Made by a program: the position numbers and the translations under genes. A stretch of DNA of 64,000 nt from Gammaproteobacteria bacterium (GTDB taxonomy: Bacteria > Pseudomonadota > Gammaproteobacteria > SZUA-152): positions 1 through 64,000 of the forward strand of contig JAOUJW010000005.1 of NCBI GenBank assembly GCA_029882975.1, in the 5' to 3' direction. The stretch's first letter is position 1, and every line of letters begins with the position of its first letter. Shown here piece by piece: positions 1-64,000 of this stretch. The notes beneath the pieces were generated by a model. The model was given only the letters and a program-made list of their open reading frames with translations, was not told the DNA's origin and ran no database searches.

Positions 1-809
1 GTAACCACTATCACTTGCTTATCGAGACTCCCAACGCCAATTTAGGTCGAATTATGCGCCATATCAATGGGGTTTACACACAGCGTTACAACCACCTAAA
101 GCGGACAGACGGCCCGTTGTTTCGAGGTAGATACAAAGCGATATTGGTGGATCGCGACGCCTATTTATTACAACTATCCCGCTATATCCACAGAAATCCA
201 ATCGATATGAAACGACCTCTGGTGTCCAGTTTGGAGGAATTTCAGTGGTCGAGCTATCCAGCCTACATAGGGAAAGCAAAACCACCAGATTGGTTAGACC
301 AAGAAATGACCTATGGTTTACTCGGTAAAAAACAAAAATACAGAGGGTATGAAAACTATGTAGCTTCTGGAAGTGATGCAGAGATATTGCAATATTATAA
401 TCGAGGTAACTGCGCGACAGTTATCGGTAATAAAGAATTCAAAGAGTGGATATACGACGAACTACTTCCAGAACTAGAACCAGAAAAGAAAGGAAAAGCA
501 ATTCTGCAGGACGTGTCCATGGAAAATGTGATATTAGGGGTATCGGAGTATTATGGCGTAGAACCTGAGAAACTAACTACAGTAGTTAAGGGCCCCCATA
601 AAGGAAATGAAGCAAGGAAGATAGCTATGTACTTGAGTCAGGAGCTGGCATCGGAAAAGCTAGTGAACATAGCGTATCAATTTAACCTCGGCCATATAGG
701 ATCGGTGAGTTTTATCACGCATCAGATACGAAAGAAAAAGAAAGAAGACGAGAACTTTGTGAGGAAAATAGAAAAGATTGTATCAAGTATTATGAAGCAA
801 GCGACTTGA
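1..809 (+). CDS. REP-associated tyrosine transposase (RAYT, Y1/HUH family), 5' end outside the window
   Basis: The frame is open at the left edge, so the start codon lies outside the window. Nucleotides 6-14 encode His-Tyr-His, the HUH metal-binding motif, followed by LLIETPNANL. The segment VYTQRYN (nt 72-92) carries the candidate nucleophilic tyrosine of Y1 transposases, and the run ending in YRNP (around nt 180) is typical of the family. The last 90 or so residues resemble the DnaA C-terminal DNA-binding fold often fused to these enzymes. The family cuts and rejoins single-stranded DNA at REP hairpins and usually acts as a domesticated single-copy gene rather than a mobile IS. Its own 3' end is copied twice in the array that follows. 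The family call is secure; activity is unknown. Confidence 0.88.
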   Translation, partial: NHYHLLIETPNANLGRIMRHINGVYTQRYNHLKRTDGPLFRGRYKAILVDRDAYLLQLSRYIHRNPIDMKRPLVSSLEEFQWSSYPAYIGKAKPPDWLDQEMTYGLLGKKQKYRGYENYVASGSDAEILQYYNRGNCATVIGNKEFKEWIYDELLPELEPEKKGKAILQDVSMENVILGVSEYYGVEPEKLTTVVKGPHKGNEARKIAMYLSQELASEKLVNIAYQFNLGHIGSVSFITHQIRKKKKEDENFVRKIEKIVSSIMKQAT

Positions 810-1255
810 CCCCTATGCCTGACCCCTATGCCTTGACCCCTATGCCTCTTTCTATGCCTCCTTTATGAAGCAAGCGACTTGACCCCTATGCTCTTTGTGA
901 GGAAAATAGAAAAGATTGTATCAAGTATTGTGAAGCAAGCGACTTGACCCCTATGCTTGACCTGCCTCTTTCTGTATGCCTCCTTTATGAAGCAAGCGAC
1001 TTGACCCCTATGCTTGACCTTGTGAGGAAAATAGAAAAGATTGTATCAAGTATTGTGAAGCAAGCGACTTGACCCCTATGCCTCTTTTATGCCTCTATGC
1101 CTCCTTTATGAAGCAAGCGACTTGACCCCTATGCTTTTTGAAGCAAGCGACTTGACCCCTATGCCTCTTGACCCCTATGCCTCTATGCCTCCTTTATGAA
1201 GCAAGCGACTTGACCCCTATGCTCTTATGCTCTGACCCCTATGCTCTTTTCACGA
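755..1255. repeat. Array of RAYT 3'-end copies and 25-bp direct repeats
   Basis: A 25-bp unit with core AAGCAAGCGACTTGACCCCT starts at 794, 867, 932, 989, 1057, 1110, 1140 and 1198 (eight copies), with extra partial GACCCCTATGC pieces between them. A longer unit of about 60 bp, covering the last codons and stop of the transposase, occurs at about 755-818, 895-956 and 1019-1081. The core holds a CAAG-CGA-CTTG mini-hairpin, and in some copies the flanks AAGCA and TGCTT also pair. Spacers are uneven and made of shuffled repeat fragments, which suggests replication slippage or transposase end-processing. No open frame crosses the array. From 1256 to 1472 I see only a possible -10 box (TATAAT, 1435-1440) ahead of the next gene. 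Confidence 0.85.
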
Positions 1256-1472
1256 AAATAAAGAGCAGTTCCCCGCAAGAGCCCAAATTTGAGAATAGGT
1301 GCAATTGCCTAGTCGTTTGATTTCCGAATTGACCACCACCGCATTGTCACGACTCCATATCCGTGTAAAGCGGACCCATGGAAACAGTATGAAATAAAGA
1401 GGGCTCTACAGTACTAAATATTAGCATTTCCTGATATAATAGTCGGCTTTTGTTTGTACTTCGGGGAAGTGG

Positions 1473-2990
1473 ATGTTCAAATTAGGTTGCGCAAGCCGGG
1501 TGTGTGTGAAAAACGAACTTTTGTCGGGGCTGACGGTGGCATTGGCATTGGTGCCGGAAGCGGTGGCGTTTGCCTTTGTGGCAGGGGTGGAGCCGCTGGT
1601 TGGTTTGTATGCTGCCTTTATGGTGGGGTTGCTGGCTGCCTTGTTCGGTGGGCGTCCGGGTATGATTTCCGGGGCTACCGGTGCCATGGCCGTGGTGATG
1701 GTTGCTTTGGTGGCAGAACACGGAGTGCAGTATTTGTTTGCCGCAGTGGTTTTGACCGGTTTATTGCAAATGTCCGCTGGAGCACTGCGCCTGGGTAAGT
1801 TCATCCGTATCGTACCGTATCCGGTGATGCTGGGTTTCGTTAATGGCCTGGCTATTGTTATTTTTCTGTCCCAGTTACAACATTTTCAAAGTGCTGATGG
1901 CAGTTGGTTGAGTGGGTCGTCGTTAGCCATATTTTCAGGGTTAGTGCTATTAACAATGGCCATCATACATTGGCTGCCAAAGCTGACCACGGCAGTACCG
2001 GCGGCACTGGCCGCCATTGTGGTTGTCACCATAACAGTTATCGGTTTTGATATCCCTACCAACACGGTAGGTGATTTGGCTCGCATTGAAGGAGGGTTTC
2101 CCAGCTTCAATATTCCCGATGTGCCCTTTAATTTAGATACCCTGATGATCATTTTACCGTATTCCGTGATTTTGGCGGCTGTGGGTTTAATCGAATCGCT
2201 ACTGACACTGACATTAATTGATGATGTCACCAATACCCGCGGTCGCGGAAACCGCGAATGCATGGGGCAGGGTATTGCCAACACGGTTACCGGTTTTTTT
2301 GGCGGCATGGGCGGTTGCGCCATGATTGGTCAGAGTATGATTAATGTTAACTCCGGTGGTCGTCAGCGCTTATCAGGCGTCTCAGCCGCGCTATTCTTGT
2401 TGTGCTTTATTTTGTTTGCGTCGGCTTTAATCGAAATTATTCCCATGGCTGCCTTAGTGGGGGTGATGTTTATTGTGGTGATTGCCACTTTTGAATGGTC
2501 CAGCTTGCGTATTTTTAAGAAAATTCCCCGTACCGACGCTTTTGTTCTGGTCCTGGTATCAGCGGTGACCGTGTTTACCGATCTGGCCGTGGCGGTGGTA
2601 GTTGGGGTGATTGTGTCGGCTTTAGCTTTTGCGTGGGAGCACGCCAAACACATCAATGTTAAGGGCTATGATGACGCAAAAGGTACTCGGGTCTACGAAT
2701 TGAATGGTCCCTTGTTTTTCGGTTCTGTGAAAAGTTTTATGGAGCTGTTTAATCCCGAAAATGACCCGAAAGATGTAGTTATCGATTTCAGCAATTCGCG
2801 CGTGGCTGACCACTCTGCCATTGAAGCCATAGATAATCTGGCGGAAAAATACCTACAAGCCGGGAAATCGCTGCATTTAAAACATCTAAGTCCAGAGTGT
2901 CGTCTATTATTGAGGAAAGCGGGTGATCTCGTGGAGGTTAATGTGATGGAAGATCCGCGTTACTTTGTGGTAAACGATCAATTGGCCTAA
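1473..2990 (+). CDS. SulP family anion transporter with STAS domain
   Basis: Inner-membrane carrier of the SLC26/SulP family, which moves sulfate, bicarbonate or other anions by symport or exchange. Residues 15-390 are a run of hydrophobic helices; the first carries [13 protein letters not shown] and GLYAAF, a variant of the SulP signature, and a Gly/Met-rich stretch near residue 270 matches the conserved family core. Residues 400-505 form a cytoplasmic STAS domain ([30 protein letters not shown]). At 505 residues it is on the short side for the family. A GGGGAAG ribosome-binding site precedes the ATG, and a TATAAT at 1435-1440 may be the -10 box. The gene stands alone, so the context gives no hint about the anion. 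Family call strong, substrate unknown. Confidence 0.92.
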
Positions 2991-3289
2991 GTTATTCCTC
3001 AATACTTTATGGATATAGAGAGCGTTAAAAACCCAGCGTCGGGGTCATTATGATATCGTACAATTCACATTTTTGAGTTTTACGGTTCGGCCCAGATGTG
3101 TCAAAGGTAAAGGCGGGAAACTGTTTAGGCACAGGAACTATCGATATATCCATAGCATTCATAAGCATTATGATGCGTTACGATATTGACTCTGTTTTTG
3201 CAAGGTTTATCCACTGGAATTAGCACGGAGAAAGTTACCGTTCGTCGGATAAATCCATCCTATTAATACTCGGCTACATATTCTATATT

Positions 3290-3304
3290 GTGACAGCCTG
3301 TCAC
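3290..3304. promoter_or_regulatory. Perfect 15-bp palindrome in the 439-bp gap before the giant LRR gene
   Basis: The stretch 2991-3429 has no gene. Its one clear element is GTGACAG-C-CTGTCAC, with 7-bp arms and a single central base, about 125 bp upstream of the 10-kb lipoprotein gene. It is a plausible operator for a dimeric regulator, but I cannot name one. It does not have the LexA spacing. The rest of the gap is AT-rich without a convincing promoter pair. Confidence 0.4.
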
Positions 3305-3429
3305 TTTATGATACAAAACCAAAGCACATAAAACACAATAACTTACTGTTTTTATCAAGTTTTACTTCTTCGATTATTCCACTCGAAATTAGTTTAAACA
3401 AGATTCGGTAGTATCAGAGAGGAATACTA

Positions 3430-6400
3430 ATGTATTTAAGTTCCGCAGTCCGACTTCTATTCATATTCTTATTCGCCTTGCTAAGCGCATGTGGAGGCGG
3501 TGGTGGTGGAGCCGGGCCTGGTTTGGCGCCTGCGCCTGAAATGGCTTTAACGGTATATAAAAACACACCTTTAAATATCAGTATATCGGCCGCATACGGG
3601 ATGTATTGGTATGAGGGTGGGCAAAACAGCTACCAATTTACAATTGAATCCCAACCCGCTTCGGGAACCTTGGTTCTGGATGAAAATATGGGTATGTGGG
3701 TTTACACCCCGCAAACTGACTTTGTTGGTCAAGATAGTTTTATCTATCGAGTATCTTTTAATATGAAAGGATACACTTACCGTGAGCAGACCCATAAAGT
3801 AAATCTCGATGTTTTAGACCAGCAACCGGTGACTATAGCCTCATTAAATTTGTCTAATCAAGGATTACTCAGTTGTATACAAAACAACGACTACCAGGCG
3901 GTCAATGCGAACGAAGTATTCTTCCTTTCCTATTGCGACGAATTAATGGATCTCAGTGGAATCGAACATTTAGCAAATCTGGTCAGCATGGAGTTGAGTT
4001 ATCCAGAGGTAGCTGATTACTCAGTTCTCCATCAGCTAAACAATCTTTCCCACATACGGGTGGACTGGGCAGATTACAGAAGCTTGGTAGCTATTCCAGG
4101 TTTGCGCAGTCTCCGATATTTGGAATTGTATGATATTGAGAACGGAGACGGTTCTTCCTCCAATTTGCTGGAAGGCATGGGTAATCTTGAAATTCTTGAG
4201 ATAAACTACATGCCGGGACTGGCTTTGTCTCATATATCATCTCTTAAGAAATTGGAACACCTGGAAGTTGACGTAAGCGATTTTTCATCGGTTGCCGCAT
4301 TAGCCGAGTTAGATAATTTGAAATACTTAAGTTTGCGTGGTGAGACTACCGTCACCGATATGCAAACTCTGAGCAACCTTGCCAATCTCAAGGCACTTCA
4401 ATTAGGTTGGGGATTTGGGGATTTGTCCTTTCTTGCCGGCCAATCCTCTCTGGCAGTTTTGGATCTGAGCGGAGACGCGGTATTGAGTAGTTTGCCGGTG
4501 TTACCCAGTCTTCACACATTAGATCTTAGCAGTACGGGTATTTCCGATTTTTCAATGCTGGCTAATCAACCTAACTTGAAAGTACTGGATATGCGATACA
4601 ACGGAATCACGGACATTAGTTCCGTTTCCGGATTGACAACACTGACCCGTCTTGAGTTTGCAGGGAATAACATCACGGACTTTAGTCCAATCGCACCATT
4701 GGTGAATTTGGAAGAGTTAAATCTCAGTAGACTCAATATTTCTGATGCTTCCTTTTTGTCTCAGTTAGTCCGTTTGAAACATTTGGACCTGAACAGCAAC
4801 CTGATTTCCAGCTCTCTATGGGCCACCTTATTGAACGATCTGCAAACTTTAAATCTCCGCAACAATTTCTTGAGTGATTTGAACGGTCTCTCCGGTAAAA
4901 ATGCGCTAGTTAATTTAAACGTCAATGACAATATTTTGACCGATGTCAGCGCATTAACCGGATTGCAGAGCCTGGAAGTAGTTGAGATCAGAGGGAACTT
5001 GCTGGAGAACTTGAACGGTATTTCCAATCTACCGGCACTCACCATGTTACAGGCAAGTAGTAACAATATTTCTGATATTTCCGGATTGAGCAACCTGCCG
5101 TCACTACAGGAAATCAATATTTACAATAACGCGATTCCAAACACTAGTGTTTTGTCGGGGTTTGCAGGGCTTACTCGGATTAATGCTTCCAGAAACCAGA
5201 TATCGATTTTGGGTGATTTATCATCGTTAGTAAATCTCACTAACTTGGAATTGGGATCGAATAACCTAACGAATGTTGGTTCACTCGCCGCCAATACTGC
5301 ACTGGTGTCTCTGAGCTTGGGGCAGAACTCCATAACAAGTGGCGTGGAGTCTCTCGTTTCATTGATCAATGCTCAATACATCGGCTTGTGGGGAAATAAT
5401 GATATTCCCTGCGCTAACCTGGACACACTAGTCGCTGCTGTGGGTAATGACGTAGTAGACCATAGCGGTGTCTGTTTCGTGGACAGTGATGGCGATGGAG
5501 TTGCCGACAACTTGGATGCATTCCCCAATGATCCGGCACTTTCAGCAGATTCTGATGGTGATGGTATTGCTGACAGCCTGGAAACCGATGCGGATAATGA
5601 TGGTATTCTCGATGCCAATGATCCATTTCCAACCGACGGCTCCGAATGGGCAGATACTGACGCTGATGGCGTAGGCGATAATTCTGATAATTGCCCAACG
5701 CTTGCCAACACTGATCAACTCAATGAAAACTATAATCGATTGGGTGATGCGTGCGAACCGGTACCGGTCGCAGTCAATGATAGTTTTGATGTTTACATGG
5801 ATACTCCAGCGTATCTACTACCGCAAAATAACGACTACGACTTCGATAGCGATACGCTTTCAGTTGTAGCCACCACGGCGCCTACCAATGGTGTGGTTCT
5901 GCTTAAGGGAGGCCAGCTCCTTTACAAACCCAATACCGGTTACACAGGTACCGATACTTTTACCTATTCTATTAGTGATGGACGAACCAATCCTGCATAC
6001 AGAGCTAGCGCTACGGTAACGTTGACCGTATTGGCCAGTCCTGTGTTGCTGTCTTCGTTAATCATTCCGGACAATTACTTAAGCTCCTGCATCAGTCAAA
6101 CGGGCTATCGATATGTAAACGAAGTAACCAGCTTGAATTGTTACTTTGTCTCAAATCTTTCCGGTATTGAAAGTTTGACGAATTTGGCAACGCTTCAATT
6201 ATATTCTGGAGCCCCTGTCGATTTGACACCTTTAACCTCATTACCCCGTTTGACTCGATTGGACGTTAGAAATAAAGGGCTAACCGACATCGCCGCCCTG
6301 TCTTCCCTGGTTAACTTGAAGCACTTAAACATATCCGGTAATCCAGGAATAGTTTCACTGGTACCATTGACAACTTTAACAAGACTGGAAAATCTGGTTC

Positions 6401-9400
6401 TCACGGGTAACGTCGGTGTTACGGACTATTCGCCTCTTGCCAGTCTTACGGCTCTTAGAACCCTTTCCATTAACAACGTGGGCTTGATGGATGCGAGTGT
6501 CCCAGCCGCGTTGACGACAGTGGAGAATTTGGATATAAGAAATAACAATTTGACCAGTCTGGGTCTGATTTCAGCTTATAGTAATTTGAATACACTTCAT
6601 ATAAGCGATAACCCGGTTATCAATCTGTCGGGTATCGGTTCCTTGGTGAATTTGCGCTATTTGGTAGCTAGTAATACGCTGATAGCTGATTTGCAAGGCC
6701 TAACAGGTCTGAATCGTCTGGAAACGGTAAATCTTTCAGGTAGCGCTAATCTAACTGACCTGACAGGTATTTCCGCTTTACCAAAACTGTCTTCCCTTGT
6801 AATTGGTGGCAGCCAAATTACAAGTTTGAATGGATTGCCTTACTTCCCAAGTCTTGCTTCTTTGAACATTAGTGGCAATCCGGCTCTTAGCACGCTGCAA
6901 GGGATGCAGTTGATGCCCAACTTGCTGTATTTGTCCGCCAGTGATACGGCGCTGACGGATTTCAGTTCCTTACCAAAACAAAGATTTCTAATCAGTTTGA
7001 GTGCAAACAATGTCAATCTGACAAACCTTAATGGAATGTCCGGATTTCCAAAACTCACTCAGTTATACATACGCAACAGCACAATTGGTTCGCTCTTGGG
7101 AATACTGGATCTCCCATCCTTGACGTATGTGAATTTAAACGATAGCGGCGTTACTGACGGGGATTTTTCACATCTGGGATCTCTTAATGCCTTGCAGAAC
7201 TTGTATTTGCAAAGATCGGGTATCACAGATGTGGCAGTCATTGGCGGTCTCTCCAATTTGGTACGGTTAAATCTGCAGAACAACCAAATCACGGATGTTG
7301 CCCCTCTGGCTGCGCTAACGGGTTTGAGTACGCTGAATCTTTCGAACAATCAAATTACCACCGGTGTGGATGCCTTTGTCGCGCTGACAAATTCATATGT
7401 TGATTTATTTGGAAATAACGGGATTCCTTGTGAACACCTGACCATCCTCACTGCAGCTACGATAAATTATCGCGCACCCAGCCTGTGCTTCACGGATGCA
7501 GACGGAGATGGTGTGGCGGATTATGAAGATGCATTCCCCAACGATCCTACCGAACAATACGACACAGACGGCGATGGAATCGGTAACAATGCGGATACGG
7601 ATGATGATGGTGACGGCTTTGCGGATAACGTAGATGCCTTACCCTTGAATGCGAATGAATTTGAGGACACTGATGGGGACGGTATCGGTAATCGCAGCGA
7701 TAATTGCCGAGATTTAGCGAACCCGGATCAAACAGACGTAAACCGAAATAATGTAGGTGATGCTTGTGAAGGTCAACCGCAGGCCAGTAACGACAGCATT
7801 ACTGTGTATCAGGACATTCCGTTGCTAATTGATGTGTTGGTTAATGATGTGGACCTTGACGGTGGTACAAAAGTGGTATCGGCTGTTTCTGCTCCCACCA
7901 ATGGAATAGCAGTAATCCAGGGCGATAAAGTTCGTTATGCACCTAGCGCAGCCTATCTTGGGTTGGACAGTTTTACCTATACTATGCACGATGGTAGAGC
8001 CGGTGTGACTTCCACGGCGACGGTATCTATTAACGTAGTGGCTACCCCGGTTCTTATCAGCTCCATTACGTTTAATGATACACGGTTAATCGGCTGTATT
8101 AATCAACCCAATCCTGATCCGGTTTATGCCAATGAGGTATTCTCGCTTACTTGTAACAATGTAACGGATTTTACCGGCATAGAAAATCTGCTTAACCTCA
8201 GCAAACTATATTCTAGTTATGGGAACGTTAGTGTGGCCGGAGTGGGGCCTCTTTCAGGACTGACCAACTTGAGTCATCTGAGTTTATTGTCTAAAAACAT
8301 AAGCGACATTAGTGCGCTGTCGGGACTGACAGCTATGATTAATCTGGATTTGGCAGGCAATCCGATTCAATCGATTACGCCGCTTAGCGCTATGAGCAAT
8401 CTACGCACGTTGAAACTGATGAACGCGCCTATTAGTGATGTTTCGGTAGTGACAAACTTCCCGCAACTGCAAGCGCTTGAACTTAACGGAATTGCCGGTA
8501 TAAGTGATCACTCCGCTATTGCCGGTTTGGTTAATTTGACCAGATTAGGTTTGGGCAATAACGGAATTGCAGCTAACGCACCGTCCATTCTGTCAGGGTT
8601 GATAAATCTGCAGAGCCTGGATTTGTATTCCAACGGAATCAGTGATTTCAGCTATTTGAACAATATGCCCGATCTGGTGCATCTGAACATCAGCGGTAAC
8701 CAGTTGAGTGACATTTCTCTTATTCCGCAGTTGCAGAAACTGGAACGGTTGTATGTGTCATACAATACTTATACTAATTTGTCTGGCATGGTATCCCAAC
8801 CTAGAGTGACTAACCTGGACGTCGGTAGTGTTGATTTGACGAGTTTGGTGGGATTACCAACGTTAAACAATCTGGTTTCTCTGGATGTGAGTAACGGGAC
8901 AATTGCAGATCTTTCGGGAATCGAAAACCTGCCAAACCTTAGTTTTCTGGATGTCAGCACTACTGTACAAAGCTTGGACGGTATGGCTAATTTGCCCAAG
9001 CTCACGGATGTAACATTCAGCGCACAAATAGGAAATGTGGATTTCTCTCCACTGGCAGCGTTTCAGACAATTACTTTCCTGGATATAAGGAATTCCGGCG
9101 TTGATACACTACAAGGTATCAATCTGATGGTGTCCTTAACCGAGTTAGATGCAAACAATAACCAAATCGTCGATGTATCGCCTCTCAGTGCGTTGACAAA
9201 CTTGCGCAGTCTGTATCTATACGACAACCAGATTCGAACCGGTGTGGCAGATTTGGTGACGTTGACCAACTCCTATATCGATTTGCGCCGCAATGACAAC
9301 ATTCCTTGTGGTGATCTGGATATCCTCAGCAATGCAGGGGTTCGGTTCTCACGCTCCAATTTGTGTTTTACAGATGCAGACGGTGATGGCGTAGCCGACC

Positions 9401-12400
9401 ATTCTGATGCCTTCCCCAATGATCCTACAGAGTGGTTGGATACGGATGGTGACGGTATTGGGAACAATGCAGACACAGACGATGATGGCGACGGGGTACC
9501 TGATGTTATTGATTTATTTCCGTTGAATGGCAACGAATCAGTTGACACTGACGGGGATGGTGTTGGTGATAACGGTGACAATTGTCCAACTATTGTGAAT
9601 CCCGACCAATTGGATGCCAATAGCAACCGTGTTGGAGATATATGTGAATCTGCTCCAGTAGCCGCGGATGACTCATACACCGTGTATCAGGATATCGCTC
9701 TAACGCTGGACGTACAGAGCAATGATGTTGATGCTGATGGTGACAGTTTGACTGTCAGTTTGGCTACCGCACCTGCCAATGGCGTGGTTAACATCACAAA
9801 CTCTGTTGTGAGCTATACACCCAATACCGGTGTTACCGGGGCAGACAGTTTTACCTATACAGTCAGCGACCGGACTGCGACCGGTACTTCTACGGCAACC
9901 GTAAATATCAATATAGTAGCCACTGCAACACTGTTGAGTAATGTAGTATTTAATGACGCTCAACTGCAGACGTGCGTAAATGCTTCCGGAGCTACCTATG
10001 CCAACGAGGTATTTGCCATTAGCCCGACAAGTCATTGTTTTAACGTGACTGACTTTACCGGTATTGAACAATTGGTTAATCTGGCAACGGCTAACTTTTA
10101 CAACGGTGTACTTACCGGGACGCTTACTCCTTTCTCGTCTCTAGCCCGGCTTTCTAAGCTTAGTTTGCGTTATAAGTCTATATCCGATATTTCTGCACTC
10201 TCCGGAATGACCCAATTACAGGATTTAGGTTTAACCGGCAATGCAATAAGCGATATTAGTGTACTCGCCACTTTAACTGGGGTGAAACGGTTGGAAATAG
10301 GATCAAACCCGGTAGCGGATTTCTCCTCATTGGCGACTATGACTCAGCTAGAGTCACTGTTTATAGACGGTACGGGTTTTACGGGTAATCAGGGAGCTTT
10401 TTTCCAAAATCTAAGCGAACTTAAAATTTTAAGCATGACAAGCAATAAAATCACGAATTTGGCTTTTCTTGCAACCAACACCAAACTGGAAAATATTAAT
10501 TTGTACAATAATTGGTTGGTAGGCCTTTCAGACTTACCGGCGCTGCCATTGTTAAAGCGTTTAGATGTAAGAAATAATTCCTTGTTTTCGCTCGGAGGAA
10601 TGCCCTTGCTACCGGAGTTGGACTACATGGATTTACGCAGCAACCGGTTGAATGATTTCTCCGGTATGCCCTTGCATCCCAAGCTGACGTCGATGCGAAT
10701 TGATTCCAACGGTTTTGTGGATCTGACCGGCCTTTCAGGGCTTCCGGCACTGGTCAGCTTGTACGGAGACAGCAACACGTATGACTCCTTGAGCGGGATA
10801 TCCAATATGCCACGCTTGAATACTCTGTCATTGCAATATGGATCCATTGGGACCATGACCGGTATGGCCAATTTACCCGTACTGAGTACTCTCAGGATGC
10901 ATGGCACGGTGGTTATTGATGGCTCTATCAGCCCATTGTCTACAATGAACTCACTGCAATACTTAAGCATGGATGGTTCCGGTATCAGAGATATTTCTCC
11001 GTTGTCGAATCTTCCGTATGCAAACAATATTGACTTGAACAACAATTTCATTACAGACGTATCCGTGGTTGCGAACTGGACCAGCGCCTCTTATGTGTAT
11101 TTGTCCAACAACGATATTCGAACGGGTGTTGGTAGTTTGGTCGGTTTGAATCAGATTTACACATTGGATCTATCCGGTAACATCAATATTCCGTGTACTG
11201 ATCTGGATGCTTTGACCGCTGCAAATATTCGCCATACGGCACCGGCTCAGTGTTTTATCGATACGGATTCTGACGGAGTTGCAGACCATACTGATGCGTT
11301 TCCGAACGATCCTACCGAGTGGTTGGATACGGACGGTGATGGTATCGGAAATAACGCAGATACAGATGATGACGGTGATGGCGTTCTGGACGTTGTGGAC
11401 GCACTTCCGCTGGATCCCAGCGAGTCGTTAGACAGCGATGCTGATGGAGTGGGTGATAATGCTGATAACTGTCCTGTAATTGCCAACCCTGATCAGTTGG
11501 ATCGAAACAATAATAACATTGGTGATGTTTGTGAAAACGCACCAGTGGCGCAAGATGATAGCTTTGTAGTCTATGCCGGTATTCCCCTGAGCATGAACCT
11601 TACTCTCAATGATTCGGATCTTGATGGGGATAGCTTACGAGTTGTCGCAGTTGGCACTCCCACCAGTGGTTCTGTAGGTATCAACAATGGTCGGGTTCTA
11701 TATATTCCTCCGACTGATTTGAGTATTACCAATGATACCTTTACCTACACTATCAGCGACGGAAGTTCCCTGACGGCCACCGCCGTGGTGACTCTGACCA
11801 TTGACCCCAATCCGGTCTTAATATCGTCACTTGGTATAACCGATGCTAATCTTCTCAACTGCGTCAACCAGCCCAATCCGGACCCGGTATACGCCAATGA
11901 AGTATTGACATTGAGTTGTTACAGCATAACTGACATTACCGGGATAGGTGGACTTGTAAACCTTCGCACTCTATCCTTGAGTTCCACTCCGTTGGTATCC
12001 GGGCTTGCTCCGTTAGCCGGGCTCAGAAGTTTGGAGACCTTGTCGCTTGCATCCATGCAGTTGACGGATGTCAGTGAACTGGCGTCTCTTACCGGATTGA
12101 AATCGTTGATTTTGTACAATAATCCCATTACAAACCACAGCGTTTTGGCGCCTCTGGTTAACCTGGAATATTTGGACTTGTCCTATAATGGACTGGGAGC
12201 GAATATTGCGAATCTACCTGTATTCAGTTCACTGAAGTCGTTAAATTTGACGGGCAATACGTTGACCGATATTAGCGTTTTGTACGATTCGAATACCGGA
12301 CTCGGATTTACACAACTGCAACGCTTAAACTTGCGTTCCAATCAATTGGCGAGCATTAGCTCGTTAAGCGGATTGACTGCATTACAGGAGTTGGATTTAA

Positions 12401-13578
12401 CCAGCAATAGTACCATCACAGATTTCACTGCGTTGGCCAACTTAACCGCTATGACACGCCTCGATATTCGAAGTGTGGGTTTGACGGATACTGACACCCC
12501 GGCACTAAGCGCTATGGTAAATCTGCGATATCTCGATGCCAGCTCGAATTCGTTCAGTTCACTGGGATTTTTGGCCGGTAAAACAGCGCTGGAGGAATTG
12601 TATGTGGTGTACAATCAAATCGCGGATTTGTCTACCATGCCCGCATTGCCATCGTTGTTAAACCTGGATCTATCAGGCAACCGATTTACCAGTTTGGCAG
12701 GTATGCCGCAACTACCGCTGTTGGAGTTACTTAATATTAACAGCAATTCGTTTCTAACCAGTTTGTCGGGAATGAGCGATCTACCCAGTTTGACCGATTT
12801 GAGCATATACAATAATAGCTCTCTGAGCAGTTTGGTGGGTTTACCGGCAGTTTTGTCTACAGTCACTACGGTAAGCTTCAGTTCCAACTCCTCATTGACC
12901 AGTTTGGCTGGAATACCCCAAATGCCCAATTTAAGAAGTCTTAATTTAGGATTTACAGGTATTACTTCACTAACCGGTATGCCGGAGTATGCCCAGCTAA
13001 ACAGTTTGTCGATAAATAGAACGGCCATTTCGGATTTTACCGGAATGCCTATTTTGGCAAACTTGAGCTATCTCGATGCTTCCGGAAATACCTATACGTC
13101 TATGAGCGGGTTAACCAGTCAGCCTAGATTGTCAAGCTTGCGGTTGAATAGTTCTACCATTACGACTCTAACAGGTATGTTGGATTTGCCGGCGTTATCC
13201 AGTGTCTATTTAAACAGTTCCACCATAGCGGACAACTCTTTGGCTGCGTTGTCGGGCTTCACTACAATCAGTCGCCTGGAGTTAAGAAGTATGCCGGCTT
13301 TAACCGATATCAGCGCATTGTCCACTTTGACCAATATCAACTATTTCTATGCTTCCGGCAGTGGTATTGTGGACGTATCGCCACTTAGTGGTCTGACCCG
13401 ACCGTATTATCTGGATCTGCAAAACAACGCTGTGACCACCGGTGTGGCCAGTCTGGCTGTGCTCACTAATGTGTTCAACATCTATCTGCAGGGTAATACT
13501 GGAATTCCTTGTGCGGACTTGAGTGCGTTAACCGCGGCGGGCGTGAACCATATTGCTCCAACAAGCTGTGCACCATAA
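3430..13578 (+). CDS. Giant modular lipoprotein: five leucine-rich-repeat blocks, TSP3 repeats and cadherin-like domains
   Basis: A 3382-residue exported protein. The N-terminus is a lipoprotein signal with lipobox LLSAC followed by a Gly tract. An Ig/cadherin-like domain (about residues 35-135) comes first, then five blocks of internalin-type LRRs (about 140-680, 870-1350, 1538-1977, 2166-2608, 2795-3382). The first four blocks are each followed by an Asp-rich thrombospondin type 3 calcium-binding segment (near 685-776, 1354-1447, 1979-2075, 2610-2703) and a cadherin-like domain. Each LRR block has its own N-cap with a Cys pair and a C-cap of the form NIPC...C. The chain ends at the fifth C-cap, with no C-terminal sorting signal. 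GAGAGGAAT precedes the ATG. The architecture suggests adhesion or ligand binding at the outer membrane. It is rich in Asn-X-Ser/Thr sequons. Confidence 0.9.
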   Translation: MYLSSAVRLLFIFLFALLSACGGGGGGAGPGLAPAPEMALTVYKNTPLNISISAAYGMYWYEGGQNSYQFTIESQPASGTLVLDENMGMWVYTPQTDFVGQDSFIYRVSFNMKGYTYREQTHKVNLDVLDQQPVTIASLNLSNQGLLSCIQNNDYQAVNANEVFFLSYCDELMDLSGIEHLANLVSMELSYPEVADYSVLHQLNNLSHIRVDWADYRSLVAIPGLRSLRYLELYDIENGDGSSSNLLEGMGNLEILEINYMPGLALSHISSLKKLEHLEVDVSDFSSVAALAELDNLKYLSLRGETTVTDMQTLSNLANLKALQLGWGFGDLSFLAGQSSLAVLDLSGDAVLSSLPVLPSLHTLDLSSTGISDFSMLANQPNLKVLDMRYNGITDISSVSGLTTLTRLEFAGNNITDFSPIAPLVNLEELNLSRLNISDASFLSQLVRLKHLDLNSNLISSSLWATLLNDLQTLNLRNNFLSDLNGLSGKNALVNLNVNDNILTDVSALTGLQSLEVVEIRGNLLENLNGISNLPALTMLQASSNNISDISGLSNLPSLQEINIYNNAIPNTSVLSGFAGLTRINASRNQISILGDLSSLVNLTNLELGSNNLTNVGSLAANTALVSLSLGQNSITSGVESLVSLINAQYIGLWGNNDIPCANLDTLVAAVGNDVVDHSGVCFVDSDGDGVADNLDAFPNDPALSADSDGDGIADSLETDADNDGILDANDPFPTDGSEWADTDADGVGDNSDNCPTLANTDQLNENYNRLGDACEPVPVAVNDSFDVYMDTPAYLLPQNNDYDFDSDTLSVVATTAPTNGVVLLKGGQLLYKPNTGYTGTDTFTYSISDGRTNPAYRASATVTLTVLASPVLLSSLIIPDNYLSSCISQTGYRYVNEVTSLNCYFVSNLSGIESLTNLATLQLYSGAPVDLTPLTSLPRLTRLDVRNKGLTDIAALSSLVNLKHLNISGNPGIVSLVPLTTLTRLENLVLTGNVGVTDYSPLASLTALRTLSINNVGLMDASVPAALTTVENLDIRNNNLTSLGLISAYSNLNTLHISDNPVINLSGIGSLVNLRYLVASNTLIADLQGLTGLNRLETVNLSGSANLTDLTGISALPKLSSLVIGGSQITSLNGLPYFPSLASLNISGNPALSTLQGMQLMPNLLYLSASDTALTDFSSLPKQRFLISLSANNVNLTNLNGMSGFPKLTQLYIRNSTIGSLLGILDLPSLTYVNLNDSGVTDGDFSHLGSLNALQNLYLQRSGITDVAVIGGLSNLVRLNLQNNQITDVAPLAALTGLSTLNLSNNQITTGVDAFVALTNSYVDLFGNNGIPCEHLTILTAATINYRAPSLCFTDADGDGVADYEDAFPNDPTEQYDTDGDGIGNNADTDDDGDGFADNVDALPLNANEFEDTDGDGIGNRSDNCRDLANPDQTDVNRNNVGDACEGQPQASNDSITVYQDIPLLIDVLVNDVDLDGGTKVVSAVSAPTNGIAVIQGDKVRYAPSAAYLGLDSFTYTMHDGRAGVTSTATVSINVVATPVLISSITFNDTRLIGCINQPNPDPVYANEVFSLTCNNVTDFTGIENLLNLSKLYSSYGNVSVAGVGPLSGLTNLSHLSLLSKNISDISALSGLTAMINLDLAGNPIQSITPLSAMSNLRTLKLMNAPISDVSVVTNFPQLQALELNGIAGISDHSAIAGLVNLTRLGLGNNGIAANAPSILSGLINLQSLDLYSNGISDFSYLNNMPDLVHLNISGNQLSDISLIPQLQKLERLYVSYNTYTNLSGMVSQPRVTNLDVGSVDLTSLVGLPTLNNLVSLDVSNGTIADLSGIENLPNLSFLDVSTTVQSLDGMANLPKLTDVTFSAQIGNVDFSPLAAFQTITFLDIRNSGVDTLQGINLMVSLTELDANNNQIVDVSPLSALTNLRSLYLYDNQIRTGVADLVTLTNSYIDLRRNDNIPCGDLDILSNAGVRFSRSNLCFTDADGDGVADHSDAFPNDPTEWLDTDGDGIGNNADTDDDGDGVPDVIDLFPLNGNESVDTDGDGVGDNGDNCPTIVNPDQLDANSNRVGDICESAPVAADDSYTVYQDIALTLDVQSNDVDADGDSLTVSLATAPANGVVNITNSVVSYTPNTGVTGADSFTYTVSDRTATGTSTATVNINIVATATLLSNVVFNDAQLQTCVNASGATYANEVFAISPTSHCFNVTDFTGIEQLVNLATANFYNGVLTGTLTPFSSLARLSKLSLRYKSISDISALSGMTQLQDLGLTGNAISDISVLATLTGVKRLEIGSNPVADFSSLATMTQLESLFIDGTGFTGNQGAFFQNLSELKILSMTSNKITNLAFLATNTKLENINLYNNWLVGLSDLPALPLLKRLDVRNNSLFSLGGMPLLPELDYMDLRSNRLNDFSGMPLHPKLTSMRIDSNGFVDLTGLSGLPALVSLYGDSNTYDSLSGISNMPRLNTLSLQYGSIGTMTGMANLPVLSTLRMHGTVVIDGSISPLSTMNSLQYLSMDGSGIRDISPLSNLPYANNIDLNNNFITDVSVVANWTSASYVYLSNNDIRTGVGSLVGLNQIYTLDLSGNINIPCTDLDALTAANIRHTAPAQCFIDTDSDGVADHTDAFPNDPTEWLDTDGDGIGNNADTDDDGDGVLDVVDALPLDPSESLDSDADGVGDNADNCPVIANPDQLDRNNNNIGDVCENAPVAQDDSFVVYAGIPLSMNLTLNDSDLDGDSLRVVAVGTPTSGSVGINNGRVLYIPPTDLSITNDTFTYTISDGSSLTATAVVTLTIDPNPVLISSLGITDANLLNCVNQPNPDPVYANEVLTLSCYSITDITGIGGLVNLRTLSLSSTPLVSGLAPLAGLRSLETLSLASMQLTDVSELASLTGLKSLILYNNPITNHSVLAPLVNLEYLDLSYNGLGANIANLPVFSSLKSLNLTGNTLTDISVLYDSNTGLGFTQLQRLNLRSNQLASISSLSGLTALQELDLTSNSTITDFTALANLTAMTRLDIRSVGLTDTDTPALSAMVNLRYLDASSNSFSSLGFLAGKTALEELYVVYNQIADLSTMPALPSLLNLDLSGNRFTSLAGMPQLPLLELLNINSNSFLTSLSGMSDLPSLTDLSIYNNSSLSSLVGLPAVLSTVTTVSFSSNSSLTSLAGIPQMPNLRSLNLGFTGITSLTGMPEYAQLNSLSINRTAISDFTGMPILANLSYLDASGNTYTSMSGLTSQPRLSSLRLNSSTITTLTGMLDLPALSSVYLNSSTIADNSLAALSGFTTISRLELRSMPALTDISALSTLTNINYFYASGSGIVDVSPLSGLTRPYYLDLQNNAVTTGVASLAVLTNVFNIYLQGNTGIPCADLSALTAAGVNHIAPTSCAP
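3820..13575 (+). repeat. Four to five tandem modules of about 1.9-2.2 kb inside the giant lipoprotein gene
   Basis: The LRR block + TSP3 + cadherin-like unit recurs with a period near 630 residues. At DNA level, the calcium-repeat stretches around 7545-7620, 9418-9492 and 11306-11382 are nearly identical. The N-cap stretches around 8101-8140 and 11866-11905 encode the same NQPNPDPVYANEV motif. This points to growth by segmental duplication and makes the gene prone to recombination and misassembly. Confidence 0.8.
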
Positions 13579-13584
13579 ACTAAT

Positions 13585-13611
13585 AGGGTAGGGGCGAGTT
13601 CGTCCCTACCC
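13585..13611 (+). terminator. Hairpin after the giant lipoprotein gene
   Basis: GGGTAGGGGCG and CGTCCCTACCC form an 11-bp stem (one G-T pair) with loop AGTT, just past the stop codon. There is no following T-run on either strand, so it may act as an mRNA 3'-end stabiliser or a factor-assisted terminator. It lies between two convergent genes. Confidence 0.6.
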
Positions 13612-13647
13612 ATTCCTGTAATATTGAAACACCGCCATTAAGTTTAA

Positions 13648-14391
13648 CTAAAGTCTTTCCGCAACGGTCTTGGCTGCTTTTTTAAGCAAACCGGCCCATT
13701 CGTTTTTGCGACGTTCAATTGGGGCCGAGATAGAAAGGCCGGCTACAACGTTATCATTTTTGTCGTGAATTAACACGCCAATACAACCTACGCCGATCTC
13801 CGCCTCTTCGTTATCAAAAGCGTATCCAGTGACCATGGCGTCTTGTACGCCTTTGGTAAGAGCTTCCAATGAAGCCAGGGTATGAGTGGTATAGGCCTTC
13901 AGACCTGAACGCTTGCTGTAAGCACGAATAAACGTATTGCCCAGTTCGCCAAGCATGAGTTTGCCAACGGCGGTCACATGTAGGGGGGCACGGCTACCAA
14001 TAACTTGTTCAACACGCATCATGCGATTAGGTGAGACGCGCTCTATATAAATCACTTCGTCACCTTCGCGTACCGTCAAATTTACGGTTTCGCCGATTTC
14101 GTCTCGCAAATTCTCCATGATATCCCGGGCTTCTTCTCGAATATCTACACCACGGCGTACGCTATTGGAGAGGTGACGTATTTTTCTGCCAATAAAGTAA
14201 TGGCCGGCACTGTCTCGCTCCACAAAACCAATATCGATTAAGGAAGCCAGAATTCGAAACGCCGTTGATGGATGTAACCCGGTCTCGGCAGATAAGATTT
14301 TAAGGCTGGCAGGGCGGTTTGCCCCGGCAATGGCTTCCATGAGACGGGCGGAACGATCAATTACTTGAATGGATGCGGTTTGTTTGGTCAT
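13648..14391 (-). CDS. IclR family transcriptional regulator
   Basis: A 247-residue DNA-binding regulator. Residues 8-70 form the winged helix-turn-helix (LKILSAETGLHPSTAFRILA), and residues 80-247 the IclR effector-binding domain (MRVEQVIGSRAPLHVTAVGK; IGVGCIGVLI). Length and domain order are normal. It diverges from the transketolase-like gene. The 203-bp gap holds two near-identical palindromes, one just beside its own start codon, so autorepression and control of the catabolic genes by a sugar-acid or phosphorylated effector is the likely arrangement. The effector cannot be told from sequence. Confidence 0.9.
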   Translation of the reverse strand: MTKQTASIQVIDRSARLMEAIAGANRPASLKILSAETGLHPSTAFRILASLIDIGFVERDSAGHYFIGRKIRHLSNSVRRGVDIREEARDIMENLRDEIGETVNLTVREGDEVIYIERVSPNRMMRVEQVIGSRAPLHVTAVGKLMLGELGNTFIRAYSKRSGLKAYTTHTLASLEALTKGVQDAMVTGYAFDNEEAEIGVGCIGVLIHDKNDNVVAGLSISAPIERRKNEWAGLLKKAAKTVAERL

Positions 14392-14396
14392 TGTGA

Positions 14397-14411
14397 TTTC
14401 ATAATGTGAAA
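14397..14411. promoter_or_regulatory. Candidate IclR operator, proximal copy
   Basis: TTTCATAATGTGAAA is a 15-bp palindrome with one mismatch. It lies 5 bp upstream of the IclR start codon and differs by one base from the perfect copy at 14503-14517. Binding here would block the regulator's own transcription. Confidence 0.55.
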
Positions 14412-14468
14412 ACGATTGTGTATTGCGGAATTTTAGAATAAAAGCTATGGTATATACAAGTTAAATTT

Positions 14469-14489
14469 AAGCGGTTCGACCGCTTTTTG
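14469..14489. promoter_or_regulatory. Hairpin with T-run between the two operators
   Basis: AAGCGGT-TCG-ACCGCTT has a perfect 7-bp stem, followed on the + strand by a short T-run. It could be a third operator-like dyad or a small terminator/attenuator ahead of the transketolase-like gene. The sequence does not decide between these. Confidence 0.45.
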
Positions 14490-14502
14490 TTTGCTACCAA
14501 CA

Positions 14503-14517
14503 TTTCACAATGTGAAA
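14503..14517. promoter_or_regulatory. Candidate IclR operator, distal copy (perfect palindrome)
   Basis: TTTCACAATGTGAAA has perfect 7-bp arms around a central A, 78 bp upstream of the transketolase-like gene. Its near-copy lies 106 bp away. The repeated motif in a divergent regulator/enzyme gap is the usual sign of a local operator. Confidence 0.6.
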
Positions 14518-14594
14518 AGGTTGCTGTAATGCGAAATCTTCTAATCATACAGTAACCATGTGGATACTATGGGAACTATACGGAGGACACTGTA

Positions 14595-16811
14595 ATGAGC
14601 GTAACTTACGCCGAAATTAGCGAAAAATTGCCAAGTTTTTGTAAAGGCATTCAACACTACGGCGAGCCATGGCCGAACTATGATCAATTCGCTTCCAAAG
14701 CGGTGATCGGTGCAGGCGAATCATCAATTTCCAAGCTGGATGCCGCGGCAGTCTATCAAACCCTGTTGGGCGCTGATGCCTTGCGATACATTACATTACA
14801 GGTCTGTGGTTCCAAGGGTTCCGGCCATCCAGGTGGTTTTGCGTCCAGTGCCGAAGCCCATGCCGCATTGATGATGTTGGGGCATACCAACATTGTCACC
14901 GAAGTAGGGCATCACGCTCCGGGTTTTTACTCCTCTATGTTCCTGGACGGTTCCCTGGAAGAAATGGGAATTTATACCATGGACGACATGATGCGGCGGT
15001 TTCGGGAAAAACATGGTTTATTAGGTCACTTGTCGGGTGCTATTCCCGGCTTATTGGCGCCGGCTGGACCGTTGGGTCAAGGGCAACACTTTGCAATGGC
15101 AGGTGCCTATTTACATCGTGAGAAGTTATTCCCGGTGACCATTGGCGACGGTGGTATGGGTGAGCCTTATGTTCTGAACTCCATGATGCATTTCAATACG
15201 GCCTATCCTGATGTGACCAACTTTTTGCCGGTATTGATCTGGAATGGGTATTCGCAAGAGCACCACTCTATGGTTTCACTGCACAACAATAAGCAAATGA
15301 TTGAATATTGGAAAGGGCACAAATTCCAAGAGGTGATATTGATTGATGCCAAAGATTTTGACGACGGCAACCAAGAAGGCGCTTATGTTGATAGCAGCTT
15401 ATTTTCCTTGCAGCAACGTTTGGATTTTACCAAGGCAGTGCTTCACGGTATGGAAAAAGCAGCAAATTCCGCCATGTCCGGGAAATTAACGGCCTTCATT
15501 ATAAAGCAATTAAAAGGTACTGGTGTGCACACGGTTGGAGCTAAGTCACACAATCTATATCCTTCAGATACGCTGGACCAACCGCACATCATAGAAGGAT
15601 TGAAACGTCGGGCTTTGCCTCAGAGTGCCTGGAAAATAGTACGTGAAAATTTCAGTCGAGCAGGTGGAGGCCCGGCGGCCAAGACCGTAGTTACAGAATC
15701 TGAGTTGGAGCTTGCGCCATTACCAAAATTGAACATGCAGGAGTTCGGCAAGGGGGAAAAAGCAGTACCTTCAACGGCCATGGGCGCCTTGGTTGCACAA
15801 GTGGGGCGTGCGGACAGACGCTTTGTAGTAACCAATGCTGATGGCAACGAGGCATCTGCCATGAAAAACATCAATGACGCGCTCAAAATTCGCCACCCAA
15901 CGGCAGATCCTGTTTACAATCAGGACCCTACCGGACAGGTTTATGAGCCACTAAATGAGGATGCGTGTGCCGGTCTGGCGGCGGGTTTGTCTCTGTTTGG
16001 CTCGCGTGCCTTATGGTTGTCTTATGAATCCTTTGCGATCAATGGATGGCCTATAATACAAACCGTGACCCAAGCAATGGCTGAGTTACGAAGGAAAACG
16101 CCCTCTATTGTTTGTATGTTTACGGCCGGTGCCTTGGAGCAAGGGCGAAATGGTTGGACTCACCAGCGACCGGAAATTGAGAACTATTTTGCAGGGATGA
16201 TGCGTAACGGTAATGTGTATCCTCTGTTTCCATGTGATGCCAATGCAATTCAAGCCGGTTATGACTACGCGACAAACAGTTACAACAAAGGGATGGTGAT
16301 CATCGCCTCAAAGAGTCCTTTGCCGGTATATATGAGCATTGAGGAGGCTGGAGCTGCCGTTGAAGCCGGTGCCGCGACTATTTACGAGTCCAACTCCGGA
16401 GAGAAGGGAACAGTCGTTTTTGCCGTAACGGGAGATATGATTCTATTGCCGGTATTTGAAGCAAAAGATAAATTGGAATCTATCGGTTATAAGGTGCGGA
16501 TTGTCGCCGTCTTGAATCCAAGGCGTTTATATCGGCCAAGCGATGTGGCTTGGGATACGGTTTCTCAAGGCGATGACAAATTTATGGGTGACGATGAGTT
16601 CAATAATTTGTTCGACGGGGATGTGCTTATGGCTGTTTCCGGTGGACCCAGCGCCCCCTTGGAGCCGGTATTGCTGCGCACACGTGCACCCAAACGTGAC
16701 ACCATTTGTTGGAAACGCGGTGAAACGACAGCGTCGCCAACAGAGATAATGGAATTCAACGGGATTACGCCGGAAATAATGGTGACACGCGTAGAAGACT
16801 TGATGAATTAA
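14595..16811 (+). CDS. Transketolase-like thiamine-diphosphate enzyme
   Basis: A 738-residue cytoplasmic protein of the transketolase superfamily. SGHPGG (near residue 76) matches the transketolase cofactor-binding histidine region. GDGGMGE followed about 30 residues later by WNGYS is the GDG...N motif that binds thiamine diphosphate and a metal ion. PLGQGQHFAMAGA resembles the transketolase LGQG segment, and the C-terminal half has the pyrimidine-binding and C-terminal domains. It is longer than classical transketolase (about 660) and lacks the phosphoketolase N-terminal signature. It is preceded by GGAGGACAC and followed by a hairpin and a DUF1537 kinase, with an IclR regulator upstream, so a pentose or sugar-acid catabolic role is inferred. 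Some homologues may be annotated as xylulose-5-phosphate 3-epimerase; I cannot confirm the reaction. Confidence 0.8.
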   Translation: MSVTYAEISEKLPSFCKGIQHYGEPWPNYDQFASKAVIGAGESSISKLDAAAVYQTLLGADALRYITLQVCGSKGSGHPGGFASSAEAHAALMMLGHTNIVTEVGHHAPGFYSSMFLDGSLEEMGIYTMDDMMRRFREKHGLLGHLSGAIPGLLAPAGPLGQGQHFAMAGAYLHREKLFPVTIGDGGMGEPYVLNSMMHFNTAYPDVTNFLPVLIWNGYSQEHHSMVSLHNNKQMIEYWKGHKFQEVILIDAKDFDDGNQEGAYVDSSLFSLQQRLDFTKAVLHGMEKAANSAMSGKLTAFIIKQLKGTGVHTVGAKSHNLYPSDTLDQPHIIEGLKRRALPQSAWKIVRENFSRAGGGPAAKTVVTESELELAPLPKLNMQEFGKGEKAVPSTAMGALVAQVGRADRRFVVTNADGNEASAMKNINDALKIRHPTADPVYNQDPTGQVYEPLNEDACAGLAAGLSLFGSRALWLSYESFAINGWPIIQTVTQAMAELRRKTPSIVCMFTAGALEQGRNGWTHQRPEIENYFAGMMRNGNVYPLFPCDANAIQAGYDYATNSYNKGMVIIASKSPLPVYMSIEEAGAAVEAGAATIYESNSGEKGTVVFAVTGDMILLPVFEAKDKLESIGYKVRIVAVLNPRRLYRPSDVAWDTVSQGDDKFMGDDEFNNLFDGDVLMAVSGGPSAPLEPVLLRTRAPKRDTICWKRGETTASPTEIMEFNGITPEIMVTRVEDLMN

Positions 16812-16834
16812 TTACTCTCTGTTTGTACTTCTAA

Positions 16835-16888
16835 CTCTCCCCGCTTGTGTATCCGGATTTGGAAAACAGGCAAGGGGAGAGCCTTTTT
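16835..16888 (+). terminator. Terminator-like hairpin between the transketolase-like and kinase genes
   Basis: CTCTCCCC (16835-16842) pairs with GGGGAGAG (16874-16881), extended by TTG/CAA, with a loop of about 27 nt and then CCTTTTT. This could end or partly end the first transcript, so the kinase may be expressed at a lower level or from its own promoter. Confidence 0.6.
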
Positions 16889-17048
16889 AAGAACCAGGAG
16901 AGCCACGGCAAACAATTTGGAGCCACTGATTGACAGGATGTGCTTAGCACCTTATACCATCCCTCTAAAGTATTCTTTAGAGTTTGGATTGCTCATCCAG
17001 GAGTCAAGCTATGGTTCCTTTGAACAAGTTAAATGTAGAGACAATACA

Positions 17049-18407
17049 ATGACCGACACGAAAATTATTGTACTTGATGATGATCCCACAGGGTCGCAAA
17101 CTGTACACAGTTGTCTATTACTTACGCGTTGGGATGTGGACACGCTGCAACAAGGGTTGCGAGATGCTTCACCCTTGTTTTTTGTACTGACCAATACCCG
17201 GGGTATGGATGCACAATCTGCCGCTACTATAACACGGGAGGTTTGTGTCAATTTAAAAAAGGCTTTATTGGAACTGAAAAGCACCGGGCATGTTATTAAC
17301 CCTATAGTCGTCAGTCGTTCCGATTCTACTTTGCGTGGTCACTACCCGGTGGAAACCGATATCATTGCAGAAGAACTCGGTCCTTTTGATGCGCATTTTC
17401 TGGTGCCGGCATTTTTTGAAGGAGGCCGCTTCACCAAAGATAGTATCCACTATTTACTGGTAGACGGTAAACCGGTACCGGTACATGAAACGGAATTCGC
17501 TAAAGACTCTGTGTTTGGCTACACCCACAGTTATTTACCCGATTACGTTGAAGAAAAAACCTACGGTAAAATTATGGCAGAAGATGTATTGCGATTTACG
17601 TTGTATGATGTACGCGGTGACAGTTTGGCGCGACTCATGGTATTGAGTGATAATAAGTGTTGTGTAGTTGATGGTGAAACACAAGATGATTTAGACCATT
17701 TTTGCAACCAACTCATGCTGGCTGCATCCAAGGGAAAACGCTTTTTGTTTCGTAGTGGGGCCAGTTTACTAACGGCTTTGGCAAAGTTGCCTGATCAACC
17801 CGTAGCGCCTGCTGCTATGCGGGAATATGTGCGTAATGGGCAAGCGGGCGCCGTTATTGTTGGCTCACATGTGCGTAAAACGACAGAACAATTGCATGAG
17901 CTCCTGAAACAAGACAACACAGTTCCCATTGAAATTAATGTGGAACACATAGATACCGACAGTGATGAACTACTGAAAATTACCGTCGACGCCGTTCATG
18001 AGGCCCATAAACAAGGAAACACCGCGGTGATATTTACCAGTCGTATTGAAAAAATATTTCCGGATCATGGCACCCGTTTGCAATTCGGCATTCGTGTTTC
18101 AAAATTCTTAATGGATGTTGTCCGGAATCTCCCTAAGGAAATCGGATTTCTTATCAGCAAAGGTGGCATTACATCCAACGATGTTTTAAGTGATGGCTTG
18201 TCGCTGCGCACGTCAAGAGTTGTTGGGCAAATTTTGCCAGGCTGTTCTGTTGTACGCTGCCCGGACGATCATCCGTACTTTGCAAATCTTCCCGTTGTCA
18301 TATTTCCAGGTAACGTAGGGGATAAATATTCTTTGGCAACGGCGTATGCTCGTTTAACGGTAGAACAGAACAACAAACATGCAAATAAACAGTCGATTTT
18401 GGCATAA
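17049..18407 (+). CDS. Four-carbon acid sugar kinase family protein (DUF1537, OtnK-like)
   Basis: About 452 residues from the ATG at 17049, which gives the conserved N-terminus KIIVLDDDPTGSQT of this family. An in-frame extension to 16845 is possible but would run through the upstream hairpin, and no homologous N-terminus is visible there, so I reject it. Further family motifs are VSRSDSTLRGHYP (sugar binding) and, near the C-terminus, LISKGGITSNDVL and a Gly-rich PGNVGD (nucleotide binding). Members phosphorylate threonate, erythronate or similar acid sugars before aldolase or oxidative steps. No aldolase or dehydrogenase partner is present here; the transketolase-like gene is its only obvious partner. 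A weak AGAGAC site precedes the start. Confidence 0.85.
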   Translation: MTDTKIIVLDDDPTGSQTVHSCLLLTRWDVDTLQQGLRDASPLFFVLTNTRGMDAQSAATITREVCVNLKKALLELKSTGHVINPIVVSRSDSTLRGHYPVETDIIAEELGPFDAHFLVPAFFEGGRFTKDSIHYLLVDGKPVPVHETEFAKDSVFGYTHSYLPDYVEEKTYGKIMAEDVLRFTLYDVRGDSLARLMVLSDNKCCVVDGETQDDLDHFCNQLMLAASKGKRFLFRSGASLLTALAKLPDQPVAPAAMREYVRNGQAGAVIVGSHVRKTTEQLHELLKQDNTVPIEINVEHIDTDSDELLKITVDAVHEAHKQGNTAVIFTSRIEKIFPDHGTRLQFGIRVSKFLMDVVRNLPKEIGFLISKGGITSNDVLSDGLSLRTSRVVGQILPGCSVVRCPDDHPYFANLPVVIFPGNVGDKYSLATAYARLTVEQNNKHANKQSILA

Positions 18408-18443
18408 ATCCTCTTGGGTGAAGCCAGATTTTTAAGGACGAAC

Positions 18444-21056
18444 TCATGGGCAGACGGAAATGGAGCTGATCCACTCGGAAAGGAGTGTCGTTGCTTCTGT
18501 ATCGACAAGACCGGTTCCGAGTTTGGGCATTCTGTTTCCGTCTGTGCTGTTCATTCTGACTAATAAAACAGATTCACCAGGCACGCCTCGTTTTATAATC
18601 TCGGGGTTTTGTATCGATAAGTCACCAAACGAGGGGGCGTGACCGCAAGTATAAGTCAGATTGAAGGGGGTCTGAAATCGCAAATCCATAGGACCTCTAC
18701 CGCCGCCATTCGGGCGGTGACAGGTAGAGCAATTGGTGTGTAGATAACTTCTACTGCGCTGTTCTAATGTTGCTCCGGAATCATTTAAGCTGAAGAAGTG
18801 CATGGATTGAACAGTACTGTCGATGGGATTGGTGAATAGACCAATACTATTGTAGGTTTCCAATTGATTGGCTGTTATGAAAGTACTACGAAACGCCGTG
18901 GTATGATTTAGCTGTGAAGCTTCGGGGCCAATACTAAAATTTGCAGCTTCTGTATGGCACTGGAAACACTCCGCTCTGCTGGGGTAATGCCAATTGACGC
19001 CTTCAAAAAGTTTGTCTTTTGCATTGGCTAACAAAACAGCGTCGGTAGGATTGCCTGATGTGTCGTACTGCCATTCATAGCTGTATCCCCCCCAACCCGT
19101 TTGATGCAACATTAACAGTCGCGTTTCAAAAATTCGCTTGTTCAAATAGAAATTTTTCACTAAAACGGTCCCGCTCGGGAATACAAAGTCACCGTCTACC
19201 GGGTCAATGGAGATGGTCGTGCCGTCGGGAATGGCAAAATATCGGTGTTTTTCCGCACCATCTGACCAAAGAGGGGCAATGGGTTCAAAGGGGATAAGTC
19301 CTGTCGCCGGTTCTAAAGGATTAGCCGGATTTACACAACCGGTTTCGGATAAATGCGTTGGAATACTGGGTGTCGCAGCACCTGAGGCCGAAACGAGTTT
19401 TAGAACATTTGTACCCGCCGCTCCTGTTTGCAAGAGATACAGTTCTCCGGTATTGTCTTCGGCAAAGCTGGGGGTGAATCCTCCTTTATTTGGAATCAAT
19501 TCAGAGTAATCGTATTGACCATTAGTGTTTAATGTCAAAGCTCTTAAGGAATACCCGGAATAGTAATCGGTAAAAATATAAACACCTTGTAACCATGCCA
19601 GATCGTTGCCCCGGTAAACATAACCGCCCACTACGGATCTGCCATCGCTTCTGCCATAGCTGTAAACGGGGAGGCTCATTCCAACGGGCGGTGTGCACGG
19701 CGTGGTGTTTGGGCCGCTGATAAAGCACCTGGGGCCTTCCATATGGTTCCAGCCGTAGTTTCCCCCGGACTCTATGAAATTGATTTCCTCAAAGCTGCCT
19801 TGGCCCACATCTCCCAACCAAAGATCGCCGTTAGAGCGATCAAAGCTCCAGCGCCAAGGGTTACGCAATCCATAGGCAAATATTTCCGGGCAGTTTATCG
19901 TATTGTCTTGAAGGTCCCGACACTGTCCGGGAGGTGATGCGTCGCTTAACTTAGGATCGTCCGGGCAGGAGCCGTTAGTGCCTCGACACGAAGGAGGACC
20001 ACTGAAGGGGTTATCCGGGGGGATGGCATACCTTGCGCCATTACTGCTGTTATCCACGTCTATTCTTAATACGGCTCCCAGCAAACTGGTAGTATCCTGA
20101 CCGTTTAAGTACTGGTCGCCCGATGCACCGCCATCACCAAAACCAATATACAAATATCCATCGCTTGGACTGAATGCGATATTTCCGCCATTGTGGTTGT
20201 CGACCGGTTGGGCCACTTCAAGTATTGTGTATTCGGAATTGGGGTCAATCAGTCCGGTAGCAGGATTGTAATTCCAACGCGAAATAGTGGACTGTCGACC
20301 GGCTGCTTCTGAGGTAAAAGACAAGTAGATATAATTGTTGTTCGCAAAATCAGGATGAATGGCTATTCCTAAGAGACCCAGTTCAGAGTTCCCAACATAA
20401 TCCAGTCTCGTGTTTGGTATTTTTAAAGCTTCAGTTAAAGTGGATGTGTTAGGATCATTGGCAAAGGTAAAAACGGATCCTTGCTGGGTTACTAGAAACC
20501 AAATTGTAGCGTCATTGGGCGGTTGTTTCATTGCGATGGGGGTTTCGCCTGAACCCAGCGCCGGCAAATTGGGAAATGCGTGACTCAGTTCTACGGAACC
20601 ACCGGTTGGGGGTGCATTGTCCGGCGCTATACAAGCAGTGTTACCAGGTCGAGAACTTAGTCCACTGGCTCCGACGTGGGTCACGATCACTTCTATTTCA
20701 TCAAAGTCAGTTAATGTTCCATCGCTCACGGATAGCCTTATCCCATATACTCCGGTAGTGGCGAATGTCGCATTCGTGGCAGCCAGATTGGAATCGCTGA
20801 ACGAGACATTAGTGCTGTTTTCAGTGGTTACGGTCCAACTGTAGAACAGTTCATTCGCCCCGTCGTAATTGATTATTGAAGACAAAGAGTCACTGGACGG
20901 GAGTAAATGATTGTGATCTTGGTTAGTAATCGTTACGGATAAGACGCTGTTAGCCGGGCCTGAGCCAGCCGAGTCGTCATGGTTTTTTCCCTGGCACGCA
21001 GTTATAAGGAAAGCGAAAATTCCCAGTGAAACTAACTTTGTCGTGTGTAATATCAT
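18444..21056 (-). CDS. Lipoprotein with PKD-like, glucose/sorbosone dehydrogenase and di-heme cytochrome c-like domains
   Basis: 870 residues. The signal peptide ends in the lipobox LITAC (Cys21). Residues 35-130 look like a PKD/Ig domain. Residues 165-555 are a six-bladed glucose/sorbosone dehydrogenase domain (ELGLLGIAIHPDF; DNHNGGNIAFSPSDGYLYIG; YGLRNPWRWSFD), a fold that binds PQQ in soluble aldose dehydrogenases. The C-terminal 300 residues contain two CxxCH heme c motifs, CFQCH near 697 and CSTCH near 775, with a Met-rich tail. The arrangement suggests periplasm-facing oxidation of a sugar, with electrons passed within the same chain to heme c. It converges on the kinase gene with a 36-bp gap. 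PQQ binding and the substrate are inferred. Confidence 0.82.
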   Translation of the reverse strand: MILHTTKLVSLGIFAFLITACQGKNHDDSAGSGPANSVLSVTITNQDHNHLLPSSDSLSSIINYDGANELFYSWTVTTENSTNVSFSDSNLAATNATFATTGVYGIRLSVSDGTLTDFDEIEVIVTHVGASGLSSRPGNTACIAPDNAPPTGGSVELSHAFPNLPALGSGETPIAMKQPPNDATIWFLVTQQGSVFTFANDPNTSTLTEALKIPNTRLDYVGNSELGLLGIAIHPDFANNNYIYLSFTSEAAGRQSTISRWNYNPATGLIDPNSEYTILEVAQPVDNHNGGNIAFSPSDGYLYIGFGDGGASGDQYLNGQDTTSLLGAVLRIDVDNSSNGARYAIPPDNPFSGPPSCRGTNGSCPDDPKLSDASPPGQCRDLQDNTINCPEIFAYGLRNPWRWSFDRSNGDLWLGDVGQGSFEEINFIESGGNYGWNHMEGPRCFISGPNTTPCTPPVGMSLPVYSYGRSDGRSVVGGYVYRGNDLAWLQGVYIFTDYYSGYSLRALTLNTNGQYDYSELIPNKGGFTPSFAEDNTGELYLLQTGAAGTNVLKLVSASGAATPSIPTHLSETGCVNPANPLEPATGLIPFEPIAPLWSDGAEKHRYFAIPDGTTISIDPVDGDFVFPSGTVLVKNFYLNKRIFETRLLMLHQTGWGGYSYEWQYDTSGNPTDAVLLANAKDKLFEGVNWHYPSRAECFQCHTEAANFSIGPEASQLNHTTAFRSTFITANQLETYNSIGLFTNPIDSTVQSMHFFSLNDSGATLEQRSRSYLHTNCSTCHRPNGGGRGPMDLRFQTPFNLTYTCGHAPSFGDLSIQNPEIIKRGVPGESVLLVRMNSTDGNRMPKLGTGLVDTEATTLLSEWISSISVCP

Positions 21057-21242
21057 GGCTGTATCATGGTGAAAAATAGTATGTTAAGTGGGTAGTAAGT
21101 GGATAGTCTAAACACTTTAGATCAGTAAATGCGGGGCTGGATTTGTTTTAAAGATACTAGGAATTGTGAAATTATGCAATAACACTGTGCCATTTCAGCA
21201 TTTCCGGGAATAGGAAATGTATCATAGTGAAAAATATTTACA

Positions 21243-21340
21243 CACTATATTGGCTAACAAATACGCAGCCGCTGGGAGCAAGCGGAAGCGAGCCTTTGCT
21301 GCAATGGCTATTTTTTGTGCGTATTGTGTGATATATAGTG
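21243..21340. repeat. About 98-bp imperfect inverted-repeat element between divergent genes
   Basis: The gap 21057-21367 has no gene. CACTATAT...AATACGCA at 21243-21267 faces TGCGTATT...ATATAGTG at 21318-21340, and nested GCAGC/GCTGC and AGCC/GGCT pairs lie inside. The whole stretch can fold as a branched hairpin. It may be a small non-autonomous element or a structured leader for the next gene. It has no integron attC layout. Confidence 0.45.
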
Positions 21341-21367
21341 ACTTTTAAATCATGGGAGAGGTCCACC

Positions 21368-21679
21368 GTGGCGCAATTTACTAATGTGTCAATTACTAAA
21401 GAAGCCAATATCTACTTTGGCGGGAATGTTACCAGTCGGACAGTGCATTTTTCCGATGGCACCAGGAAAACACTGGGAATTATGTTGCCCGGGGACTATG
21501 AGTTTAATACCGACGCAAAAGAAATTATGGAAATACTCTCAGGGGATTTAGAAATTCAATTAGCCGGAGAGAGCTGGAAAAAGATATCTTCCGGCGAATC
21601 CTTTGAGGTTCCGGCCAGCTCCGGTTTTAAATTGAAAATCCACACGATTACCGACTATTGTTGTAGTTACTTGGATTAA
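21368..21679 (+). CDS. ppnP: Pyrimidine/purine nucleoside phosphorylase (DUF1255 cupin)
   Basis: A 103-residue single-domain cupin matching E. coli PpnP (YaiE), which splits nucleosides with phosphate into a base and ribose 1-phosphate. Family features visible are the early [16 protein letters not shown], then [25 protein letters not shown] and the final CCSYLD. I choose the GTG at 21368 because GGGAGAGG lies 6 bp upstream; the in-frame GTG at 21338 lacks such a site and would add ten residues. It is monocistronic and converges on the GT54-like gene. Confidence 0.9.
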
Positions 21680-21703
21680 TACGCAACGATAAGCAAAGTC
21701 CAC

Positions 21704-22468
21704 TTATGCACTATTCGTTTTGGTGGAATATTTACCAATATTTGTAAACATTGGACTATTTACATAGTGTAGTTTGTTGCACTGCAGTAGTAGGTAGTCT
21801 CCCAGCAACCAGTCTATGGGTGTGTGGTTGTGGTGCCGATAGACGAATTGGATAAATGGCAATAGATGCTGCATTTGAAACAGCAGGCCATGAAACCCTC
21901 CCATAAGGTAGGTAGGGCCGGGGGACCAGAAGCGACGTTTCTCGAACTTTAACGCGATCCAGTGGGGATGTTTTTGTGCCACTTTGGCTCGGGCACGGTT
22001 CAGGTTTTGAATACTGAATGTGTTGGAATTGACGACGATATCGTCTTCAAGGTGAAGGTAATACTTCCAATGGCCATAGTGATGGTGAACAGATTGCATC
22101 AGGTGCGCGGTGTCCGTGGCGAGTTTCGATTTCCAGTTTCCGTACTCAAGCTTATTCTGAGTAGGGGCGTTTTCAGGCTTTGCTATTGTGGGAGGATTGG
22201 CAATTTGGAGAAAACCCTCTTCCATCGCTTTGCAAAAATGCTGTGACAACCGGGTGAAAACCCGGTCTCGTGTCTGAGCGTCGGTGTCCGCCAGCAAGAC
22301 GATCAAGCGATGATGACGACGTTGTTCCGCCGATAGGCATTGTATCAGGCTGTCAATTGAACGGACAAAATACTGTTGTTCCAGCTTGTTACGCCACTTT
22401 ACCGGCATTCCTATCGCCAACGGAGTTTCCTCTACGTTTAGGGGAGATTTTTCAGGGAATAATCTCAA
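21704..22468 (-). CDS. GT54 (MGAT4/GnT-IV)-like N-acetylglucosaminyltransferase
   Basis: 254 residues aligning along most of their length with the catalytic domain of animal MGAT4, which adds a beta-1,4 GlcNAc branch to the alpha-1,3 arm of N-glycans. The run begins AIGMPV near residue 18, then SIDSLIQCL, LIVLLADTD, ANPP, YYLHLEDDI (EDD at 141-143, metal/UDP-sugar site), LMGGFHGLLFQ and the diagnostic PIDWLL (217-222), ending MFTNIGKYST. There is no signal peptide or membrane helix, unlike the Golgi enzyme, so it should act in the cytoplasm. The start is a TTG with AGAGGA 7-8 bp upstream; no ATG exists before the upstream in-frame stop. It diverges from the ALG11-like gene. Exact linkage is inferred. 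Confidence 0.8.
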   Translation of the reverse strand: MRLFPEKSPLNVEETPLAIGMPVKWRNKLEQQYFVRSIDSLIQCLSAEQRRHHRLIVLLADTDAQTRDRVFTRLSQHFCKAMEEGFLQIANPPTIAKPENAPTQNKLEYGNWKSKLATDTAHLMQSVHHHYGHWKYYLHLEDDIVVNSNTFSIQNLNRARAKVAQKHPHWIALKFEKRRFWSPGPTYLMGGFHGLLFQMQHLLPFIQFVYRHHNHTPIDWLLGDYLLLQCNKLHYVNSPMFTNIGKYSTKTNSA

Positions 22469-22562
22469 TCCGGGTTCCTCTTTTGATCTGGCGGATTTTG
22501 CTTTAATCCAGGACCGGGTTTTGCATAAAAAGTACCACTTTTATGTGCTTTAGATTCGAGAC

Positions 22563-23795
22563 ATGCTAAAACCAAAGATTTTGTTACTGCACTACGACTT
22601 GAATCCACACGGAGGTGGCAACGGGGTGGCTGTCTGGACGCTACAAGCGCTGGTGGAACGTTATGATGTGGGGGTGTTGCTTTGGCAGGTTCCGGACTGG
22701 GATTCCGTGAATCGCTTTTTCGGTACCCATGTTGATGAAAACCACGTTTCGGTGTACCAGTTACCTGTCAGCACCCGGCGTTGGATAGGGCGCATTCCAG
22801 GCAATCATGCACTGTTGGGATTGAGCGCCATGGCACGTTATAGCCGTCGCTTGCAGAAAAAACACGGATACCATTTAGTGATAAGCACTGCGAATGAAGT
22901 GGACTTTGGCTCACGCGGGATTCAATATATACATTTTCCCGCGGCTCAATTACCTAGGCCTGATCTGGAGTTGCGCTGGTATCATCAGATTTGGGGAGTA
23001 ATGTCGGCCTACCGAATGCTCTGTCGATGGGTAGAGGGCCGCCGTACTGAACGGGTTAGGGGAAATCTCACCTTATGCAATTCGGATTATATTGGCCGTA
23101 TGTTTCAGTCGCTGTATAAGAGCACAGTGCAAACTCTGTATCCACCGGTCCATGGCAATTTTCCTCATATTCCTTGGGATCAAAGACAAAACGGCTTTGT
23201 GTGTATTAGTCGCATATCCCCGGAAAAGGCGTTAGTGGAGATTATTACAACAGTTGAGCAAGTCCGCGATAAGGGTTGGGATATTAAACTGCATGTTGTG
23301 GGAACGGCAGGTCCTGGTAAATACGCGGACTCCATACGTGGCTTGGTCCACAAACACACCAGTTGGATTCGTTTACACGAAGGATTGACACGTCAAGAAC
23401 TGGTTCAACTTGTGGCAACACAGCGTTATGGAATCCATGCTATGCGAGGGGAGCATTTTGGTATGGCGGTGGCTGAAATGCAGAGAGCAGGATGTATTAC
23501 CTTTGCCCATAATAGTGGTGGACCTGTGGAAATATTGGCAGGTGACGAGCGTTTACTTTACGATGATCCAGCGCAGGCCGTGGTAAAAATAGACGCCGTT
23601 TTATCGGATGATGCCAGTCAACGGATGTTGAATCAGCAGGCATTGGAACGCGGCGGACATTTCAGCGCTGATTCTTTTATGTGTGGTATGCGAGCGGCCG
23701 TACAACAATGTCTGCGCGAGGAGAATAAACCGATGGCAATAAACACGGCACCTACAGATACAGCGCAGAGCATAGAGCCCGACGTAAACGTTTAG
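22563..23795 (+). CDS. GT4 glycosyltransferase, ALG11-like mannosyltransferase
   Basis: A 410-residue GT-B fold enzyme. The N-terminal HYDLNPHGGGNGVAVWTLQAL recalls ALG11, which adds alpha-1,2 mannose to the lipid-linked core, and the C-terminal half has the ALG11-type GIHAMRGEHFGMAVAEMQ and AHNSGGPVEIL (nucleotide-sugar site). ISRISPEKAL is the usual GT4 interdomain segment. No membrane anchor is evident, although eukaryotic ALG11 has one. A Ser/Thr/Pro-rich tail of about 25 residues is not part of the fold. It overlaps the convergent sulfotransferase gene by 4 bp. The GT4 call is firm; ALG11 specificity is inferred from motifs and neighbours. Confidence 0.78.
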   Translation: MLKPKILLLHYDLNPHGGGNGVAVWTLQALVERYDVGVLLWQVPDWDSVNRFFGTHVDENHVSVYQLPVSTRRWIGRIPGNHALLGLSAMARYSRRLQKKHGYHLVISTANEVDFGSRGIQYIHFPAAQLPRPDLELRWYHQIWGVMSAYRMLCRWVEGRRTERVRGNLTLCNSDYIGRMFQSLYKSTVQTLYPPVHGNFPHIPWDQRQNGFVCISRISPEKALVEIITTVEQVRDKGWDIKLHVVGTAGPGKYADSIRGLVHKHTSWIRLHEGLTRQELVQLVATQRYGIHAMRGEHFGMAVAEMQRAGCITFAHNSGGPVEILAGDERLLYDDPAQAVVKIDAVLSDDASQRMLNQQALERGGHFSADSFMCGMRAAVQQCLREENKPMAINTAPTDTAQSIEPDVNV

Positions 23796-24547
23796 CTGGT
23801 GGACCGCATTCCGGGAGTAAACCCCATAGAGGAGGTTGAAACTGCACCAGACAGTGAGTCTATTTCGTAACCGATACTGTTTTCAAGGCTCCAATCCAGT
23901 TCCTGCTCAATATAGTTAACATCCTTTGGGGTGATTGGGGTATAGACTCTGGGACGGTACAACATTCGAAATCCTTTTTCTCCTTTATAGCCGAATTCGT
24001 TGTGGAAAAACCACGTGGTTTTAATTCCGAATTGATGCGCTATCTTGTTTAGAATAGCCTTAGGGTTGTCTTTCAAATCTTCATATCGCACATAAACTAT
24101 GTTTTTAACAGTTTCTTGCAAGGCTTGCCAATAATGGATTTTGGCGGTTCGCATTTGTATAACATTGTCAAATCGTTCACCTGTCTTGGGGTCTCTTTCA
24201 AACATCATCTCCGAGCCGTATACTGCATTCGACGGTAAGTTTTCCCAGTGTTCGTCCCAGATGCAGTGCCATTGGGCCCGAATAAATGCAGAGAAGTTCG
24301 CTTGGCGCAGCGCCGGCGTAGTGTGCCACGGTTGACGGTGTAAACTCCGCAGCCAGTCAAAAGGACCTCGGTATATCACTATAAAAAGGCAATGGTCGGA
24401 GTTCGTCAGATCTTTATCTGTAAAAAAGTGCTTCCATCCAAAATCCCATTGCACAGGCGTTGTTGGGTAGTTTTTTTGAAGCAAATGTTCCAAGTAATTG
24501 GTACCGGAACACCGTTCACCGTAAATCTGAATACTTTGGATACTCAT
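23792..24547 (-). CDS. Sulfotransferase family protein (PAPS-dependent)
   Basis: 251 residues. GERCSGTNYLEHLL at residues 10-23 is the P-loop-like 5'-phosphosulfate-binding motif, and IVIYRGPFDWLRSLHRQPW near 57-75 holds the Arg and Ser of the 3'-phosphate-binding motif. VRYEDLKDNPKAIL is the typical mid-domain motif of carbohydrate sulfotransferases. There is no signal peptide, so it is cytoplasmic. It is the last gene of a leftward operon (MurG-like, ABC transporter, this gene) with 3-4 bp gaps. In this setting it probably sulfates the lipid-linked glycan. The acceptor is unknown. Confidence 0.8.
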   Translation of the reverse strand: MSIQSIQIYGERCSGTNYLEHLLQKNYPTTPVQWDFGWKHFFTDKDLTNSDHCLFIVIYRGPFDWLRSLHRQPWHTTPALRQANFSAFIRAQWHCIWDEHWENLPSNAVYGSEMMFERDPKTGERFDNVIQMRTAKIHYWQALQETVKNIVYVRYEDLKDNPKAILNKIAHQFGIKTTWFFHNEFGYKGEKGFRMLYRPRVYTPITPKDVNYIEQELDWSLENSIGYEIDSLSGAVSTSSMGFTPGMRSTS

Positions 24548-24550
24548 ATA

Positions 24551-26323
24551 TTATTCCAACTCAGCAATGCGTCGAAACTGTTCGTTGCGCTGATTCAATT
24601 CTTCAAACCCACCGGCGTCCCGTAACTTCCCTTCGCTGAAAAACAGTACACGGTCGGTATGACGTACGGTTCGCAGGCGATGGGCTACCATGATAATTGT
24701 TTTTTCGCCATGCAAGGCATCCACGGCATCAATGAGAGATTGTTCGGTTTTATAATCCAACGAAGCCGTGGCCTCATCAAAAATCAATATCTGCGGATCA
24801 TGGTATAGCGCTCGGGCAATGGCTATGCGTTGACGTTGTCCACCGGAAAGACGTATACCCTGTTCCCCAACCGGCGTATCAACCCCTTGTGGTAATTGAG
24901 ATATGAACTCAAGAAGTTGTGCGGATTCCAAAGCGCGGTGCAGTTTTAGTTCATCGATTTGTTTTTCACCCAGAGCCACGTTACGGGCGATAGATTCGTC
25001 CAGGAGATAAACCGATTGCGGTACATAGCCGATGAGTTTTTGCCACAACTCCGGGTTTAAGGGCTTTCCGTCAATACAGATCTGGCCGCTGCTCGGGTTA
25101 ACCAGGCCCAACAGGAGATCTATAAATGTACTTTTTCCAGCCCCGGTGGGTCCGACGATGCCTATGGTTTCTCCTTTCTTGATGCTCACATTAATGTCTC
25201 GTAGAGCCTGGCGATTGCCCTCGGGGTAGGAGAAGCACACGTGCTGAAACTCCAGTCCCTGAGACAATTCAATGCGATGTTGGTTTATCGGCAGCTTTGA
25301 ACCTGTGGATTGTTGGAGTTGGTCCCAGTCCGGTTGTATGTTTTCCAATGCGGCAGACCCAAATTTAATGTTGTTCCAATGGTATACAATTATGTGAAAA
25401 GAGGGGAGCAAACGAAATCCGGCATAAGTAAACAAACCCAGGAGGGGTATGAGTTCGTATCTGTTGGAAAACCACAATTCATGTGAAATTATGATAGTCA
25501 TGACGCCAAGGATAAAGACGGTTTCAACGGTTAATCTGGGTAAGACCGACAGTACGCCTCTGCGCGTGGTCACTCTATCCAATTGTGATTGCTGTTTTAT
25601 GTAACGTTGAATGAAAAATTCTTCCCTTTTTAGTATTTTTATTTCTTTTATCCCACGCAGGCTTTGCCTTAAGGTTTGCAGCAGTGTTTTACCATACTCA
25701 TGGGTTTGTTTTCCCCAGAGACTGTGGTATTTTTGCGTCATAATCAGAATGATACCCATCATCGCAGCAATGCTGACACCTGCCAGGAGGGTTACCATCG
25801 GTTCAGAATACAGCAGTACCGCAAGTACCCCCATGCAAACCAGGATTTCAGTACACATCGCTGTGGCAGACGCTAATACATTTCGACTGATGGCATTCGT
25901 CGAGTTTTGAATATTGCGTATTAATTCAGAAGAATTACGGGTGTAATGAAGACTGTAAGGCCCATTGAGGTAATGCGCCAACAGTTGACTGGCCATAGTC
26001 AGTGCTGATTGCTGTGTACAGCGTTCGCGTAGAAAGCTTTCATAGAGCCGCAAACTGTTTTTGACGAGGTATATTACTCCAATCAGGATACACAAGGTAA
26101 CGACAATCGATCCACTTTGTCGGTCTGTTGATGGGAAGAAATCAAAGGGCAAAGTGATTTGGCTTTGGTCCGGTAGTGTAATCGTACGTATCAAATAAAA
26201 AACGCTGATAACGGCAATGACTTCCAATACTGCTGCAGTTACGGCCAGTGGAATGAGTGTTAACCAGCTCTTTTTCAGCTTTCGATCAAGCAAAGACAAT
26301 GCTTGTATAATGGTGCTAAGCAT
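24551..26323 (-). CDS. ABC transporter (fused membrane and ATPase domains), PglK/MsbA-like lipid-oligosaccharide flippase
   Basis: A 590-residue half-transporter. Residues 1-320 carry about six membrane helices. The ATPase half has Walker A GPTGAGKST near residue 391, signature LSGGQRQRIAIARAL near 491-505, Walker B ILIFDEATASLD and the switch histidine in MVAHRL. The closest functional analogue by layout is PglK, which flips the lipid-linked heptasaccharide in Campylobacter N-glycosylation. It is packed between the MurG-like and sulfotransferase genes, and the only oligosaccharyltransferase in the window lies 6 kb away, which fits export of lipid-linked glycan. Substrate is inferred from context. 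Confidence 0.82.
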   Translation of the reverse strand: MLSTIIQALSLLDRKLKKSWLTLIPLAVTAAVLEVIAVISVFYLIRTITLPDQSQITLPFDFFPSTDRQSGSIVVTLCILIGVIYLVKNSLRLYESFLRERCTQQSALTMASQLLAHYLNGPYSLHYTRNSSELIRNIQNSTNAISRNVLASATAMCTEILVCMGVLAVLLYSEPMVTLLAGVSIAAMMGIILIMTQKYHSLWGKQTHEYGKTLLQTLRQSLRGIKEIKILKREEFFIQRYIKQQSQLDRVTTRRGVLSVLPRLTVETVFILGVMTIIISHELWFSNRYELIPLLGLFTYAGFRLLPSFHIIVYHWNNIKFGSAALENIQPDWDQLQQSTGSKLPINQHRIELSQGLEFQHVCFSYPEGNRQALRDINVSIKKGETIGIVGPTGAGKSTFIDLLLGLVNPSSGQICIDGKPLNPELWQKLIGYVPQSVYLLDESIARNVALGEKQIDELKLHRALESAQLLEFISQLPQGVDTPVGEQGIRLSGGQRQRIAIARALYHDPQILIFDEATASLDYKTEQSLIDAVDALHGEKTIIMVAHRLRTVRHTDRVLFFSEGKLRDAGGFEELNQRNEQFRRIAELE

Positions 26324-26327
26324 AATA

Positions 26328-27476
26328 TCAGGCGCGATTTAACAACTGCTCACAATCTGTCACCAGGTTCTTGGCAGCGTCAGGGCGGTGAATTTCATGA
26401 ATGAGTTTGATATGTTCCATTCGTGCACTTGTATCGCGGAGTAAATCGGCAATTTGTTGGGCCAACGGTTCGGCCTGCCAATGTTGTTCACTGGTCCAAT
26501 GCAGTGATACCGGGTTAGTCAGTGCATGCTGAGAGATTCTTTGCTTGAGCGCTTCAAAATAGGCCGCAACATTTGCTGTTTGGTGATCGTCAGAAGCCTC
26601 CTTCAATGGGACAATCAAACACGGTACACCGGTTGCCGCCAATTCGGCTAAAGTAATGGCACCTGCACAACAAATGACGAAATCCGCTTCGTAGTAAGCT
26701 GCGGTGATGTCATCAATAAATTCGGTGATCTCCGCGTCGATTCCAAGGGCCAAATACGCTCTTTGAATCGCCTGGTTCTCCAGTTGGCCGGTCTGATGTT
26801 TGACTCGCAGTTTCACACCTTGCCGGGTCAGATGAGCTGCCAGATCCGGGCCGTGTCGGTTCAGGAATGATGAACCCAACGAGCCGCCGACAATGAGCAA
26901 ATTTCTGGATTGCTTAAGCGTATTGCACTGTGGGACGAAGTTTAAGAACTCCAGACGCAAGGGGATACCGGTGACGACTGTATTTTGTTCCAGTTGTTCT
27001 TGCGCCTCGGGCCAACCCAGATATATTCGTTTGCTGAATCGAGCCAATAAGCGATTTGCTCGCCCGGGAATAGCATTGGCTTCGTGCAATACGCAGGTAA
27101 TACGCATGGAATATGCGGCAAGTATCAAGGCAACCGAGCTGTAGCCGCCACAGCCAATAACTACATCGGGTTGTAAGGATTTAAGCAATCGTTTTGCTAA
27201 TACGAATCCTTTTAGAATAGACCACACGGCACGAAATTTGCCCTTCAATCCGGTACGCATCCATGGTGCACTGGGCAGATTGACGCTTTGCCAGTTTTCC
27301 CGTTGCAAAATATGCTCGGGTAATTGACCGGGTTCAGTGACGAAGACTATGGACGCTGTAGGAACTTCGTTACGGTATTGTTGGGCTATGGCTATTCCCG
27401 TGTTGATGTGACCTGCCGTGCCTCCTGCCGCTATAGCAATGGTGCGTTGAATGGGATTGGAGGCAAATTTTGTCAA
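26328..27476 (-). CDS. MurG-like GT28 N-acetylglucosaminyltransferase
   Basis: A 382-residue enzyme with the MurG hallmarks: AGGTAGHI near the N-terminus, VVIGCGGYSS, HEANAIPGRANRLL, GGSLGSSFLN, and the UDP-GlcNAc pocket CCAGAITLAELAATG...PLKEASDDHQTANA-like segment. MurG makes lipid II; ALG13/ALG14 are the split eukaryotic relatives that add the second GlcNAc to GlcNAc-PP-dolichol. Outside any cell-division cluster and in an operon with a flippase and a sulfotransferase, it is more likely a paralogue that makes GlcNAc2-PP-lipid. The only workable start is a TTG at 27476, with AGAGA about 8 bp upstream. Role inferred. Confidence 0.82.
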   Translation of the reverse strand: MTKFASNPIQRTIAIAAGGTAGHINTGIAIAQQYRNEVPTASIVFVTEPGQLPEHILQRENWQSVNLPSAPWMRTGLKGKFRAVWSILKGFVLAKRLLKSLQPDVVIGCGGYSSVALILAAYSMRITCVLHEANAIPGRANRLLARFSKRIYLGWPEAQEQLEQNTVVTGIPLRLEFLNFVPQCNTLKQSRNLLIVGGSLGSSFLNRHGPDLAAHLTRQGVKLRVKHQTGQLENQAIQRAYLALGIDAEITEFIDDITAAYYEADFVICCAGAITLAELAATGVPCLIVPLKEASDDHQTANVAAYFEALKQRISQHALTNPVSLHWTSEQHWQAEPLAQQIADLLRDTSARMEHIKLIHEIHRPDAAKNLVTDCEQLLNRA

Positions 27477-27649
27477 AAGTCGGTTTCTCTTATTATGACC
27501 ACGTTTTATTAACCTCGGTGACCAGAGAAATCAGAGGTTTCCCGATCTGTATCGGCCCAATTGGTGGATTCTTTTGGTAATCACTGCAAACATTATGCCT
27601 GACAGTAATAAGAGAATACTCGGTAAGATCCTGATACGTTGGAATAATT

Positions 27650-28666
27650 ATGCCTAATGACTGGTCCCGCACAGCCGTCCTTGTCTTTGCTTGCAATCGG
27701 CCTGCTTATTTACAGCGGAGTTTGAACAGTATTTTTTCCCATATGGCAGATCATGCACTACCTGTATTTGTATCTCAGGATGGCACGCATAAAGGGGTCA
27801 GCAAAGTCATTCAATCCTGGTCCCCCAATGTGTATCATTTACAGCACATGGGCAGGAAACAATACACCTTATCTCGTCACGTCAGGCCTGGATATTTTCA
27901 CATCGCATTACACTATAAATGGGCTTTAGGGCGTGTATTTGGCGCCGGCTACCGGAACGTGATTGTATTGGAAGACGATCTGGAAATAGCATCGGATTTT
28001 TATGACTATTTCAGAGCCTGTCTGCCGCTACTGGAGCAAGACCCAAGCATTTGGACCATATCCGCCTGGAATGATTTTGGCTATGGAGCCTACGCGCGAG
28101 ACCCTAAGCGCCTGTATCGTTCTGACTTTTTTCCTGGCTTGGGTTGGCTGATGACCGATGCACTATGGCGGGAACTGGGGGAGTCGTGGCCGGACGGTTT
28201 TTGGGATGAATGGATGCGAAAGCCCAAACAACGACAGGGCCGAGTGGCAATACGTCCCGAGGTGTCTCGAACCTATACCTTTGGGAAAAAGGGTGTCAGT
28301 GGTGGCCAGTATTTTAACAAATTTCTACGCAATATTCGTCTCAACCCCAAAGCCGTGGATTTCAAGGCCATGGACCTGAGCTATCTACTTAAAGATAAAT
28401 ACGACACTGAGTTTCAGCAGGCTGTTTCCAATGCTGACCGGGTGAAAGACCCGGCAGGCTGTATAAAGGATGCCGCCGCAGATCAAAAACTGGTGTATCG
28501 CAATGCCGATGAGTTCAAGCGTATTGCCAAACAATTTGGGCTGATGTGGGATTTTTGGTCGGATGTACCGCGAACCGCATACCAAGGGGTCGTGGTGGTA
28601 CCGAATGGAAATTATGATGTGTTTATTGTGCCTGATAATTTTGAGGCGAGTATTCCGAAAAGCTAA
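27650..28666 (+). CDS. GT13 (GnT-I/MGAT1)-like N-acetylglucosaminyltransferase
   Basis: 338 residues collinear with the catalytic domain of animal GnT-I, which adds the first beta-1,2 GlcNAc antenna to N-glycans in the Golgi. Counterparts of the structurally defined residues are present: Arg17 (CNRP), Asp44 (VSQDG), the metal-binding Glu-Asp-Asp at 108-110 (LEDDLEIASDF), the catalytic-base Asp186 (GFWDEWMR), and Val216-Ser217 (KKGVSGGQYF). Shared stretches include SIWTISAWND, DFFPGLGWLM, RQGRVAIRPEVSRT and PRTAYQGVV. It has no transmembrane anchor or stem, so it should act in the cytoplasm. It diverges from the MurG-like operon, and its 3' end overlaps the convergent GT2 gene by 44 bp. Family certain; the acceptor in this organism is inferred. 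Confidence 0.92.
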   Translation: MPNDWSRTAVLVFACNRPAYLQRSLNSIFSHMADHALPVFVSQDGTHKGVSKVIQSWSPNVYHLQHMGRKQYTLSRHVRPGYFHIALHYKWALGRVFGAGYRNVIVLEDDLEIASDFYDYFRACLPLLEQDPSIWTISAWNDFGYGAYARDPKRLYRSDFFPGLGWLMTDALWRELGESWPDGFWDEWMRKPKQRQGRVAIRPEVSRTYTFGKKGVSGGQYFNKFLRNIRLNPKAVDFKAMDLSYLLKDKYDTEFQQAVSNADRVKDPAGCIKDAAADQKLVYRNADEFKRIAKQFGLMWDFWSDVPRTAYQGVVVVPNGNYDVFIVPDNFEASIPKS

Positions 28667-29561
28667 CTCCAAGAGACCCCAAACACAGCCCCAGGCCCTG
28701 CATAGCGCTCATCAGCGCCAGAACACGCTCAGTGCGGGAGCGGGCGATTGCTATTCGGAAAATCGCTTTCAAAAGCGTCAGGCAACCGCGGACGATTTTT
28801 CGCGGTACTATGCTTACCCCGTATAGTTTTTTGTCAATTCCGGCTCGGGCGCAGCCTCCGCGGAAGCTCCGTTTAAGATTCCAACTTAAGGTCAACTTGT
28901 ATGGTTGGACATCCTCATTCACCACAGCATGTTGTGCATACACAATACGAAATCCCAACTTTTTGGCTTGAGCAGAGTAGTCACTGTCCTCGCCCCCGCT
29001 GAGGGCAAATTGTGGGTCAAACAGCAACTGACGGAATACATCGGCGTGAATCATTGAGTTTCCGGTATCCAATTCATAGCATTCATCACCATTTTGATAG
29101 TCTGTAGTTTCAAGAGCCGCATAGGACCAGGCCGGAGCATCTTGGGGAAAAAGCTTGTTGATTTTACCTGTAATCAGAAAAGCTTTATGACGCTGTTGAA
29201 TCTGCATTAGCTGTAATATCCAATCCGGTTGTACCGTTTCATCGTCATCCAGGAATATCAGCCATTGGGCATTGGTCTGCAAACAATGCGAAATCGCACG
29301 ATTGCGTGCGTAAGACAATCCGCGCTGGGGTTCCAATACATATTTGGCGGGGAACGGTAGGTGTGGTCGACATTCTGTAAAAATGTCGATTGCCGGTGTT
29401 TCTTCAGCGTTGTCAACCAGCAAAAGTTCCATTTGAATTTCTTTCGGCGGAACAAGTTTGCTCAAAGAGTCCAACGCAGCTTTGAGTAATACCGGGCGCG
29501 AGCATGTAAGAACTGCTATAACCAGCTTTGATTGGTTTGTGGAAGTTCGGGAGGGAGTCAT
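28623..29561 (-). CDS. GT2 family glycosyltransferase
   Basis: About 312 residues. VIAVLTCSRPVLLKAALDSL opens the GT-A fold, LEPQRGLSYARNRAI and WLIFLDDDE (DXD metal site) follow, then an ALSGGEDSDYS acceptor-side motif common in GT2 enzymes. I place the start at the ATG just after the ALG2-like stop codon (29561). An in-frame TTG at 29576 would overlap that gene by 14 bp and is possible. It is third in the ALG1-ALG2-GT2 operon. Sugar and linkage are not readable; the locus suggests an extra residue on the same glycan. Confidence 0.83.
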   Translation of the reverse strand: MTPSRTSTNQSKLVIAVLTCSRPVLLKAALDSLSKLVPPKEIQMELLLVDNAEETPAIDIFTECRPHLPFPAKYVLEPQRGLSYARNRAISHCLQTNAQWLIFLDDDETVQPDWILQLMQIQQRHKAFLITGKINKLFPQDAPAWSYAALETTDYQNGDECYELDTGNSMIHADVFRQLLFDPQFALSGGEDSDYSAQAKKLGFRIVYAQHAVVNEDVQPYKLTLSWNLKRSFRGGCARAGIDKKLYGVSIVPRKIVRGCLTLLKAIFRIAIARSRTERVLALMSAMQGLGLCLGSLGVSFSEYSPQNYQAQ

Positions 29562-29562
29562 T

Positions 29563-30777
29563 CTAGCTTTGTACAAGTTTCTGCAACATGGCGTTCAGGT
29601 GTACGCCAAATTTCTTGAGGCTGAAAAAGTTTTGCACGCGTTGTCTCCCGGCCATTCCTTCTTTATGTGCCTGGTGCGGATTCATCACATACTGAGCCAT
29701 AACGGAGGCAAAAACTTGCGGGTCGGGTGGGCATAAGTGCCCTGTTTGTTGCTCCACAATGGTTTCCAAAGGACCGCCACTATTGACCGCTATCACGGGT
29801 CGAGCCGAAGCCATTGCCTCCAGCGGTACAATACCGAAGTGTTCGTTTATTGGTGTATAGATGACGGCTAAGCACTGTTGCAGTAGCTGCAATTTTTCCG
29901 CTTCGCTACAGGGTTGCAGTAGATGTATGTGGTCTGTCAGTTTTAGACTAAGCACCAGTTGTTGCAGATGCTTCAGGGTTTGTTGTTGTTCGCTTAAGCG
30001 CGGGTCGCAACTACCGGCCAAAATCAAGCGCACGGTGGAGAATGTTTTCGAAGGCAATATTTCTCTCAGTTGAGCCATTGCTTTTACCGCCAATGGAAGG
30101 TTTTTTTTAGGATCGTACCGATTGATTGACAAAAATATTAATCCTTGAGTGTGATCCGCGTTCACAGGTTCAATGGAGAGATAGGGTTCCAGTTTTATAC
30201 CTGGATACAGAACCTCCGGGGTTTTCAAGCCGGGAAAGTACTCTTGTACGGTTGTTGCGGTGAACCGGCTGTTTGCCACCACTTTATGGGCGGCTCGTAG
30301 TCCTTTGGCTTCCAGGGTATCAATGGGGTGACGGTAACATTGGTAGAGGGGGGTTCGCGCCGGGGTCAATAGTTTATCGGGAAAATGGCAGTAAAATAAA
30401 ATCTTGCTGTTACACAATCGACGCAATAAGGGCAAAGGATGCGCTGTCAAGTCGCAAATTACAATGTCCGGCGGCTCCGGTAGACGGGATATTGCCCATG
30501 CTATGTAGAGCATGCGGACAATGGCACAGGGTGCCCGTAGACGTTGCCATAGACTGATGGGTAAAAAACTCCCGATTATGCGGATGTCCAATGATCCGTC
30601 GCGTGTTTCGGAAAAACTACGATGGGCGTCATGCTGTGCCGTATAAATACACACCTTGTGCCCCGCCTGTTGCAAGCAGATCGCTGCGTCCACAATCAGC
30701 CGTTCTGCTCCGCCGATACCGAGATCCGGATGCATAAAGGCGATGTTTAAAGGTTTAGCAGCGGTCGAGGAAGTCAT
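29563..30777 (-). CDS. ALG2-like GDP-mannose mannosyltransferase (GT4)
   Basis: 404 residues from the ATG that overlaps the upstream stop as ATGA. The longer frame to 30837 would run into the ALG1-like gene. Similarity to human ALG2, which adds the alpha-1,3 and alpha-1,6 mannoses of the core, runs end to end: FMHPDLGIGGAERLIVDAA, ILFYCHFPDKLLT, NSRFTATTVQEYF, LSINRYDPKKNLPLA, YTPINEHFGIVPLEAM and AVNSGGPLETI. The EX7E region that binds the donor is intact (HFGIVPLE). No membrane anchor is obvious. Co-translation with the ALG1-like gene fits consecutive steps in the pathway. Confidence 0.9.
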   Translation of the reverse strand: MTSSTAAKPLNIAFMHPDLGIGGAERLIVDAAICLQQAGHKVCIYTAQHDAHRSFSETRDGSLDIRIIGSFLPISLWQRLRAPCAIVRMLYIAWAISRLPEPPDIVICDLTAHPLPLLRRLCNSKILFYCHFPDKLLTPARTPLYQCYRHPIDTLEAKGLRAAHKVVANSRFTATTVQEYFPGLKTPEVLYPGIKLEPYLSIEPVNADHTQGLIFLSINRYDPKKNLPLAVKAMAQLREILPSKTFSTVRLILAGSCDPRLSEQQQTLKHLQQLVLSLKLTDHIHLLQPCSEAEKLQLLQQCLAVIYTPINEHFGIVPLEAMASARPVIAVNSGGPLETIVEQQTGHLCPPDPQVFASVMAQYVMNPHQAHKEGMAGRQRVQNFFSLKKFGVHLNAMLQKLVQS

Positions 30778-32018
30778 AGACGTGCCTGTACCGCATTGTC
30801 GCCGGCGTGATAAAGCTGGGGCAGTAATTGTTGCCACTGTTGCTCCCAGGTTACGGTAGTACGGGCAATCACTCTTTCTTGCATAGTCTGTAGCAGCTCA
30901 ACGGATTGGGGAGTCGCCAGTTGCAGAAGTTTTTGTGCCAATTGGCCCGGCGTTGTAAACAGAAAGCCGTTTATTCCATCCTGAATTTGTTCCTGCAGGC
31001 AAGGGCCGTAGTCCAGCGCACACACGACCAGCCCGGCGCCCTGCATATCAACAATTTTCATCGGCAGATCCACTTTGGAAGTGGAACGATGCAGACTTAG
31101 ACCCAGATGAGCGCATCCTACCAATTTAGGGTAGTCCGCAGCATCCAACCAAGGGGTAAATACTTGTATGTGGTTTAGATTAAGCCCGGTAAGTATAGGG
31201 CTCCAATGTGCTTTTGTTGGACCGTCACCCGTGAGCAGGAAACTGAAATTCAAACAAGACTGCTCGGCTATTTGTTCCAATAAGGGAAGGGCCTGTAATA
31301 GTAATTCAAAGTCATCATCGCTGCTCCAACTGCTGGGGCAGATAATATTGAAACTGTTTTTAAAATATTTCGGATACAGTGCACGAGTTTGAGCCAGTTG
31401 GGTAGGGGAGAGTGGAAAAAACATAGGACCGGGGCGGTCATGAAACACTTGGACCTGGGGCAAGCCCCACCGTTGTTGTAATTCCTGTTTCATACAAACA
31501 CTCACACAAAGATTGGTATGTGCCTTGGGTCCCATACGTTTTTCATAATATTTGACTAACTTAACTATCCAATGATCCTCGCCAAGACGCTGTGCCAGTA
31601 TGCTGAAACTGTAATTGTGCCAATCTAACACCAGTCGGGAGGATTTCAACTTGGCTACGGCGCGGCATATGCTGAATGCGGGTAGGGATGGTGGACATTG
31701 CATCAGTATCACATCCGCTTTTGGACTGCGTAGAAGGGCAATCAGCAAAGCGATACTTTGCCAAATCAATTGCAGGGCGGATCTTAAGCCGGTTCGTTTC
31801 ATTGTGAGATACCGGTCCAAAGGACGGATGAGGTACTGTTGTATATCGGAATGAATCTCCACCTGCGGATAAGGCGCGTGTCCGGCTTCACCGATTAAAC
31901 AGACCTTGGCCAGGTCTGCCAAAGCCAAAGCGTGTAACTGCATACGGGGGCTGCGGCCAAGATCGCCAAGCACCACAATCGTTATCGCGGGTTTTACCGT
32001 TTTTTTCAAATTTGGCAT
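30774..32018 (-). CDS. ALG1-like beta-1,4-mannosyltransferase (GT33)
   Basis: 414 residues aligning with eukaryotic ALG1, which adds the beta-mannose to GlcNAc2-PP-dolichol. Diagnostic stretches are VLGDLGRSPRMQLHALAL (residues 16-33), MQCPPSLPAFSICR, LVLDWHNYSFSI, KYYEKRMG...NLCVSVCMKQEL, SSWSSDDDFELLLQAL, and the donor-site run IQVFTPWLDAADYPKLVGCA then DLPMKIVDMQGAGL. The usual eukaryotic N-terminal membrane helix is absent or weak; residues 80-95 are hydrophobic and may contact the membrane, as in ALG1. First gene of a leftward operon, diverging from the oligosaccharyltransferase. A rare find in bacteria; family call strong. Confidence 0.9.
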   Translation of the reverse strand: MPNLKKTVKPAITIVVLGDLGRSPRMQLHALALADLAKVCLIGEAGHAPYPQVEIHSDIQQYLIRPLDRYLTMKRTGLRSALQLIWQSIALLIALLRSPKADVILMQCPPSLPAFSICRAVAKLKSSRLVLDWHNYSFSILAQRLGEDHWIVKLVKYYEKRMGPKAHTNLCVSVCMKQELQQRWGLPQVQVFHDRPGPMFFPLSPTQLAQTRALYPKYFKNSFNIICPSSWSSDDDFELLLQALPLLEQIAEQSCLNFSFLLTGDGPTKAHWSPILTGLNLNHIQVFTPWLDAADYPKLVGCAHLGLSLHRSTSKVDLPMKIVDMQGAGLVVCALDYGPCLQEQIQDGINGFLFTTPGQLAQKLLQLATPQSVELLQTMQERVIARTTVTWEQQWQQLLPQLYHAGDNAVQARL

Positions 32019-32174
32019 GGGTATCCCAGCTGGATCTGCTCAAAATGTAAGTGTCTTTGCTTTAAGTTGAATCAGCTAATGCAACTTTAGTACCTCCAAA
32101 CCGGGAAATACAGCGGGTTCTATCAGAACTGCTACACTTGCTTGGGTGTACCACAGACTCACTACGCGGATCGA

Positions 32175-34415
32175 ATGAAAAGTAAAAACGTTTGGTTGGA
32201 TTGGAGTGTATTGCTGTTGTTATTCTTGTTGTCATGCGCACTCAAGATATGGCAACCCTATTCGCAAGTCTTTACGGATAGCGGTGTGTTGTTTGTGGGA
32301 GCCGACTCCTGGTACCACATGCGTCGCATGGATTTTCTGTTGGCAAACTTTCCTTCGATTTTAGTACATGATCCCTATGCGTTCTTTCCTGGAGGGCAGA
32401 CGGTTGGAGTCGCCCCTCTATTCGACTGGTTGGTGGTCAGTATCGCTGTGTTGTTGGGCGCGTCTGCGGATGTTGGGGTGCTGGAAACCACGGCGGCTTT
32501 TGCGCCACCTGTCATGGGCTCCTTGGTCATTGTCCCACTGTATCTGGCAACAAAGACTTTGTTCAACCGGCAGATTGCCCTATTGGCGGCTGCTCTGTTG
32601 GCCGTGCAATCGGGACCGTATTTGTTAAGAACCACGCTGGGATTTGTGGACCACCATGCTGCGGAAGTGTTGTTCAGTTGTATCACCATGGCATTGTTGT
32701 TCCTGGCAAGCACAAGTACCGAAGCTGTTGCGAAGACCCGCCGATTCAGTCTGGCTGCTGGTATTGCTTTGGGGGCCTATTGTTTGAGCTGGAGCGGTGC
32801 ATCATTGATAGTCGCCGTAATTTCCGTATGGGTGTGTGTGCAGGCTTGTGTAGGGTTTGAGAAACCAAAATACCAATTGGATCTGATCTCAATAGTCGGC
32901 CCATGTGCTGTGGTGGCTTTGCTGCTGCTACTGCCATTTTGGGAGTTTTTGCCCCGACGAAACATTCATTTAACCGCCCTTATCCTTATGGTTTGTTTAC
33001 CATGGCTTATGCAGCTGAACGCACGGTTTGCAAGCAAAACTAACAGTCGGCGGTGGGTGTTTTATGGTTTGATTAGCTTTCAGGTTATCGTCGCGCTGAG
33101 CTTGTTTAAATGGCTTTATCCGGGGCTTTGGCACTCCGTCCTTACCGATATGGGGCGTTTCAGTGGTCAGGGTATCGGTAACACGGTCGCCGAGAGTACA
33201 CCACTGTTAACCATGTCCGGACAATGGTCCTTGTGGCCGGTCATAGACGGGTTCGGGTGGCTGTTTTTTTTGGGGTTAGCGGGCTTTGGCATCGTATTGT
33301 TGAGTATGTGGAAGGAATACCGTGCCGATAGAAGTTTGCTGCTGATATGGTGCTTTGCCATGTCGATTGTCGCATTGGGACAAAATCGATTTGGATACTA
33401 TCTGGCGGTTAACTTGTCTATTTTAGGGGCAATCGTGTGTTTGCAGATTCTGGCACTGGGGTTTTCCGGTTTGCGTCAACAAGTAAGCGAAACGGAACGG
33501 GGTATGAATGTGCAGATGTATCGACTCATGGCTGTGTTTATCGTCGTGGGTATCGCGTTTCTGCCACCGCTACAGTCGGCACTTGCCATGACGCGAACCA
33601 TGGCTGTACCGACACAAACATGGGTTACTGCATTGAACTGGTTACGGAATAACACACCCGAACCATTTGGGGATAATACCGTCTATACAGATCCGGTTAA
33701 ATTGGCGCACGCTTCAAAACACGAAGCTGCCTATGGCGTACTGGCTTGGTGGGATTATGGATATTGGATAACCCGCATAGGCCGACGTGTGCCAAACGCA
33801 AATCCGACCCAAAGTGGCGCAGGTAAAGTCGCGGGATTTTTATTGGCTGTCGATCCACAACAGGGGGAAAAACTGCTCCGTACAATGGGGAGCCGTTATG
33901 TGATCGTGGACAGCAGTCTAATGTTTTATATCAATCAACCCACGAAGTTTCCGGCGATAGTCGCTTGGGCGGGTCGGGAAACCCGGGAATTTTTTGAGTG
34001 GTACTATCAAGTAGGATCAGACGGAAGTTCCACACCGGTTTTGGGGATCAAACCGAATTACTATAAAACCATGTTGGCCCGTTTGTTCTATTTTTCAGCG
34101 AAACAGGTCTCACCGGAATCCAGTTGGGTGTATCAGTACGAGTGGCATACCGGGCAATCGGGCGAAAAATACAAAAGGTTGATAAAAAGAAGCGAATTTT
34201 CCTCTTATTCGGATGCGGAAGCCTACATTAAAGCTCATCCGGACCGGGCATTGGATTTGGTCTGTACGACACCAAGCAAAACCTGTATTCCAATAAAAGC
34301 AATGAAAAACTTTTCAGAGGTTTATCGTTCAGGATTTAAAGTAAAGGACGATAAGGGTAGGGTGAAACATTCACTTGGGTTGCGCATTTTCAGCACAGGA
34401 CAGGTACAGGAGTAA
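32175..34415 (+). CDS. STT3/AglB/PglB family oligosaccharyltransferase
   Basis: About 746 residues; the ATG at 32175 is preferred over an in-frame TTG at 32142. The N-terminal half is a series of about 12-13 membrane helices. Catalytic motifs of the family are present: GADSWYHMRR near residue 42 (first metal-binding loop), GFVDHHAAE near 158, and WWDYGYWI near 524 in the periplasmic domain, the WWDYG sequon-reading motif. The enzyme moves a lipid-linked oligosaccharide onto Asn of exported proteins. Length and loop style look closer to archaeal AglB and deltaproteobacterial PglB than to Campylobacter PglB. The next gene, 99 bp downstream, encodes an exported sequon-rich protein. Confidence 0.92.
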   Translation: MKSKNVWLDWSVLLLLFLLSCALKIWQPYSQVFTDSGVLFVGADSWYHMRRMDFLLANFPSILVHDPYAFFPGGQTVGVAPLFDWLVVSIAVLLGASADVGVLETTAAFAPPVMGSLVIVPLYLATKTLFNRQIALLAAALLAVQSGPYLLRTTLGFVDHHAAEVLFSCITMALLFLASTSTEAVAKTRRFSLAAGIALGAYCLSWSGASLIVAVISVWVCVQACVGFEKPKYQLDLISIVGPCAVVALLLLLPFWEFLPRRNIHLTALILMVCLPWLMQLNARFASKTNSRRWVFYGLISFQVIVALSLFKWLYPGLWHSVLTDMGRFSGQGIGNTVAESTPLLTMSGQWSLWPVIDGFGWLFFLGLAGFGIVLLSMWKEYRADRSLLLIWCFAMSIVALGQNRFGYYLAVNLSILGAIVCLQILALGFSGLRQQVSETERGMNVQMYRLMAVFIVVGIAFLPPLQSALAMTRTMAVPTQTWVTALNWLRNNTPEPFGDNTVYTDPVKLAHASKHEAAYGVLAWWDYGYWITRIGRRVPNANPTQSGAGKVAGFLLAVDPQQGEKLLRTMGSRYVIVDSSLMFYINQPTKFPAIVAWAGRETREFFEWYYQVGSDGSSTPVLGIKPNYYKTMLARLFYFSAKQVSPESSWVYQYEWHTGQSGEKYKRLIKRSEFSSYSDAEAYIKAHPDRALDLVCTTPSKTCIPIKAMKNFSEVYRSGFKVKDDKGRVKHSLGLRIFSTGQVQE

Positions 34416-34514
34416 ACGGTTGCACAAAGGATAGTCAAAATATTCAATAGCTTAAGCGAATAGTTTCCGACGGTTAATAAGAACAGAATTCCTACAAAAA
34501 CCCAGAGGCTAACT

Positions 34515-36437
34515 ATGCTATTAGATCGCACCGTGAAAGAATTGAGCTTGATTTTGCTCAGCATTGTTACTGTCATGTCCATTGTACTAATTCAAACCCG
34601 GGAAGCCGTAGGGTTGTTGGCTATGAACACAACCGTGAGTTTGTGGACAGAGGCATACAATACCACCAATCCCACCGCATCAAATGTAGTTCTTGATGGT
34701 GCCCCCGTAAGTTTTCGAATAGATGCTGACTATGCCGCTGATGTGGAGGTTTTAACGGCGAACTTAACCGCCAAGTCAGCAGGCGCGGGTCTGAGTCCCA
34801 TGTTTAATACAACGACACTTAACATTACTCCACCTAATGTGTCTTCGATGTTGTCGTACCAAACAGCATTCGGTAGTGCCGGCAGTAATCGCCATATCGT
34901 ACTGAATATTGATAGCGGCAATACGATGATAAGTGAAACCGCACGAAGCACTTCAATTTTGGTGAAGGGGGTGGGTTTTACTTTAGGCGGAACCATTCCC
35001 TATACCCAAACCGTTCTGATTCAAGGTGGGAAAGCCACCAGTACCGTTGTCAATACGGCAGGCGTGGTAGCTATGCATGGCCACGTGGTGTCGCAAAATA
35101 CAAACGATACGATCAGTTATGACTGGAGTGGCAGTCACACGAGTATCACGGGCGCAGTCGTGGGCGGTACGAGCTCCGCCATTTTCAGTTTTAACCCGTC
35201 GGGTTTGGCTGCAGGATTTTACCCGATTCAATTAATGGTAACTGTTAACGACGGCGCCGGTGGAATCACCAATAAATCTGTGCAGCGGTTGATCCAGGTG
35301 GTTTCGAGTCCTCCCGTATTAAGCGCCGTCGCAGATACTGATTCCGATGGAATTGTTGACAATGTAGATGGCTATGGTGACCTGGATCAGGACGGTGTGC
35401 GAGATTACATGGAAAGCGATACGTTGATGAGTAATATTCATCTCATGCACACCCAGAATTTTGCTTATGCCATGGAGACAGCAACAAACTTAGCATTGCG
35501 TCTGGGTTCCGCCGCTTTTGTCACAGGAAATTCCACCCCGCTGATCAGTACTCAAAATTTTGCGGATTTTGGTGACGGCCTAGGCGGTGCAGCCAGTAGC
35601 GATACCTGGACTGCCAGTGGCGGAATCTACGATGTGGTAATTGGGAATCTACCCAGTGCCGGTGCGTCTGTCAGTGTGGCTGTTCCGCTGACCGTGGCCA
35701 TACCCGCCAATTCCGCGGTTCGTGTTTATGCCGGAGGAAGTTGGGGTAGTTTCAGCGAAGATGCCAACAATGTGCTGACTTCGGCTGCCAATGTGCTTGG
35801 TAGCTGTCCTCTGGCTTTGACTTATCAAGCGGGTTTGACCAGTGGGGATCACTGTGTGAAACTCACGGTACAAGACGGTGGCCTCAATGACCGCGATGGT
35901 GTTACCAACGGTGAAATTGCATTAAGTTTCGCTGTTGCACAAACTCCTCCTGCTAGCGGACAAGCACCGACTGCGCCGGTACTGGTTTCTCCTGCCGATG
36001 GTGCTACCGGAATTGATCCAGCTTCCGTCGTTTTTGAATGGGAACCGGCAAGCGATGCCGATGGAGACAGTTTAAGCTACCAGTTGCATATATGCAGCGA
36101 CGCAAACTTCACTGCTTGTACCAGCGTAAATGTAGCGTCTAATAGCAACGGGATTCTGCTCGCAGGACTGGGTGGTTTCGGATTGCTGCTGTTCTTCCCG
36201 GTGGGATTCACACGCAGACAATTGTGGTTGAAAACCATTCTGTCCGTCATTGTTCTGGCTTCCTTTAATTTGGTTGCGTGCGGTGGTGGCAGTGGTGGTG
36301 GCGGACAAGCCAATACCAATATTGCGCATACGGAGTCCGGTTTAGCGTCGACAACCACATACTACTGGAAAGTGACTGTTAGCGATGGAAACGGTAACAC
36401 GACGGAGAGTGTCATCCGAAGTTTCACCACCCAGTAA
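34515..36437 (+). CDS. Exported choice-of-anchor U-type protein with an internal sorting-signal/lipobox segment in a split FnIII domain
   Basis: 640 residues. Residues 5-30 are a hydrophobic signal sequence. A sequon-rich N-terminal region follows, then a PKD-like domain (about 165-265), a short Asp-rich calcium motif (SDGIVDNVDGYGDLDQDGV), and a region ending DGGLNDRDGVTNGEI typical of choice-of-anchor U proteins. The C-terminal fibronectin-III domain (QLHICSDANFTACT...TTTYYWKVTVSDGNG) is interrupted at residues 546-589 by a Gly/Leu/Phe helix, a TRRQLWLK basic patch, a second helix and the lipobox LVAC, then a Gly tract. Eleven Asn-X-Ser/Thr sequons are present. It follows the oligosaccharyltransferase and ends at a strong terminator. 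Function unknown; candidate glycoprotein. Confidence 0.8.
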   Translation: MLLDRTVKELSLILLSIVTVMSIVLIQTREAVGLLAMNTTVSLWTEAYNTTNPTASNVVLDGAPVSFRIDADYAADVEVLTANLTAKSAGAGLSPMFNTTTLNITPPNVSSMLSYQTAFGSAGSNRHIVLNIDSGNTMISETARSTSILVKGVGFTLGGTIPYTQTVLIQGGKATSTVVNTAGVVAMHGHVVSQNTNDTISYDWSGSHTSITGAVVGGTSSAIFSFNPSGLAAGFYPIQLMVTVNDGAGGITNKSVQRLIQVVSSPPVLSAVADTDSDGIVDNVDGYGDLDQDGVRDYMESDTLMSNIHLMHTQNFAYAMETATNLALRLGSAAFVTGNSTPLISTQNFADFGDGLGGAASSDTWTASGGIYDVVIGNLPSAGASVSVAVPLTVAIPANSAVRVYAGGSWGSFSEDANNVLTSAANVLGSCPLALTYQAGLTSGDHCVKLTVQDGGLNDRDGVTNGEIALSFAVAQTPPASGQAPTAPVLVSPADGATGIDPASVVFEWEPASDADGDSLSYQLHICSDANFTACTSVNVASNSNGILLAGLGGFGLLLFFPVGFTRRQLWLKTILSVIVLASFNLVACGGGSGGGGQANTNIAHTESGLASTTTYYWKVTVSDGNGNTTESVIRSFTTQ

Positions 36438-36460
36438 ACCTTAGTGTCAGGAAATCAAAA

Positions 36461-36492
36461 GCCCCATGTTGTTTCAACATGGGGCATTTTTT
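36461..36492 (+). terminator. Rho-independent terminator after the OST/acceptor unit
   Basis: GCCCCATGTTG and AACATGGGGC form a 10-bp GC-rich stem with a short loop, followed by ATTTTTT. It closes the rightward OST transcript and also separates it from the convergent mer-type operon. Confidence 0.9.
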
Positions 36493-36536
36493 AATGCTTT
36501 ATGTAAGGTGTACCATTAAAACAAAGAACAGGATTT

Positions 36537-36995
36537 TTAACCTGAGTTTGTGGTCTTTGTTTTAACGGTTAGATTTTGTGGCTTAGGAAAATCTTTCAAG
36601 CAACACTTGCCTGATGGATTAAAAATAGCGCAGGAGCAGTTGGATTGTTTGGTTTGCTCCTGCACATAGGACTTGATGGATGGGTCGGCGGCTTCCTGTC
36701 GTGTAACTCCGAAGCAGTAACAAACCAAGGCCTGTGCAGATGTGTCTTTAATTCCGACAGCAGTTCGTACCCGGTCTTTGTTGATGATGGAATTGTCCAA
36801 GCCGAAATAAACCACCGGACAATCAGGGTCACTGCAAAAATAGTAAGGTTGTCTCTTGGGTGCAAGCCAGGGTGTCTTAATGTGGTGCACTATGGTGGTG
36901 TACGCCACTTCACTATACCATTTATTATTAACCGGGCATGTGTGTTTCTTGGGAGTGATGCCTACAGGCTTTTTTGATGCACAACAATCCGACAT
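36537..36995 (-). CDS. CopZ N-terminal-domain-like (2Fe-2S)/zinc protein
   Basis: 152 Cys-rich residues resembling the N-terminal domain of archaeal CopZ, which binds a 2Fe-2S cluster and zinc. The pattern is visible as CC near the start, PYYFCSDPDCPVVYFG, VRTAVGIKD, CYCFGVTRQE, and the final NCSCAIFNPSGKCCL. In CopZ this domain is fused to a metallochaperone (HMA) domain; here the HMA domain is a separate gene immediately upstream in the same operon (merP-like). That pairing suggests the protein helps reduce or hand over the metal captured by MerP/MerT. Role inferred. Confidence 0.8.
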   Translation of the reverse strand: MSDCCASKKPVGITPKKHTCPVNNKWYSEVAYTTIVHHIKTPWLAPKRQPYYFCSDPDCPVVYFGLDNSIINKDRVRTAVGIKDTSAQALVCYCFGVTRQEAADPSIKSYVQEQTKQSNCSCAIFNPSGKCCLKDFPKPQNLTVKTKTTNSG

Positions 36996-37014
36996 TGATT
37001 TTTACCGGGTCCGG

Positions 37015-37305
37015 CTATGGTTTCAATTGGGAAGGGTAACCCGCTTCTTCGGTGGCGAAGGTCAGGTCTTCGATATTGGTTTTTTCCGGATCGAAGGTAA
37101 CTTTGGCCCAACCGTTTCCCTCACCTTCGTATTTGGCGACCACTTCTGAGACACCGTCGATTTTCTTTAATGCCTTTTTCACTGTGATGGGGCACATATT
37201 GCAGGTCATTTTTTCCACGTTTAGAGTAACCGTCTTCATCTCTCCGGCTAAGGTTGTGGACACGCTTACCAGAAACAGCATTACGGCAGTTAAGAAATTT
37301 TTCAT
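37015..37305 (-). CDS. merP: MerP-like periplasmic heavy-metal-binding protein
   Basis: 96 residues: Sec signal peptide (about 1-20, ending TLAG) and one HMA domain with the MerP-type MTCNMCPITVKKAL motif, whose Cys pair binds the metal in the periplasm and passes it to MerT. Family length is normal. It sits between the merT-like and CopZ-N-like genes, transcribed leftward with them. Mercury is the likely ligand; another thiophilic metal is possible because no mercuric reductase is present. Confidence 0.88.
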   Translation of the reverse strand: MKNFLTAVMLFLVSVSTTLAGEMKTVTLNVEKMTCNMCPITVKKALKKIDGVSEVVAKYEGEGNGWAKVTFDPEKTNIEDLTFATEEAGYPSQLKP

Positions 37306-37345
37306 TGATTGATCCTCTTTATATACAAATGGAATTCAGGAATTA

Positions 37346-37747
37346 TCAGTCAAACAGCAAAGGTCCATACCAGGGAAAAGCGATTGACAATAGGATGGTT
37401 ATGGAGAAAATCCAAAACAGTATTCGTTGTGAGCGTTGTCCGGTTCCCGTGCTGCAGACGGCTGTGGCATTGCAGGCCTTTGCCGGGCGGTACACTTTGC
37501 GATAGGCCAGCCCAATCAGGATCACGGCAGCTACAATAAATACGGGCCGTGCGGGTTCTAAAGCGCTCAAATTACCAATCCAACTGCCACTTATGCCCAA
37601 CATCAATAACAACAAAGGGCCTGCACAACAGGCTGAGGCTGTAATACCGGCTAACAAACCGGCGATTAGGGTTCCGGTAGCGCCGGCTTTATTTTTTTCA
37701 ACTTCACTAGTTGCTTGAGAAGTAGTCTGTAACTCATTGTTATGCAT
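37346..37747 (-). CDS. merT: MerT-like mercuric ion transporter
   Basis: 133 residues with three membrane helices (about 25-50, 65-85, 105-128). The first helix holds SACCAGPLLLLMLGISGSW, the Cys-Cys pair that takes metal from MerP, and a second pair (CNATAVC) lies in the cytoplasmic loop, as in MerT. First gene of the leftward operon, directly behind a MerR-type promoter. It imports Hg(II) for reduction in classic operons; the downstream reductase is missing here. Confidence 0.88.
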   Translation of the reverse strand: MHNNELQTTSQATSEVEKNKAGATGTLIAGLLAGITASACCAGPLLLLMLGISGSWIGNLSALEPARPVFIVAAVILIGLAYRKVYRPAKACNATAVCSTGTGQRSQRILFWIFSITILLSIAFPWYGPLLFD

Positions 37748-37804
37748 GTATTATCTCGAATAAGTTAGAAACAGTCGATTGCATCTGCTATATACGTAGA
37801 ATAC

Positions 37805-37835
37805 AGTGTAGAGCCTGTAGTAACTATAGACTCAA
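37805..37835 (-). promoter_or_regulatory. MerR-type promoter with 19-bp spacer and operator
   Basis: Read on the - strand: -35 box TTGAGT (37835-37830), a spacer of exactly 19 bp holding the CTATAG/CTACAG dyad (37829-37811), and -10 box TACACT (37810-37805), upstream of the merT-like gene. The over-long spacer with a central dyad is the hallmark of promoters that MerR-family activators untwist on metal binding. The merR-like gene diverges 55 bp away. Confidence 0.85.
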
Positions 37836-37890
37836 GATTTTGATCCATTTTTAGACTCAGATTTGTAAACCTGAATATAATCAAAAGCTT

Positions 37891-38286
37891 ATGAAAATCG
37901 GCCAACTCTCTACAAAAACGCACTGTAAAATCGAAACCATACGATACTACGAGCGTATCGGTTTGTTACCCGCGCCGGCTCGCACCGATGGCGGGTACCG
38001 TATCTATTCGGATTCCCATCTTCGTCGCCTGACGTTTATTCGACGCAGTCGGGAGCTGGGTTTTACCATAGAGGAAATTCGCACCCTGCTGGATTTAGTG
38101 GATGGGGGTATCTACACCTGTAAAGATATCCAGACTATTACCATGCAACACGTCGAAAGTGTGCGCCGGAAAATCACCGATCTGAAAAAGCTGGAAACAA
38201 CCTTGTCCACTATAGCGTCTCAGTGTGCCGGAAATGCCACCCCAGAATGCCCCATCATTGATGCACTGTTTGTTTCTCCTGATTGA
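37891..38286 (+). CDS. merR: MerR family metal-responsive regulator
   Basis: 131 residues: N-terminal winged helix (KIGQLSTKTHCKIETIRYYERIGLL), a coiled-coil dimerisation helix, and Cys77, Cys112 and Cys120, which match in order and spacing the three Hg-binding cysteines of Tn501 MerR (82, 117, 126). That set favours a mercury sensor over CueR or ZntR types. It diverges from the merT-like operon and should repress and activate its 19-bp-spacer promoter. Confidence 0.87.
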   Translation: MKIGQLSTKTHCKIETIRYYERIGLLPAPARTDGGYRIYSDSHLRRLTFIRRSRELGFTIEEIRTLLDLVDGGIYTCKDIQTITMQHVESVRRKITDLKKLETTLSTIASQCAGNATPECPIIDALFVSPD

Positions 38287-38325
38287 ATTAGAATAGTAAA
38301 GATAATGCGCTAAGCTTACTGGACT

Positions 38326-39048
38326 ATGTTATGTCCGAAGTGTCAGCGAGATAGAGTAATAGGGGATAAGGAATGTCCTCATTGCGGCATCATCTTTGAA
38401 AAATACGTTCAAGCAAAACAATACGGTAAAAAACCACGTGCCAGGCCAAAGTCTGAATCCCTTACCGATTATGTCCGGGAGGTTTGTCTAAAGGTACCCA
38501 CTCCGGCTGGTAAACACACACTGTTGGGTCAAGCCATTTTGCTTACGGTGATTACGGTCTACACTTGGCGTTTCATGTTTTCTCCTATTGTAAACAATGC
38601 TGCTGCAGAGTCGTTTTTGCACTTGATCAATCTTCCTTTCCATGAGTTTGGGCATATTTTATTCCGTCCCTTTGGACAATTTATTTCTTCATTGGGTGGT
38701 AGTTTGGGACAGTTAATGATGCCCGCCATTTGCTTCTATGTATTTCTATTTCGCAGGGAGAATACCTTCGGTGCCGCGGTGGCCCTGTGGTGGTTCGGGG
38801 AGAATTTTGTTGATATGGCACCGTATATTTACGATGCCAGAATTCTGGAAATGCCCTTGTTAGGTGGCAATACGGGGAATACGGCGCCCTATGGTTTTCA
38901 TGACTGGGAATATTTACTCACGGAGACCGGTTTACTGCAATACGACCAAGCTCTTGCCAGGCTGTCTTTTATTGTAGGCATAGCTTTAATGGTGTGTGCC
39001 ATCTTTTGGGGCTTGGTTTTGCTAAAAAAACAATACCGTTTGTTGTGA
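38326..39048 (+). CDS. Zinc-ribbon membrane protein with HEFGH motif
   Basis: 240 residues. Cys3, Cys6, Cys17 and Cys20 form a zinc ribbon at the extreme N-terminus, followed by a basic linker and about five membrane helices. HEFGH at 106-110 lies at the edge of a helix and fits the HExxH metal-binding consensus of membrane metallopeptidases, but I see no second M50 motif, so protease activity is only a possibility. It starts 40 bp after merR in the same direction; link to metal resistance unclear. Conserved protein of unknown function. Confidence 0.75.
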   Translation: MLCPKCQRDRVIGDKECPHCGIIFEKYVQAKQYGKKPRARPKSESLTDYVREVCLKVPTPAGKHTLLGQAILLTVITVYTWRFMFSPIVNNAAAESFLHLINLPFHEFGHILFRPFGQFISSLGGSLGQLMMPAICFYVFLFRRENTFGAAVALWWFGENFVDMAPYIYDARILEMPLLGGNTGNTAPYGFHDWEYLLTETGLLQYDQALARLSFIVGIALMVCAIFWGLVLLKKQYRLL

Positions 39049-39052
39049 GGTT

Positions 39053-39910
39053 TTAAAACCAATATCCAATGCTCAGCGCATAGGATGTTTTGTTATACGT
39101 GTTGGCGTAGTTTGAAATAAAGCTCGAACCATAGAAATTTAGCGATAGCGAGGAAACTGGAAAGGTTTCCAAGTTCAGCGAATAACGTGAGCCCCGTGTT
39201 GTTGTAAAGTCACTGTATATGTTTAGGTAACGGAATGACACATTTGTTTTGGCGGATAAGTACAGTTTTGGTTGTAAGCTAAATGCATAACTTGTATAGG
39301 TGATTCCGTTATCTTCAAGTTCTCGGGATGAATTATACGCCACTCTCAAGCCAACGTTACTTTGTGTCAGGTCAGGAACCGAGTAGTAGGTCACAGCGTA
39401 ACTGGTCATAGTATCATTATCAATGCCCCCAACTTTGTTGTAAGCGTAATCAGATCGACTGTAGGACATGCTGATAGACTTGAGACCGTCGCCCAAGTAT
39501 TGCAAGAATCCTAGAGAATGGCTGACTCCCTCGTTACCTGTATTGGTTTTAAATTGGCTTCGCGATAGAGACCAGCCCGTATTGCTGTCCGGGTCTGCGT
39601 AGCGCCAATAAACACTGTGTGCTTTTGTTTCCCCCTCCTGCATTGTTTGCGGAAGGTCATAGTTACTGAGCTCATAATAGAATCTTACGTAGGAGCTTCG
39701 GCTTAAATGGCCCGCGTCGGATATGGGATAAAAATCCGGATCAATTTCGTAAGAGTAGTAGGTTCCGTCTATGCTACGGGCCTGTGTTTGATTACCAAAG
39801 TTATCCGATATCGCATACATTTCCAGGTTGATTTTGCTTTGAAAAGACTCGGCAGCGCTACACGTGACACTGAAAAAGTACAGTATCAGCGGTAATATTA
39901 TTTTTATCAT
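39053..39910 (-). CDS. Predicted outer-membrane beta-barrel protein
   Basis: 285 residues with a Sec signal peptide ending CSAAE. The mature part alternates polar and aromatic residues in short strands (YVRFYYELSNYDL, SVYWRYAD, SMSYSRSDYAY, VSFRYLNIYSDF) and ends in IGYWF, the aromatic C-terminal signature recognised by BamA. Length fits a 12-14-strand barrel. No family name can be given. It converges on the zinc-ribbon gene with a 4-bp gap. Confidence 0.7.
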   Translation of the reverse strand: MIKIILPLILYFFSVTCSAAESFQSKINLEMYAISDNFGNQTQARSIDGTYYSYEIDPDFYPISDAGHLSRSSYVRFYYELSNYDLPQTMQEGETKAHSVYWRYADPDSNTGWSLSRSQFKTNTGNEGVSHSLGFLQYLGDGLKSISMSYSRSDYAYNKVGGIDNDTMTSYAVTYYSVPDLTQSNVGLRVAYNSSRELEDNGITYTSYAFSLQPKLYLSAKTNVSFRYLNIYSDFTTTRGSRYSLNLETFPVSSLSLNFYGSSFISNYANTYNKTSYALSIGYWF

Positions 39911-40141
39911 TTATAGTTAATTCGTTATTGCTATCAAATAAAGTAAGTAGCCTGGTACAATTCTAAAGGTGGAAAACACGCAGGTCAATGAAAACAATTG
40001 AGTTAAGTAACGGGCCGTAGGGCGATGTGGTTAAAATATAACCAAAATGGGGTGTTGATTCAGTTTACCGCAACCGCAAAGACGGGACACGGTGGCCCCG
40101 GCTCGGTCTGCGGTTGTATATTGTGTTTGCGTGGTATCGCT

Positions 40142-40915
40142 TTATTGCTTTACGGTAATCAATTTGGGCTTCACGTTCAACTTTCGCCCCAGTTTCACGG
40201 CTTCCAGGACGGCTTCGGATTCAGTCAAGAGTTTTCGACTGGACAAGATCTCATACCCTTGTGTGGTTTTAATTAGCGTTGTAGAGGGATTGTTCTTTTT
40301 TAGACGTTTTGCTTCATTTATGGCGGCGTTCTTGTCTGCAAAGCTGCCGATACTAATGCCAAATGCCGGTTTTTCTCTTTGGATGGATATTCGGAAATCT
40401 TCACGTTCTTGTAACGGAAATTTCTCGTCCTTGGCTTGAGCGGTTCCTATGGGATTGAGCTGGAATCGAAAAGAAACTCCAGGGTTGGGCGAGGGTTCTT
40501 CTTCCAAGGGGACGATGGTCATATCGTCCACCGTGTGTATGGCGATTTCATTGTTTTCTCGAATGGCTGTAGATAGCTCTTTGTTTTGAGCAAAAATGGA
40601 ATTGGCTTCCTGCGATTCTACCGCCGTATTAAACGAACCGGCCAACAAACCGGGAATGGCCAAGGCTGCAAAAAAAGTTTCTTTGGGTGGTTTGGGTGTT
40701 TTGTATTCAAAAATAACAACCAGAGCGCCTATAAAAAGAGCAAAACTTAAAACTGCTCCAAGATAATGTAAAGGGAGGTAGGTAAAGCTCTGATTGGCAT
40801 CCGTGGCATATGAAATCAGTCTGGGGATGGCGATGGCGGCAACGCCGGCTACTGCGCCTATGCAAAATTTCGCCGCGGCAGAGGTGATTTCCACTGTTTG
40901 GTTTTCAGAACTCAT
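40142..40915 (-). CDS. Membrane protein with C-terminal SPOR-like domain
   Basis: 257 residues. Three hydrophobic helices lie at about 14-35, 45-70 and 82-98, then a low-complexity linker, and residues 180-257 (FGISIGSFADKNAAINEAKRL...TLIKTTQGYEILSS) read like a SPOR domain, which binds denuded peptidoglycan glycans at septa. SPOR domains are normally periplasmic, which would put the tail outside the cytoplasm. Monocistronic. The 231-bp stretch upstream of the neighbouring barrel gene holds no convincing gene. Family assignment is moderate. Confidence 0.6.
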   Translation of the reverse strand: MSSENQTVEITSAAAKFCIGAVAGVAAIAIPRLISYATDANQSFTYLPLHYLGAVLSFALFIGALVVIFEYKTPKPPKETFFAALAIPGLLAGSFNTAVESQEANSIFAQNKELSTAIRENNEIAIHTVDDMTIVPLEEEPSPNPGVSFRFQLNPIGTAQAKDEKFPLQEREDFRISIQREKPAFGISIGSFADKNAAINEAKRLKKNNPSTTLIKTTQGYEILSSRKLLTESEAVLEAVKLGRKLNVKPKLITVKQ

Positions 40916-41091
40916 GGCATTGTTTCCTGTTCTATCTGTGAATTCCGGGATTTCGCGGTACGGCTGAAACCGCTGTGATATAGTGCGGCACTAACTGGCG
41001 CCTAATAGTTTTATAGCATAACATATCAAAAATTTCTTCCCGGTTTCACGGGGGTAAGGTTGAGATAACGCGGTCTCAGATTTTTACTTGT

Positions 41092-41385
41092 ATGAATAGT
41101 TTTGACTTTTTGTTTTCCCATTATCACTGGATACCGATACGTGCCTGTCCCGGGCGATATGTATTTGCCCAAGGGGTCGTTTCATACACGGTAGACGATT
41201 TGACGGTAAATCTACCGGAACCCGTACAGGTTCGGGAACAAATCTTTCCACTGGCTAAAGATAGAGTGGCATTTTGCTTTTTTGATGGTGGTGGTTTGAT
41301 CTCTTATAAAAAGGAACAAGGCTGGCTGCATACTCTGTGTGATACTGAAGGTATGCGTCGAAAAATGAAGATGCTGCAAAAATAA
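41092..41385 (+). CDS. Small conserved hypothetical protein
   Basis: 97 residues, no signal peptide or membrane helix. It is rich in aromatic residues and beta-prone (HYHWIPIRACPGRYVFAQGVV; DRVAFCFFDGGGLISY), suggesting a small beta-sheet domain. I do not recognise the family. Followed by a hairpin at 41401-41421 shared with the convergent 62-residue gene. Confidence 0.55.
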   Translation: MNSFDFLFSHYHWIPIRACPGRYVFAQGVVSYTVDDLTVNLPEPVQVREQIFPLAKDRVAFCFFDGGGLISYKKEQGWLHTLCDTEGMRRKMKMLQK

Positions 41386-41400
41386 TACAAATATTTTCTG

Positions 41401-41421
41401 CTCCCTGGTTTATTCAGGGAG
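41401..41421. terminator. Bidirectional hairpin between convergent small genes
   Basis: CTCCCTG-GTTTATT-CAGGGAG has a perfect 7-bp stem between genes that converge. No clean T-run follows on either strand, so termination strength is uncertain. Confidence 0.5.
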
Positions 41422-41437
41422 TGGGCTTGAACGAACC

Positions 41438-41626
41438 TCAGTGTGCAGAGTTTTTCTTTAGTTCTTCCAGAATTTTAATCAGCACCGCTTTTTTCGATTT
41501 CAGGCCATCGCGAAATTCCTGACGGTCGGTATCAGCAATTTCCATGCGTAAATCGGACAAATAGCTGGTTAAAACGTCCTGCAGCACTTCGGTATCTTGT
41601 TTGTTGAGGTCTAGTTCCATAAACAT
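41438..41626 (-). CDS. Small conserved hypothetical protein
   Basis: 62 residues, mostly helical with heptad-like leucines (LDLNKQDTEVLQDVLTSYLSDLRMEI...KAVLIKILEELKK), so a short coiled coil is likely. Starts 29 bp after the malate synthase stop in the same direction and may be cotranscribed. An internal ATG two codons in is an alternative start. Function unknown. Confidence 0.55.
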   Translation of the reverse strand: MFMELDLNKQDTEVLQDVLTSYLSDLRMEIADTDRQEFRDGLKSKKAVLIKILEELKKNSAH

Positions 41627-41655
41627 ATACCCTATATACCAATTCTAGCTCACAA

Positions 41656-43839
41656 TTATGGTTTTGCCGATTTAAGCGCCAAGCGGTGTTTGTACAAAAG
41701 GGGTTCGGTGTAACCATTGGGTTGATCGACACCTTTAAAAATCAAATCACAGGCGGCCTGGAATGCCCTGCTGTTATCAAAATCCGGAGCCATACTGCGG
41801 TAATCGGAATCTTTGGCATTCTGTTGATCAACTTTTAGCGCCATGCGTTTTAGTGTGTCCATCACGTGCTGCTCAGTACATATTCCGTGTAGCAACCAGT
41901 TGGCGATGTGCTGGCTGGAAATGCGCAGGGTGGCGCGATCCTCCATCAGACCCACGTTACGGATATCCGGAACTTTGGAGCAGCCCACACCCTGATTAAT
42001 CCAACGAACCACATAGCCTAATATTCCCTGGCAATTGTTATCCAATTCATGCTGTATCGTATCCTCTGACAGGAAAGCGGCAAGGTCCTGATCCAATAAC
42101 GGGATTTCCAGCATGTTATCCGGGTTACAGCGCTGCCGTTGTAATAGCTGCTGTTGTTTTTTTAGTACGTTTACCCGGTGATAGTGTAAGGCATGCAATA
42201 CGGCAGCTGTGGGTGAAGGAACCCACGCCGTGTTGGCGCCGGCTAAGGGATGACTGACTTTGCGTTCCACCATATTTTTCATTTCGTCAGGCATGGGCCA
42301 CATACCCTTGCCGATTTCCGCTTTCCCTACAAAACCACAGCGAAGTCCAATGTCTACATTGCTGTCTTCATAGGCTTTGATCCATGTGCTGTCTTTCATC
42401 GCGGTCTTGTCGATCATAGGACCCGCAAACATGCTGGTATGGATTTCATCGCCGGTGCGGTCCAAGAATCCGGTATTGATAAATACCACACGATCTTTTG
42501 CGGCTCGAATACATTCCTTGAGATTGAGAGAGGTTCGACGTTCTTCGTCCATAATCCCAAGTTTAATGGTATAGCGGGGAAGCTTGAAAATGTCTTCGAC
42601 AAAGTCAAAGACCTCGCAGGTAAAACGCACCTCATCTGCGCCGTGCATTTTGGGTTTGACGATATAGATACTCCCACTTCTGGAGTTTTTATAAGCTCCT
42701 TTGTTTTTGATATCATGCAAACCGATAACACCGCTCATCATGGCGTCGAGTAAGCCTTCCGGAATTTCCTCACCCTCTGCATCCAGTACCGCGTTATTGG
42801 TCATGAGATGGCCCACGTTGCGCAGCAACAACAGGCTGCGACCGGGCAAAGTAAAGGTTTGGTCTTTCGGGGACAGATAAGTGCGATCCGGGTTGAGGTG
42901 TCGAGTGATGCTTTTTCCCTGCTTATTGAATGTGTCGATCAAATCTCCCTTCATTAAACCCAGCCAGTTTCTATATGCTAAGGTTTTGTCTTCTGCATCC
43001 ACCGCGGCTACGGAGTCTTCCAGATCTTGTATGGTGGTTACAGCGGCTTCTAACACTATATCTTTGACACCGGCCGGATGGGTTTTACCGATGGGGTGTG
43101 AGCGGTCCAACAGCAATTCTATGTGTAAGTCGTTATTACAGAGTAAAATTAATTCCGGATTATTGGGTTCACCACGATAACCTGTCAATTTCTCCGGTTC
43201 CCGCAGACCGGTGCTGGTATCGTCTTGTAGTTTTGCCACTAATACCCGATTCTGGATCGCGTATTGACATACTTGGGCGTGTGAACCACGGCTCAAAGCC
43301 ACGCTGTTATCCAAAAACCGTTGGGTGTATTCAACAACACGGGCACCTCGGATCGGGTTGTATTTTCCCCCCCGGTCTGCACCCCCTTCTTCCGGGATGA
43401 CATTGCTTCCGTAAAGCGAGTCGTAGAGGCTGCCCCAGCGGGCATTGGTGGCGTTAAGGGCGTAGCGGGCATTGGTGACGGGTACAACCAACTGCGGTGC
43501 AGCAATAGAACTGATTTCCCGATCTACGTGATCCGTATTAATGGAAAAGTCGTCTCCTTCAGCCAACAAATAGCCGATGTCCAGAAGGAATTGTTTATAG
43601 ACAATAGCATTGTGAGTTTGCCCACCGTTTTGGCGGTGCCAGTTGTCTATTTTCTGTTGCAATTGATCTCGGAATGCTAAAAGTTCGCGGTTTCTGGGGC
43701 CGAAGCGAATGACGCATTGCTCCAGAGCCTGCCAAAAGGTTTCCTTGCTGATGTCGGTACCGGGTAGGATCTCAGATATCACTAGATCGTGTAAGACCTG
43801 AGCAACTTGCAAATTACTGACCGTGATTCGTTGGACCAT
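41656..43839 (-). CDS. glcB: Malate synthase G
   Basis: 727 residues, matching the 723-residue E. coli enzyme and not the shorter AceB type. It condenses glyoxylate with acetyl-CoA to malate. Visible family stretches are [78 protein letters not shown] and [21 protein letters not shown]; the catalytic Arg is in the metal/glyoxylate region. AAGGAG lies 10 bp before the ATG. It follows the TRAP transporter genes by 40 bp in the same direction, suggesting the imported acid is turned into glyoxylate or an acetyl-CoA source. Confidence 0.95.
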
Positions 43840-43879
43840 AAGGGAGGACTCCTTGCAGAATCAAAACCCGATCACGTTC

Positions 43880-45244
43880 TCATCCGTAGACCAGGCGTGG
43901 TAGCCACAAAACCACTTCCGGAAAAATAATACAAATGGCCAAACCCACCGCCTGCAAACACAAAAACGGCAGCGAAGAGCGATAGATCTGTCCCATGGTC
44001 ACTTCAGGTGGGGCCACGCTCTTTAGATAAAACAAGGCATAGCCAAAGGGCGGGCTGATAAATGACATCTGCATATTGACCATATAGACCACGCCAAACC
44101 ATAATGCCAGATCTTCGGGAGCAACGCCGGGCATTCCAAACACGCCGTCGAAAGTAAACGTTTTCATCAACGGTATAAAAATAGGGACCGCTAATAAAAG
44201 TATACCAACCCAATCGAGAAACATGCCCAAAATGACCAAAATAACCATCATCAAAACCAAAACGCCATAAGGCCCTAATCCGGTACCGGCGATGGAGGCA
44301 TTGACAAATTCCTGACCACCATTAACAACGTAAAAACCCACAAACAGGGTGGCGCCGAATATGATCCACAACACCATTCCGGTTACCCGTAGGGTGGTCA
44401 TGGCTGCGGAGCGAACGTTTTCCAAAGATAAGCGCCGGTGCATGGATGCCACTACAATAGCGCCAAAGGTTCCCACCCCGGCAGCTTCCACCGGCGTAGC
44501 AATGCCGGCGAAAATAATGCCAAGAACCAGGATCACCAGAATAATCGGTGCGAACATCTTGTTCAGAAGTCGAATTTTTTCCCGCGTGCTGACTCTTTCC
44601 TCCAGTGGCAGTGCCGGACCGGCTTCGGGTTTGAAATAGGTAACAACCGCAATATACAAAATGTATAAGCCCGAAAGTATGAGCCCCGGAACAACAGCGC
44701 CGATGAACAGCTCGCCCACAGATTGTTGTGCTATAACCGCAAACAAAATCGCAAGAATGGAAGGAGGGATGAGAATACCTAAAGTGCCCCCGGCCAAAAT
44801 GGAACCACAGGCGATGGTGGGGTGATAATGGCGCCGGATCATGGCGGGCAGCGCTATCATACCCATGGTAACTTCCGTAGCGCCGATCACGCCGCACATG
44901 GCCGCCAGCAAGGTTGAGGCAATAATGGTGGAGATGGCAAGGCCACCGCGCAGGCCTCCCAATATTTTGTAGACCATATCGTACAGTTCTTCGATGATTC
45001 CGGCTCGCTCCAGCATGGAGGCCATAAAAATAAACAGCGGTATGGCGGATAGCTGGTAATTGGTCATGAGGGGGAAGATGCGCGAAGGCAATATATTCAG
45101 CATGGCCGCATCGCCGAACAGGAAAAGAAAAACGCAGGCCAAGCCACCGGTGACAAAGGCCAAAGGCAGACCGGCCATGAGCAGGATCAGCAAGCTGCCG
45201 AACATGAGCAGAGTGAGCCAGGCGATGTCGATTTCCCAGCCCAT
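43880..45244 (-). CDS. dctM: TRAP transporter large permease subunit
   Basis: 454 residues with about 12 membrane helices in the DctM pattern (LPLAFVTGGLACVFLF; IPLFIFMASMLERAGIIEELY; IIASTLLAAMCGVIGATEVTMG; LGILIPPS). It carries the sodium-coupled transport path, while the DctP protein delivers substrate. The start codon shares one base with the dctQ stop (TGATG), so the two are translationally coupled. Confidence 0.94.
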   Translation of the reverse strand: MGWEIDIAWLTLLMFGSLLILLMAGLPLAFVTGGLACVFLFLFGDAAMLNILPSRIFPLMTNYQLSAIPLFIFMASMLERAGIIEELYDMVYKILGGLRGGLAISTIIASTLLAAMCGVIGATEVTMGMIALPAMIRRHYHPTIACGSILAGGTLGILIPPSILAILFAVIAQQSVGELFIGAVVPGLILSGLYILYIAVVTYFKPEAGPALPLEERVSTREKIRLLNKMFAPIILVILVLGIIFAGIATPVEAAGVGTFGAIVVASMHRRLSLENVRSAAMTTLRVTGMVLWIIFGATLFVGFYVVNGGQEFVNASIAGTGLGPYGVLVLMMVILVILGMFLDWVGILLLAVPIFIPLMKTFTFDGVFGMPGVAPEDLALWFGVVYMVNMQMSFISPPFGYALFYLKSVAPPEVTMGQIYRSSLPFLCLQAVGLAICIIFPEVVLWLPRLVYG

Positions 45245-46374
45245 CAGCTCTCCGATCGCAGGGAGCCGTCTTGAACGGCCTGTGGGTTTATCAGTATGGC
45301 GATATCTTTCATGAGCTGGGACAGTCCCTGCAAAATAAGCAATGCCGCACCCAATGGCAGGGCGAATTTAATGGGCCAGTACTGAATCGCCCATTCGGTA
45401 AAAGACACTTCGCTGACACTGTACGAATCGTGGAAAAATATCCATCCGGTGCCTAACAGCGCAAACATGAAAATAAAGAAAAACACGGAGGTTAAAATGT
45501 CGGAGATGGCTTTCCAGCGGACACTCATGTAGTTATACAGTACGTCGACACGGACATGGCCGCCTTCGCGCAATACAAAGCCACCGGCAATAAGGTACTG
45601 CATGCCAAACATGAGAAACATGCTTTCATGGGCCCAATTGGTGGGTGAGTTAAACACATAGCGGGCTATGACTTCGTAGTAATACACAAATACGGCGATA
45701 ACAGACCAATAGGCGACGAATTCCCCCGCCAAACCATTGAGGCGGGAGGTAAAGCGGTAAAAAGCATTGGGTTCGCGGGCATCGTCGTATTCGGATTCTA
45801 CGGCGGGGCAATGGAAACCTTCCGTGGGAGCGGTTTCTTGTTCACGGCGTTGTTTTACCAGTAGCGGTAAAAGGAATGCATCCACGATTAGAAACAAGAG
45901 TATGGCTGCACCGAGCAGGTTGGCAACCAGATTCCAGTTATCACTGGATTCTTGCGCTTGTTTTAGAAGCGGTTGCGCCTGTTGCAGTTGTTCTTGAGCG
46001 TGGGCTAGCTTCGCTTCGGCATTGCGGCGTCCTTTTTGAACGGCTTTTTCCGCCCGTTGTAATTTGAGTTCCGCCAGTTGAATATCATTGAGAGCGGAGG
46101 AAAGATCGTTGCGCGCTTGACGCACCTCTACATTCACAGCCAGCACGCTGCAGAACAGAGTGACGAATACTAAAGTTAAAATACTTTTCAGATATAAACG
46201 GTGAACACCGATGAAACCACCGGTCAATAACAGGAAGTAGGCTAAAGGTAAGGAGAGAGTAACATTTGTGTCTGACGGTTTGGCTTTTCGGAACAAAACC
46301 ATTGCCGTCAGTGGAAACAGCACTAACCCGGCCCAGTATAACCAATGAGGTAATACAAAATTTATTTCAGGCAT
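45244..46374 (-). CDS. dctQ: TRAP small permease (DctQ) fused to an N-terminal TM2/coiled-coil module
   Basis: 376 residues, about twice the usual DctQ length. Residues 210-360 are DctQ proper (four helices; YEVIARYVFNSPTNWAHE). Residues 1-200 are extra: helices near 8-25, 38-60 and 64-80 with a TM2-like GGFIGVHRLYL, then a charged coiled coil at about 85-145 and a further helix at 152-175. One continuous frame and normal coupling to dctM argue against a frameshift artefact. The extension may sense or scaffold; its role is unknown. Confidence 0.85.
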   Translation of the reverse strand: MPEINFVLPHWLYWAGLVLFPLTAMVLFRKAKPSDTNVTLSLPLAYFLLLTGGFIGVHRLYLKSILTLVFVTLFCSVLAVNVEVRQARNDLSSALNDIQLAELKLQRAEKAVQKGRRNAEAKLAHAQEQLQQAQPLLKQAQESSDNWNLVANLLGAAILLFLIVDAFLLPLLVKQRREQETAPTEGFHCPAVESEYDDAREPNAFYRFTSRLNGLAGEFVAYWSVIAVFVYYYEVIARYVFNSPTNWAHESMFLMFGMQYLIAGGFVLREGGHVRVDVLYNYMSVRWKAISDILTSVFFFIFMFALLGTGWIFFHDSYSVSEVSFTEWAIQYWPIKFALPLGAALLILQGLSQLMKDIAILINPQAVQDGSLRSES

Positions 46375-46403
46375 CTGTGGCTGATCTCGAAGCCGCCGTG
46401 CCG

Positions 46404-46432
46404 GGAAGCACCGCCTTTTGAGCGGTGCTTCC
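46404..46432. promoter_or_regulatory. Intercistronic hairpin between dctP and dctQ
   Basis: GGAAGCACCGC and GCGGTGCTTCC form a perfect 11-bp stem with a 7-nt loop and no T-run in the direction of transcription. Such stems commonly protect the upstream mRNA, letting the binding protein be made in excess over the permease. Confidence 0.6.
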
Positions 46433-46475
46433 GTAATTATTAAGGCTCAGCATTGTGTTTGTAGTTTACGCGTTG

Positions 46476-47603
46476 CTATAGTTTGAGTTTATGTCCTTTA
46501 ATCATTGCTTTGTCCGCGTAACCCAAAGATCCGGACATCATATAATCCAGTTGGATTTTAAACGCCTTCGCCGCGTATTTGTCTTTGTTGGCCCATTTGA
46601 ACCATAAGGGCACTGCCAGTTGAGTGAAGGCCCCTACGTCATCTTCGGAAAGACGGGTGATTTCCGTGCCGGCTTCGGTAAATTTTTTCCATGCTTGTTG
46701 GTCTGCGGCCTGAATTGCGGCGTGATGCATATCGGAATACACATGTACTTCCATTTCCACGAATTTTTTCATGGCTTTGGAAAGTTTTTTCCATGATTTT
46801 TGCGATACGGTGAGGTCCATAAGATCCACCGGTTGGTAAATAGACATGAATCCGGGAGGTCCCATGGATATGTATTTGGTGACTTGATGAAAACCCAGGG
46901 CATGATTGATCGCCGGGCCTACATAGTCGGCCACATCAATGGTGCCTTTCTCCAGCGCCGGGAAGATTTCTGAACCGGGCAACAAGGTGGTTTTGGCTCC
47001 TGCGGCCTGAAAGACTTCCGCTACCATACCGCCGGGCAAACGCATTTTCCTGCCCTTGAAATCGTCAATAGAACGGATGGGCACTTTGGAGTGAATAATG
47101 TTGGGGCCATGATGTACCGGGCCTACGTAATGCAGTCCCATTTTACCAAAAGCTTCCTGGGCCAACTCCAAGCCCCCCAAGCCGTAATAGAAAACATCCC
47201 ATTCATGAGGATTGCGCAGCCCCAAGGGATAAGAACTCAGGAATACAGCGGCAGGCATACGTCCGGCCCAGTATAGGGTAAAGGGATTCATTGCATCCAA
47301 AACGCCGTTTTTAACGGCGTCGAACAACTGAAATTCACCCACCACATCTTTGGCGCCGAAAGGTTTAAAAGCCAATTCACCACCGGTTTTTTCCTTGATA
47401 CTGTTACACCAGTTCTTAAAGACTTCCAGACCGATACCGCCGGGCCAGGATGTTTGAATTTTCCAGGTGGTGGTTTTGGCCGCTTCGGCGTTACCGATAA
47501 ACGGTGCTGCTGTTATGGCGGTAGCACCTATGGCAGCGGCTTTGAGAAAACTGCGTCGCTGTTTGTCGGTTTTATCAGGTTTGCTGCTGGATTTTTCTGT
47601 CAT
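46476..47603 (-). CDS. dctP: TRAP transporter substrate-binding protein, TakP-like, with Tat signal
   Basis: 375 residues. An RRSFLKAAA twin-arginine signal leads to cleavage after NAEA. The mature protein is a DctP-fold binding protein; GSEIFPALEKGTIDVADYVGP and the following NHALGF run resemble TakP-type proteins that bind 2-oxo acids through a cation bridge. First gene of the dctP-dctQ-dctM-glcB set, with the promoter presumably in the 254-bp gap upstream. A 2-oxo or hydroxy acid feeding glyoxylate metabolism is the inferred substrate. Confidence 0.9.
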   Translation of the reverse strand: MTEKSSSKPDKTDKQRRSFLKAAAIGATAITAAPFIGNAEAAKTTTWKIQTSWPGGIGLEVFKNWCNSIKEKTGGELAFKPFGAKDVVGEFQLFDAVKNGVLDAMNPFTLYWAGRMPAAVFLSSYPLGLRNPHEWDVFYYGLGGLELAQEAFGKMGLHYVGPVHHGPNIIHSKVPIRSIDDFKGRKMRLPGGMVAEVFQAAGAKTTLLPGSEIFPALEKGTIDVADYVGPAINHALGFHQVTKYISMGPPGFMSIYQPVDLMDLTVSQKSWKKLSKAMKKFVEMEVHVYSDMHHAAIQAADQQAWKKFTEAGTEITRLSEDDVGAFTQLAVPLWFKWANKDKYAAKAFKIQLDYMMSGSLGYADKAMIKGHKLKL

Positions 47604-47857
47604 GGCTTACCTCTCACGGAGTTGGCGGGTTGTTATTCGCGTCCGTACAGCTTGTATCCCGGAATATGAGATATCTCCAACTAAGTTGTGACTGAAACCG
47701 TCTAACTTAAGTAGAGATTACTTATTATTTATAGACCATAACCCCAGTTAATCCTATTAAGACCGTTAAGAAGTTGTATTTTTTGATATTTTGCTTGAGC
47801 TGGGGCAAGTATCAGACTTTGGGTGTGACCTATTTGGAATTGCTTATAACAACTTCC

Positions 47858-49996
47858 CTATAATCCTTGAGCTTTTTCTATATCGAATGGTTCGGATTTG
47901 TGTTGGTTGGATCTGGATTCTGCGTCTGTAACCGGGTTCTCTTGGATTGGAGTCTCCGGTTCGGATGCTTCGCTCGAATGGGTTTGCATTGCGACAGGTT
48001 TCAGGTCTGTTGCAATGGTGGCATGGCCTTCCACCCTGGGGCGAAAACGTAAGCTGTCTCCCTTTTTAATACCGTTAAGCCCGGCCGCAGCGACGTCATG
48101 AGGAAAAAACATAATGGTGCTTTTTTCAAACGCCGGGTCGTTTACGGTCAACCAGCCAATCCGATCCGGATTATAATGACTGACGCTGCCGACAAATTCG
48201 AAGTTAGCGTCAGAGCCTTCCAGCACTAAGCTGCCAGTGTTCTTTATGGCCTTAATAGCGGTTTCAAAGGCCGCGCGTTTGGGGTCGTCTTTTTGTACCA
48301 TGATATACAACATGTGCTTGGCCCGGGTGCAGGCGACATACACCAAGCTGGACATGATGGGATTATCCAAGGGTAAATTGTATTCACTGAGATTGAGCAA
48401 TACGGCAATGGGTGTTTCAAGGCCCTTAAAACCACTGATAGTGGATAAATTGATCTTTGCTGTGGACTTAGCGGCTCCTTTTTTATCGTTGGCTTTTTTC
48501 TCACTACTCTGGTCAGAACTTAGCAACCGAAATCCATAACGAGCCACTTGGTCCGTAGGTTTAAGCACCGATTCCGGCGTTTTTGGATTCCGTGCCGATA
48601 GTACGGTGACATCGTCTGTGGCAACTTCCTCTTCCCGAAACAATTTTCGAAACAAGCGTCCCAGTTTACCGCGACAATCCTGGGCATCGTCATACACGAC
48701 AAGCTCCGGAATATAGCCTAGACGCCCGCAATGACTTTGCATGACTTGGGTGCCGGTACGAAAACTGCGTGCAAAACCGGCGATTTCCCGAGTGGTGCGG
48801 TAGTTGTACACTAAGGGGTAATAGGGGGGTGAAATTGGTAGTACCTGTTCGGGGACAAAGCCGCGATCTGCGCTACCGGCACCGAAAATCCCTTGGCTAC
48901 GGTCAAAAAACACCAGAAAATGACTGTCTTCTGATTTTAGCACTGCTTCTAAGGCTTCCCACCAAAACGGTTGTACATCCTGAGCCTCATCGCAAATGAG
49001 TACATCATAGCGCGTTGAGGACGCGGAAATTGCCTTGATTAAACGATCCGGTGCTTCGTATTGAGACCAGTCGTCACGTTCACCCTCATAGTCTGACGGT
49101 GCTTTTAGTAAGTGAACTCCAAATCGTTCGCCCAGTTCGATATAGGTGCTGACCTCGACATCAGCGCCGGCTTCGCTTTTGAGATATTCGTTTAATAGAG
49201 GATTAGAAGAGAGCATAAGCACGCGCTTGCCCTGACTGCGAAATTGTCGTGCCAACAATAATGCAATTAGTGTTTTCCCCGTGCCGGCTTCCCCTTCAAC
49301 GGCCAAACGATTCGAGGCCGATATGGGCTGGACCAGCGTCTCTTGAATCACTTCAATATCTTTCACACGCAAGTCGTGACTGCTAAGGTAGTCTTTAAGA
49401 AACAATTTACTGGTGAAATCTTTACCCCAAAGAATGCCGTGCAGATCCTCAGCAACATCGTCGAACTTTAAGTATTGTTCCGGGTGTTCCTGATTCACAA
49501 TATTTTTCAACGCGCCGGCCAAGGAGGCCATTTTTTGTCTGCCGATAATGATCTCCGGAACAATGGAAGCAGACTCTACAAACTCGCTTTCGTGTACGGA
49601 TGGAAATGCTACCGCATGACTGACCGGTAATTTAATATTGCGATTACGCAATACCCGCCAGAACCGGCTTTTCCACACCAAGGCTTGTTGAAACGGGTCT
49701 TTAATTTCAAAACTCTCGTCATAACGGTTTATGGAATAAAATTTTCCATTTTTGCCATGACGAATACGCCCACCTTTGACTTCAATCACCACTACGCCAT
49801 AGGCTCGGTGGTATAAGACAAAATCGATTTCATTGTCTGTTAAACCACTGTTTCGGTCTATGGTGGATAAGGTTCGGGAATAATAAACTGTCCAAGCGTC
49901 GTTTAAACTTTTTCTACAAGCGTCGTAAAAAGATTCTTCTGCCCGACTGGCAAAAATTACACGGGTATGGTCAGTGTCCGGGAACATTTTTGCCAT
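47858..49996 (-). CDS. NERD-domain superfamily 1 helicase with C-terminal cold-shock-like domain
   Basis: 712 residues. Residues 20-150 are a NERD nuclease-related domain (DNEIDFVLYHRAYGVVVIEVKGGR). A UvrD-like ATPase follows, with Walker A GEAGTGKT near 237, CDEAQDVQPFWWE near 336, and late motifs STISGFKGLE and VACTRAKHMLYI. Residues 597-662 (GSVSHYNPDRIGWLTV...MFFPHDVAAAG...DSLRF) read like a cold-shock/OB nucleic-acid-binding domain. A charged, Ser/Glu-rich tail ends the chain. Probably acts on DNA or RNA repair intermediates or invading DNA. No phage or restriction genes lie nearby. Confidence 0.85.
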   Translation of the reverse strand: MAKMFPDTDHTRVIFASRAEESFYDACRKSLNDAWTVYYSRTLSTIDRNSGLTDNEIDFVLYHRAYGVVVIEVKGGRIRHGKNGKFYSINRYDESFEIKDPFQQALVWKSRFWRVLRNRNIKLPVSHAVAFPSVHESEFVESASIVPEIIIGRQKMASLAGALKNIVNQEHPEQYLKFDDVAEDLHGILWGKDFTSKLFLKDYLSSHDLRVKDIEVIQETLVQPISASNRLAVEGEAGTGKTLIALLLARQFRSQGKRVLMLSSNPLLNEYLKSEAGADVEVSTYIELGERFGVHLLKAPSDYEGERDDWSQYEAPDRLIKAISASSTRYDVLICDEAQDVQPFWWEALEAVLKSEDSHFLVFFDRSQGIFGAGSADRGFVPEQVLPISPPYYPLVYNYRTTREIAGFARSFRTGTQVMQSHCGRLGYIPELVVYDDAQDCRGKLGRLFRKLFREEEVATDDVTVLSARNPKTPESVLKPTDQVARYGFRLLSSDQSSEKKANDKKGAAKSTAKINLSTISGFKGLETPIAVLLNLSEYNLPLDNPIMSSLVYVACTRAKHMLYIMVQKDDPKRAAFETAIKAIKNTGSLVLEGSDANFEFVGSVSHYNPDRIGWLTVNDPAFEKSTIMFFPHDVAAAGLNGIKKGDSLRFRPRVEGHATIATDLKPVAMQTHSSEASEPETPIQENPVTDAESRSNQHKSEPFDIEKAQGL

Positions 49997-50266
49997 GAGG
50001 AACGCCTCGCGATATGTGTTGCTGCGCTGGATACGGTGTTTGTGCTTAACTTGGAGATTTGATCATTTTTAATCCATATACTATCGGACAAAAGAGCTCA
50101 AAAAAATGTGTTTTGTATCACAAACGGGGAAAGGGTAAAATGTAGATTAGGCCGGTGAACAGGTCGCTTGTATTACGCTGCTTCTATCCGTTGGTTGGAA
50201 GCGCCTTTCAAAACTGCTATGGATTGTCCGGTGCAGGAAATTTTTTACCCCAACCGATCCGTCAAT

Positions 50267-50698
50267 ATGGAACATATCATGAATCAAAGTATCGAAGGTT
50301 TTTTCTACGGATTATATATGGATTCCGATCTGTTACGGAGCTTGGGGTTTAGTCCCGGTCTTGCACGTATGGCGGTGGTACACAATTATGAGTTGGATCT
50401 GCACGGCTTTGCCAAATTAGTACCTAAGCAGGGTGGCGAGGCCTGGGGCATGCTGATTCAGTTACCGGAGTCGCATCTCCGGGCCATGTACGCTTTCGAA
50501 ACCACCAAACACTATAAACCAGAGCGCATCACTGTTGTTTGCATTGAATCCGGGCAAGAGGTTGAGGCTACCTGTTACAATGTACCTGTTCAGCCGGAGT
50601 TTCCGCTTAATAAGGAATATCGGGAAAAACTCGTACAAGCAATGAAAAAACTCGGATTTCCGCAAAAAGCAACGGAATATGTTTGTTCTCTGTCATGA
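50267..50698 (+). CDS. Gamma-glutamylcyclotransferase-like (GGCT/AIG2 fold) protein
   Basis: About 143 residues from ATG 50267 (ATG 50279 is an alternative; an in-frame TTG at 50168 is unlikely). FFYGLYMDSDLL occupies the place of the YGSNL motif that opens the GGCT fold, and AWGMLIQLPESHLRAMYAFET with TKHYKPERITVV matches the region bearing the catalytic Glu (in FET). The degraded first motif makes the activity doubtful. Stands alone between a helicase and a DUF4132 gene. Confidence 0.65.
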   Translation: MEHIMNQSIEGFFYGLYMDSDLLRSLGFSPGLARMAVVHNYELDLHGFAKLVPKQGGEAWGMLIQLPESHLRAMYAFETTKHYKPERITVVCIESGQEVEATCYNVPVQPEFPLNKEYREKLVQAMKKLGFPQKATEYVCSLS

Positions 50699-50744
50699 CA
50701 CTATGTCAGCATAAGCCTGTGGCATCGCACAGTAAAATTCTCGG

Positions 50745-53300
50745 TTACAGCTGACTGACAATAGTCGGATCTTTGATTTTATCGTCATCCATCAGCAAAA
50801 AAGCCTTAGAGAGCACGATAGACAAACCGGTGTCGCCCTCGAAGGGTAAGTATAGCTGGTCTATTTTTGTATCCTTGCCGCGGCCGGGTACTATACACAA
50901 ATAACGATCGTTGGGGGCAATAAGAATGTTACCGCTGCCAATGTGAATTTTGTATGTATTTTTCTTGCCTTTCACGATGAGGAATTTACCGTCAATATGG
51001 GCAACATTGCGTATTTTTAGTCGTGGTAACAACCGCTCCAAGACGGATTTTCGAGTCTTCGCCACTTCAGACAGGTCACCAAAGGAATAGCTGTGCCAGT
51101 AGTCCCTATAGTCTTGGCGGCCTTGAGGTCCGCCATCCTGCCATTCCGGGTCATTGCCCACGCTGGCTACGCCAACAAATAAATCCACATCACGCATTAT
51201 CTCAGAGAACGCCATGGGAGGAACATCTACCAATGGTACTGCGTTTCTATCTTCATCCACAAAACGCACTTGATCTGTCGCAACATAACTCCAGATTCCA
51301 TTGTCGTAGTAATTATCACTGGTATTGGTTAACTCGTTAATCCAAAATTCTGCGCTGAGTTTGTATTCTGATAAAACTTTAGAAGCAATCGAATCACCAC
51401 CACCGTCGAAATATCCCATCAAGGCGTATTTCCAGCCCCGTATGGATGCCAAGGAACCAAACTGATGCTGTTTAATTAAGTGAGCAGCCATGCGGTTCGA
51501 ATAAACTCGGGTGTTAATTTCCGCATCCGTCAATATGTAGATTTCGCGGTAGGCTTGCTTTATGGGTTGTTTGATTTGCAACTGTTCCAGGCGCTCACGC
51601 CAGGCTAACACTGTTTCTGCTGTGGTGTCGATAGGATGCCAAAGACGAATTTCCGCTTCATCTGGTACCTGTATGACTTCTCCCTGTTCATTTTGCCATT
51701 CGTCATTTACATAGAGTGCGGCTTGTTTGTCAAGGTTCCAAATGAGTTTGCGAGCGATTTGACTGACCAGTCCGTGGTGCAAATAGTATTTTTGAAAATC
51801 GTCCATATTTAAACTTAAATTCTCTACATACAGACGATCAATGCGATCCCGTTGAGTGGAACTGTCTTGTTTTACTTGCTTGGCTATGTCCTTTATTTTT
51901 TTTAATTTATCAGACAAGCTGGTTTTGCTTTTAACAAAAGCAGGTACGGTTTTCTGTATGCTACCATCAGGTTTAATCCACTGAAACTCTGTTTTACCAA
52001 CAGTGGATAGTTTCAGTACCAGTTGATAGTCGTCGAAAGAATCACTACGTTCACCCAGAGTCAGTCCATATTCCGGGACTGCCATTTGTTCGATTTGTGC
52101 CGGTTTAATGCCGCGTTTGCTCGCTTGTTCTTCAATATATTTGTGAATAAGTTTTCTAGTATTGTTCTGACGGATTTTGAGTTTTAGTCGCGTCAAGTGA
52201 GCGATGCCCTCCAATCCAATGGAGTTAGCCAGAGTGTATAAGCAAGCATTGCCTATAGCTGTCGCAGTTGGGCCGAAACCCGGTACTTTCTTAAAACATT
52301 TTTCACTTAGTTTCACAATGGTATGAAGGGTTTCCCTATCATGAAAACGACTCAGGGACCACACCAGACCTTTGATTAAATTATTGCTGTAACTTTCGAC
52401 AAATTCCGGTACCGAATAGTAATCGTTAAACACCGATTCAATTTCGAATTCTGTCGCCGTCTGCAGCAAGGAATTGGTGACTTGCTTAAATTTGTCGATA
52501 CCAATGGTATCAATGTGAGAATTAGCGCTTTTTAAGAATTTTTGGCTGGGTCTGCCCGCACCGGCTGATGCCAAATGGTTAAACAAGGCGTTCCAACGAT
52601 CCTGTTCTTGCGTATCCAATGATTGCAGTTTATTTTTTAACAGCGCACCGAAGCGACCGTTACCCGGTTCGTAGGGAGGGACTTGGTGTTCAGAGTCACC
52701 GCGACTAAACAGCAGTTGCTGCAACTTCGTGGTCCATCTGGCTATATCGATGCCATAATCAACCTTCTTACCTATGTAGGATTGAACCACCGGGTTCTCC
52801 AGGATGGCTTCTATGTCTGCTTGAAGTTCTTTGTTTAGTTCTTTGGATTTAACATGTTTTTCAATTTGGGTCACCAGACCACCAAAGGGACGGTCTTGCA
52901 GATTGTAGTGTTTGGGTGACTTACCCGTAGCTTCATATAAATGGTGGAATAGACCGTGAAAGGAATAATTGTCAGGGAAATCAAATTTGGTGCGGATGAA
53001 TGTATCCAATACGCTGGTCAATATGGAGTACTGTTGATAGCTGTGCGAGCCGTAGTCAGAACCTTTGATGTGGCACGTATTGACGGTCTTGATTAAATAT
53101 TCCAATGCCTCAAGTTTGGCGTAACCTTTAAGATTTTTTAATTGTTCGTAAGCGCTGCAGTCCTTCAGTGCGATTTTGGAGTGGGGGTAAAAGTAATTGT
53201 TATTATTACGGACAAACGCCTCGATGTCACCAAGGAGTTGTTCCAATTCAGAATTGGGTGCAACAGTCGTGGTGCTTTGAGATAGGACTCGATTCAACAT
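50745..53300 (-). CDS. DUF4132 domain-containing protein
   Basis: 851 residues, soluble, alpha-helical for the first 450. The DUF4132 core is visible at about 450-560 (LKKIKDIAKQVKQDSSTQRDR; MDDFQKYYLHHGLVSQIARKLIW), preceded by GFGPTATAIGNACLYTLA. The C-terminal 250 residues (WKYALMGYFDGGGDS...GDLSEVAKTRKSVLERLLPRL; NDRYLCIVPG) resemble the domain that commonly follows it. The family includes the MolR-type proteins; biochemical role unknown. It starts 2 bp after the stop of the 130-residue gene, so the pair is probably cotranscribed. Confidence 0.75.
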   Translation of the reverse strand: MLNRVLSQSTTTVAPNSELEQLLGDIEAFVRNNNNYFYPHSKIALKDCSAYEQLKNLKGYAKLEALEYLIKTVNTCHIKGSDYGSHSYQQYSILTSVLDTFIRTKFDFPDNYSFHGLFHHLYEATGKSPKHYNLQDRPFGGLVTQIEKHVKSKELNKELQADIEAILENPVVQSYIGKKVDYGIDIARWTTKLQQLLFSRGDSEHQVPPYEPGNGRFGALLKNKLQSLDTQEQDRWNALFNHLASAGAGRPSQKFLKSANSHIDTIGIDKFKQVTNSLLQTATEFEIESVFNDYYSVPEFVESYSNNLIKGLVWSLSRFHDRETLHTIVKLSEKCFKKVPGFGPTATAIGNACLYTLANSIGLEGIAHLTRLKLKIRQNNTRKLIHKYIEEQASKRGIKPAQIEQMAVPEYGLTLGERSDSFDDYQLVLKLSTVGKTEFQWIKPDGSIQKTVPAFVKSKTSLSDKLKKIKDIAKQVKQDSSTQRDRIDRLYVENLSLNMDDFQKYYLHHGLVSQIARKLIWNLDKQAALYVNDEWQNEQGEVIQVPDEAEIRLWHPIDTTAETVLAWRERLEQLQIKQPIKQAYREIYILTDAEINTRVYSNRMAAHLIKQHQFGSLASIRGWKYALMGYFDGGGDSIASKVLSEYKLSAEFWINELTNTSDNYYDNGIWSYVATDQVRFVDEDRNAVPLVDVPPMAFSEIMRDVDLFVGVASVGNDPEWQDGGPQGRQDYRDYWHSYSFGDLSEVAKTRKSVLERLLPRLKIRNVAHIDGKFLIVKGKKNTYKIHIGSGNILIAPNDRYLCIVPGRGKDTKIDQLYLPFEGDTGLSIVLSKAFLLMDDDKIKDPTIVSQL

Positions 53301-53302
53301 GG

Positions 53303-53695
53303 CTAACCCCCAACTAAGGGAGTGAGTTTGACAAAACTAATGACGGTGTTTTCCTTAATCGGTACAATTTGCTCCAGTGCCTCCGCTTGAAAATCGTCCA
53401 CCAGCATGAAAAAGCCATTGCTCTCAAAAGCTTTTAATGCAACCTCAACCTGTTTTTCAGCATCGATGTGACGTATGCGTTTTCCATTAAGTCGAACTTC
53501 TTCGTCTTTTGGTTTTACCAGCGCGTTCTGGACTTGATCTGCTTTTTGATTGTACAAAATGACTTCTCGGTATACTCGTTCGACAATAATATCTTTTACG
53601 GTGACTTCCACTTTGTCGAATTTCAACTCCAATTCGTGGAATATCTGCCCGGTTGCGTTTTCATCGCGAATTTTCAGGATATTGCCGTGAAGCAT
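53303..53695 (-). CDS. Conserved hypothetical partner of the DUF4132 gene
   Basis: 130 residues, no signal or membrane helix, alternating charged strands (IFHELELKFDKVEVTVKDIIVERVY; EEVRLNGKRIRHIDAEKQVEVAL) suggesting a small alpha/beta domain. I do not recognise the family. Tight coupling to the DUF4132 gene suggests they form a complex or act together. Confidence 0.6.
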   Translation of the reverse strand: MLHGNILKIRDENATGQIFHELELKFDKVEVTVKDIIVERVYREVILYNQKADQVQNALVKPKDEEVRLNGKRIRHIDAEKQVEVALKAFESNGFFMLVDDFQAEALEQIVPIKENTVISFVKLTPLVGG

Positions 53696-53848
53696 GGATC
53701 ACCCCTATATTGAGTCGGTTTATAAAAACCAGTATCGGTCTTACGACTGAAATATTTAGCGGTCAGTAAGCGGGGAGAAATGATAAACTAAATTAATTAC
53801 AGTAACTTACAGTATAGTCTTAAACATAGATATTAATAAATAGAGCAA

Positions 53849-53880
53849 CTAATAGGATTAAAAATAACTATTCCTGTTAG
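53849..53880. other. Imperfect inverted repeat in the AT-rich gap 53696-54132
   Basis: CTAATAGGATTA faces TATTCCTGTTAG across 8 bp with two mismatches. The 437-bp gap between divergent genes is AT-rich and otherwise has no gene. A TATAAT at 54082-54087 could be a -10 box for the dockerin-like gene, but no good -35 box is spaced to it. Confidence 0.35.
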
Positions 53881-54132
53881 CCGTATAAGTCAATACATCC
53901 CAATCCAAGATTTAAGATCTCATTACAAAACACGCCAAGGCTTTCGGGTCTTATGTTCTTTAATATGTTTTAGGTGTATGAACCCAAACGCATCCGTCGA
54001 GATTCAAAAAAACACAGGTGGCAATCTAATCCATTTGTATTAATGAATTTGTGCAACTGGCAAATCAATTAACTGACTAGCTATAATATGCAGCTCAATA
54101 AAAAAGTTATCGCATTACTACTCGGAGAAATT

Positions 54133-55068
54133 ATGAAAAACTATGTCTATGGACTGATAGGTTTAATTTGTGTAACACCGGTTACCTTGCTGGCAGACGA
54201 TGATGATCGAGAAATATGTACAGGCAGTGCCCCCCCCATTCTTAACGTTGCCGACTTTAATGGTGATGGGGTGGTCTCCGATGCAGATATTGTCATTATT
54301 AGAAAGGTGATTGAAAAAGAAAACTATTACGCTTTTTATGATTTGAATGCAGATGGGCGACTCAATCGACAAGATATCCTTAAAGCTAAACAGGACTTGG
54401 GTTTGCGCAGTCAACCAACTGAACGTTTTTTAGCCTATATGTTTCACCGCAACAAACAATACCAACTAATCGACACTGCGGAAGAACTGAGTGCAACGGG
54501 TTTTGCTGCAATTACTCCGGCATTGTCTGGGCATGGAGAGCACTGGGATGACTTTATACAGGATGGTGAGGCGGACATTTGGAACCCGGATGGGGTAAAT
54601 TATTCCGCAGAGAGCCATACGGTCAAAGGGATGTACTGGAATAAGTCAGCGATTCCCGTGTTTGAACAAGGCGCCACTGATTACCCTACACCCGGTGGAC
54701 AGTGGCAGTCTCAACGTGTGGTGGGATTTGCCGATCATCCTCCAAGGTTTACCGGATCTCCTGATGAAAAATGGCATACCCATGCAGGATTATGCATTAC
54801 AGCAGAAGGTACATTCGAAAATCCGGTAATTAGTTTGAATCAACATACCACTTTTGAAGAATGCCAAAGTCTACCCAGTATTTACAAAGATCCCAATACC
54901 AATTTGAATCCTTGGTTTAATATTTGGATGCTGCATGCCTGGATGTTTGATTTAAATCCCAATGGCGTGTTTGCCGGCACACACCCATGTGCAGATCCCA
55001 ATGCTCCTTCGGAGTCCAGTATTAACGGTGATCGCCCGGTACCCTCGTTTTTTCAACAGCATCATTAA
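54133..55068 (+). CDS. Secreted dockerin/EF-hand-like protein
   Basis: 311 residues from ATG 54133, chosen because GGAG lies 5 bp upstream; the frame could extend to 54088. A signal peptide ends near LLAD. Two Ca-binding loops at residues 41-52 (DFNGDGVVSDAD) and 70-81 (DLNADGRLNRQD) form a dockerin-like pair. The remainder is rich in Trp and His (HGEHWDDFIQDGE, KWHTHAGLC, NIWMLHAWMFDLNPNG) and probably forms a metal-binding or carbohydrate-facing domain that I do not recognise. Cys residues come in a few pairs, fitting an exported protein. Confidence 0.7.
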   Translation: MKNYVYGLIGLICVTPVTLLADDDDREICTGSAPPILNVADFNGDGVVSDADIVIIRKVIEKENYYAFYDLNADGRLNRQDILKAKQDLGLRSQPTERFLAYMFHRNKQYQLIDTAEELSATGFAAITPALSGHGEHWDDFIQDGEADIWNPDGVNYSAESHTVKGMYWNKSAIPVFEQGATDYPTPGGQWQSQRVVGFADHPPRFTGSPDEKWHTHAGLCITAEGTFENPVISLNQHTTFEECQSLPSIYKDPNTNLNPWFNIWMLHAWMFDLNPNGVFAGTHPCADPNAPSESSINGDRPVPSFFQQHH

Positions 55069-55133
55069 TAGCGGTTGGATGGTTTTGGTATGGATGCTAG
55101 GTTTTAGATATGGAGTCAACTGAAAATCTGTTT

Positions 55134-55489
55134 GGTGGAATACGCAAAAAGACGCTATTCCGCCCTACGGTTGGTATCACATTGGTTGGTATCACAATGG
55201 GGGCGGAATAGTTTACGTATTCCGCCAAGCAGAGTTTCTGATGTGCACGGCTTTCAATGATTGCACGTGTTAGCAATTATGGAGTAAGTTTAGAGTCTGT
55301 TTGGTGGAATACGCAAAAAGACGCTATTCCACCCTACGGATTTGGAAACGCATTGGAGTAGGCGGAATAGTTTACGTATTCCGCCGTTCAGAGTGTCTTA
55401 TGTACACGGGTTTCAATGATTGCACGTGAGCAAATATAGAGCACGCTGAAAGCCTGTTTGGTGGAATACGCAAAAAGCCGCTATTCCAC
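55134..55489. repeat. REP-like tandem repeat, two full units and a third partial unit
   Basis: Type-A hairpins GGTGGAATA...TATTCCRCC lie at 55134-55164, 55303-55333 and 55460-55489. Type-B hairpins GGCGGAATA-GTTTACG-TATTCCGCC lie at 55202-55226 and 55361-55385. A and B alternate in a unit of about 165-170 bp that also shares flanking sequence (TTTCAATGATTGCACGTG). This is REP/BIME-like organisation, fitting the transposase at the left edge of the window, though the array core there differs. The third A hairpin includes the stop codon of the next gene. The gap 55069-55480 has no other feature. Confidence 0.8.
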
Positions 55490-58400
55490 AATTATCTCCG
55501 TATCATACCCCAGCACAAACAAATCAAGCAGTGACAGTTGAGTTCGATTGCCTGCATCATCTTGAATTTCCACCGCGGTGATATTCCAGGTGCCCAATTC
55601 GAGCATGGTGCTGAGCGGGGATGTGCTAATAATGGTATCGCTTTGTAAGGGCTGGGAGCTGCTAAAGTCGCCCCAGGCGCTCATTACTTGGCCCGATGGG
55701 CCGGTGATGTCCACCCGTACTTTGCTGATACCGGATATGTCGTCGGCTACTGAAAGTGCAAAACTCATAACAGCGCTTCCCGAGCCCGCTGTGACATTTT
55801 TCGTGACTACCGAAAAGTAGGACACAGTAGGCGCTAAGGTGTCGCTCAAGGGGTTGGTCACTTGCAACGTGGTGTTCAAGTCCGTTTGTTGGTATTGCAC
55901 ACTATTACCCGCCGCGTCTACCAACATGACGGACAATACCGACCACTGTCCTTGTTCCAGATGTTGGCTCAAGGTGCCTGTAGACAAGGTCAATACAGCG
56001 GTGGTGGTTGGATTGCTTAGCGTAGTAGACGCTGTCACTATGGTTCCGGACGCGCTGATAAAGTCCACTCGAGCTGAACTGATTCCGGAGCTGTTATCAC
56101 TCACATCCAGGTTCAACATCATTTTATCATCGGCCGTACCCGGATAGACGATGGGGCTTAATACCGTTAAGCTGATCAGCACCGGTGCGCTTGTGTCACT
56201 GTTGCTATTGATGACGTTGACCGCAGTGGCGTAGCCGGCCTGGGTAAAATCATCCTGGTTTAGGTCCAAACGATTTCCGGCTTCATCGAACAACGTCATC
56301 GCATACACCTGCCATGTACCTTGTTCAGAATAAGATGACAGATCCTGGGTGCTGAGCCTGGCACCGGTAATCAAGGGGAAGTTTGTGAAGGAAACCGAAC
56401 TGGTCACAAAAGTGCCGGATGGGCTGACCAGTGTCAGTCGGGCTCGTTTGATACCGGAGGCATTGTCCATCAGGGTAATATCGAAACTGATGGGTGCGGT
56501 TCCATTGCTAACATCAACCGTATCCGTGAGTATGTTAAAGCCAATCAGGCGGGGTTTAATACCATCGGATAGAGGATTAAAACATTGCTGCAGCACATAT
56601 TGAGGAACAGAATTGACATCTGTGGGATCCGATCCGTACCACAATTCCATATGATCCGTAATACTGTCCGCGTCATCGTCGTCGGTAAACAGAACGCCCA
56701 TTTGTGTTGCATCGAGGCCAAAGGGTGTAGAAGTCGGGTTATTGATATCGGTGGAGAAGGCGGTTTCAACAAAATTTACATAGCCGTCGCCATCGGTGTC
56801 ACTGCGTGGTTCGATTCCGCCAGTACCACAGGCTTGCTCTGTACTGATAATGTGTACCAGAATCTGCGCCTCGCTGAAAGCCTCCGTGTCGCTGACTTTA
56901 ACCGTAACGTAGTCTTGTCCCAGGATGCCGTTTAATGGGATATAAGTATATGCCCCAGTGGTGGCATTGATATTGATGGAGCCAAGGCTGCCATTTCGTG
57001 AGACGGTATAGTTCAAGTTGTCATTATCTGCATCGGTTACAGATAATACCCCGTTGTAGGCAACACTTTGGAATACGAAAATTTCCGTCGTGTGTACTGT
57101 GGGCGGCGTATTTTGCGCATTGATGGTTAGATCCACAACCGCTATGTTGGAATCACTGAGGCCATCGTTTACTTTAAAACTGAAACTATCTGCACCTAAA
57201 CTGTCACTATTTGGCCAGTAGATAAATTTTCCGGTGGCGTTGTCTATAATATTTACCTGGCCTTTTGTGGAGGCTGTGACGATTTCGTACACCAAAGCAT
57301 CGTCGTTGGGGTCCGAAGCGGACAGCACTCCACTAAAGGATTTCCCGGATTTAACAGCATAGGTATCACTTAATGCTACCGGTGCACCATTTGCTGCAGT
57401 GTTGTTGAAAATGATGGAGCAATTGGTAGAGGTGCTGATACCATCAGAAACCGCAAACAGGAAGAAGTCTTGACCCAGAGCAGTGGCTGTGTAGGTGAAT
57501 ACTCCGGTTTGTGTATTAATACTTACTCTGCCTTTACCGGATTTTTGAGCAAGTATATAGCTCATGGTATTGCCTTCAGGGTCGACAGCACTTAAGAAAC
57601 CGCTGCGTGGTTCGCCCAGTACCGCAGCATAGGTATCCGCTGATGTACATTGGGGAGAAGTATTGGCGGCAACCTCAACCGTATCGTTGAATCCTTCTGC
57701 TTCTATATCCGTGGCCACAACGGTACTGAATGCACTGTTGTCCTTTTTCACTAATAAATTCTTAAAGGTCCAGACCCCGGGTTCCAAAGGCTGGCTGGGG
57801 GTATAAACGTTCTGTTTCATTAGAATGGGATAACCGGTTTCGGGTACGAAGGAATGGAAACCCACCACCTGCCCACTGGGGCCTTCCAGTGTTAGTATTA
57901 CTTCATTTACCGAAGCAATCGCTTTGGTAAGTGTTACTTCAGCCTCAATGGGCACAAAGGTATCATAAGCGCTGACTATGGGAGTCAAAATCGTAAAGTT
58001 AATCAGGGCTGTGTCCGGTACTACATTTACCGTGACAGTGTACTCTTGTGAGACGCTGTTGCCATCGCTGACTTGATAGAAGAAGCTGTCGGAGCCTATG
58101 AAGTTTGTGTCAGGTACATATTCAAAAGAGGTACCACTCATAACCGAGATGGTACCGTTCACAGCGCCATGCGCTGTGGCACCGATGGGTTCTTTGTCGG
58201 CGTCAGAGGCCTTAAAGTTGCCTAAATAGGAAGTGTTTTCAACTACTGTGATCTCCATATGTTCACCCAGTGTGGGATCAGGGTTGGGCACAATATGGAC
58301 ATAAACAGTCACTGTATCCGATTCAGAATAGCCGTCATCAACTTTAAAAGTAAAACTATCTTCACCAAATTCATTTGCTCTCGGTGTAAAAGTAAATTCT

Positions 58401-61400
58401 CCGGTTGCGTTGTTGGTAAATATCACGCTGCCTTTTTGAGGACTATCTACCACTATGAACTTTAATGGGTCTGATTCGATATCGTATGCTTCAAAGTAGC
58501 TGGAATACGGGGTGTCTTCCAATGTAACGATACTGCCACCGTATGCGAATGGTGTATTGTTGTGAATACCAAACATCCCGTTGTTACGTATTTCAAATCG
58601 GGTTACAAAACCGAGTGCAGCCAGTTGTTGTGTATTCCAAATTGCCGTATTTCCGCTGCTGTCTGTAATGCTCAATTGCAGGTACTCACAAAAACCCGGC
58701 AAGGTGCTCTGCGGAAATGTCGCGCTGTTTAGCCTGGTGCTTACTGTTAAGGGAAGATCCAACGTTCTTAAGGGTACTTCTATGATACTCCCGGACGGCA
58801 ATTGTAGAGTTAAGTTGACCTCAGCAATACCGAAATCATCCGTAGCAGAAACAAACAAAGTAGCTTGTTCATTACCGGGGGTCACATCAACAACCGGTGT
58901 TAAAGTGTCTAATTGCAAAAGTTGTGGAGGGGTAGTGTCCAGTGGGGCACCGATTACAGTAATGTCAGTGGGAAAACCTTGAGATTGGAGATCCAGGGTA
59001 TTCCATACCTGTTCATTTTTGGCATGGTCGGCCAGTTTTAGTTCCGATACTGTCCATATTCCGGTTTCGCTGTGGACTGGGAAAATATTGGTGCTCAAAG
59101 TGATATCCAGGTTGGGCAATTGGTCAGCGCGAGTTTCCTGTGCCCAGCGATAGTTCTTACCGCTGGGACTGCGTATTGTGACAGACAAGAGTTGCAAGCC
59201 GGAGACATTGTCACTGACGTTTAGCTGAACTTGAGCCACCGCATCACCGGGTGTCACATCTACATTAGGAGTCAGGATGGCGAATGCGTTTAGCGTGGGA
59301 GCAACAACATCTGCGTTTACATTCGTTACTGTTATCGATGCCGGGTAATTCAATGCCAACAAATCTTCTCTGCTCAGGGATAACGGATTACCCAGGACAT
59401 CGATGATTTTAATTTCTGCGACTGTCCAAACACCGTCGTCTGCATAGCGACTGAAAACCTCGCTATCGAATTGGGTATACAGGACTAGAGGTTGCGAAGC
59501 CGCACTATAGTCAGCTTTTACCGTTTGCCCATTGGGACTGCGCAGGCTCACTTGTACAGTTTTTACACCGACGGCGTTATCGATGACAGACAAGGCAAAA
59601 CGTGCCTTGGCGGTGCCACCGGAGGCGTCGATAGTCGGTGTGAGGATACTAAAGGCAAATAGTGCCGGGGGTACACTATCCAATAACGGCGTTAGGCAAT
59701 TGGGAACGCCGTTCAAGGTGGATAAACTGGGTTTGGAATTTGCATCCTTAAGATTCGTCATTAACCACAGTTCGTGAATATCCACATAGGCATCGCTGTC
59801 GTCATCATCAGCATAGGATACGCCGTAGCTGTTCGCGTCAGCACCAAAGGGTGTGGATAAGGGGTCAACCGCAGATGTACCAAAATCGGCTTCGATAAAA
59901 TCGGCATATCCGTCACCATCGGTATCCCGGCGCATATTGCCCGGGCCTGCACAGGACACGGAAGCAGGGATAATGTTAATTTGTACGGTAGCGACAGCGG
60001 AGTCCTTGTCGCCATCGTTAACCTTATAGGTAAAATAGTCATTACCTTTGGTATTGAATCTTGGTGTATAACTGTAGTGACCGGAGTTGTCCGGGTTGAA
60101 CGTTACAGCACCCAAGCGAGGTGGAGATACCAGATGGTAAGTCAACGGTTGATTTTCAACATCTTCTGCCGGCGCCACACCACCGTAGGTAACGTTTTCG
60201 AAAACAACGATTGCATCGTCCTGAGCAAGTGGAGCCGAATTTGCAGGAAGTACGGTAATTTGCACAGTAGCCGCATTGGACTGCAATAGACCATCGCTTG
60301 CGGTGAAGCCAAAACTATCGGTTCCCAATTCACCATTGGGTGTGTAAGTAAACACGCCGGTGTCGCTGTCAATTACCAACGTACCCTTAGTCGGCTGGGC
60401 AGCAGCCAAATAGGCTAAAACGTCCAAGTCTACATCGACGGCATCTAACTGCCCGGATAAAACCTCATCAGTATTGACACTGTGGCTGGATCCGGTTGCC
60501 ACAGGCGGATCGTTTACCGGTGTAATATTAATGTTGACCGGTGCGGTGTTGGATTCAACCAAACCATCATATACCACAAAGAAAAACTGATCTGTTCCAT
60601 TTTTGTTTGCATGGGGAGTGTATACGAAGGATCCCGTTTGGGTGTTGGTAATGAGCACATCTCCTTTTTCCGGAACGGTGGCTAGTCTGAATTCCAATTC
60701 ATCATCATCGGGGTCGCTTCCACCTAATACGCCGCTAACAGCGTTATCTTCCAAGGTATTCAATGTACCAACATAAAATGCCAGTGGGTAGTCGTTGGTT
60801 CCAGTGATGGTTACTGTCACGGTGCCCGCTACGGAGTCTTCATAGCCATCGTGGGAAACAACGGTAAAACGATCCTGGCCGAAAGCGTTGTTGTTTGGTG
60901 TATAGGAAAAAGCACCGGTATCAGGATTGGTTATGACCGCTGTGCCCAAAGATCCGTTGCCCAAAATACGAAAAGTTAAGGAGTGACCGTCTGCATCGGT
61001 TCCAATCAACTCACCGCTTACCGGCGTGTCTTCGTTTGTACTCAAGTTCAAATTGCTTACTTCCGGCACACTGTTTTTCCAGCCTATGGTAAGTACCACT
61101 TTGCCCGTATTGGAGTTACCAAAACCGTCATTGGCTCGGTATGTAAAACTGTCTATATAGCCCGTTTCCACATTGTCATCGACACTTCCATTTGATTCAA
61201 TGAGTACATCAACACAGGCTGTGCTGGTGTTGGCGCTTTGACCGATCGAACCTACCACACAAACTTGGTGTAATCCCGCGGTTGTTCCCGTATAGCTTGC
61301 CGAGGTTATATCATTACTGTCCCCAACGGCTCCACCTTGCCATTGGTAACCGCTGAACTGAGAGGCGTGGATGCTATTGCTGGTAGTTAAATGGATTACT

Positions 61401-63547
61401 TCACCGAGAGATGCCGTATAGCGATCGGCACACAGTTTGATGACAGGTACTTCCATACCACCGTTCTGATTATTGACCGGAGATGATGGTTTATAGCGAC
61501 ACCCTTTGATTCCGCCGGGAATATACGTATATTGTCCCGTTGTGCTGTCCATGGTAATACCGCCGCTTTTTGTGCTACTCAACAACTCATAAGTGATACT
61601 ATCTCCGTCGTTATCCATACCTACTACATTGGCGGTCATGATTTCATTAAGAAGATTGGCTTCCACGTGATCGCTGACTGCGGGAAGCTGATTTTCTACT
61701 GTTACGGTGAGTTGATCCGTGCTACTGACTCCATTGGCACTGACCACTAGTTGTACGGAATATTGACCAATGGTGCCGGAGTTAAAATAGCTCACCGATG
61801 CCTCAGGATAAAGGAGGGTTGCGTTAGTGCTGCTCCACAAATATTGCAATAGACTACTGTCGGTGATGTAGCTGCGACTTCCATCCAGCATTGTGGAAGT
61901 ATTACGAAAAGTCACCAAATCCTCACCGGCAATGGCTACCGGAACACCGGGTACGCGAACTTGAATATCGATTTCGGTGCTGTGGCTTAGGCTGCCTTTT
62001 TGTGCGGATAACTGAATGCGATAATCTCCCGCGGTGTTCGTGTTGAAAACGGTCTCTGCACCATTGCTGTCTTGAATTGTAGCGTTGGCACCTGAGGGTG
62101 TAGACAATATGGTCCATTCAAGCTGGTCGACAGCGGAACCGTCGGTGGAGATGCTGCCACTCAGTAATTGGGTACTTGCCCATCCGGCGTCCAGTACGAT
62201 AACCGCGGGCTGTGCTTCTGCTATGGAGACGGGCAGGACATCAAATACTTCGACACTAATCCTGTCCATGACTTCGTCATTGACGGTCAATGTTAAGGCA
62301 TAGCTGCCGGAAACTGCCGGTGCGGTCCAAATCGTTGTCTCAGCACTTGTATTGTCAAACTGACCCGGCCCACTCCAACGGTATCTATTGGCTCCTATGC
62401 TTGTGGAACCGGATACTCTGAGTTGATTGTTCGTGCCAATACGTTTTTCGCTGCTCCGTGCGATAGCAATGACCTGCTCCTTAACGGCTAAACGCACACA
62501 ATCAGTGCTGCTGTTACTACTATTTTCTATTTCACCGGTTGCGCAAACCAGATAAGAGCCGATTTCCGGTTTAGAAAATGTGGCTGCACTGTTAATGCTG
62601 CTGGTACCCAGCCACGTATACGCAAAGAACTGTGCAGGGTTGACACTGTTTATGGTGGATAGTTGCGCCAATTCTTGTGGAAATAACATGTATTTATCGG
62701 CTTCCAGAACCAAAACCGGTTCGGTGTTCTCAACAATGGAACTGATATGGTTGAAGACACGGTCTCTGACTTCCGTAAATGTGTCGGGTTGGGTCAGAGC
62801 CTGTTGAGTGTTTTTGCGAATGTAGGTAACCGCCGTGTTACTACCCTGATATTGTATGGCCAGTTTTGCCAGTTCTACTAAGGTTTGTTCATCCGCGAGA
62901 CTCAAGTCATCAAGTTGATCCACCAGGATGTCGATTGTTTGTTGGGTTACAGTTTCTACAGAGTAGTTGTCGCTGTGACTGGTACCAAGTGCACGGTTTA
63001 AGGCCGGTGCATCTACTCCGGCAACGGCACCGGCCAACAAAGGAGTAATTAAATCGGTTCGGGTTTTAGGTATGTGATGATAGTTTTCCAGCGCAACCAC
63101 ACCGGCTTCGGAGACGGCATTTATATCTACGCCGGGATTGATTTGTCGTGCATTTAGCGAATCCAACCTGCGTTTGGATTTGAGTAGAACAAAGGTATCG
63201 GCAGCTCCCGGCGTAGCTGCGGAAACCACTCGATAGCTGTTGGCAAGCAATAGTAAATTACCCGAGGGCAGGGTATCTAGACGGAGTTCATATTCACCGT
63301 TATCATCAACCAGCACGCCTTTACAGTGATCGCCGGCTCGGGTTTGACCGGGATCCGGGCAATTCGTTGCAGCGTTGCTGGGTGTCAGAAGTTGGCCTGA
63401 CTGATCATAGACGTAAACAAATGTTTGTGCGAGTAAGGGTGAGCAGCTTAGTGAGGAAAGTAAAAATAATAGGTGAAGGGTATATTTTGTAATAGCGTGT
63501 TTTTTGTAGGAGCCGAGATTTAACAATATCACAACAATTTTCCTCAT
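55481..63547 (-). CDS. Giant exported repeat protein with cadherin/Ig-like domains and calcium repeats
   Basis: 2688 residues. A long N-region leads to a Sec signal ending near LLAQ. Residues 45-280 are a distinct head region of unknown fold. PKD/Ig-like domains follow (about 280-640), then a series of cadherin-like/VCBS-type domains of the form DTDGD...GTYTYTP...GTDSFTF.VSDG, two Asp-rich TSP3-like segments (SDTDGDGYVNFVETAF and a similar earlier one), and blocks of a recurring 120-residue domain with PSG, GTW and AGN motifs (VRVDITGPSGQV; LGTWNITAVEI; DDAGNR). No C-terminal anchor is seen. Likely a surface or secreted adhesin, rich in NXT/S sequons. It begins by ATGA overlap with a small lipoprotein gene. 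Confidence 0.87.
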   Translation of the reverse strand: MRKIVVILLNLGSYKKHAITKYTLHLLFLLSSLSCSPLLAQTFVYVYDQSGQLLTPSNAATNCPDPGQTRAGDHCKGVLVDDNGEYELRLDTLPSGNLLLLANSYRVVSAATPGAADTFVLLKSKRRLDSLNARQINPGVDINAVSEAGVVALENYHHIPKTRTDLITPLLAGAVAGVDAPALNRALGTSHSDNYSVETVTQQTIDILVDQLDDLSLADEQTLVELAKLAIQYQGSNTAVTYIRKNTQQALTQPDTFTEVRDRVFNHISSIVENTEPVLVLEADKYMLFPQELAQLSTINSVNPAQFFAYTWLGTSSINSAATFSKPEIGSYLVCATGEIENSSNSSTDCVRLAVKEQVIAIARSSEKRIGTNNQLRVSGSTSIGANRYRWSGPGQFDNTSAETTIWTAPAVSGSYALTLTVNDEVMDRISVEVFDVLPVSIAEAQPAVIVLDAGWASTQLLSGSISTDGSAVDQLEWTILSTPSGANATIQDSNGAETVFNTNTAGDYRIQLSAQKGSLSHSTEIDIQVRVPGVPVAIAGEDLVTFRNTSTMLDGSRSYITDSSLLQYLWSSTNATLLYPEASVSYFNSGTIGQYSVQLVVSANGVSSTDQLTVTVENQLPAVSDHVEANLLNEIMTANVVGMDNDGDSITYELLSSTKSGGITMDSTTGQYTYIPGGIKGCRYKPSSPVNNQNGGMEVPVIKLCADRYTASLGEVIHLTTSNSIHASQFSGYQWQGGAVGDSNDITSASYTGTTAGLHQVCVVGSIGQSANTSTACVDVLIESNGSVDDNVETGYIDSFTYRANDGFGNSNTGKVVLTIGWKNSVPEVSNLNLSTNEDTPVSGELIGTDADGHSLTFRILGNGSLGTAVITNPDTGAFSYTPNNNAFGQDRFTVVSHDGYEDSVAGTVTVTITGTNDYPLAFYVGTLNTLEDNAVSGVLGGSDPDDDELEFRLATVPEKGDVLITNTQTGSFVYTPHANKNGTDQFFFVVYDGLVESNTAPVNINITPVNDPPVATGSSHSVNTDEVLSGQLDAVDVDLDVLAYLAAAQPTKGTLVIDSDTGVFTYTPNGELGTDSFGFTASDGLLQSNAATVQITVLPANSAPLAQDDAIVVFENVTYGGVAPAEDVENQPLTYHLVSPPRLGAVTFNPDNSGHYSYTPRFNTKGNDYFTYKVNDGDKDSAVATVQINIIPASVSCAGPGNMRRDTDGDGYADFIEADFGTSAVDPLSTPFGADANSYGVSYADDDDSDAYVDIHELWLMTNLKDANSKPSLSTLNGVPNCLTPLLDSVPPALFAFSILTPTIDASGGTAKARFALSVIDNAVGVKTVQVSLRSPNGQTVKADYSAASQPLVLYTQFDSEVFSRYADDGVWTVAEIKIIDVLGNPLSLSREDLLALNYPASITVTNVNADVVAPTLNAFAILTPNVDVTPGDAVAQVQLNVSDNVSGLQLLSVTIRSPSGKNYRWAQETRADQLPNLDITLSTNIFPVHSETGIWTVSELKLADHAKNEQVWNTLDLQSQGFPTDITVIGAPLDTTPPQLLQLDTLTPVVDVTPGNEQATLFVSATDDFGIAEVNLTLQLPSGSIIEVPLRTLDLPLTVSTRLNSATFPQSTLPGFCEYLQLSITDSSGNTAIWNTQQLAALGFVTRFEIRNNGMFGIHNNTPFAYGGSIVTLEDTPYSSYFEAYDIESDPLKFIVVDSPQKGSVIFTNNATGEFTFTPRANEFGEDSFTFKVDDGYSESDTVTVYVHIVPNPDPTLGEHMEITVVENTSYLGNFKASDADKEPIGATAHGAVNGTISVMSGTSFEYVPDTNFIGSDSFFYQVSDGNSVSQEYTVTVNVVPDTALINFTILTPIVSAYDTFVPIEAEVTLTKAIASVNEVILTLEGPSGQVVGFHSFVPETGYPILMKQNVYTPSQPLEPGVWTFKNLLVKKDNSAFSTVVATDIEAEGFNDTVEVAANTSPQCTSADTYAAVLGEPRSGFLSAVDPEGNTMSYILAQKSGKGRVSINTQTGVFTYTATALGQDFFLFAVSDGISTSTNCSIIFNNTAANGAPVALSDTYAVKSGKSFSGVLSASDPNDDALVYEIVTASTKGQVNIIDNATGKFIYWPNSDSLGADSFSFKVNDGLSDSNIAVVDLTINAQNTPPTVHTTEIFVFQSVAYNGVLSVTDADNDNLNYTVSRNGSLGSININATTGAYTYIPLNGILGQDYVTVKVSDTEAFSEAQILVHIISTEQACGTGGIEPRSDTDGDGYVNFVETAFSTDINNPTSTPFGLDATQMGVLFTDDDDADSITDHMELWYGSDPTDVNSVPQYVLQQCFNPLSDGIKPRLIGFNILTDTVDVSNGTAPISFDITLMDNASGIKRARLTLVSPSGTFVTSSVSFTNFPLITGARLSTQDLSSYSEQGTWQVYAMTLFDEAGNRLDLNQDDFTQAGYATAVNVINSNSDTSAPVLISLTVLSPIVYPGTADDKMMLNLDVSDNSSGISSARVDFISASGTIVTASTTLSNPTTTAVLTLSTGTLSQHLEQGQWSVLSVMLVDAAGNSVQYQQTDLNTTLQVTNPLSDTLAPTVSYFSVVTKNVTAGSGSAVMSFALSVADDISGISKVRVDITGPSGQVMSAWGDFSSSQPLQSDTIISTSPLSTMLELGTWNITAVEIQDDAGNRTQLSLLDLFVLGYDTEIIVE

Positions 63548-63672
63548 GCCCTGCCTTTGATTACTGTTTCATTGGAGTTGCTATTTTCACTTGAATCACC
63601 GCTACAGGCGGTAATGTGAACGGTCGAAATCAACAGGCAGGCGATGGCCATGGTCTTAATCCAATTTCTCAT
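63544..63672 (-). CDS. Small lipoprotein (42 residues), coupled to the giant gene
   Basis: The ATG at 63672 gives MRNWIKTMAIACLLISTVH then ITAC: an n-region with Arg/Lys, a hydrophobic core and a lipobox with Cys23, followed by a 19-residue Ser/Asn-rich tail (SGDSSENSNSNETVIKGRA). Its TGA overlaps the ATG of the giant protein gene as ATGA, so the two are translationally coupled. AAGAGAAAAG precedes the start. It may help anchor or export the large protein. Too short for most gene finders. Confidence 0.72.
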   Translation of the reverse strand: MRNWIKTMAIACLLISTVHITACSGDSSENSNSNETVIKGRA

Positions 63673-63807
63673 CACTTTTCTCTTTCAGATAATTCACTCC
63701 TAACTGTGTCGTCCGTCACATTGTAAACGTTATGCAATACCGGGTTGACGAATGGGATATTACAAAAAAGCCACAATCTGAAAATTCTCAAAAGGTTTGA
63801 CGCAGTC

Positions 63808-63836
63808 TTGACATAGTGTATCTAGTACACTAATAT
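63808..63836 (+). promoter_or_regulatory. Sigma-70-type promoter with a palindrome filling the spacer
   Basis: TTGACA (63808-63813) and TAATAT (63831-63836) are 17 bp apart. The spacer and first two -10 bases are the perfect inverted repeat TAGTGTA-TCTAG-TACACTA (63814-63832). A repressor bound here would exclude RNA polymerase. About 85 nt of leader with small hairpins follow before the NadM-like ATG. NAD-responsive NrtR is one candidate regulator, by the function of the gene only. Confidence 0.75.
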
Positions 63837-63921
63837 GAAGTGAGCTGAAGGGGTTCTTCGGCACAACCAACACCCGTTCGGATAGACCGGACGCGGTTTT
63901 ACCGGCAAGAGGGTTGCTGCC

Positions 63922-64000
63922 ATGAAAGATGTTAAAGCGTTTGATTTTCTAGTATTTATTGGTCGATTTCAGCCATTTCACCGAGGTCATTTAGCGGTCA
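63922..64000 (+). CDS. nadM: NadM-like nicotinamide-nucleotide adenylyltransferase, 3' end outside the window
   Basis: Only the first 26 residues are inside the window: MKDVKAFDFLVFIGRFQPFHRG then HLAV. FIGRFQPFHRGH is the nucleotidyltransferase HxGH-type signature with the sequence style of NadM (nicotinamide-nucleotide adenylyltransferase), often fused to a Nudix domain in bacteria. GAGGG lies about 8 bp before the ATG. The rest, including any Nudix domain, cannot be seen. Confidence 0.75.
   Translation, partial: MKDVKAFDFLVFIGRFQPFHRGHLAV

Follow-up and report, generated by a model that had tools for sequence, protein, structure and literature searches.

Introduction

In animals, the further antennae of N-glycans need a first GlcNAc supplied by GnT-I (PMC4202792), while GnT-IV makes the β1,4-linked GlcNAc branch on the α1,3-Man arm (PMC11328876). 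The families concerned, GT13 and GT54, form together with GT16 a single clade of GT-A enzymes (PMC7185993). In its available text, a 2025 study describes GT54 as restricted to Metazoa (PMC12616123); the accessible part of a 2014 review states that bacterial equivalents of the MGAT enzymes had not been found (PMC4202792); and a survey that included 52 bacteria reports, as excerpted, PF03071 (GnT-I family) genes in animals and plants only (PMC5225481). For Alg1, the closest prokaryotic relatives could not be determined, according to the available portion of PMC4973528.

Here we describe a cluster of ten genes of common theme, about 13 kb long (21.7-34.4 kb), within a 64,000-nucleotide stretch of a gammaproteobacterial contig (JAOUJW010000005.1; hereafter the window). 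It holds candidate counterparts of the eukaryotic ER/Golgi pathway (Alg13/14, Alg1, Alg2, Alg11, STT3, GnT-I and GnT-IV), but differs from it in occupying one chromosome segment, in having no recognised trimming enzymes and in that addition of its antennae would precede the transfer of the glycan to protein. With archaeal AglB N-glycosylation it shares an oligosaccharyltransferase (OST) of archaeal type, which scores above the cut-off of the model TIGR04154, whereas its assembly enzymes resemble Alg1, Alg2 and GnT-I rather than archaeal Agl proteins. Like Campylobacter pgl, it is a bacterial cluster of an OST, several glycosyltransferases and a PglK-like ABC protein; unlike pgl, its OST has no PglB structure among its PDB matches. 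The Campylobacter glycan, moreover, differs from the GlcNAc2-Man core with GlcNAc antennae that the glycosyltransferases of the cluster would predict. A literature search covering bacterial GT54, GnT-I, Alg1, Alg2 and complex-type N-glycans returned no description of such a bacterial cluster.

Two of its products bear on glycan branching. The GT13 protein is a clear homologue of GnT-I (MGAT1), but is bacterial, lacks a Golgi anchor and would act on a lipid-linked rather than a protein-linked substrate. The GT54 protein is like MGAT4A-D (GnT-IV; CAZy GT54, PF04666) in its catalytic domain (residues 16-230), its EDD and the order of its conserved blocks. It differs in being bacterial and 254 aa long, in lacking the transmembrane anchor and the lectin domain (CBM94), in carrying Asn for the motif-5 His, in its altered motifs 1, 2 and 4, and probably in using a lipid-linked glycan as its substrate within the cytoplasm. 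MGAT4D likewise has no lectin domain (PMC12616123, available text).

Results

A short, divergent GT54 homologue in a gammaproteobacterium

An initial annotation of the DNA had read the open reading frame at 21704..22468 (reverse strand) as a GT54 (MGAT4-like) enzyme with an unusual TTG start and a Shine-Dalgarno site. The frame was confirmed: the TTG is the earliest start codon downstream of the preceding stop, and AGAGGA lies 7 bases 5' of it. When the profile search suggested by the annotation was run, the protein scored 90.8 bits against Pfam PF04666 (MGAT4_cons, the GT54 catalytic domain), far above the cut-off of 51.5 (E = 9.7e-26), with residues 16-230 aligned to model positions 36-233. 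Up to E 1, Pfam gave neither a better match nor any other family, and a better fit to another GT-A family was rejected accordingly. A phmmer search of the PDB returned no match up to E 10. Across the whole genome PF04666 found one match (E 5.9e-25), and it found none in 14 control genomes; given these values, the order of motifs in the protein goes beyond chance.

The four motifs from which the annotation had argued are all present in the order it gave, LADTD (59), HLEDDI (139), GGFHGLLF (190) and PIDWLL (217). Their spacing agrees with MGAT4 only approximately, as 215 residues span 198 model positions; compared with the homologues from other bacteria described below, the protein also has an insert ahead of GGFHGLLF. 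LADTD, although present, is weak evidence, because its first D alone is common to all four bacterial proteins. The DxD motif takes the form EDD (LEDD at 140), and EDD, GFHGLLF, PIDWL and NIGKY run in GT54 motif order. Set against the strict metazoan patterns printed in PMC12616123 (available text), the protein has one of five motifs exactly, namely EDD, the remainder being partial or altered. The motif 1 pattern (GXPX2KR) is absent, with GMPVKWR in its place; that of motif 2 (FGDX6WR) is absent, with YGNWKSK nearby; and at motif 4, GFHGLLF is identical to GFIGKLF / GYIGKLY at 5/7 positions without matching the strict pattern. At motif 5 (HVGXH or HXGX[Y/F]) the protein reads NIGKY, with Asn replacing a His that the same text describes as highly conserved across GT54 apart from MGAT4E. 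By sequence comparison, then, the protein is a divergent bacterial homologue of the GT54 catalytic domain, and not an orthologue of GnT-IV.

The protein ends 24 residues past the catalytic match, which leaves no room for a lectin domain or any second Pfam domain, and its catalytic domain begins no more than 15 residues from the N terminus. In the GT13 protein of the cluster the corresponding distance is at most 8 residues. Neither protein therefore carries a Golgi-type anchor and, with catalytic domains starting so close to the N terminus, both should be cytoplasmic.

The missing lectin domain and the lost motif-5 His would also fit a GT54 homologue without catalytic activity, whose role is to bind the GT13 enzyme and modulate it in the manner of mammalian MGAT4D (GnT1IP-L), a protein with neither lectin domain nor transfer activity according to the available text of PMC12616123. 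Against this, the EDD is intact, GT13 also does without the C-terminal metal-binding His (PMC7185993, as excerpted), and the other three bacterial homologues retain both EDD and the motif-5 His, so that the bacterial family looks catalytic. A purely regulatory role thus seems improbable to us.

A structure model of the protein, built from four sequences and of modest confidence (mean pLDDT 64.3, pTM 0.67), has strands and helices alternating in a GT-A-like order. In VIA-align 2 its first three ranks are all GnT-I (1fo9, 1fo8 and 1foa; Z 13.3, 13.1 and 13.0), with an rmsd of 3.9-4.6 over 182-184 residues, ahead of a next row at Z 11.8. Foldseek gave weak and mixed rows, mostly GT-A enzymes, with TM < 0.5. 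The prediction that the annotation had called for thus yielded a GT-A fold ranked closest to GnT-I, and this ranking, as far as such a model can be taken, agrees with the clade of GT13, GT16 and GT54. The model of the Parabeggiatoa homologue introduced below was poor (mean pLDDT 51.1).

The gene lies at the edge of a cluster of Alg-like, GnT-I-like and OST genes

The GT54 gene stands at one edge of the cluster and is divergent from the adjoining gene (22563..23795, forward strand), which encodes a GT4 glycosyltransferase (PF00534, 55.8 bits). In this and the following comparisons with yeast Alg proteins, the yeast sequences were not drawn from a database, and the matches hold if those sequences are correct. 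Against Alg11 the GT4 protein gave 57 bits, with 24% identity over 233 columns; because one of two control GT4 proteins from the acidobacterial locus described below also matches Alg11, at 74 bits (the other gave nothing), the label Alg11-like is a weak one. Next to it lies a gene for a sulfotransferase-like protein (23792..24547, reverse; PF00685 23.8 bits, barely over the cut-off of 22), which suggests that the glycan may be sulfated.

The gene at 24551..26323 (reverse; PF00005 and PF00664) encodes an ABC exporter and is a candidate lipid-linked-oligosaccharide flippase of the PglK/MsbA type. It matches the PglK structure 5c73 at E 5.5e-74 over 73-569, and the NCBIfam models for MsbA and PglK score almost alike (288 and 287 bits, both under their equivalog cut-offs). 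The PDB entries that score highest with it are multidrug exporters, so that the term flippase is taken from its context. At 26328..27476 (reverse) follows a MurG paralogue that scores 224.8 bits against the murG model TIGR01133, slightly under the cut-off of 250.25. Since the genome has a second MurG-like gene elsewhere, 31% identical to this one, and the score falls below the murG cut-off, the copy in the window may have another task, and we consider it a candidate chitobiose synthase in the role of Alg13/14 (for the relations of MurG and Alg13-14, see PMC8993221, available text).

The GT13 gene (27650..28666, forward) had been described in the annotation as a neighbour of the GT54 gene; it is a true GT13 gene of the same cluster but is not adjacent, starting 5.2 kb off with four genes between. 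Its 338-aa product lies above the cut-off of PF03071 (364.4 bits), matches rabbit GnT-I (1fo9) at E 1.5e-83 with 135/308 aligned residues identical (43.8%), and retains the EDD and FWD of the rabbit enzyme in alignment. The GnT-I family also matches the Sulfolobus acidocaldarius control genome, below the curated cut-off.

Beyond a GT2 glycosyltransferase gene (28623..29576, reverse; PF00535 52.4 bits) lie two putative mannosyltransferase genes. The product of the first (29563..30837, reverse; GT4, PF00534 103.7 bits) aligns with yeast Alg2 over its full length at 236 bits (35% identity over 432 columns), its match to Alg11 (55 bits) being far lower. Among 72,556 plasmid records, 47 carry GT4 genes that are matched by this Alg2-like protein too; the best 10 of the 47 score 77-94 bits, and at least 80% of the protein is covered in one record only. 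The second product (30774..32018, reverse) aligns with Alg1, again over its full length, at 172 bits (30% over 432 columns), and matches neither Alg2 nor Alg11. Among 349 genomes of the phylum, its own included, 14 match this Alg1-like protein at E <= 0.001, the best of the other 348 being a partial match of 30.9 bits; searches with it found nothing in the PDB (up to E 0.1), in NCBIfam or in plasmids. If the yeast sequences used are correct, this would be a prokaryotic relative of Alg1.

The cluster closes with an STT3/AglB gene (32142..34415, forward; PF02516 and PF22627). The product scores 490.1 bits against TIGR04154, the NCBIfam model of archaeal, archaeosortase-A-associated STT3 (cut-off 450), matches Archaeoglobus AglB at about E 5e-58 and carries WWDYG at 536. 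Passing an archaeal STT3 model is unusual in a bacterium. Its sole plasmid relative belongs to Halocatena salina (25.1%), which we take to be a haloarchaeon. None of the genes in the cluster was identified as a lipid GlcNAc-1-P transferase.

Directly downstream of the OST, a gene for a secreted Ig/PKD-type protein (34515..36437, forward; PF22352 and PF25788) encodes 9 sequons, all NxT, with no excess over shuffled sequences (z 0.55), and none of 22 window proteins tested was enriched in sequons (z -1.62 to 1.16). As a glycosylation substrate the Ig/PKD-type protein is for this reason only a guess. The window also contains two giant open reading frames (3430-13578 and 55481-63547; 3382 and 2688 aa) whose sequences are repetitive and resemble surface proteins, with sequon counts at chance level.

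The cluster appears to be resident in the genome

The GT54, GnT-I and OST genes are absent from the sampled relatives, including one genome of the same genus. With the genome itself counted in each sample, it alone matched PF03071 among 57 relatives, STT3 among 66, and GT54 among 96 relatives, 369 genomes of the class and 398 of the phylum; the samples of relatives, class and phylum overlap. In 299 genomes of the phylum PF03071 had 6 matches, 3 of them above a low cut-off, and the GnT-I matches outside the genome itself were short, scoring only 29.3 and 25.7 bits. No relative of GnT-I was found in plasmids.

So isolated a distribution might arise if a contaminating sequence or chimeric contig had carried eukaryotic DNA into a bacterial assembly. 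The frames are unbroken, tightly packed and in places overlapping, though; in GC content and codon usage the ten genes resemble the rest of the window; the genes flanking the cluster are ordinary bacterial ones; and the assembly has a completeness of 99.41% and a contamination of 0.34%. Contamination was rejected as the source of the cluster on these grounds. In addition, the OST is archaeal in type, and GT54 occurs in other bacteria too, once on a complete chromosome record. We accordingly give this explanation almost no weight. As judged by codon usage, the ten genes look resident, and the pattern fits a cluster that was acquired and then became resident, or one that was lost elsewhere.

GT54 genes occur in other bacterial lineages

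Genome contigs were scanned with an alignment of the window GT54 protein and a motif row as the query. Of 89 stretches carrying the pattern, tblastn with the window GT54 protein identified three as coding for a relative; because the scan is limited to genomes containing either of two short patterns, three homologues is a minimum. They come from Candidatus Parabeggiatoa (L003:5027-5893; PF04666 184.4 bits), an Acidobacteriia MAG (L004:9962-10666; 108.5 bits) and chromosome 1 of Labrys sp. KNU-23 (L005:9929-10624; 116.6 bits). All three are above the PF04666 cut-off and matched no other family up to E 0.01, and the Parabeggiatoa protein spans nearly the whole model (positions 35-279 of 280). They are 26.0-27.3% identical to the window protein and 30.2, 33.5 and 58.4% identical to one another, the window protein having the lowest PF04666 score and being the most divergent of the four. 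Unlike it, the other three retain both EDD and the motif-5 His (HIG). Motif 2 is exact in the acidobacterial and Labrys proteins (FGDDExRV[RK]WR), and the strict patterns of motifs 1 and 4 are matched by none of the three. The family search found GT54 in a single genome (G768) among 199 of the acidobacterial phylum and a single one (G769) among 150 of the Labrys order.

A phage or plasmid source of GT54 was rejected, as tblastn with the window protein and with the Parabeggiatoa protein found no relative in phages or plasmids. Searches of viral contigs with the single protein, with motif alignments and with four real GT54 sequences gave no confirmed relative.

The settings of these genes bear on what a bacterial GT54 protein does. 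Among the neighbouring proteins read, none of the three loci has an OST, and no Alg1-like gene was found in the three genomes or in the same-genus genome G001. The Parabeggiatoa gene adjoins genes for a Wzt-type ABC protein and a GT2 enzyme, the acidobacterial one ABC, GT2, GT4 and GT25 genes. Since no OST was seen nearby and no Alg1-like gene was found, and the three loci are not recognisable as ones for N-glycosylation, bacterial GT54 can serve other glycans. It follows that the window protein might likewise be a transferase of GT54 fold with another job, handling a different sugar or acting on exopolysaccharide, O-antigen or another arm of an N-glycan, and the deviation of its motifs 1, 2, 4 and 5 from the metazoan forms would suit such a role. 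On the other side, the GT13, Alg1-like, Alg2-like and OST genes of the cluster predict precisely the acceptor of GnT-IV, and we regard a different job as unlikely, though a serious contender.

Two further proteins were seen at these loci. Beside the Parabeggiatoa gene, L003:2407-4923 encodes an 838-aa protein combining GT32-type (PF04488), GT2 and Anp1 (166.6 bits) regions; the Anp1 family is known from fungal mannan synthesis. Near the acidobacterial gene, L004:5490-7490 encodes a fused GT4-GT2 protein whose match to Alg11 (74 bits) is weak, like that of the GT4 protein at 22563.

Discussion

Homology of the GT54 protein and of the cluster stands. On balance, we think it probable that the gene encodes a soluble, short and divergent GlcNAc-transferase of the GT54 family, acting in a chromosomal N-glycosylation pathway with a lipid-linked core of eukaryotic type. 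In such a pathway, the MurG paralogue would extend GlcNAc-PP-polyprenol to chitobiose, and the Alg1-like and Alg2-like enzymes, perhaps with the Alg11-like GT4 protein, would then build the trimannosyl core. The GT13 enzyme would next add a β1,2-linked GlcNAc to the α1,3-mannose, and the GT54 enzyme would place a second GlcNAc, β1,4-linked, on the same mannose. Assembly of the glycan, which may be sulfated, would proceed entirely on the cytoplasmic face; the PglK-like ABC protein would flip it, and the archaeal-type STT3/AglB would move it onto Asn. The antennae would thus be made on the lipid-linked glycan, ahead of transfer to protein, unlike in the Golgi. The homologies, the gene linkage and the absence of three of the genes from sampled relatives are direct observations; the substrates, linkages, order of steps and lipid carrier, as well as the activity of the GT54 enzyme, are inferred.

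The annotation had held that a branch-forming GlcNAc transferase in this setting implies multi-antennary glycans. Such a role is plausible from context, and the OST, the Alg1- and Alg2-like enzymes and the candidate flippase, of which the annotation made no mention, make the claim of glycan branching much stronger. For the β1,4 branch specifically, we put the chances close to even, because the motif-5 His is lost, motifs 1, 2 and 4 are altered and the family score is the lowest of the four, and because no OST was seen at the other three loci, sequons are not enriched and confidence in the structure model is modest.

The existence of four bacterial homologues means that the restriction of GT54 to Metazoa, as worded in the available text of PMC12616123, does not hold. 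A wider reading, which we hold tentatively and place somewhat short of probable, is that this bacterium makes eukaryote-type N-glycans that are assembled on a lipid and transferred by an archaeal-type OST, and that GT54 is an older bacterial family, maybe the source of the animal enzyme. The same tentative reading would have the glycan consist of a trimannosyl-chitobiose core bearing GlcNAc antennae of GnT-I and GnT-IV type, assembled in the cytoplasm. Its evolutionary part draws on the four homologues being spread over several lineages at only 26-33% identity, apart from one pair at 58%, as might be expected of an older family that seeded the animal one.

With four bacterial GT54 homologues, the question of how N-glycan branching arose becomes open to direct test. 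A cluster with GnT-I, GT54, Alg1-like, Alg2-like and OST genes would offer a route to N-glycans of eukaryotic type that is both soluble and bacterial, and would also supply a prokaryotic Alg1-like protein.

Follow-up and report, generated by a model that had tools for sequence, protein, structure and literature searches.

Introduction

The formation of hybrid and complex N-glycans begins with GnT-I, their gateway enzyme. The Man3GlcNAc2 core is made in eukaryotes by ALG1- and ALG2-type enzymes, the GnT-I product is normally required by GnT-IV, and a C-terminal lectin domain is needed for the activity of animal GnT-IV on glycoproteins. Rabbit GnT-I has the disulfides 115-145 and 239-305. Of its catalytic residues, D213 is a metal ligand, D291 the candidate base and S322 a donor/acceptor contact (PMC7014118). 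GnT-I acts on the alpha-1,3-mannose of the Man3GlcNAc2 core (PMC4202792). In vitro, lipid-linked Man3GlcNAc2 is an acceptor for human MGAT1 from which the membrane anchor has been removed, and glycans of this kind were moved onto peptides with single-subunit STT3A (PMC10520871). Among genomes that included 52 bacteria and 15 archaea, genes of the GnT-I family (GT13, PF03071) were limited to animals and plants (PMC5225481), in keeping with the remark in the original prediction for the gene described here that the family is thought of as a metazoan/plant Golgi enzyme. The open-access papers searched contained no account of a bacterium with a GnT-I or a eukaryote-type N-glycan pathway of its own; CAZy may list bacterial GT13 proteins.

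Here we analyze a GT13 gene in a 64,000-nucleotide stretch of gammaproteobacterial DNA (the window), and conclude that its product probably works as a beta-1,2-GlcNAc-transferase when this bacterium N-glycosylates proteins by a pathway built on eukaryotic lines.

Results and Discussion

A bacterial GT13 protein with the catalytic residues of GnT-I

The gene had been predicted to encode a GnT-I homologue with the whole catalytic set conserved, and both parts of that claim were borne out. The Pfam PF03071 GNT-I profile matched the protein at 364.4 bits (E 9.9e-109), far above the cut-off of 25.4, over profile positions 95-425 of 434, and phmmer aligned residues 9-317 with rabbit GnT-I (1fo9) at 284 bits (E 1.5e-83), with an identity of 44% in the pairwise and 43% in a six-sequence alignment. 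Every residue named in the prediction is in register with the rabbit enzyme. Arg17, Asp44 and also His88 align with rabbit Arg117, Asp144 and His190 in both the pairwise and six-sequence alignments, Glu108-Asp109-Asp110 with the EDD metal motif Glu211-Asp212-Asp213, Trp185-Asp186 with Trp290-Asp291, and Val216-Ser217 with Val321-Ser322. The gene, the only GT13 copy found in a search of its source genome, thus encodes a genuine member of the family; its beta-1,2-GlcNAc-transferase activity and its acceptor are inferred. A structure predicted from a three-sequence input was of low confidence (pLDDT 60, pTM 0.54), with 1fo8, 1foa and 1fo9 as its top PDB matches (E 6e-23, TM-score 0.52).

The absence of introns and of a membrane stem was likewise confirmed, the intact 338-aa reading frame starting 8 residues upstream of the catalytic domain without a stem or transmembrane segment. 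Three of the four cysteines at the rabbit disulfide positions are replaced (145, 239 and 305 carry other residues), as expected of a cytosolic protein. Because the membrane stem and partner cysteines are missing, the enzyme should act in the cytosol on a lipid-linked glycan. It shares the whole catalytic domain and all catalytic residues with rabbit GnT-I/MGAT1 (1fo8/1fo9/1foa), but is bacterial, stemless, probably cytosolic and encoded beside ALG-type genes. POMGNT1 belongs to the same family (E 1.3e-37), but has EED and Leu-Asn where the window protein retains the EDD and Val-Ser of GnT-I.

Organization of the gene cluster

The GT13 gene lies in a cluster of about 13-15 kb, at 21.7-36.4 kb of the window (Table 1), a neighborhood that the original prediction does not mention. 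As the genes are on both strands, the cluster is not a single operon.

Table 1. Features of the GT13 gene cluster (window coordinates).
Feature	Position	Strand	Details
GnT-IV-like glycosyltransferase (GT54/PF04666)	21704..22468	-	254 aa, catalytic domain only
GT4-type glycosyltransferase, weakly ALG11-like	22563..23795	+	PF00534; C-terminal motif EHFG...AHNSGGP
Putative sulfotransferase	23792..24547	-	PF00685 23.8 bits, barely above cut-off 22
ABC exporter, MsbA/PglK-like	24551..26323	-	PF00005 and PF00664
MurG paralogue (GT28)	26328..27476	-	TIGR01133 225 bits, below 250 cut-off
GnT-I-like glycosyltransferase (GT13/PF03071)	27650..28666	+	single intact ORF, 338 aa
GT2-type glycosyltransferase	28623..29576	-	PF00535 52 bits
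ALG2-like mannosyltransferase (GT4)	29563..30837	-	similarity to human ALG2
ALG1-like beta-1,4-mannosyltransferase	30774..32018	-	similarity to human ALG1
AglB/STT3-type oligosaccharyltransferase	32142..34415	+	757 aa, archaeal type (AglB)
Surface-type protein, choice-of-anchor U domain	34515..36437	+	99 bp downstream of oligosaccharyltransferase

Several of the glycosyltransferases resemble eukaryotic N-glycan enzymes, although the human ALG1, ALG2, ALG11 and MGAT4A sequences used for comparison were not taken from a database. Between the ALG1-like protein and ALG1, identity was 36% over 392 columns (E 4e-56); none of the other window glycosyltransferases gave a match to ALG1. The ALG2-like protein was 43% identical to ALG2 over 406 columns (E 1.5e-96), the next-best window glycosyltransferase reaching only E 0.016. 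The similarity of both is near full-length and to ALG1 and ALG2 rather than to GT4 enzymes in general; an ALG1-specific reference match was not found in PDB, Pfam or NCBIfam. The GT54 protein matched PF04666 at 90.8 bits (E 1e-25; cut-off 51.5), carries the EDD motif as LEDDI and was 28-30% identical to MGAT4A (E 1e-17). No lectin domain was found in it, PF04666 being its sole Pfam domain, and for want of that C-terminal domain we term it GnT-IV-like rather than GnT-IV. The protein at 22563-23795 matched ALG11 weakly (E 7e-6, 28% over 345 columns) and is possibly an alpha-1,2-mannosyltransferase.

The GT28 protein matched MurG structures (E 1e-43) and is best described as a MurG paralogue, not as an EpsEF/ALG13-14 type. 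It counts as an extra copy because the canonical murG (347 bits) is on another contig (C2), and it is a candidate for the role of ALG13/14, the addition of the second GlcNAc (chitobiose). The ABC exporter scored 288 bits with the MsbA model and 286 bits with that of PglK, both under the equivalog cut-offs, and is a candidate flippase for a lipid-linked glycan, which the sulfotransferase possibly sulfates. A tandem pair of WecA-type GlcNAc-1-P transferase paralogues, very similar to each other, was located elsewhere, at about 90.2-93.4 kb of contig C12 (locus 15217-18436), at the end of an exopolysaccharide/O-antigen-type locus.

The oligosaccharyltransferase matched TIGR04154 at 490 bits (cut-off 450) and AfAglB (5gmy) at E 4.5e-58, with the catalytic motifs, including the Asp of the first loop, aligned (GxDxWYxxR, GFxDHH, TVAE and WWDYG); its TVAE stands in place of TIAE (TIxE motif). 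The surface-type protein encoded downstream is a candidate substrate or partner, and its gene is followed by a strong terminator-like hairpin at 36461-36485. It contains 11 N-X-S/T sites versus 8.0 expected, which is not significant, and in 464 kb of sampled sequence there was no N-X-S/T enrichment in secreted proteins predicted with a crude signal-peptide rule (ratio 1.00 relative to shuffled sequences). In this same protein, a hydrophobic stretch ending in RR interrupts an Ig-like region and is directly followed by a lipobox-like VAC-GGG, and the NCBIfam model of the lipo-invert anchoring domain is matched weakly.

The window also encodes other proteins outside the cluster. At 3430-13578 a 3,382-aa protein has repeated leucine-rich-repeat (internalin-like) model matches below curated cut-offs and also tandem-95 repeats. 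An 851-aa protein with DUF4132 and DUF7737 is encoded at 50745-53300, and a dockerin type I domain protein (54088-55068) adjoins a 2,688-aa ORF.

Comparison of the cluster with described pathways revealed both shared and differing features. Like the eukaryotic ALG pathway (ALG13/14, ALG1, ALG2, ALG11, STT3), it unites ALG1-like, ALG2-like and STT3-type genes, but it has the MurG paralogue instead of ALG13/14, adds an ABC exporter and places GnT-I and GnT-IV relatives with the cytosolic assembly genes. With Campylobacter Pgl (PglB/PglK) and archaeal AglB systems it shares linked glycosyltransferases, a PglK-like exporter and an STT3-type transferase. It differs in that its glycan genes are eukaryote-like, and its transferase belongs to the archaeal AglB type (TIGR04154).

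Distribution of GT13 and its neighbors

The compared genome sets were samples, and partly consisted of incomplete MAGs. Searches of 56 relatives of the source genome, one of them from the same genus, found no GT13, and about 400 genomes elsewhere in the phylum gave only weak matches (about 20-29 bits) to part of the profile, which look like other GT-A enzymes. GnT-I, the ALG1-like gene, AglB (TIGR04154) and GT54 (PF04666) were absent from the same 24 genomes of the family and class, in which the ALG1-like query had one weak GT4 match. Such a joint absence would be expected if the genes had been acquired or retained as a unit. In a further 397 genomes from the phylum, the ALG1-like gene likewise had no match at E 1e-10.

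A scan of 84,980 species genomes for the motif DFFPGLGW returned 10 matches, two of which were real, full-length GT13 genes. Both were in Hyphomicrobiales MAGs, OFTM97 and OFTM346, that are probably of the Oslofjord tunnel set (PMC10732223). Their proteins are 38-43% identical to the window GnT-I, and have Ser-Ser or Thr-Ala where it has Val-Ser. In contrast to the source genome, no AglB, ALG1-like or GT54 gene was found in these two. The GT13 gene of OFTM97 is in a small island (12194-19092) with GT4, Mannosyl_trans3 (PF11051) and GT25 genes and that of an unassigned 391-aa protein, which is a second, different bacterial setting for the family. Alignment-based scans of genome contigs and viral contigs produced no further GT13 relatives. 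No GT13 gene was found in plasmids or phages, no plasmid match to the ALG1-like gene and no viral locus with the ALG1-like or ALG2-like genes; the best plasmid-borne prokaryotic matches to the ALG2-like protein were about 25-29% identical.

Proposed pathway

The pathway that we propose is built on what was observed, namely homologies, motifs that are intact, the linkage of the genes in a single host-like locus and their narrow distribution, from which the enzymatic activities, linkages, flipping, transfer and target glycoprotein are inferred. We hypothesize that a WecA-type enzyme makes GlcNAc-PP-undecaprenol, to which the MurG paralogue would add a second GlcNAc, the ALG1-like enzyme a beta-mannose and the ALG2-like enzyme the alpha-1,3- and alpha-1,6-mannoses. 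GnT-I would then place a beta-1,2-GlcNAc on the alpha-1,3-mannose of this lipid-linked Man3GlcNAc2-type glycan, its natural acceptor being supplied by the ALG1-like and ALG2-like genes beside it. A beta-1,4 branch on the same mannose may come from the GnT-IV-like enzyme, and the linked GT54 gene is consistent with the pathway given that GnT-IV normally needs the GnT-I product. The remaining glycosyltransferases and the sulfotransferase would decorate the glycan, the ABC exporter would flip it when finished, and the AglB-type transferase would attach it to Asn in proteins that are exported, with the 34515-36437 product perhaps foremost among them. GnT-I would thus act before flipping and transfer to protein, a reversal of the Golgi order for which the activity of anchorless human MGAT1 on lipid-linked Man3GlcNAc2 and the use of STT3A provide a biochemical precedent (PMC10520871).

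Several points count against such a pathway. There are no activity data, N-X-S/T sites are not enriched, and no GnT-II was found in the source genome, in a search that lacked a positive control. The genes are on both strands, the ALG and MGAT4A comparisons rely on sequences not taken from a database, and the ALG11-like and GT2 steps are unassigned. GnT-I would be blocked if the alpha-1,3 arm carried an alpha-1,2-mannose.

Alternative explanations

Eukaryote-type genes in a bacterium raise the suspicion of contaminating eukaryotic DNA or a chimeric contig. However, the genes have no introns and are on a contig of 230,827 bp, with bacterial genes on either side (sulfate permease, IclR regulator, phosphoketolase-like enzyme, nucleoside phosphorylase, malate synthase G and TRAP transporter). 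The 5.18-Mb genome, in 59 contigs, is 99.41% complete and 0.34% contaminated. For those cluster genes that were assessed, a set that left out the ALG1-like gene, codon usage was within 1 SD of that of 305 sampled genes, with the exception of the GT54 gene (z -1.8). The flanks, genome quality and codon usage lead us to reject contamination or a chimera, for which we see next to no chance, and they support the earlier view that this is a genuine bacterial gene. That the cluster is a decaying or silent relic, present without working, is highly improbable to us. It would be compatible with the lack of expression data and the absence of the GT13 gene from the same-genus genome, but all ten cluster proteins are open frames of family-typical length, and their catalytic motifs are intact where tested.

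A more serious alternative, if still an unlikely one, is that the mannose to which the GT13 enzyme adds beta-1,2-GlcNAc belongs to a surface polysaccharide or LPS instead of an N-glycan, and that a different product is made with the transferase and ALG-like genes. The lack of sequon enrichment fits this explanation, and so do the Hyphomicrobiales GT13 genes, which are near other sugar genes (in one genome GT4, Mannosyl_trans3 and GT25). Since those genomes have neither TIGR04154 nor an ALG1-like gene, bacterial GT13 need not serve N-glycans. In the window, however, GnT-I sits between the MurG paralogue and the GT2, ALG2, ALG1 and AglB genes, and an O-antigen-type locus is on a different contig (C12). 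N-glycosylation remains the function that we favor for the cluster.

Origin and significance

An origin in which the ALG1, ALG2, GnT-I and GnT-IV genes came from a eukaryote and were joined with an archaeal-type transferase is compatible with the N-glycosylation pathway, and we consider its chances to be just short of even. The patchy distribution among bacteria is in line with such an origin, as are the descriptions of ALG1 as a eukaryotic innovation of unknown origin (PMC4973528) and of GT54 as restricted to Metazoa (PMC12616123). On the other hand, the window GnT-I is equidistant from the rabbit (43%), plant (42%, sequence not taken from a database) and Hyphomicrobiales (43%) proteins, rabbit and plant GnT-I being 40% identical in the same six-sequence alignment, and the six-taxon tree was star-like, with support of <60% except for the Hyphomicrobiales pair. 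Because of these even identities and the poor support, no eukaryotic donor lineage could be singled out. The host-like codon usage, which also speaks against a eukaryotic source, argues against a very recent arrival. The identities and the tree thus favor neither of the two possible sources, an old family of bacterial genes or transfer from a eukaryote, over the other.

Only tentatively, and with the balance somewhat against it, do we put forward the fullest form of our proposal: that this bacterium natively makes a GnT-I/GnT-IV-branched complex-type N-glycan on a Man3GlcNAc2-type core, that the glycan is fully assembled on a lipid carrier in the cytosol before an AglB-type enzyme transfers it, and that the genes branch deeply enough to inform the origin of eukaryotic ALG1 and GnT-I. 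That a single bacterial locus holds relatives of GnT-I, GT54 and ALG1 together with an oligosaccharyltransferase challenges the views of these enzymes as exclusive to animals and plants, Metazoa and eukaryotes, respectively, and makes their origin testable. Glycoengineers, who have so far combined yeast and human parts to obtain eukaryote-like N-glycans, would also gain a route to them that is native to a bacterium.
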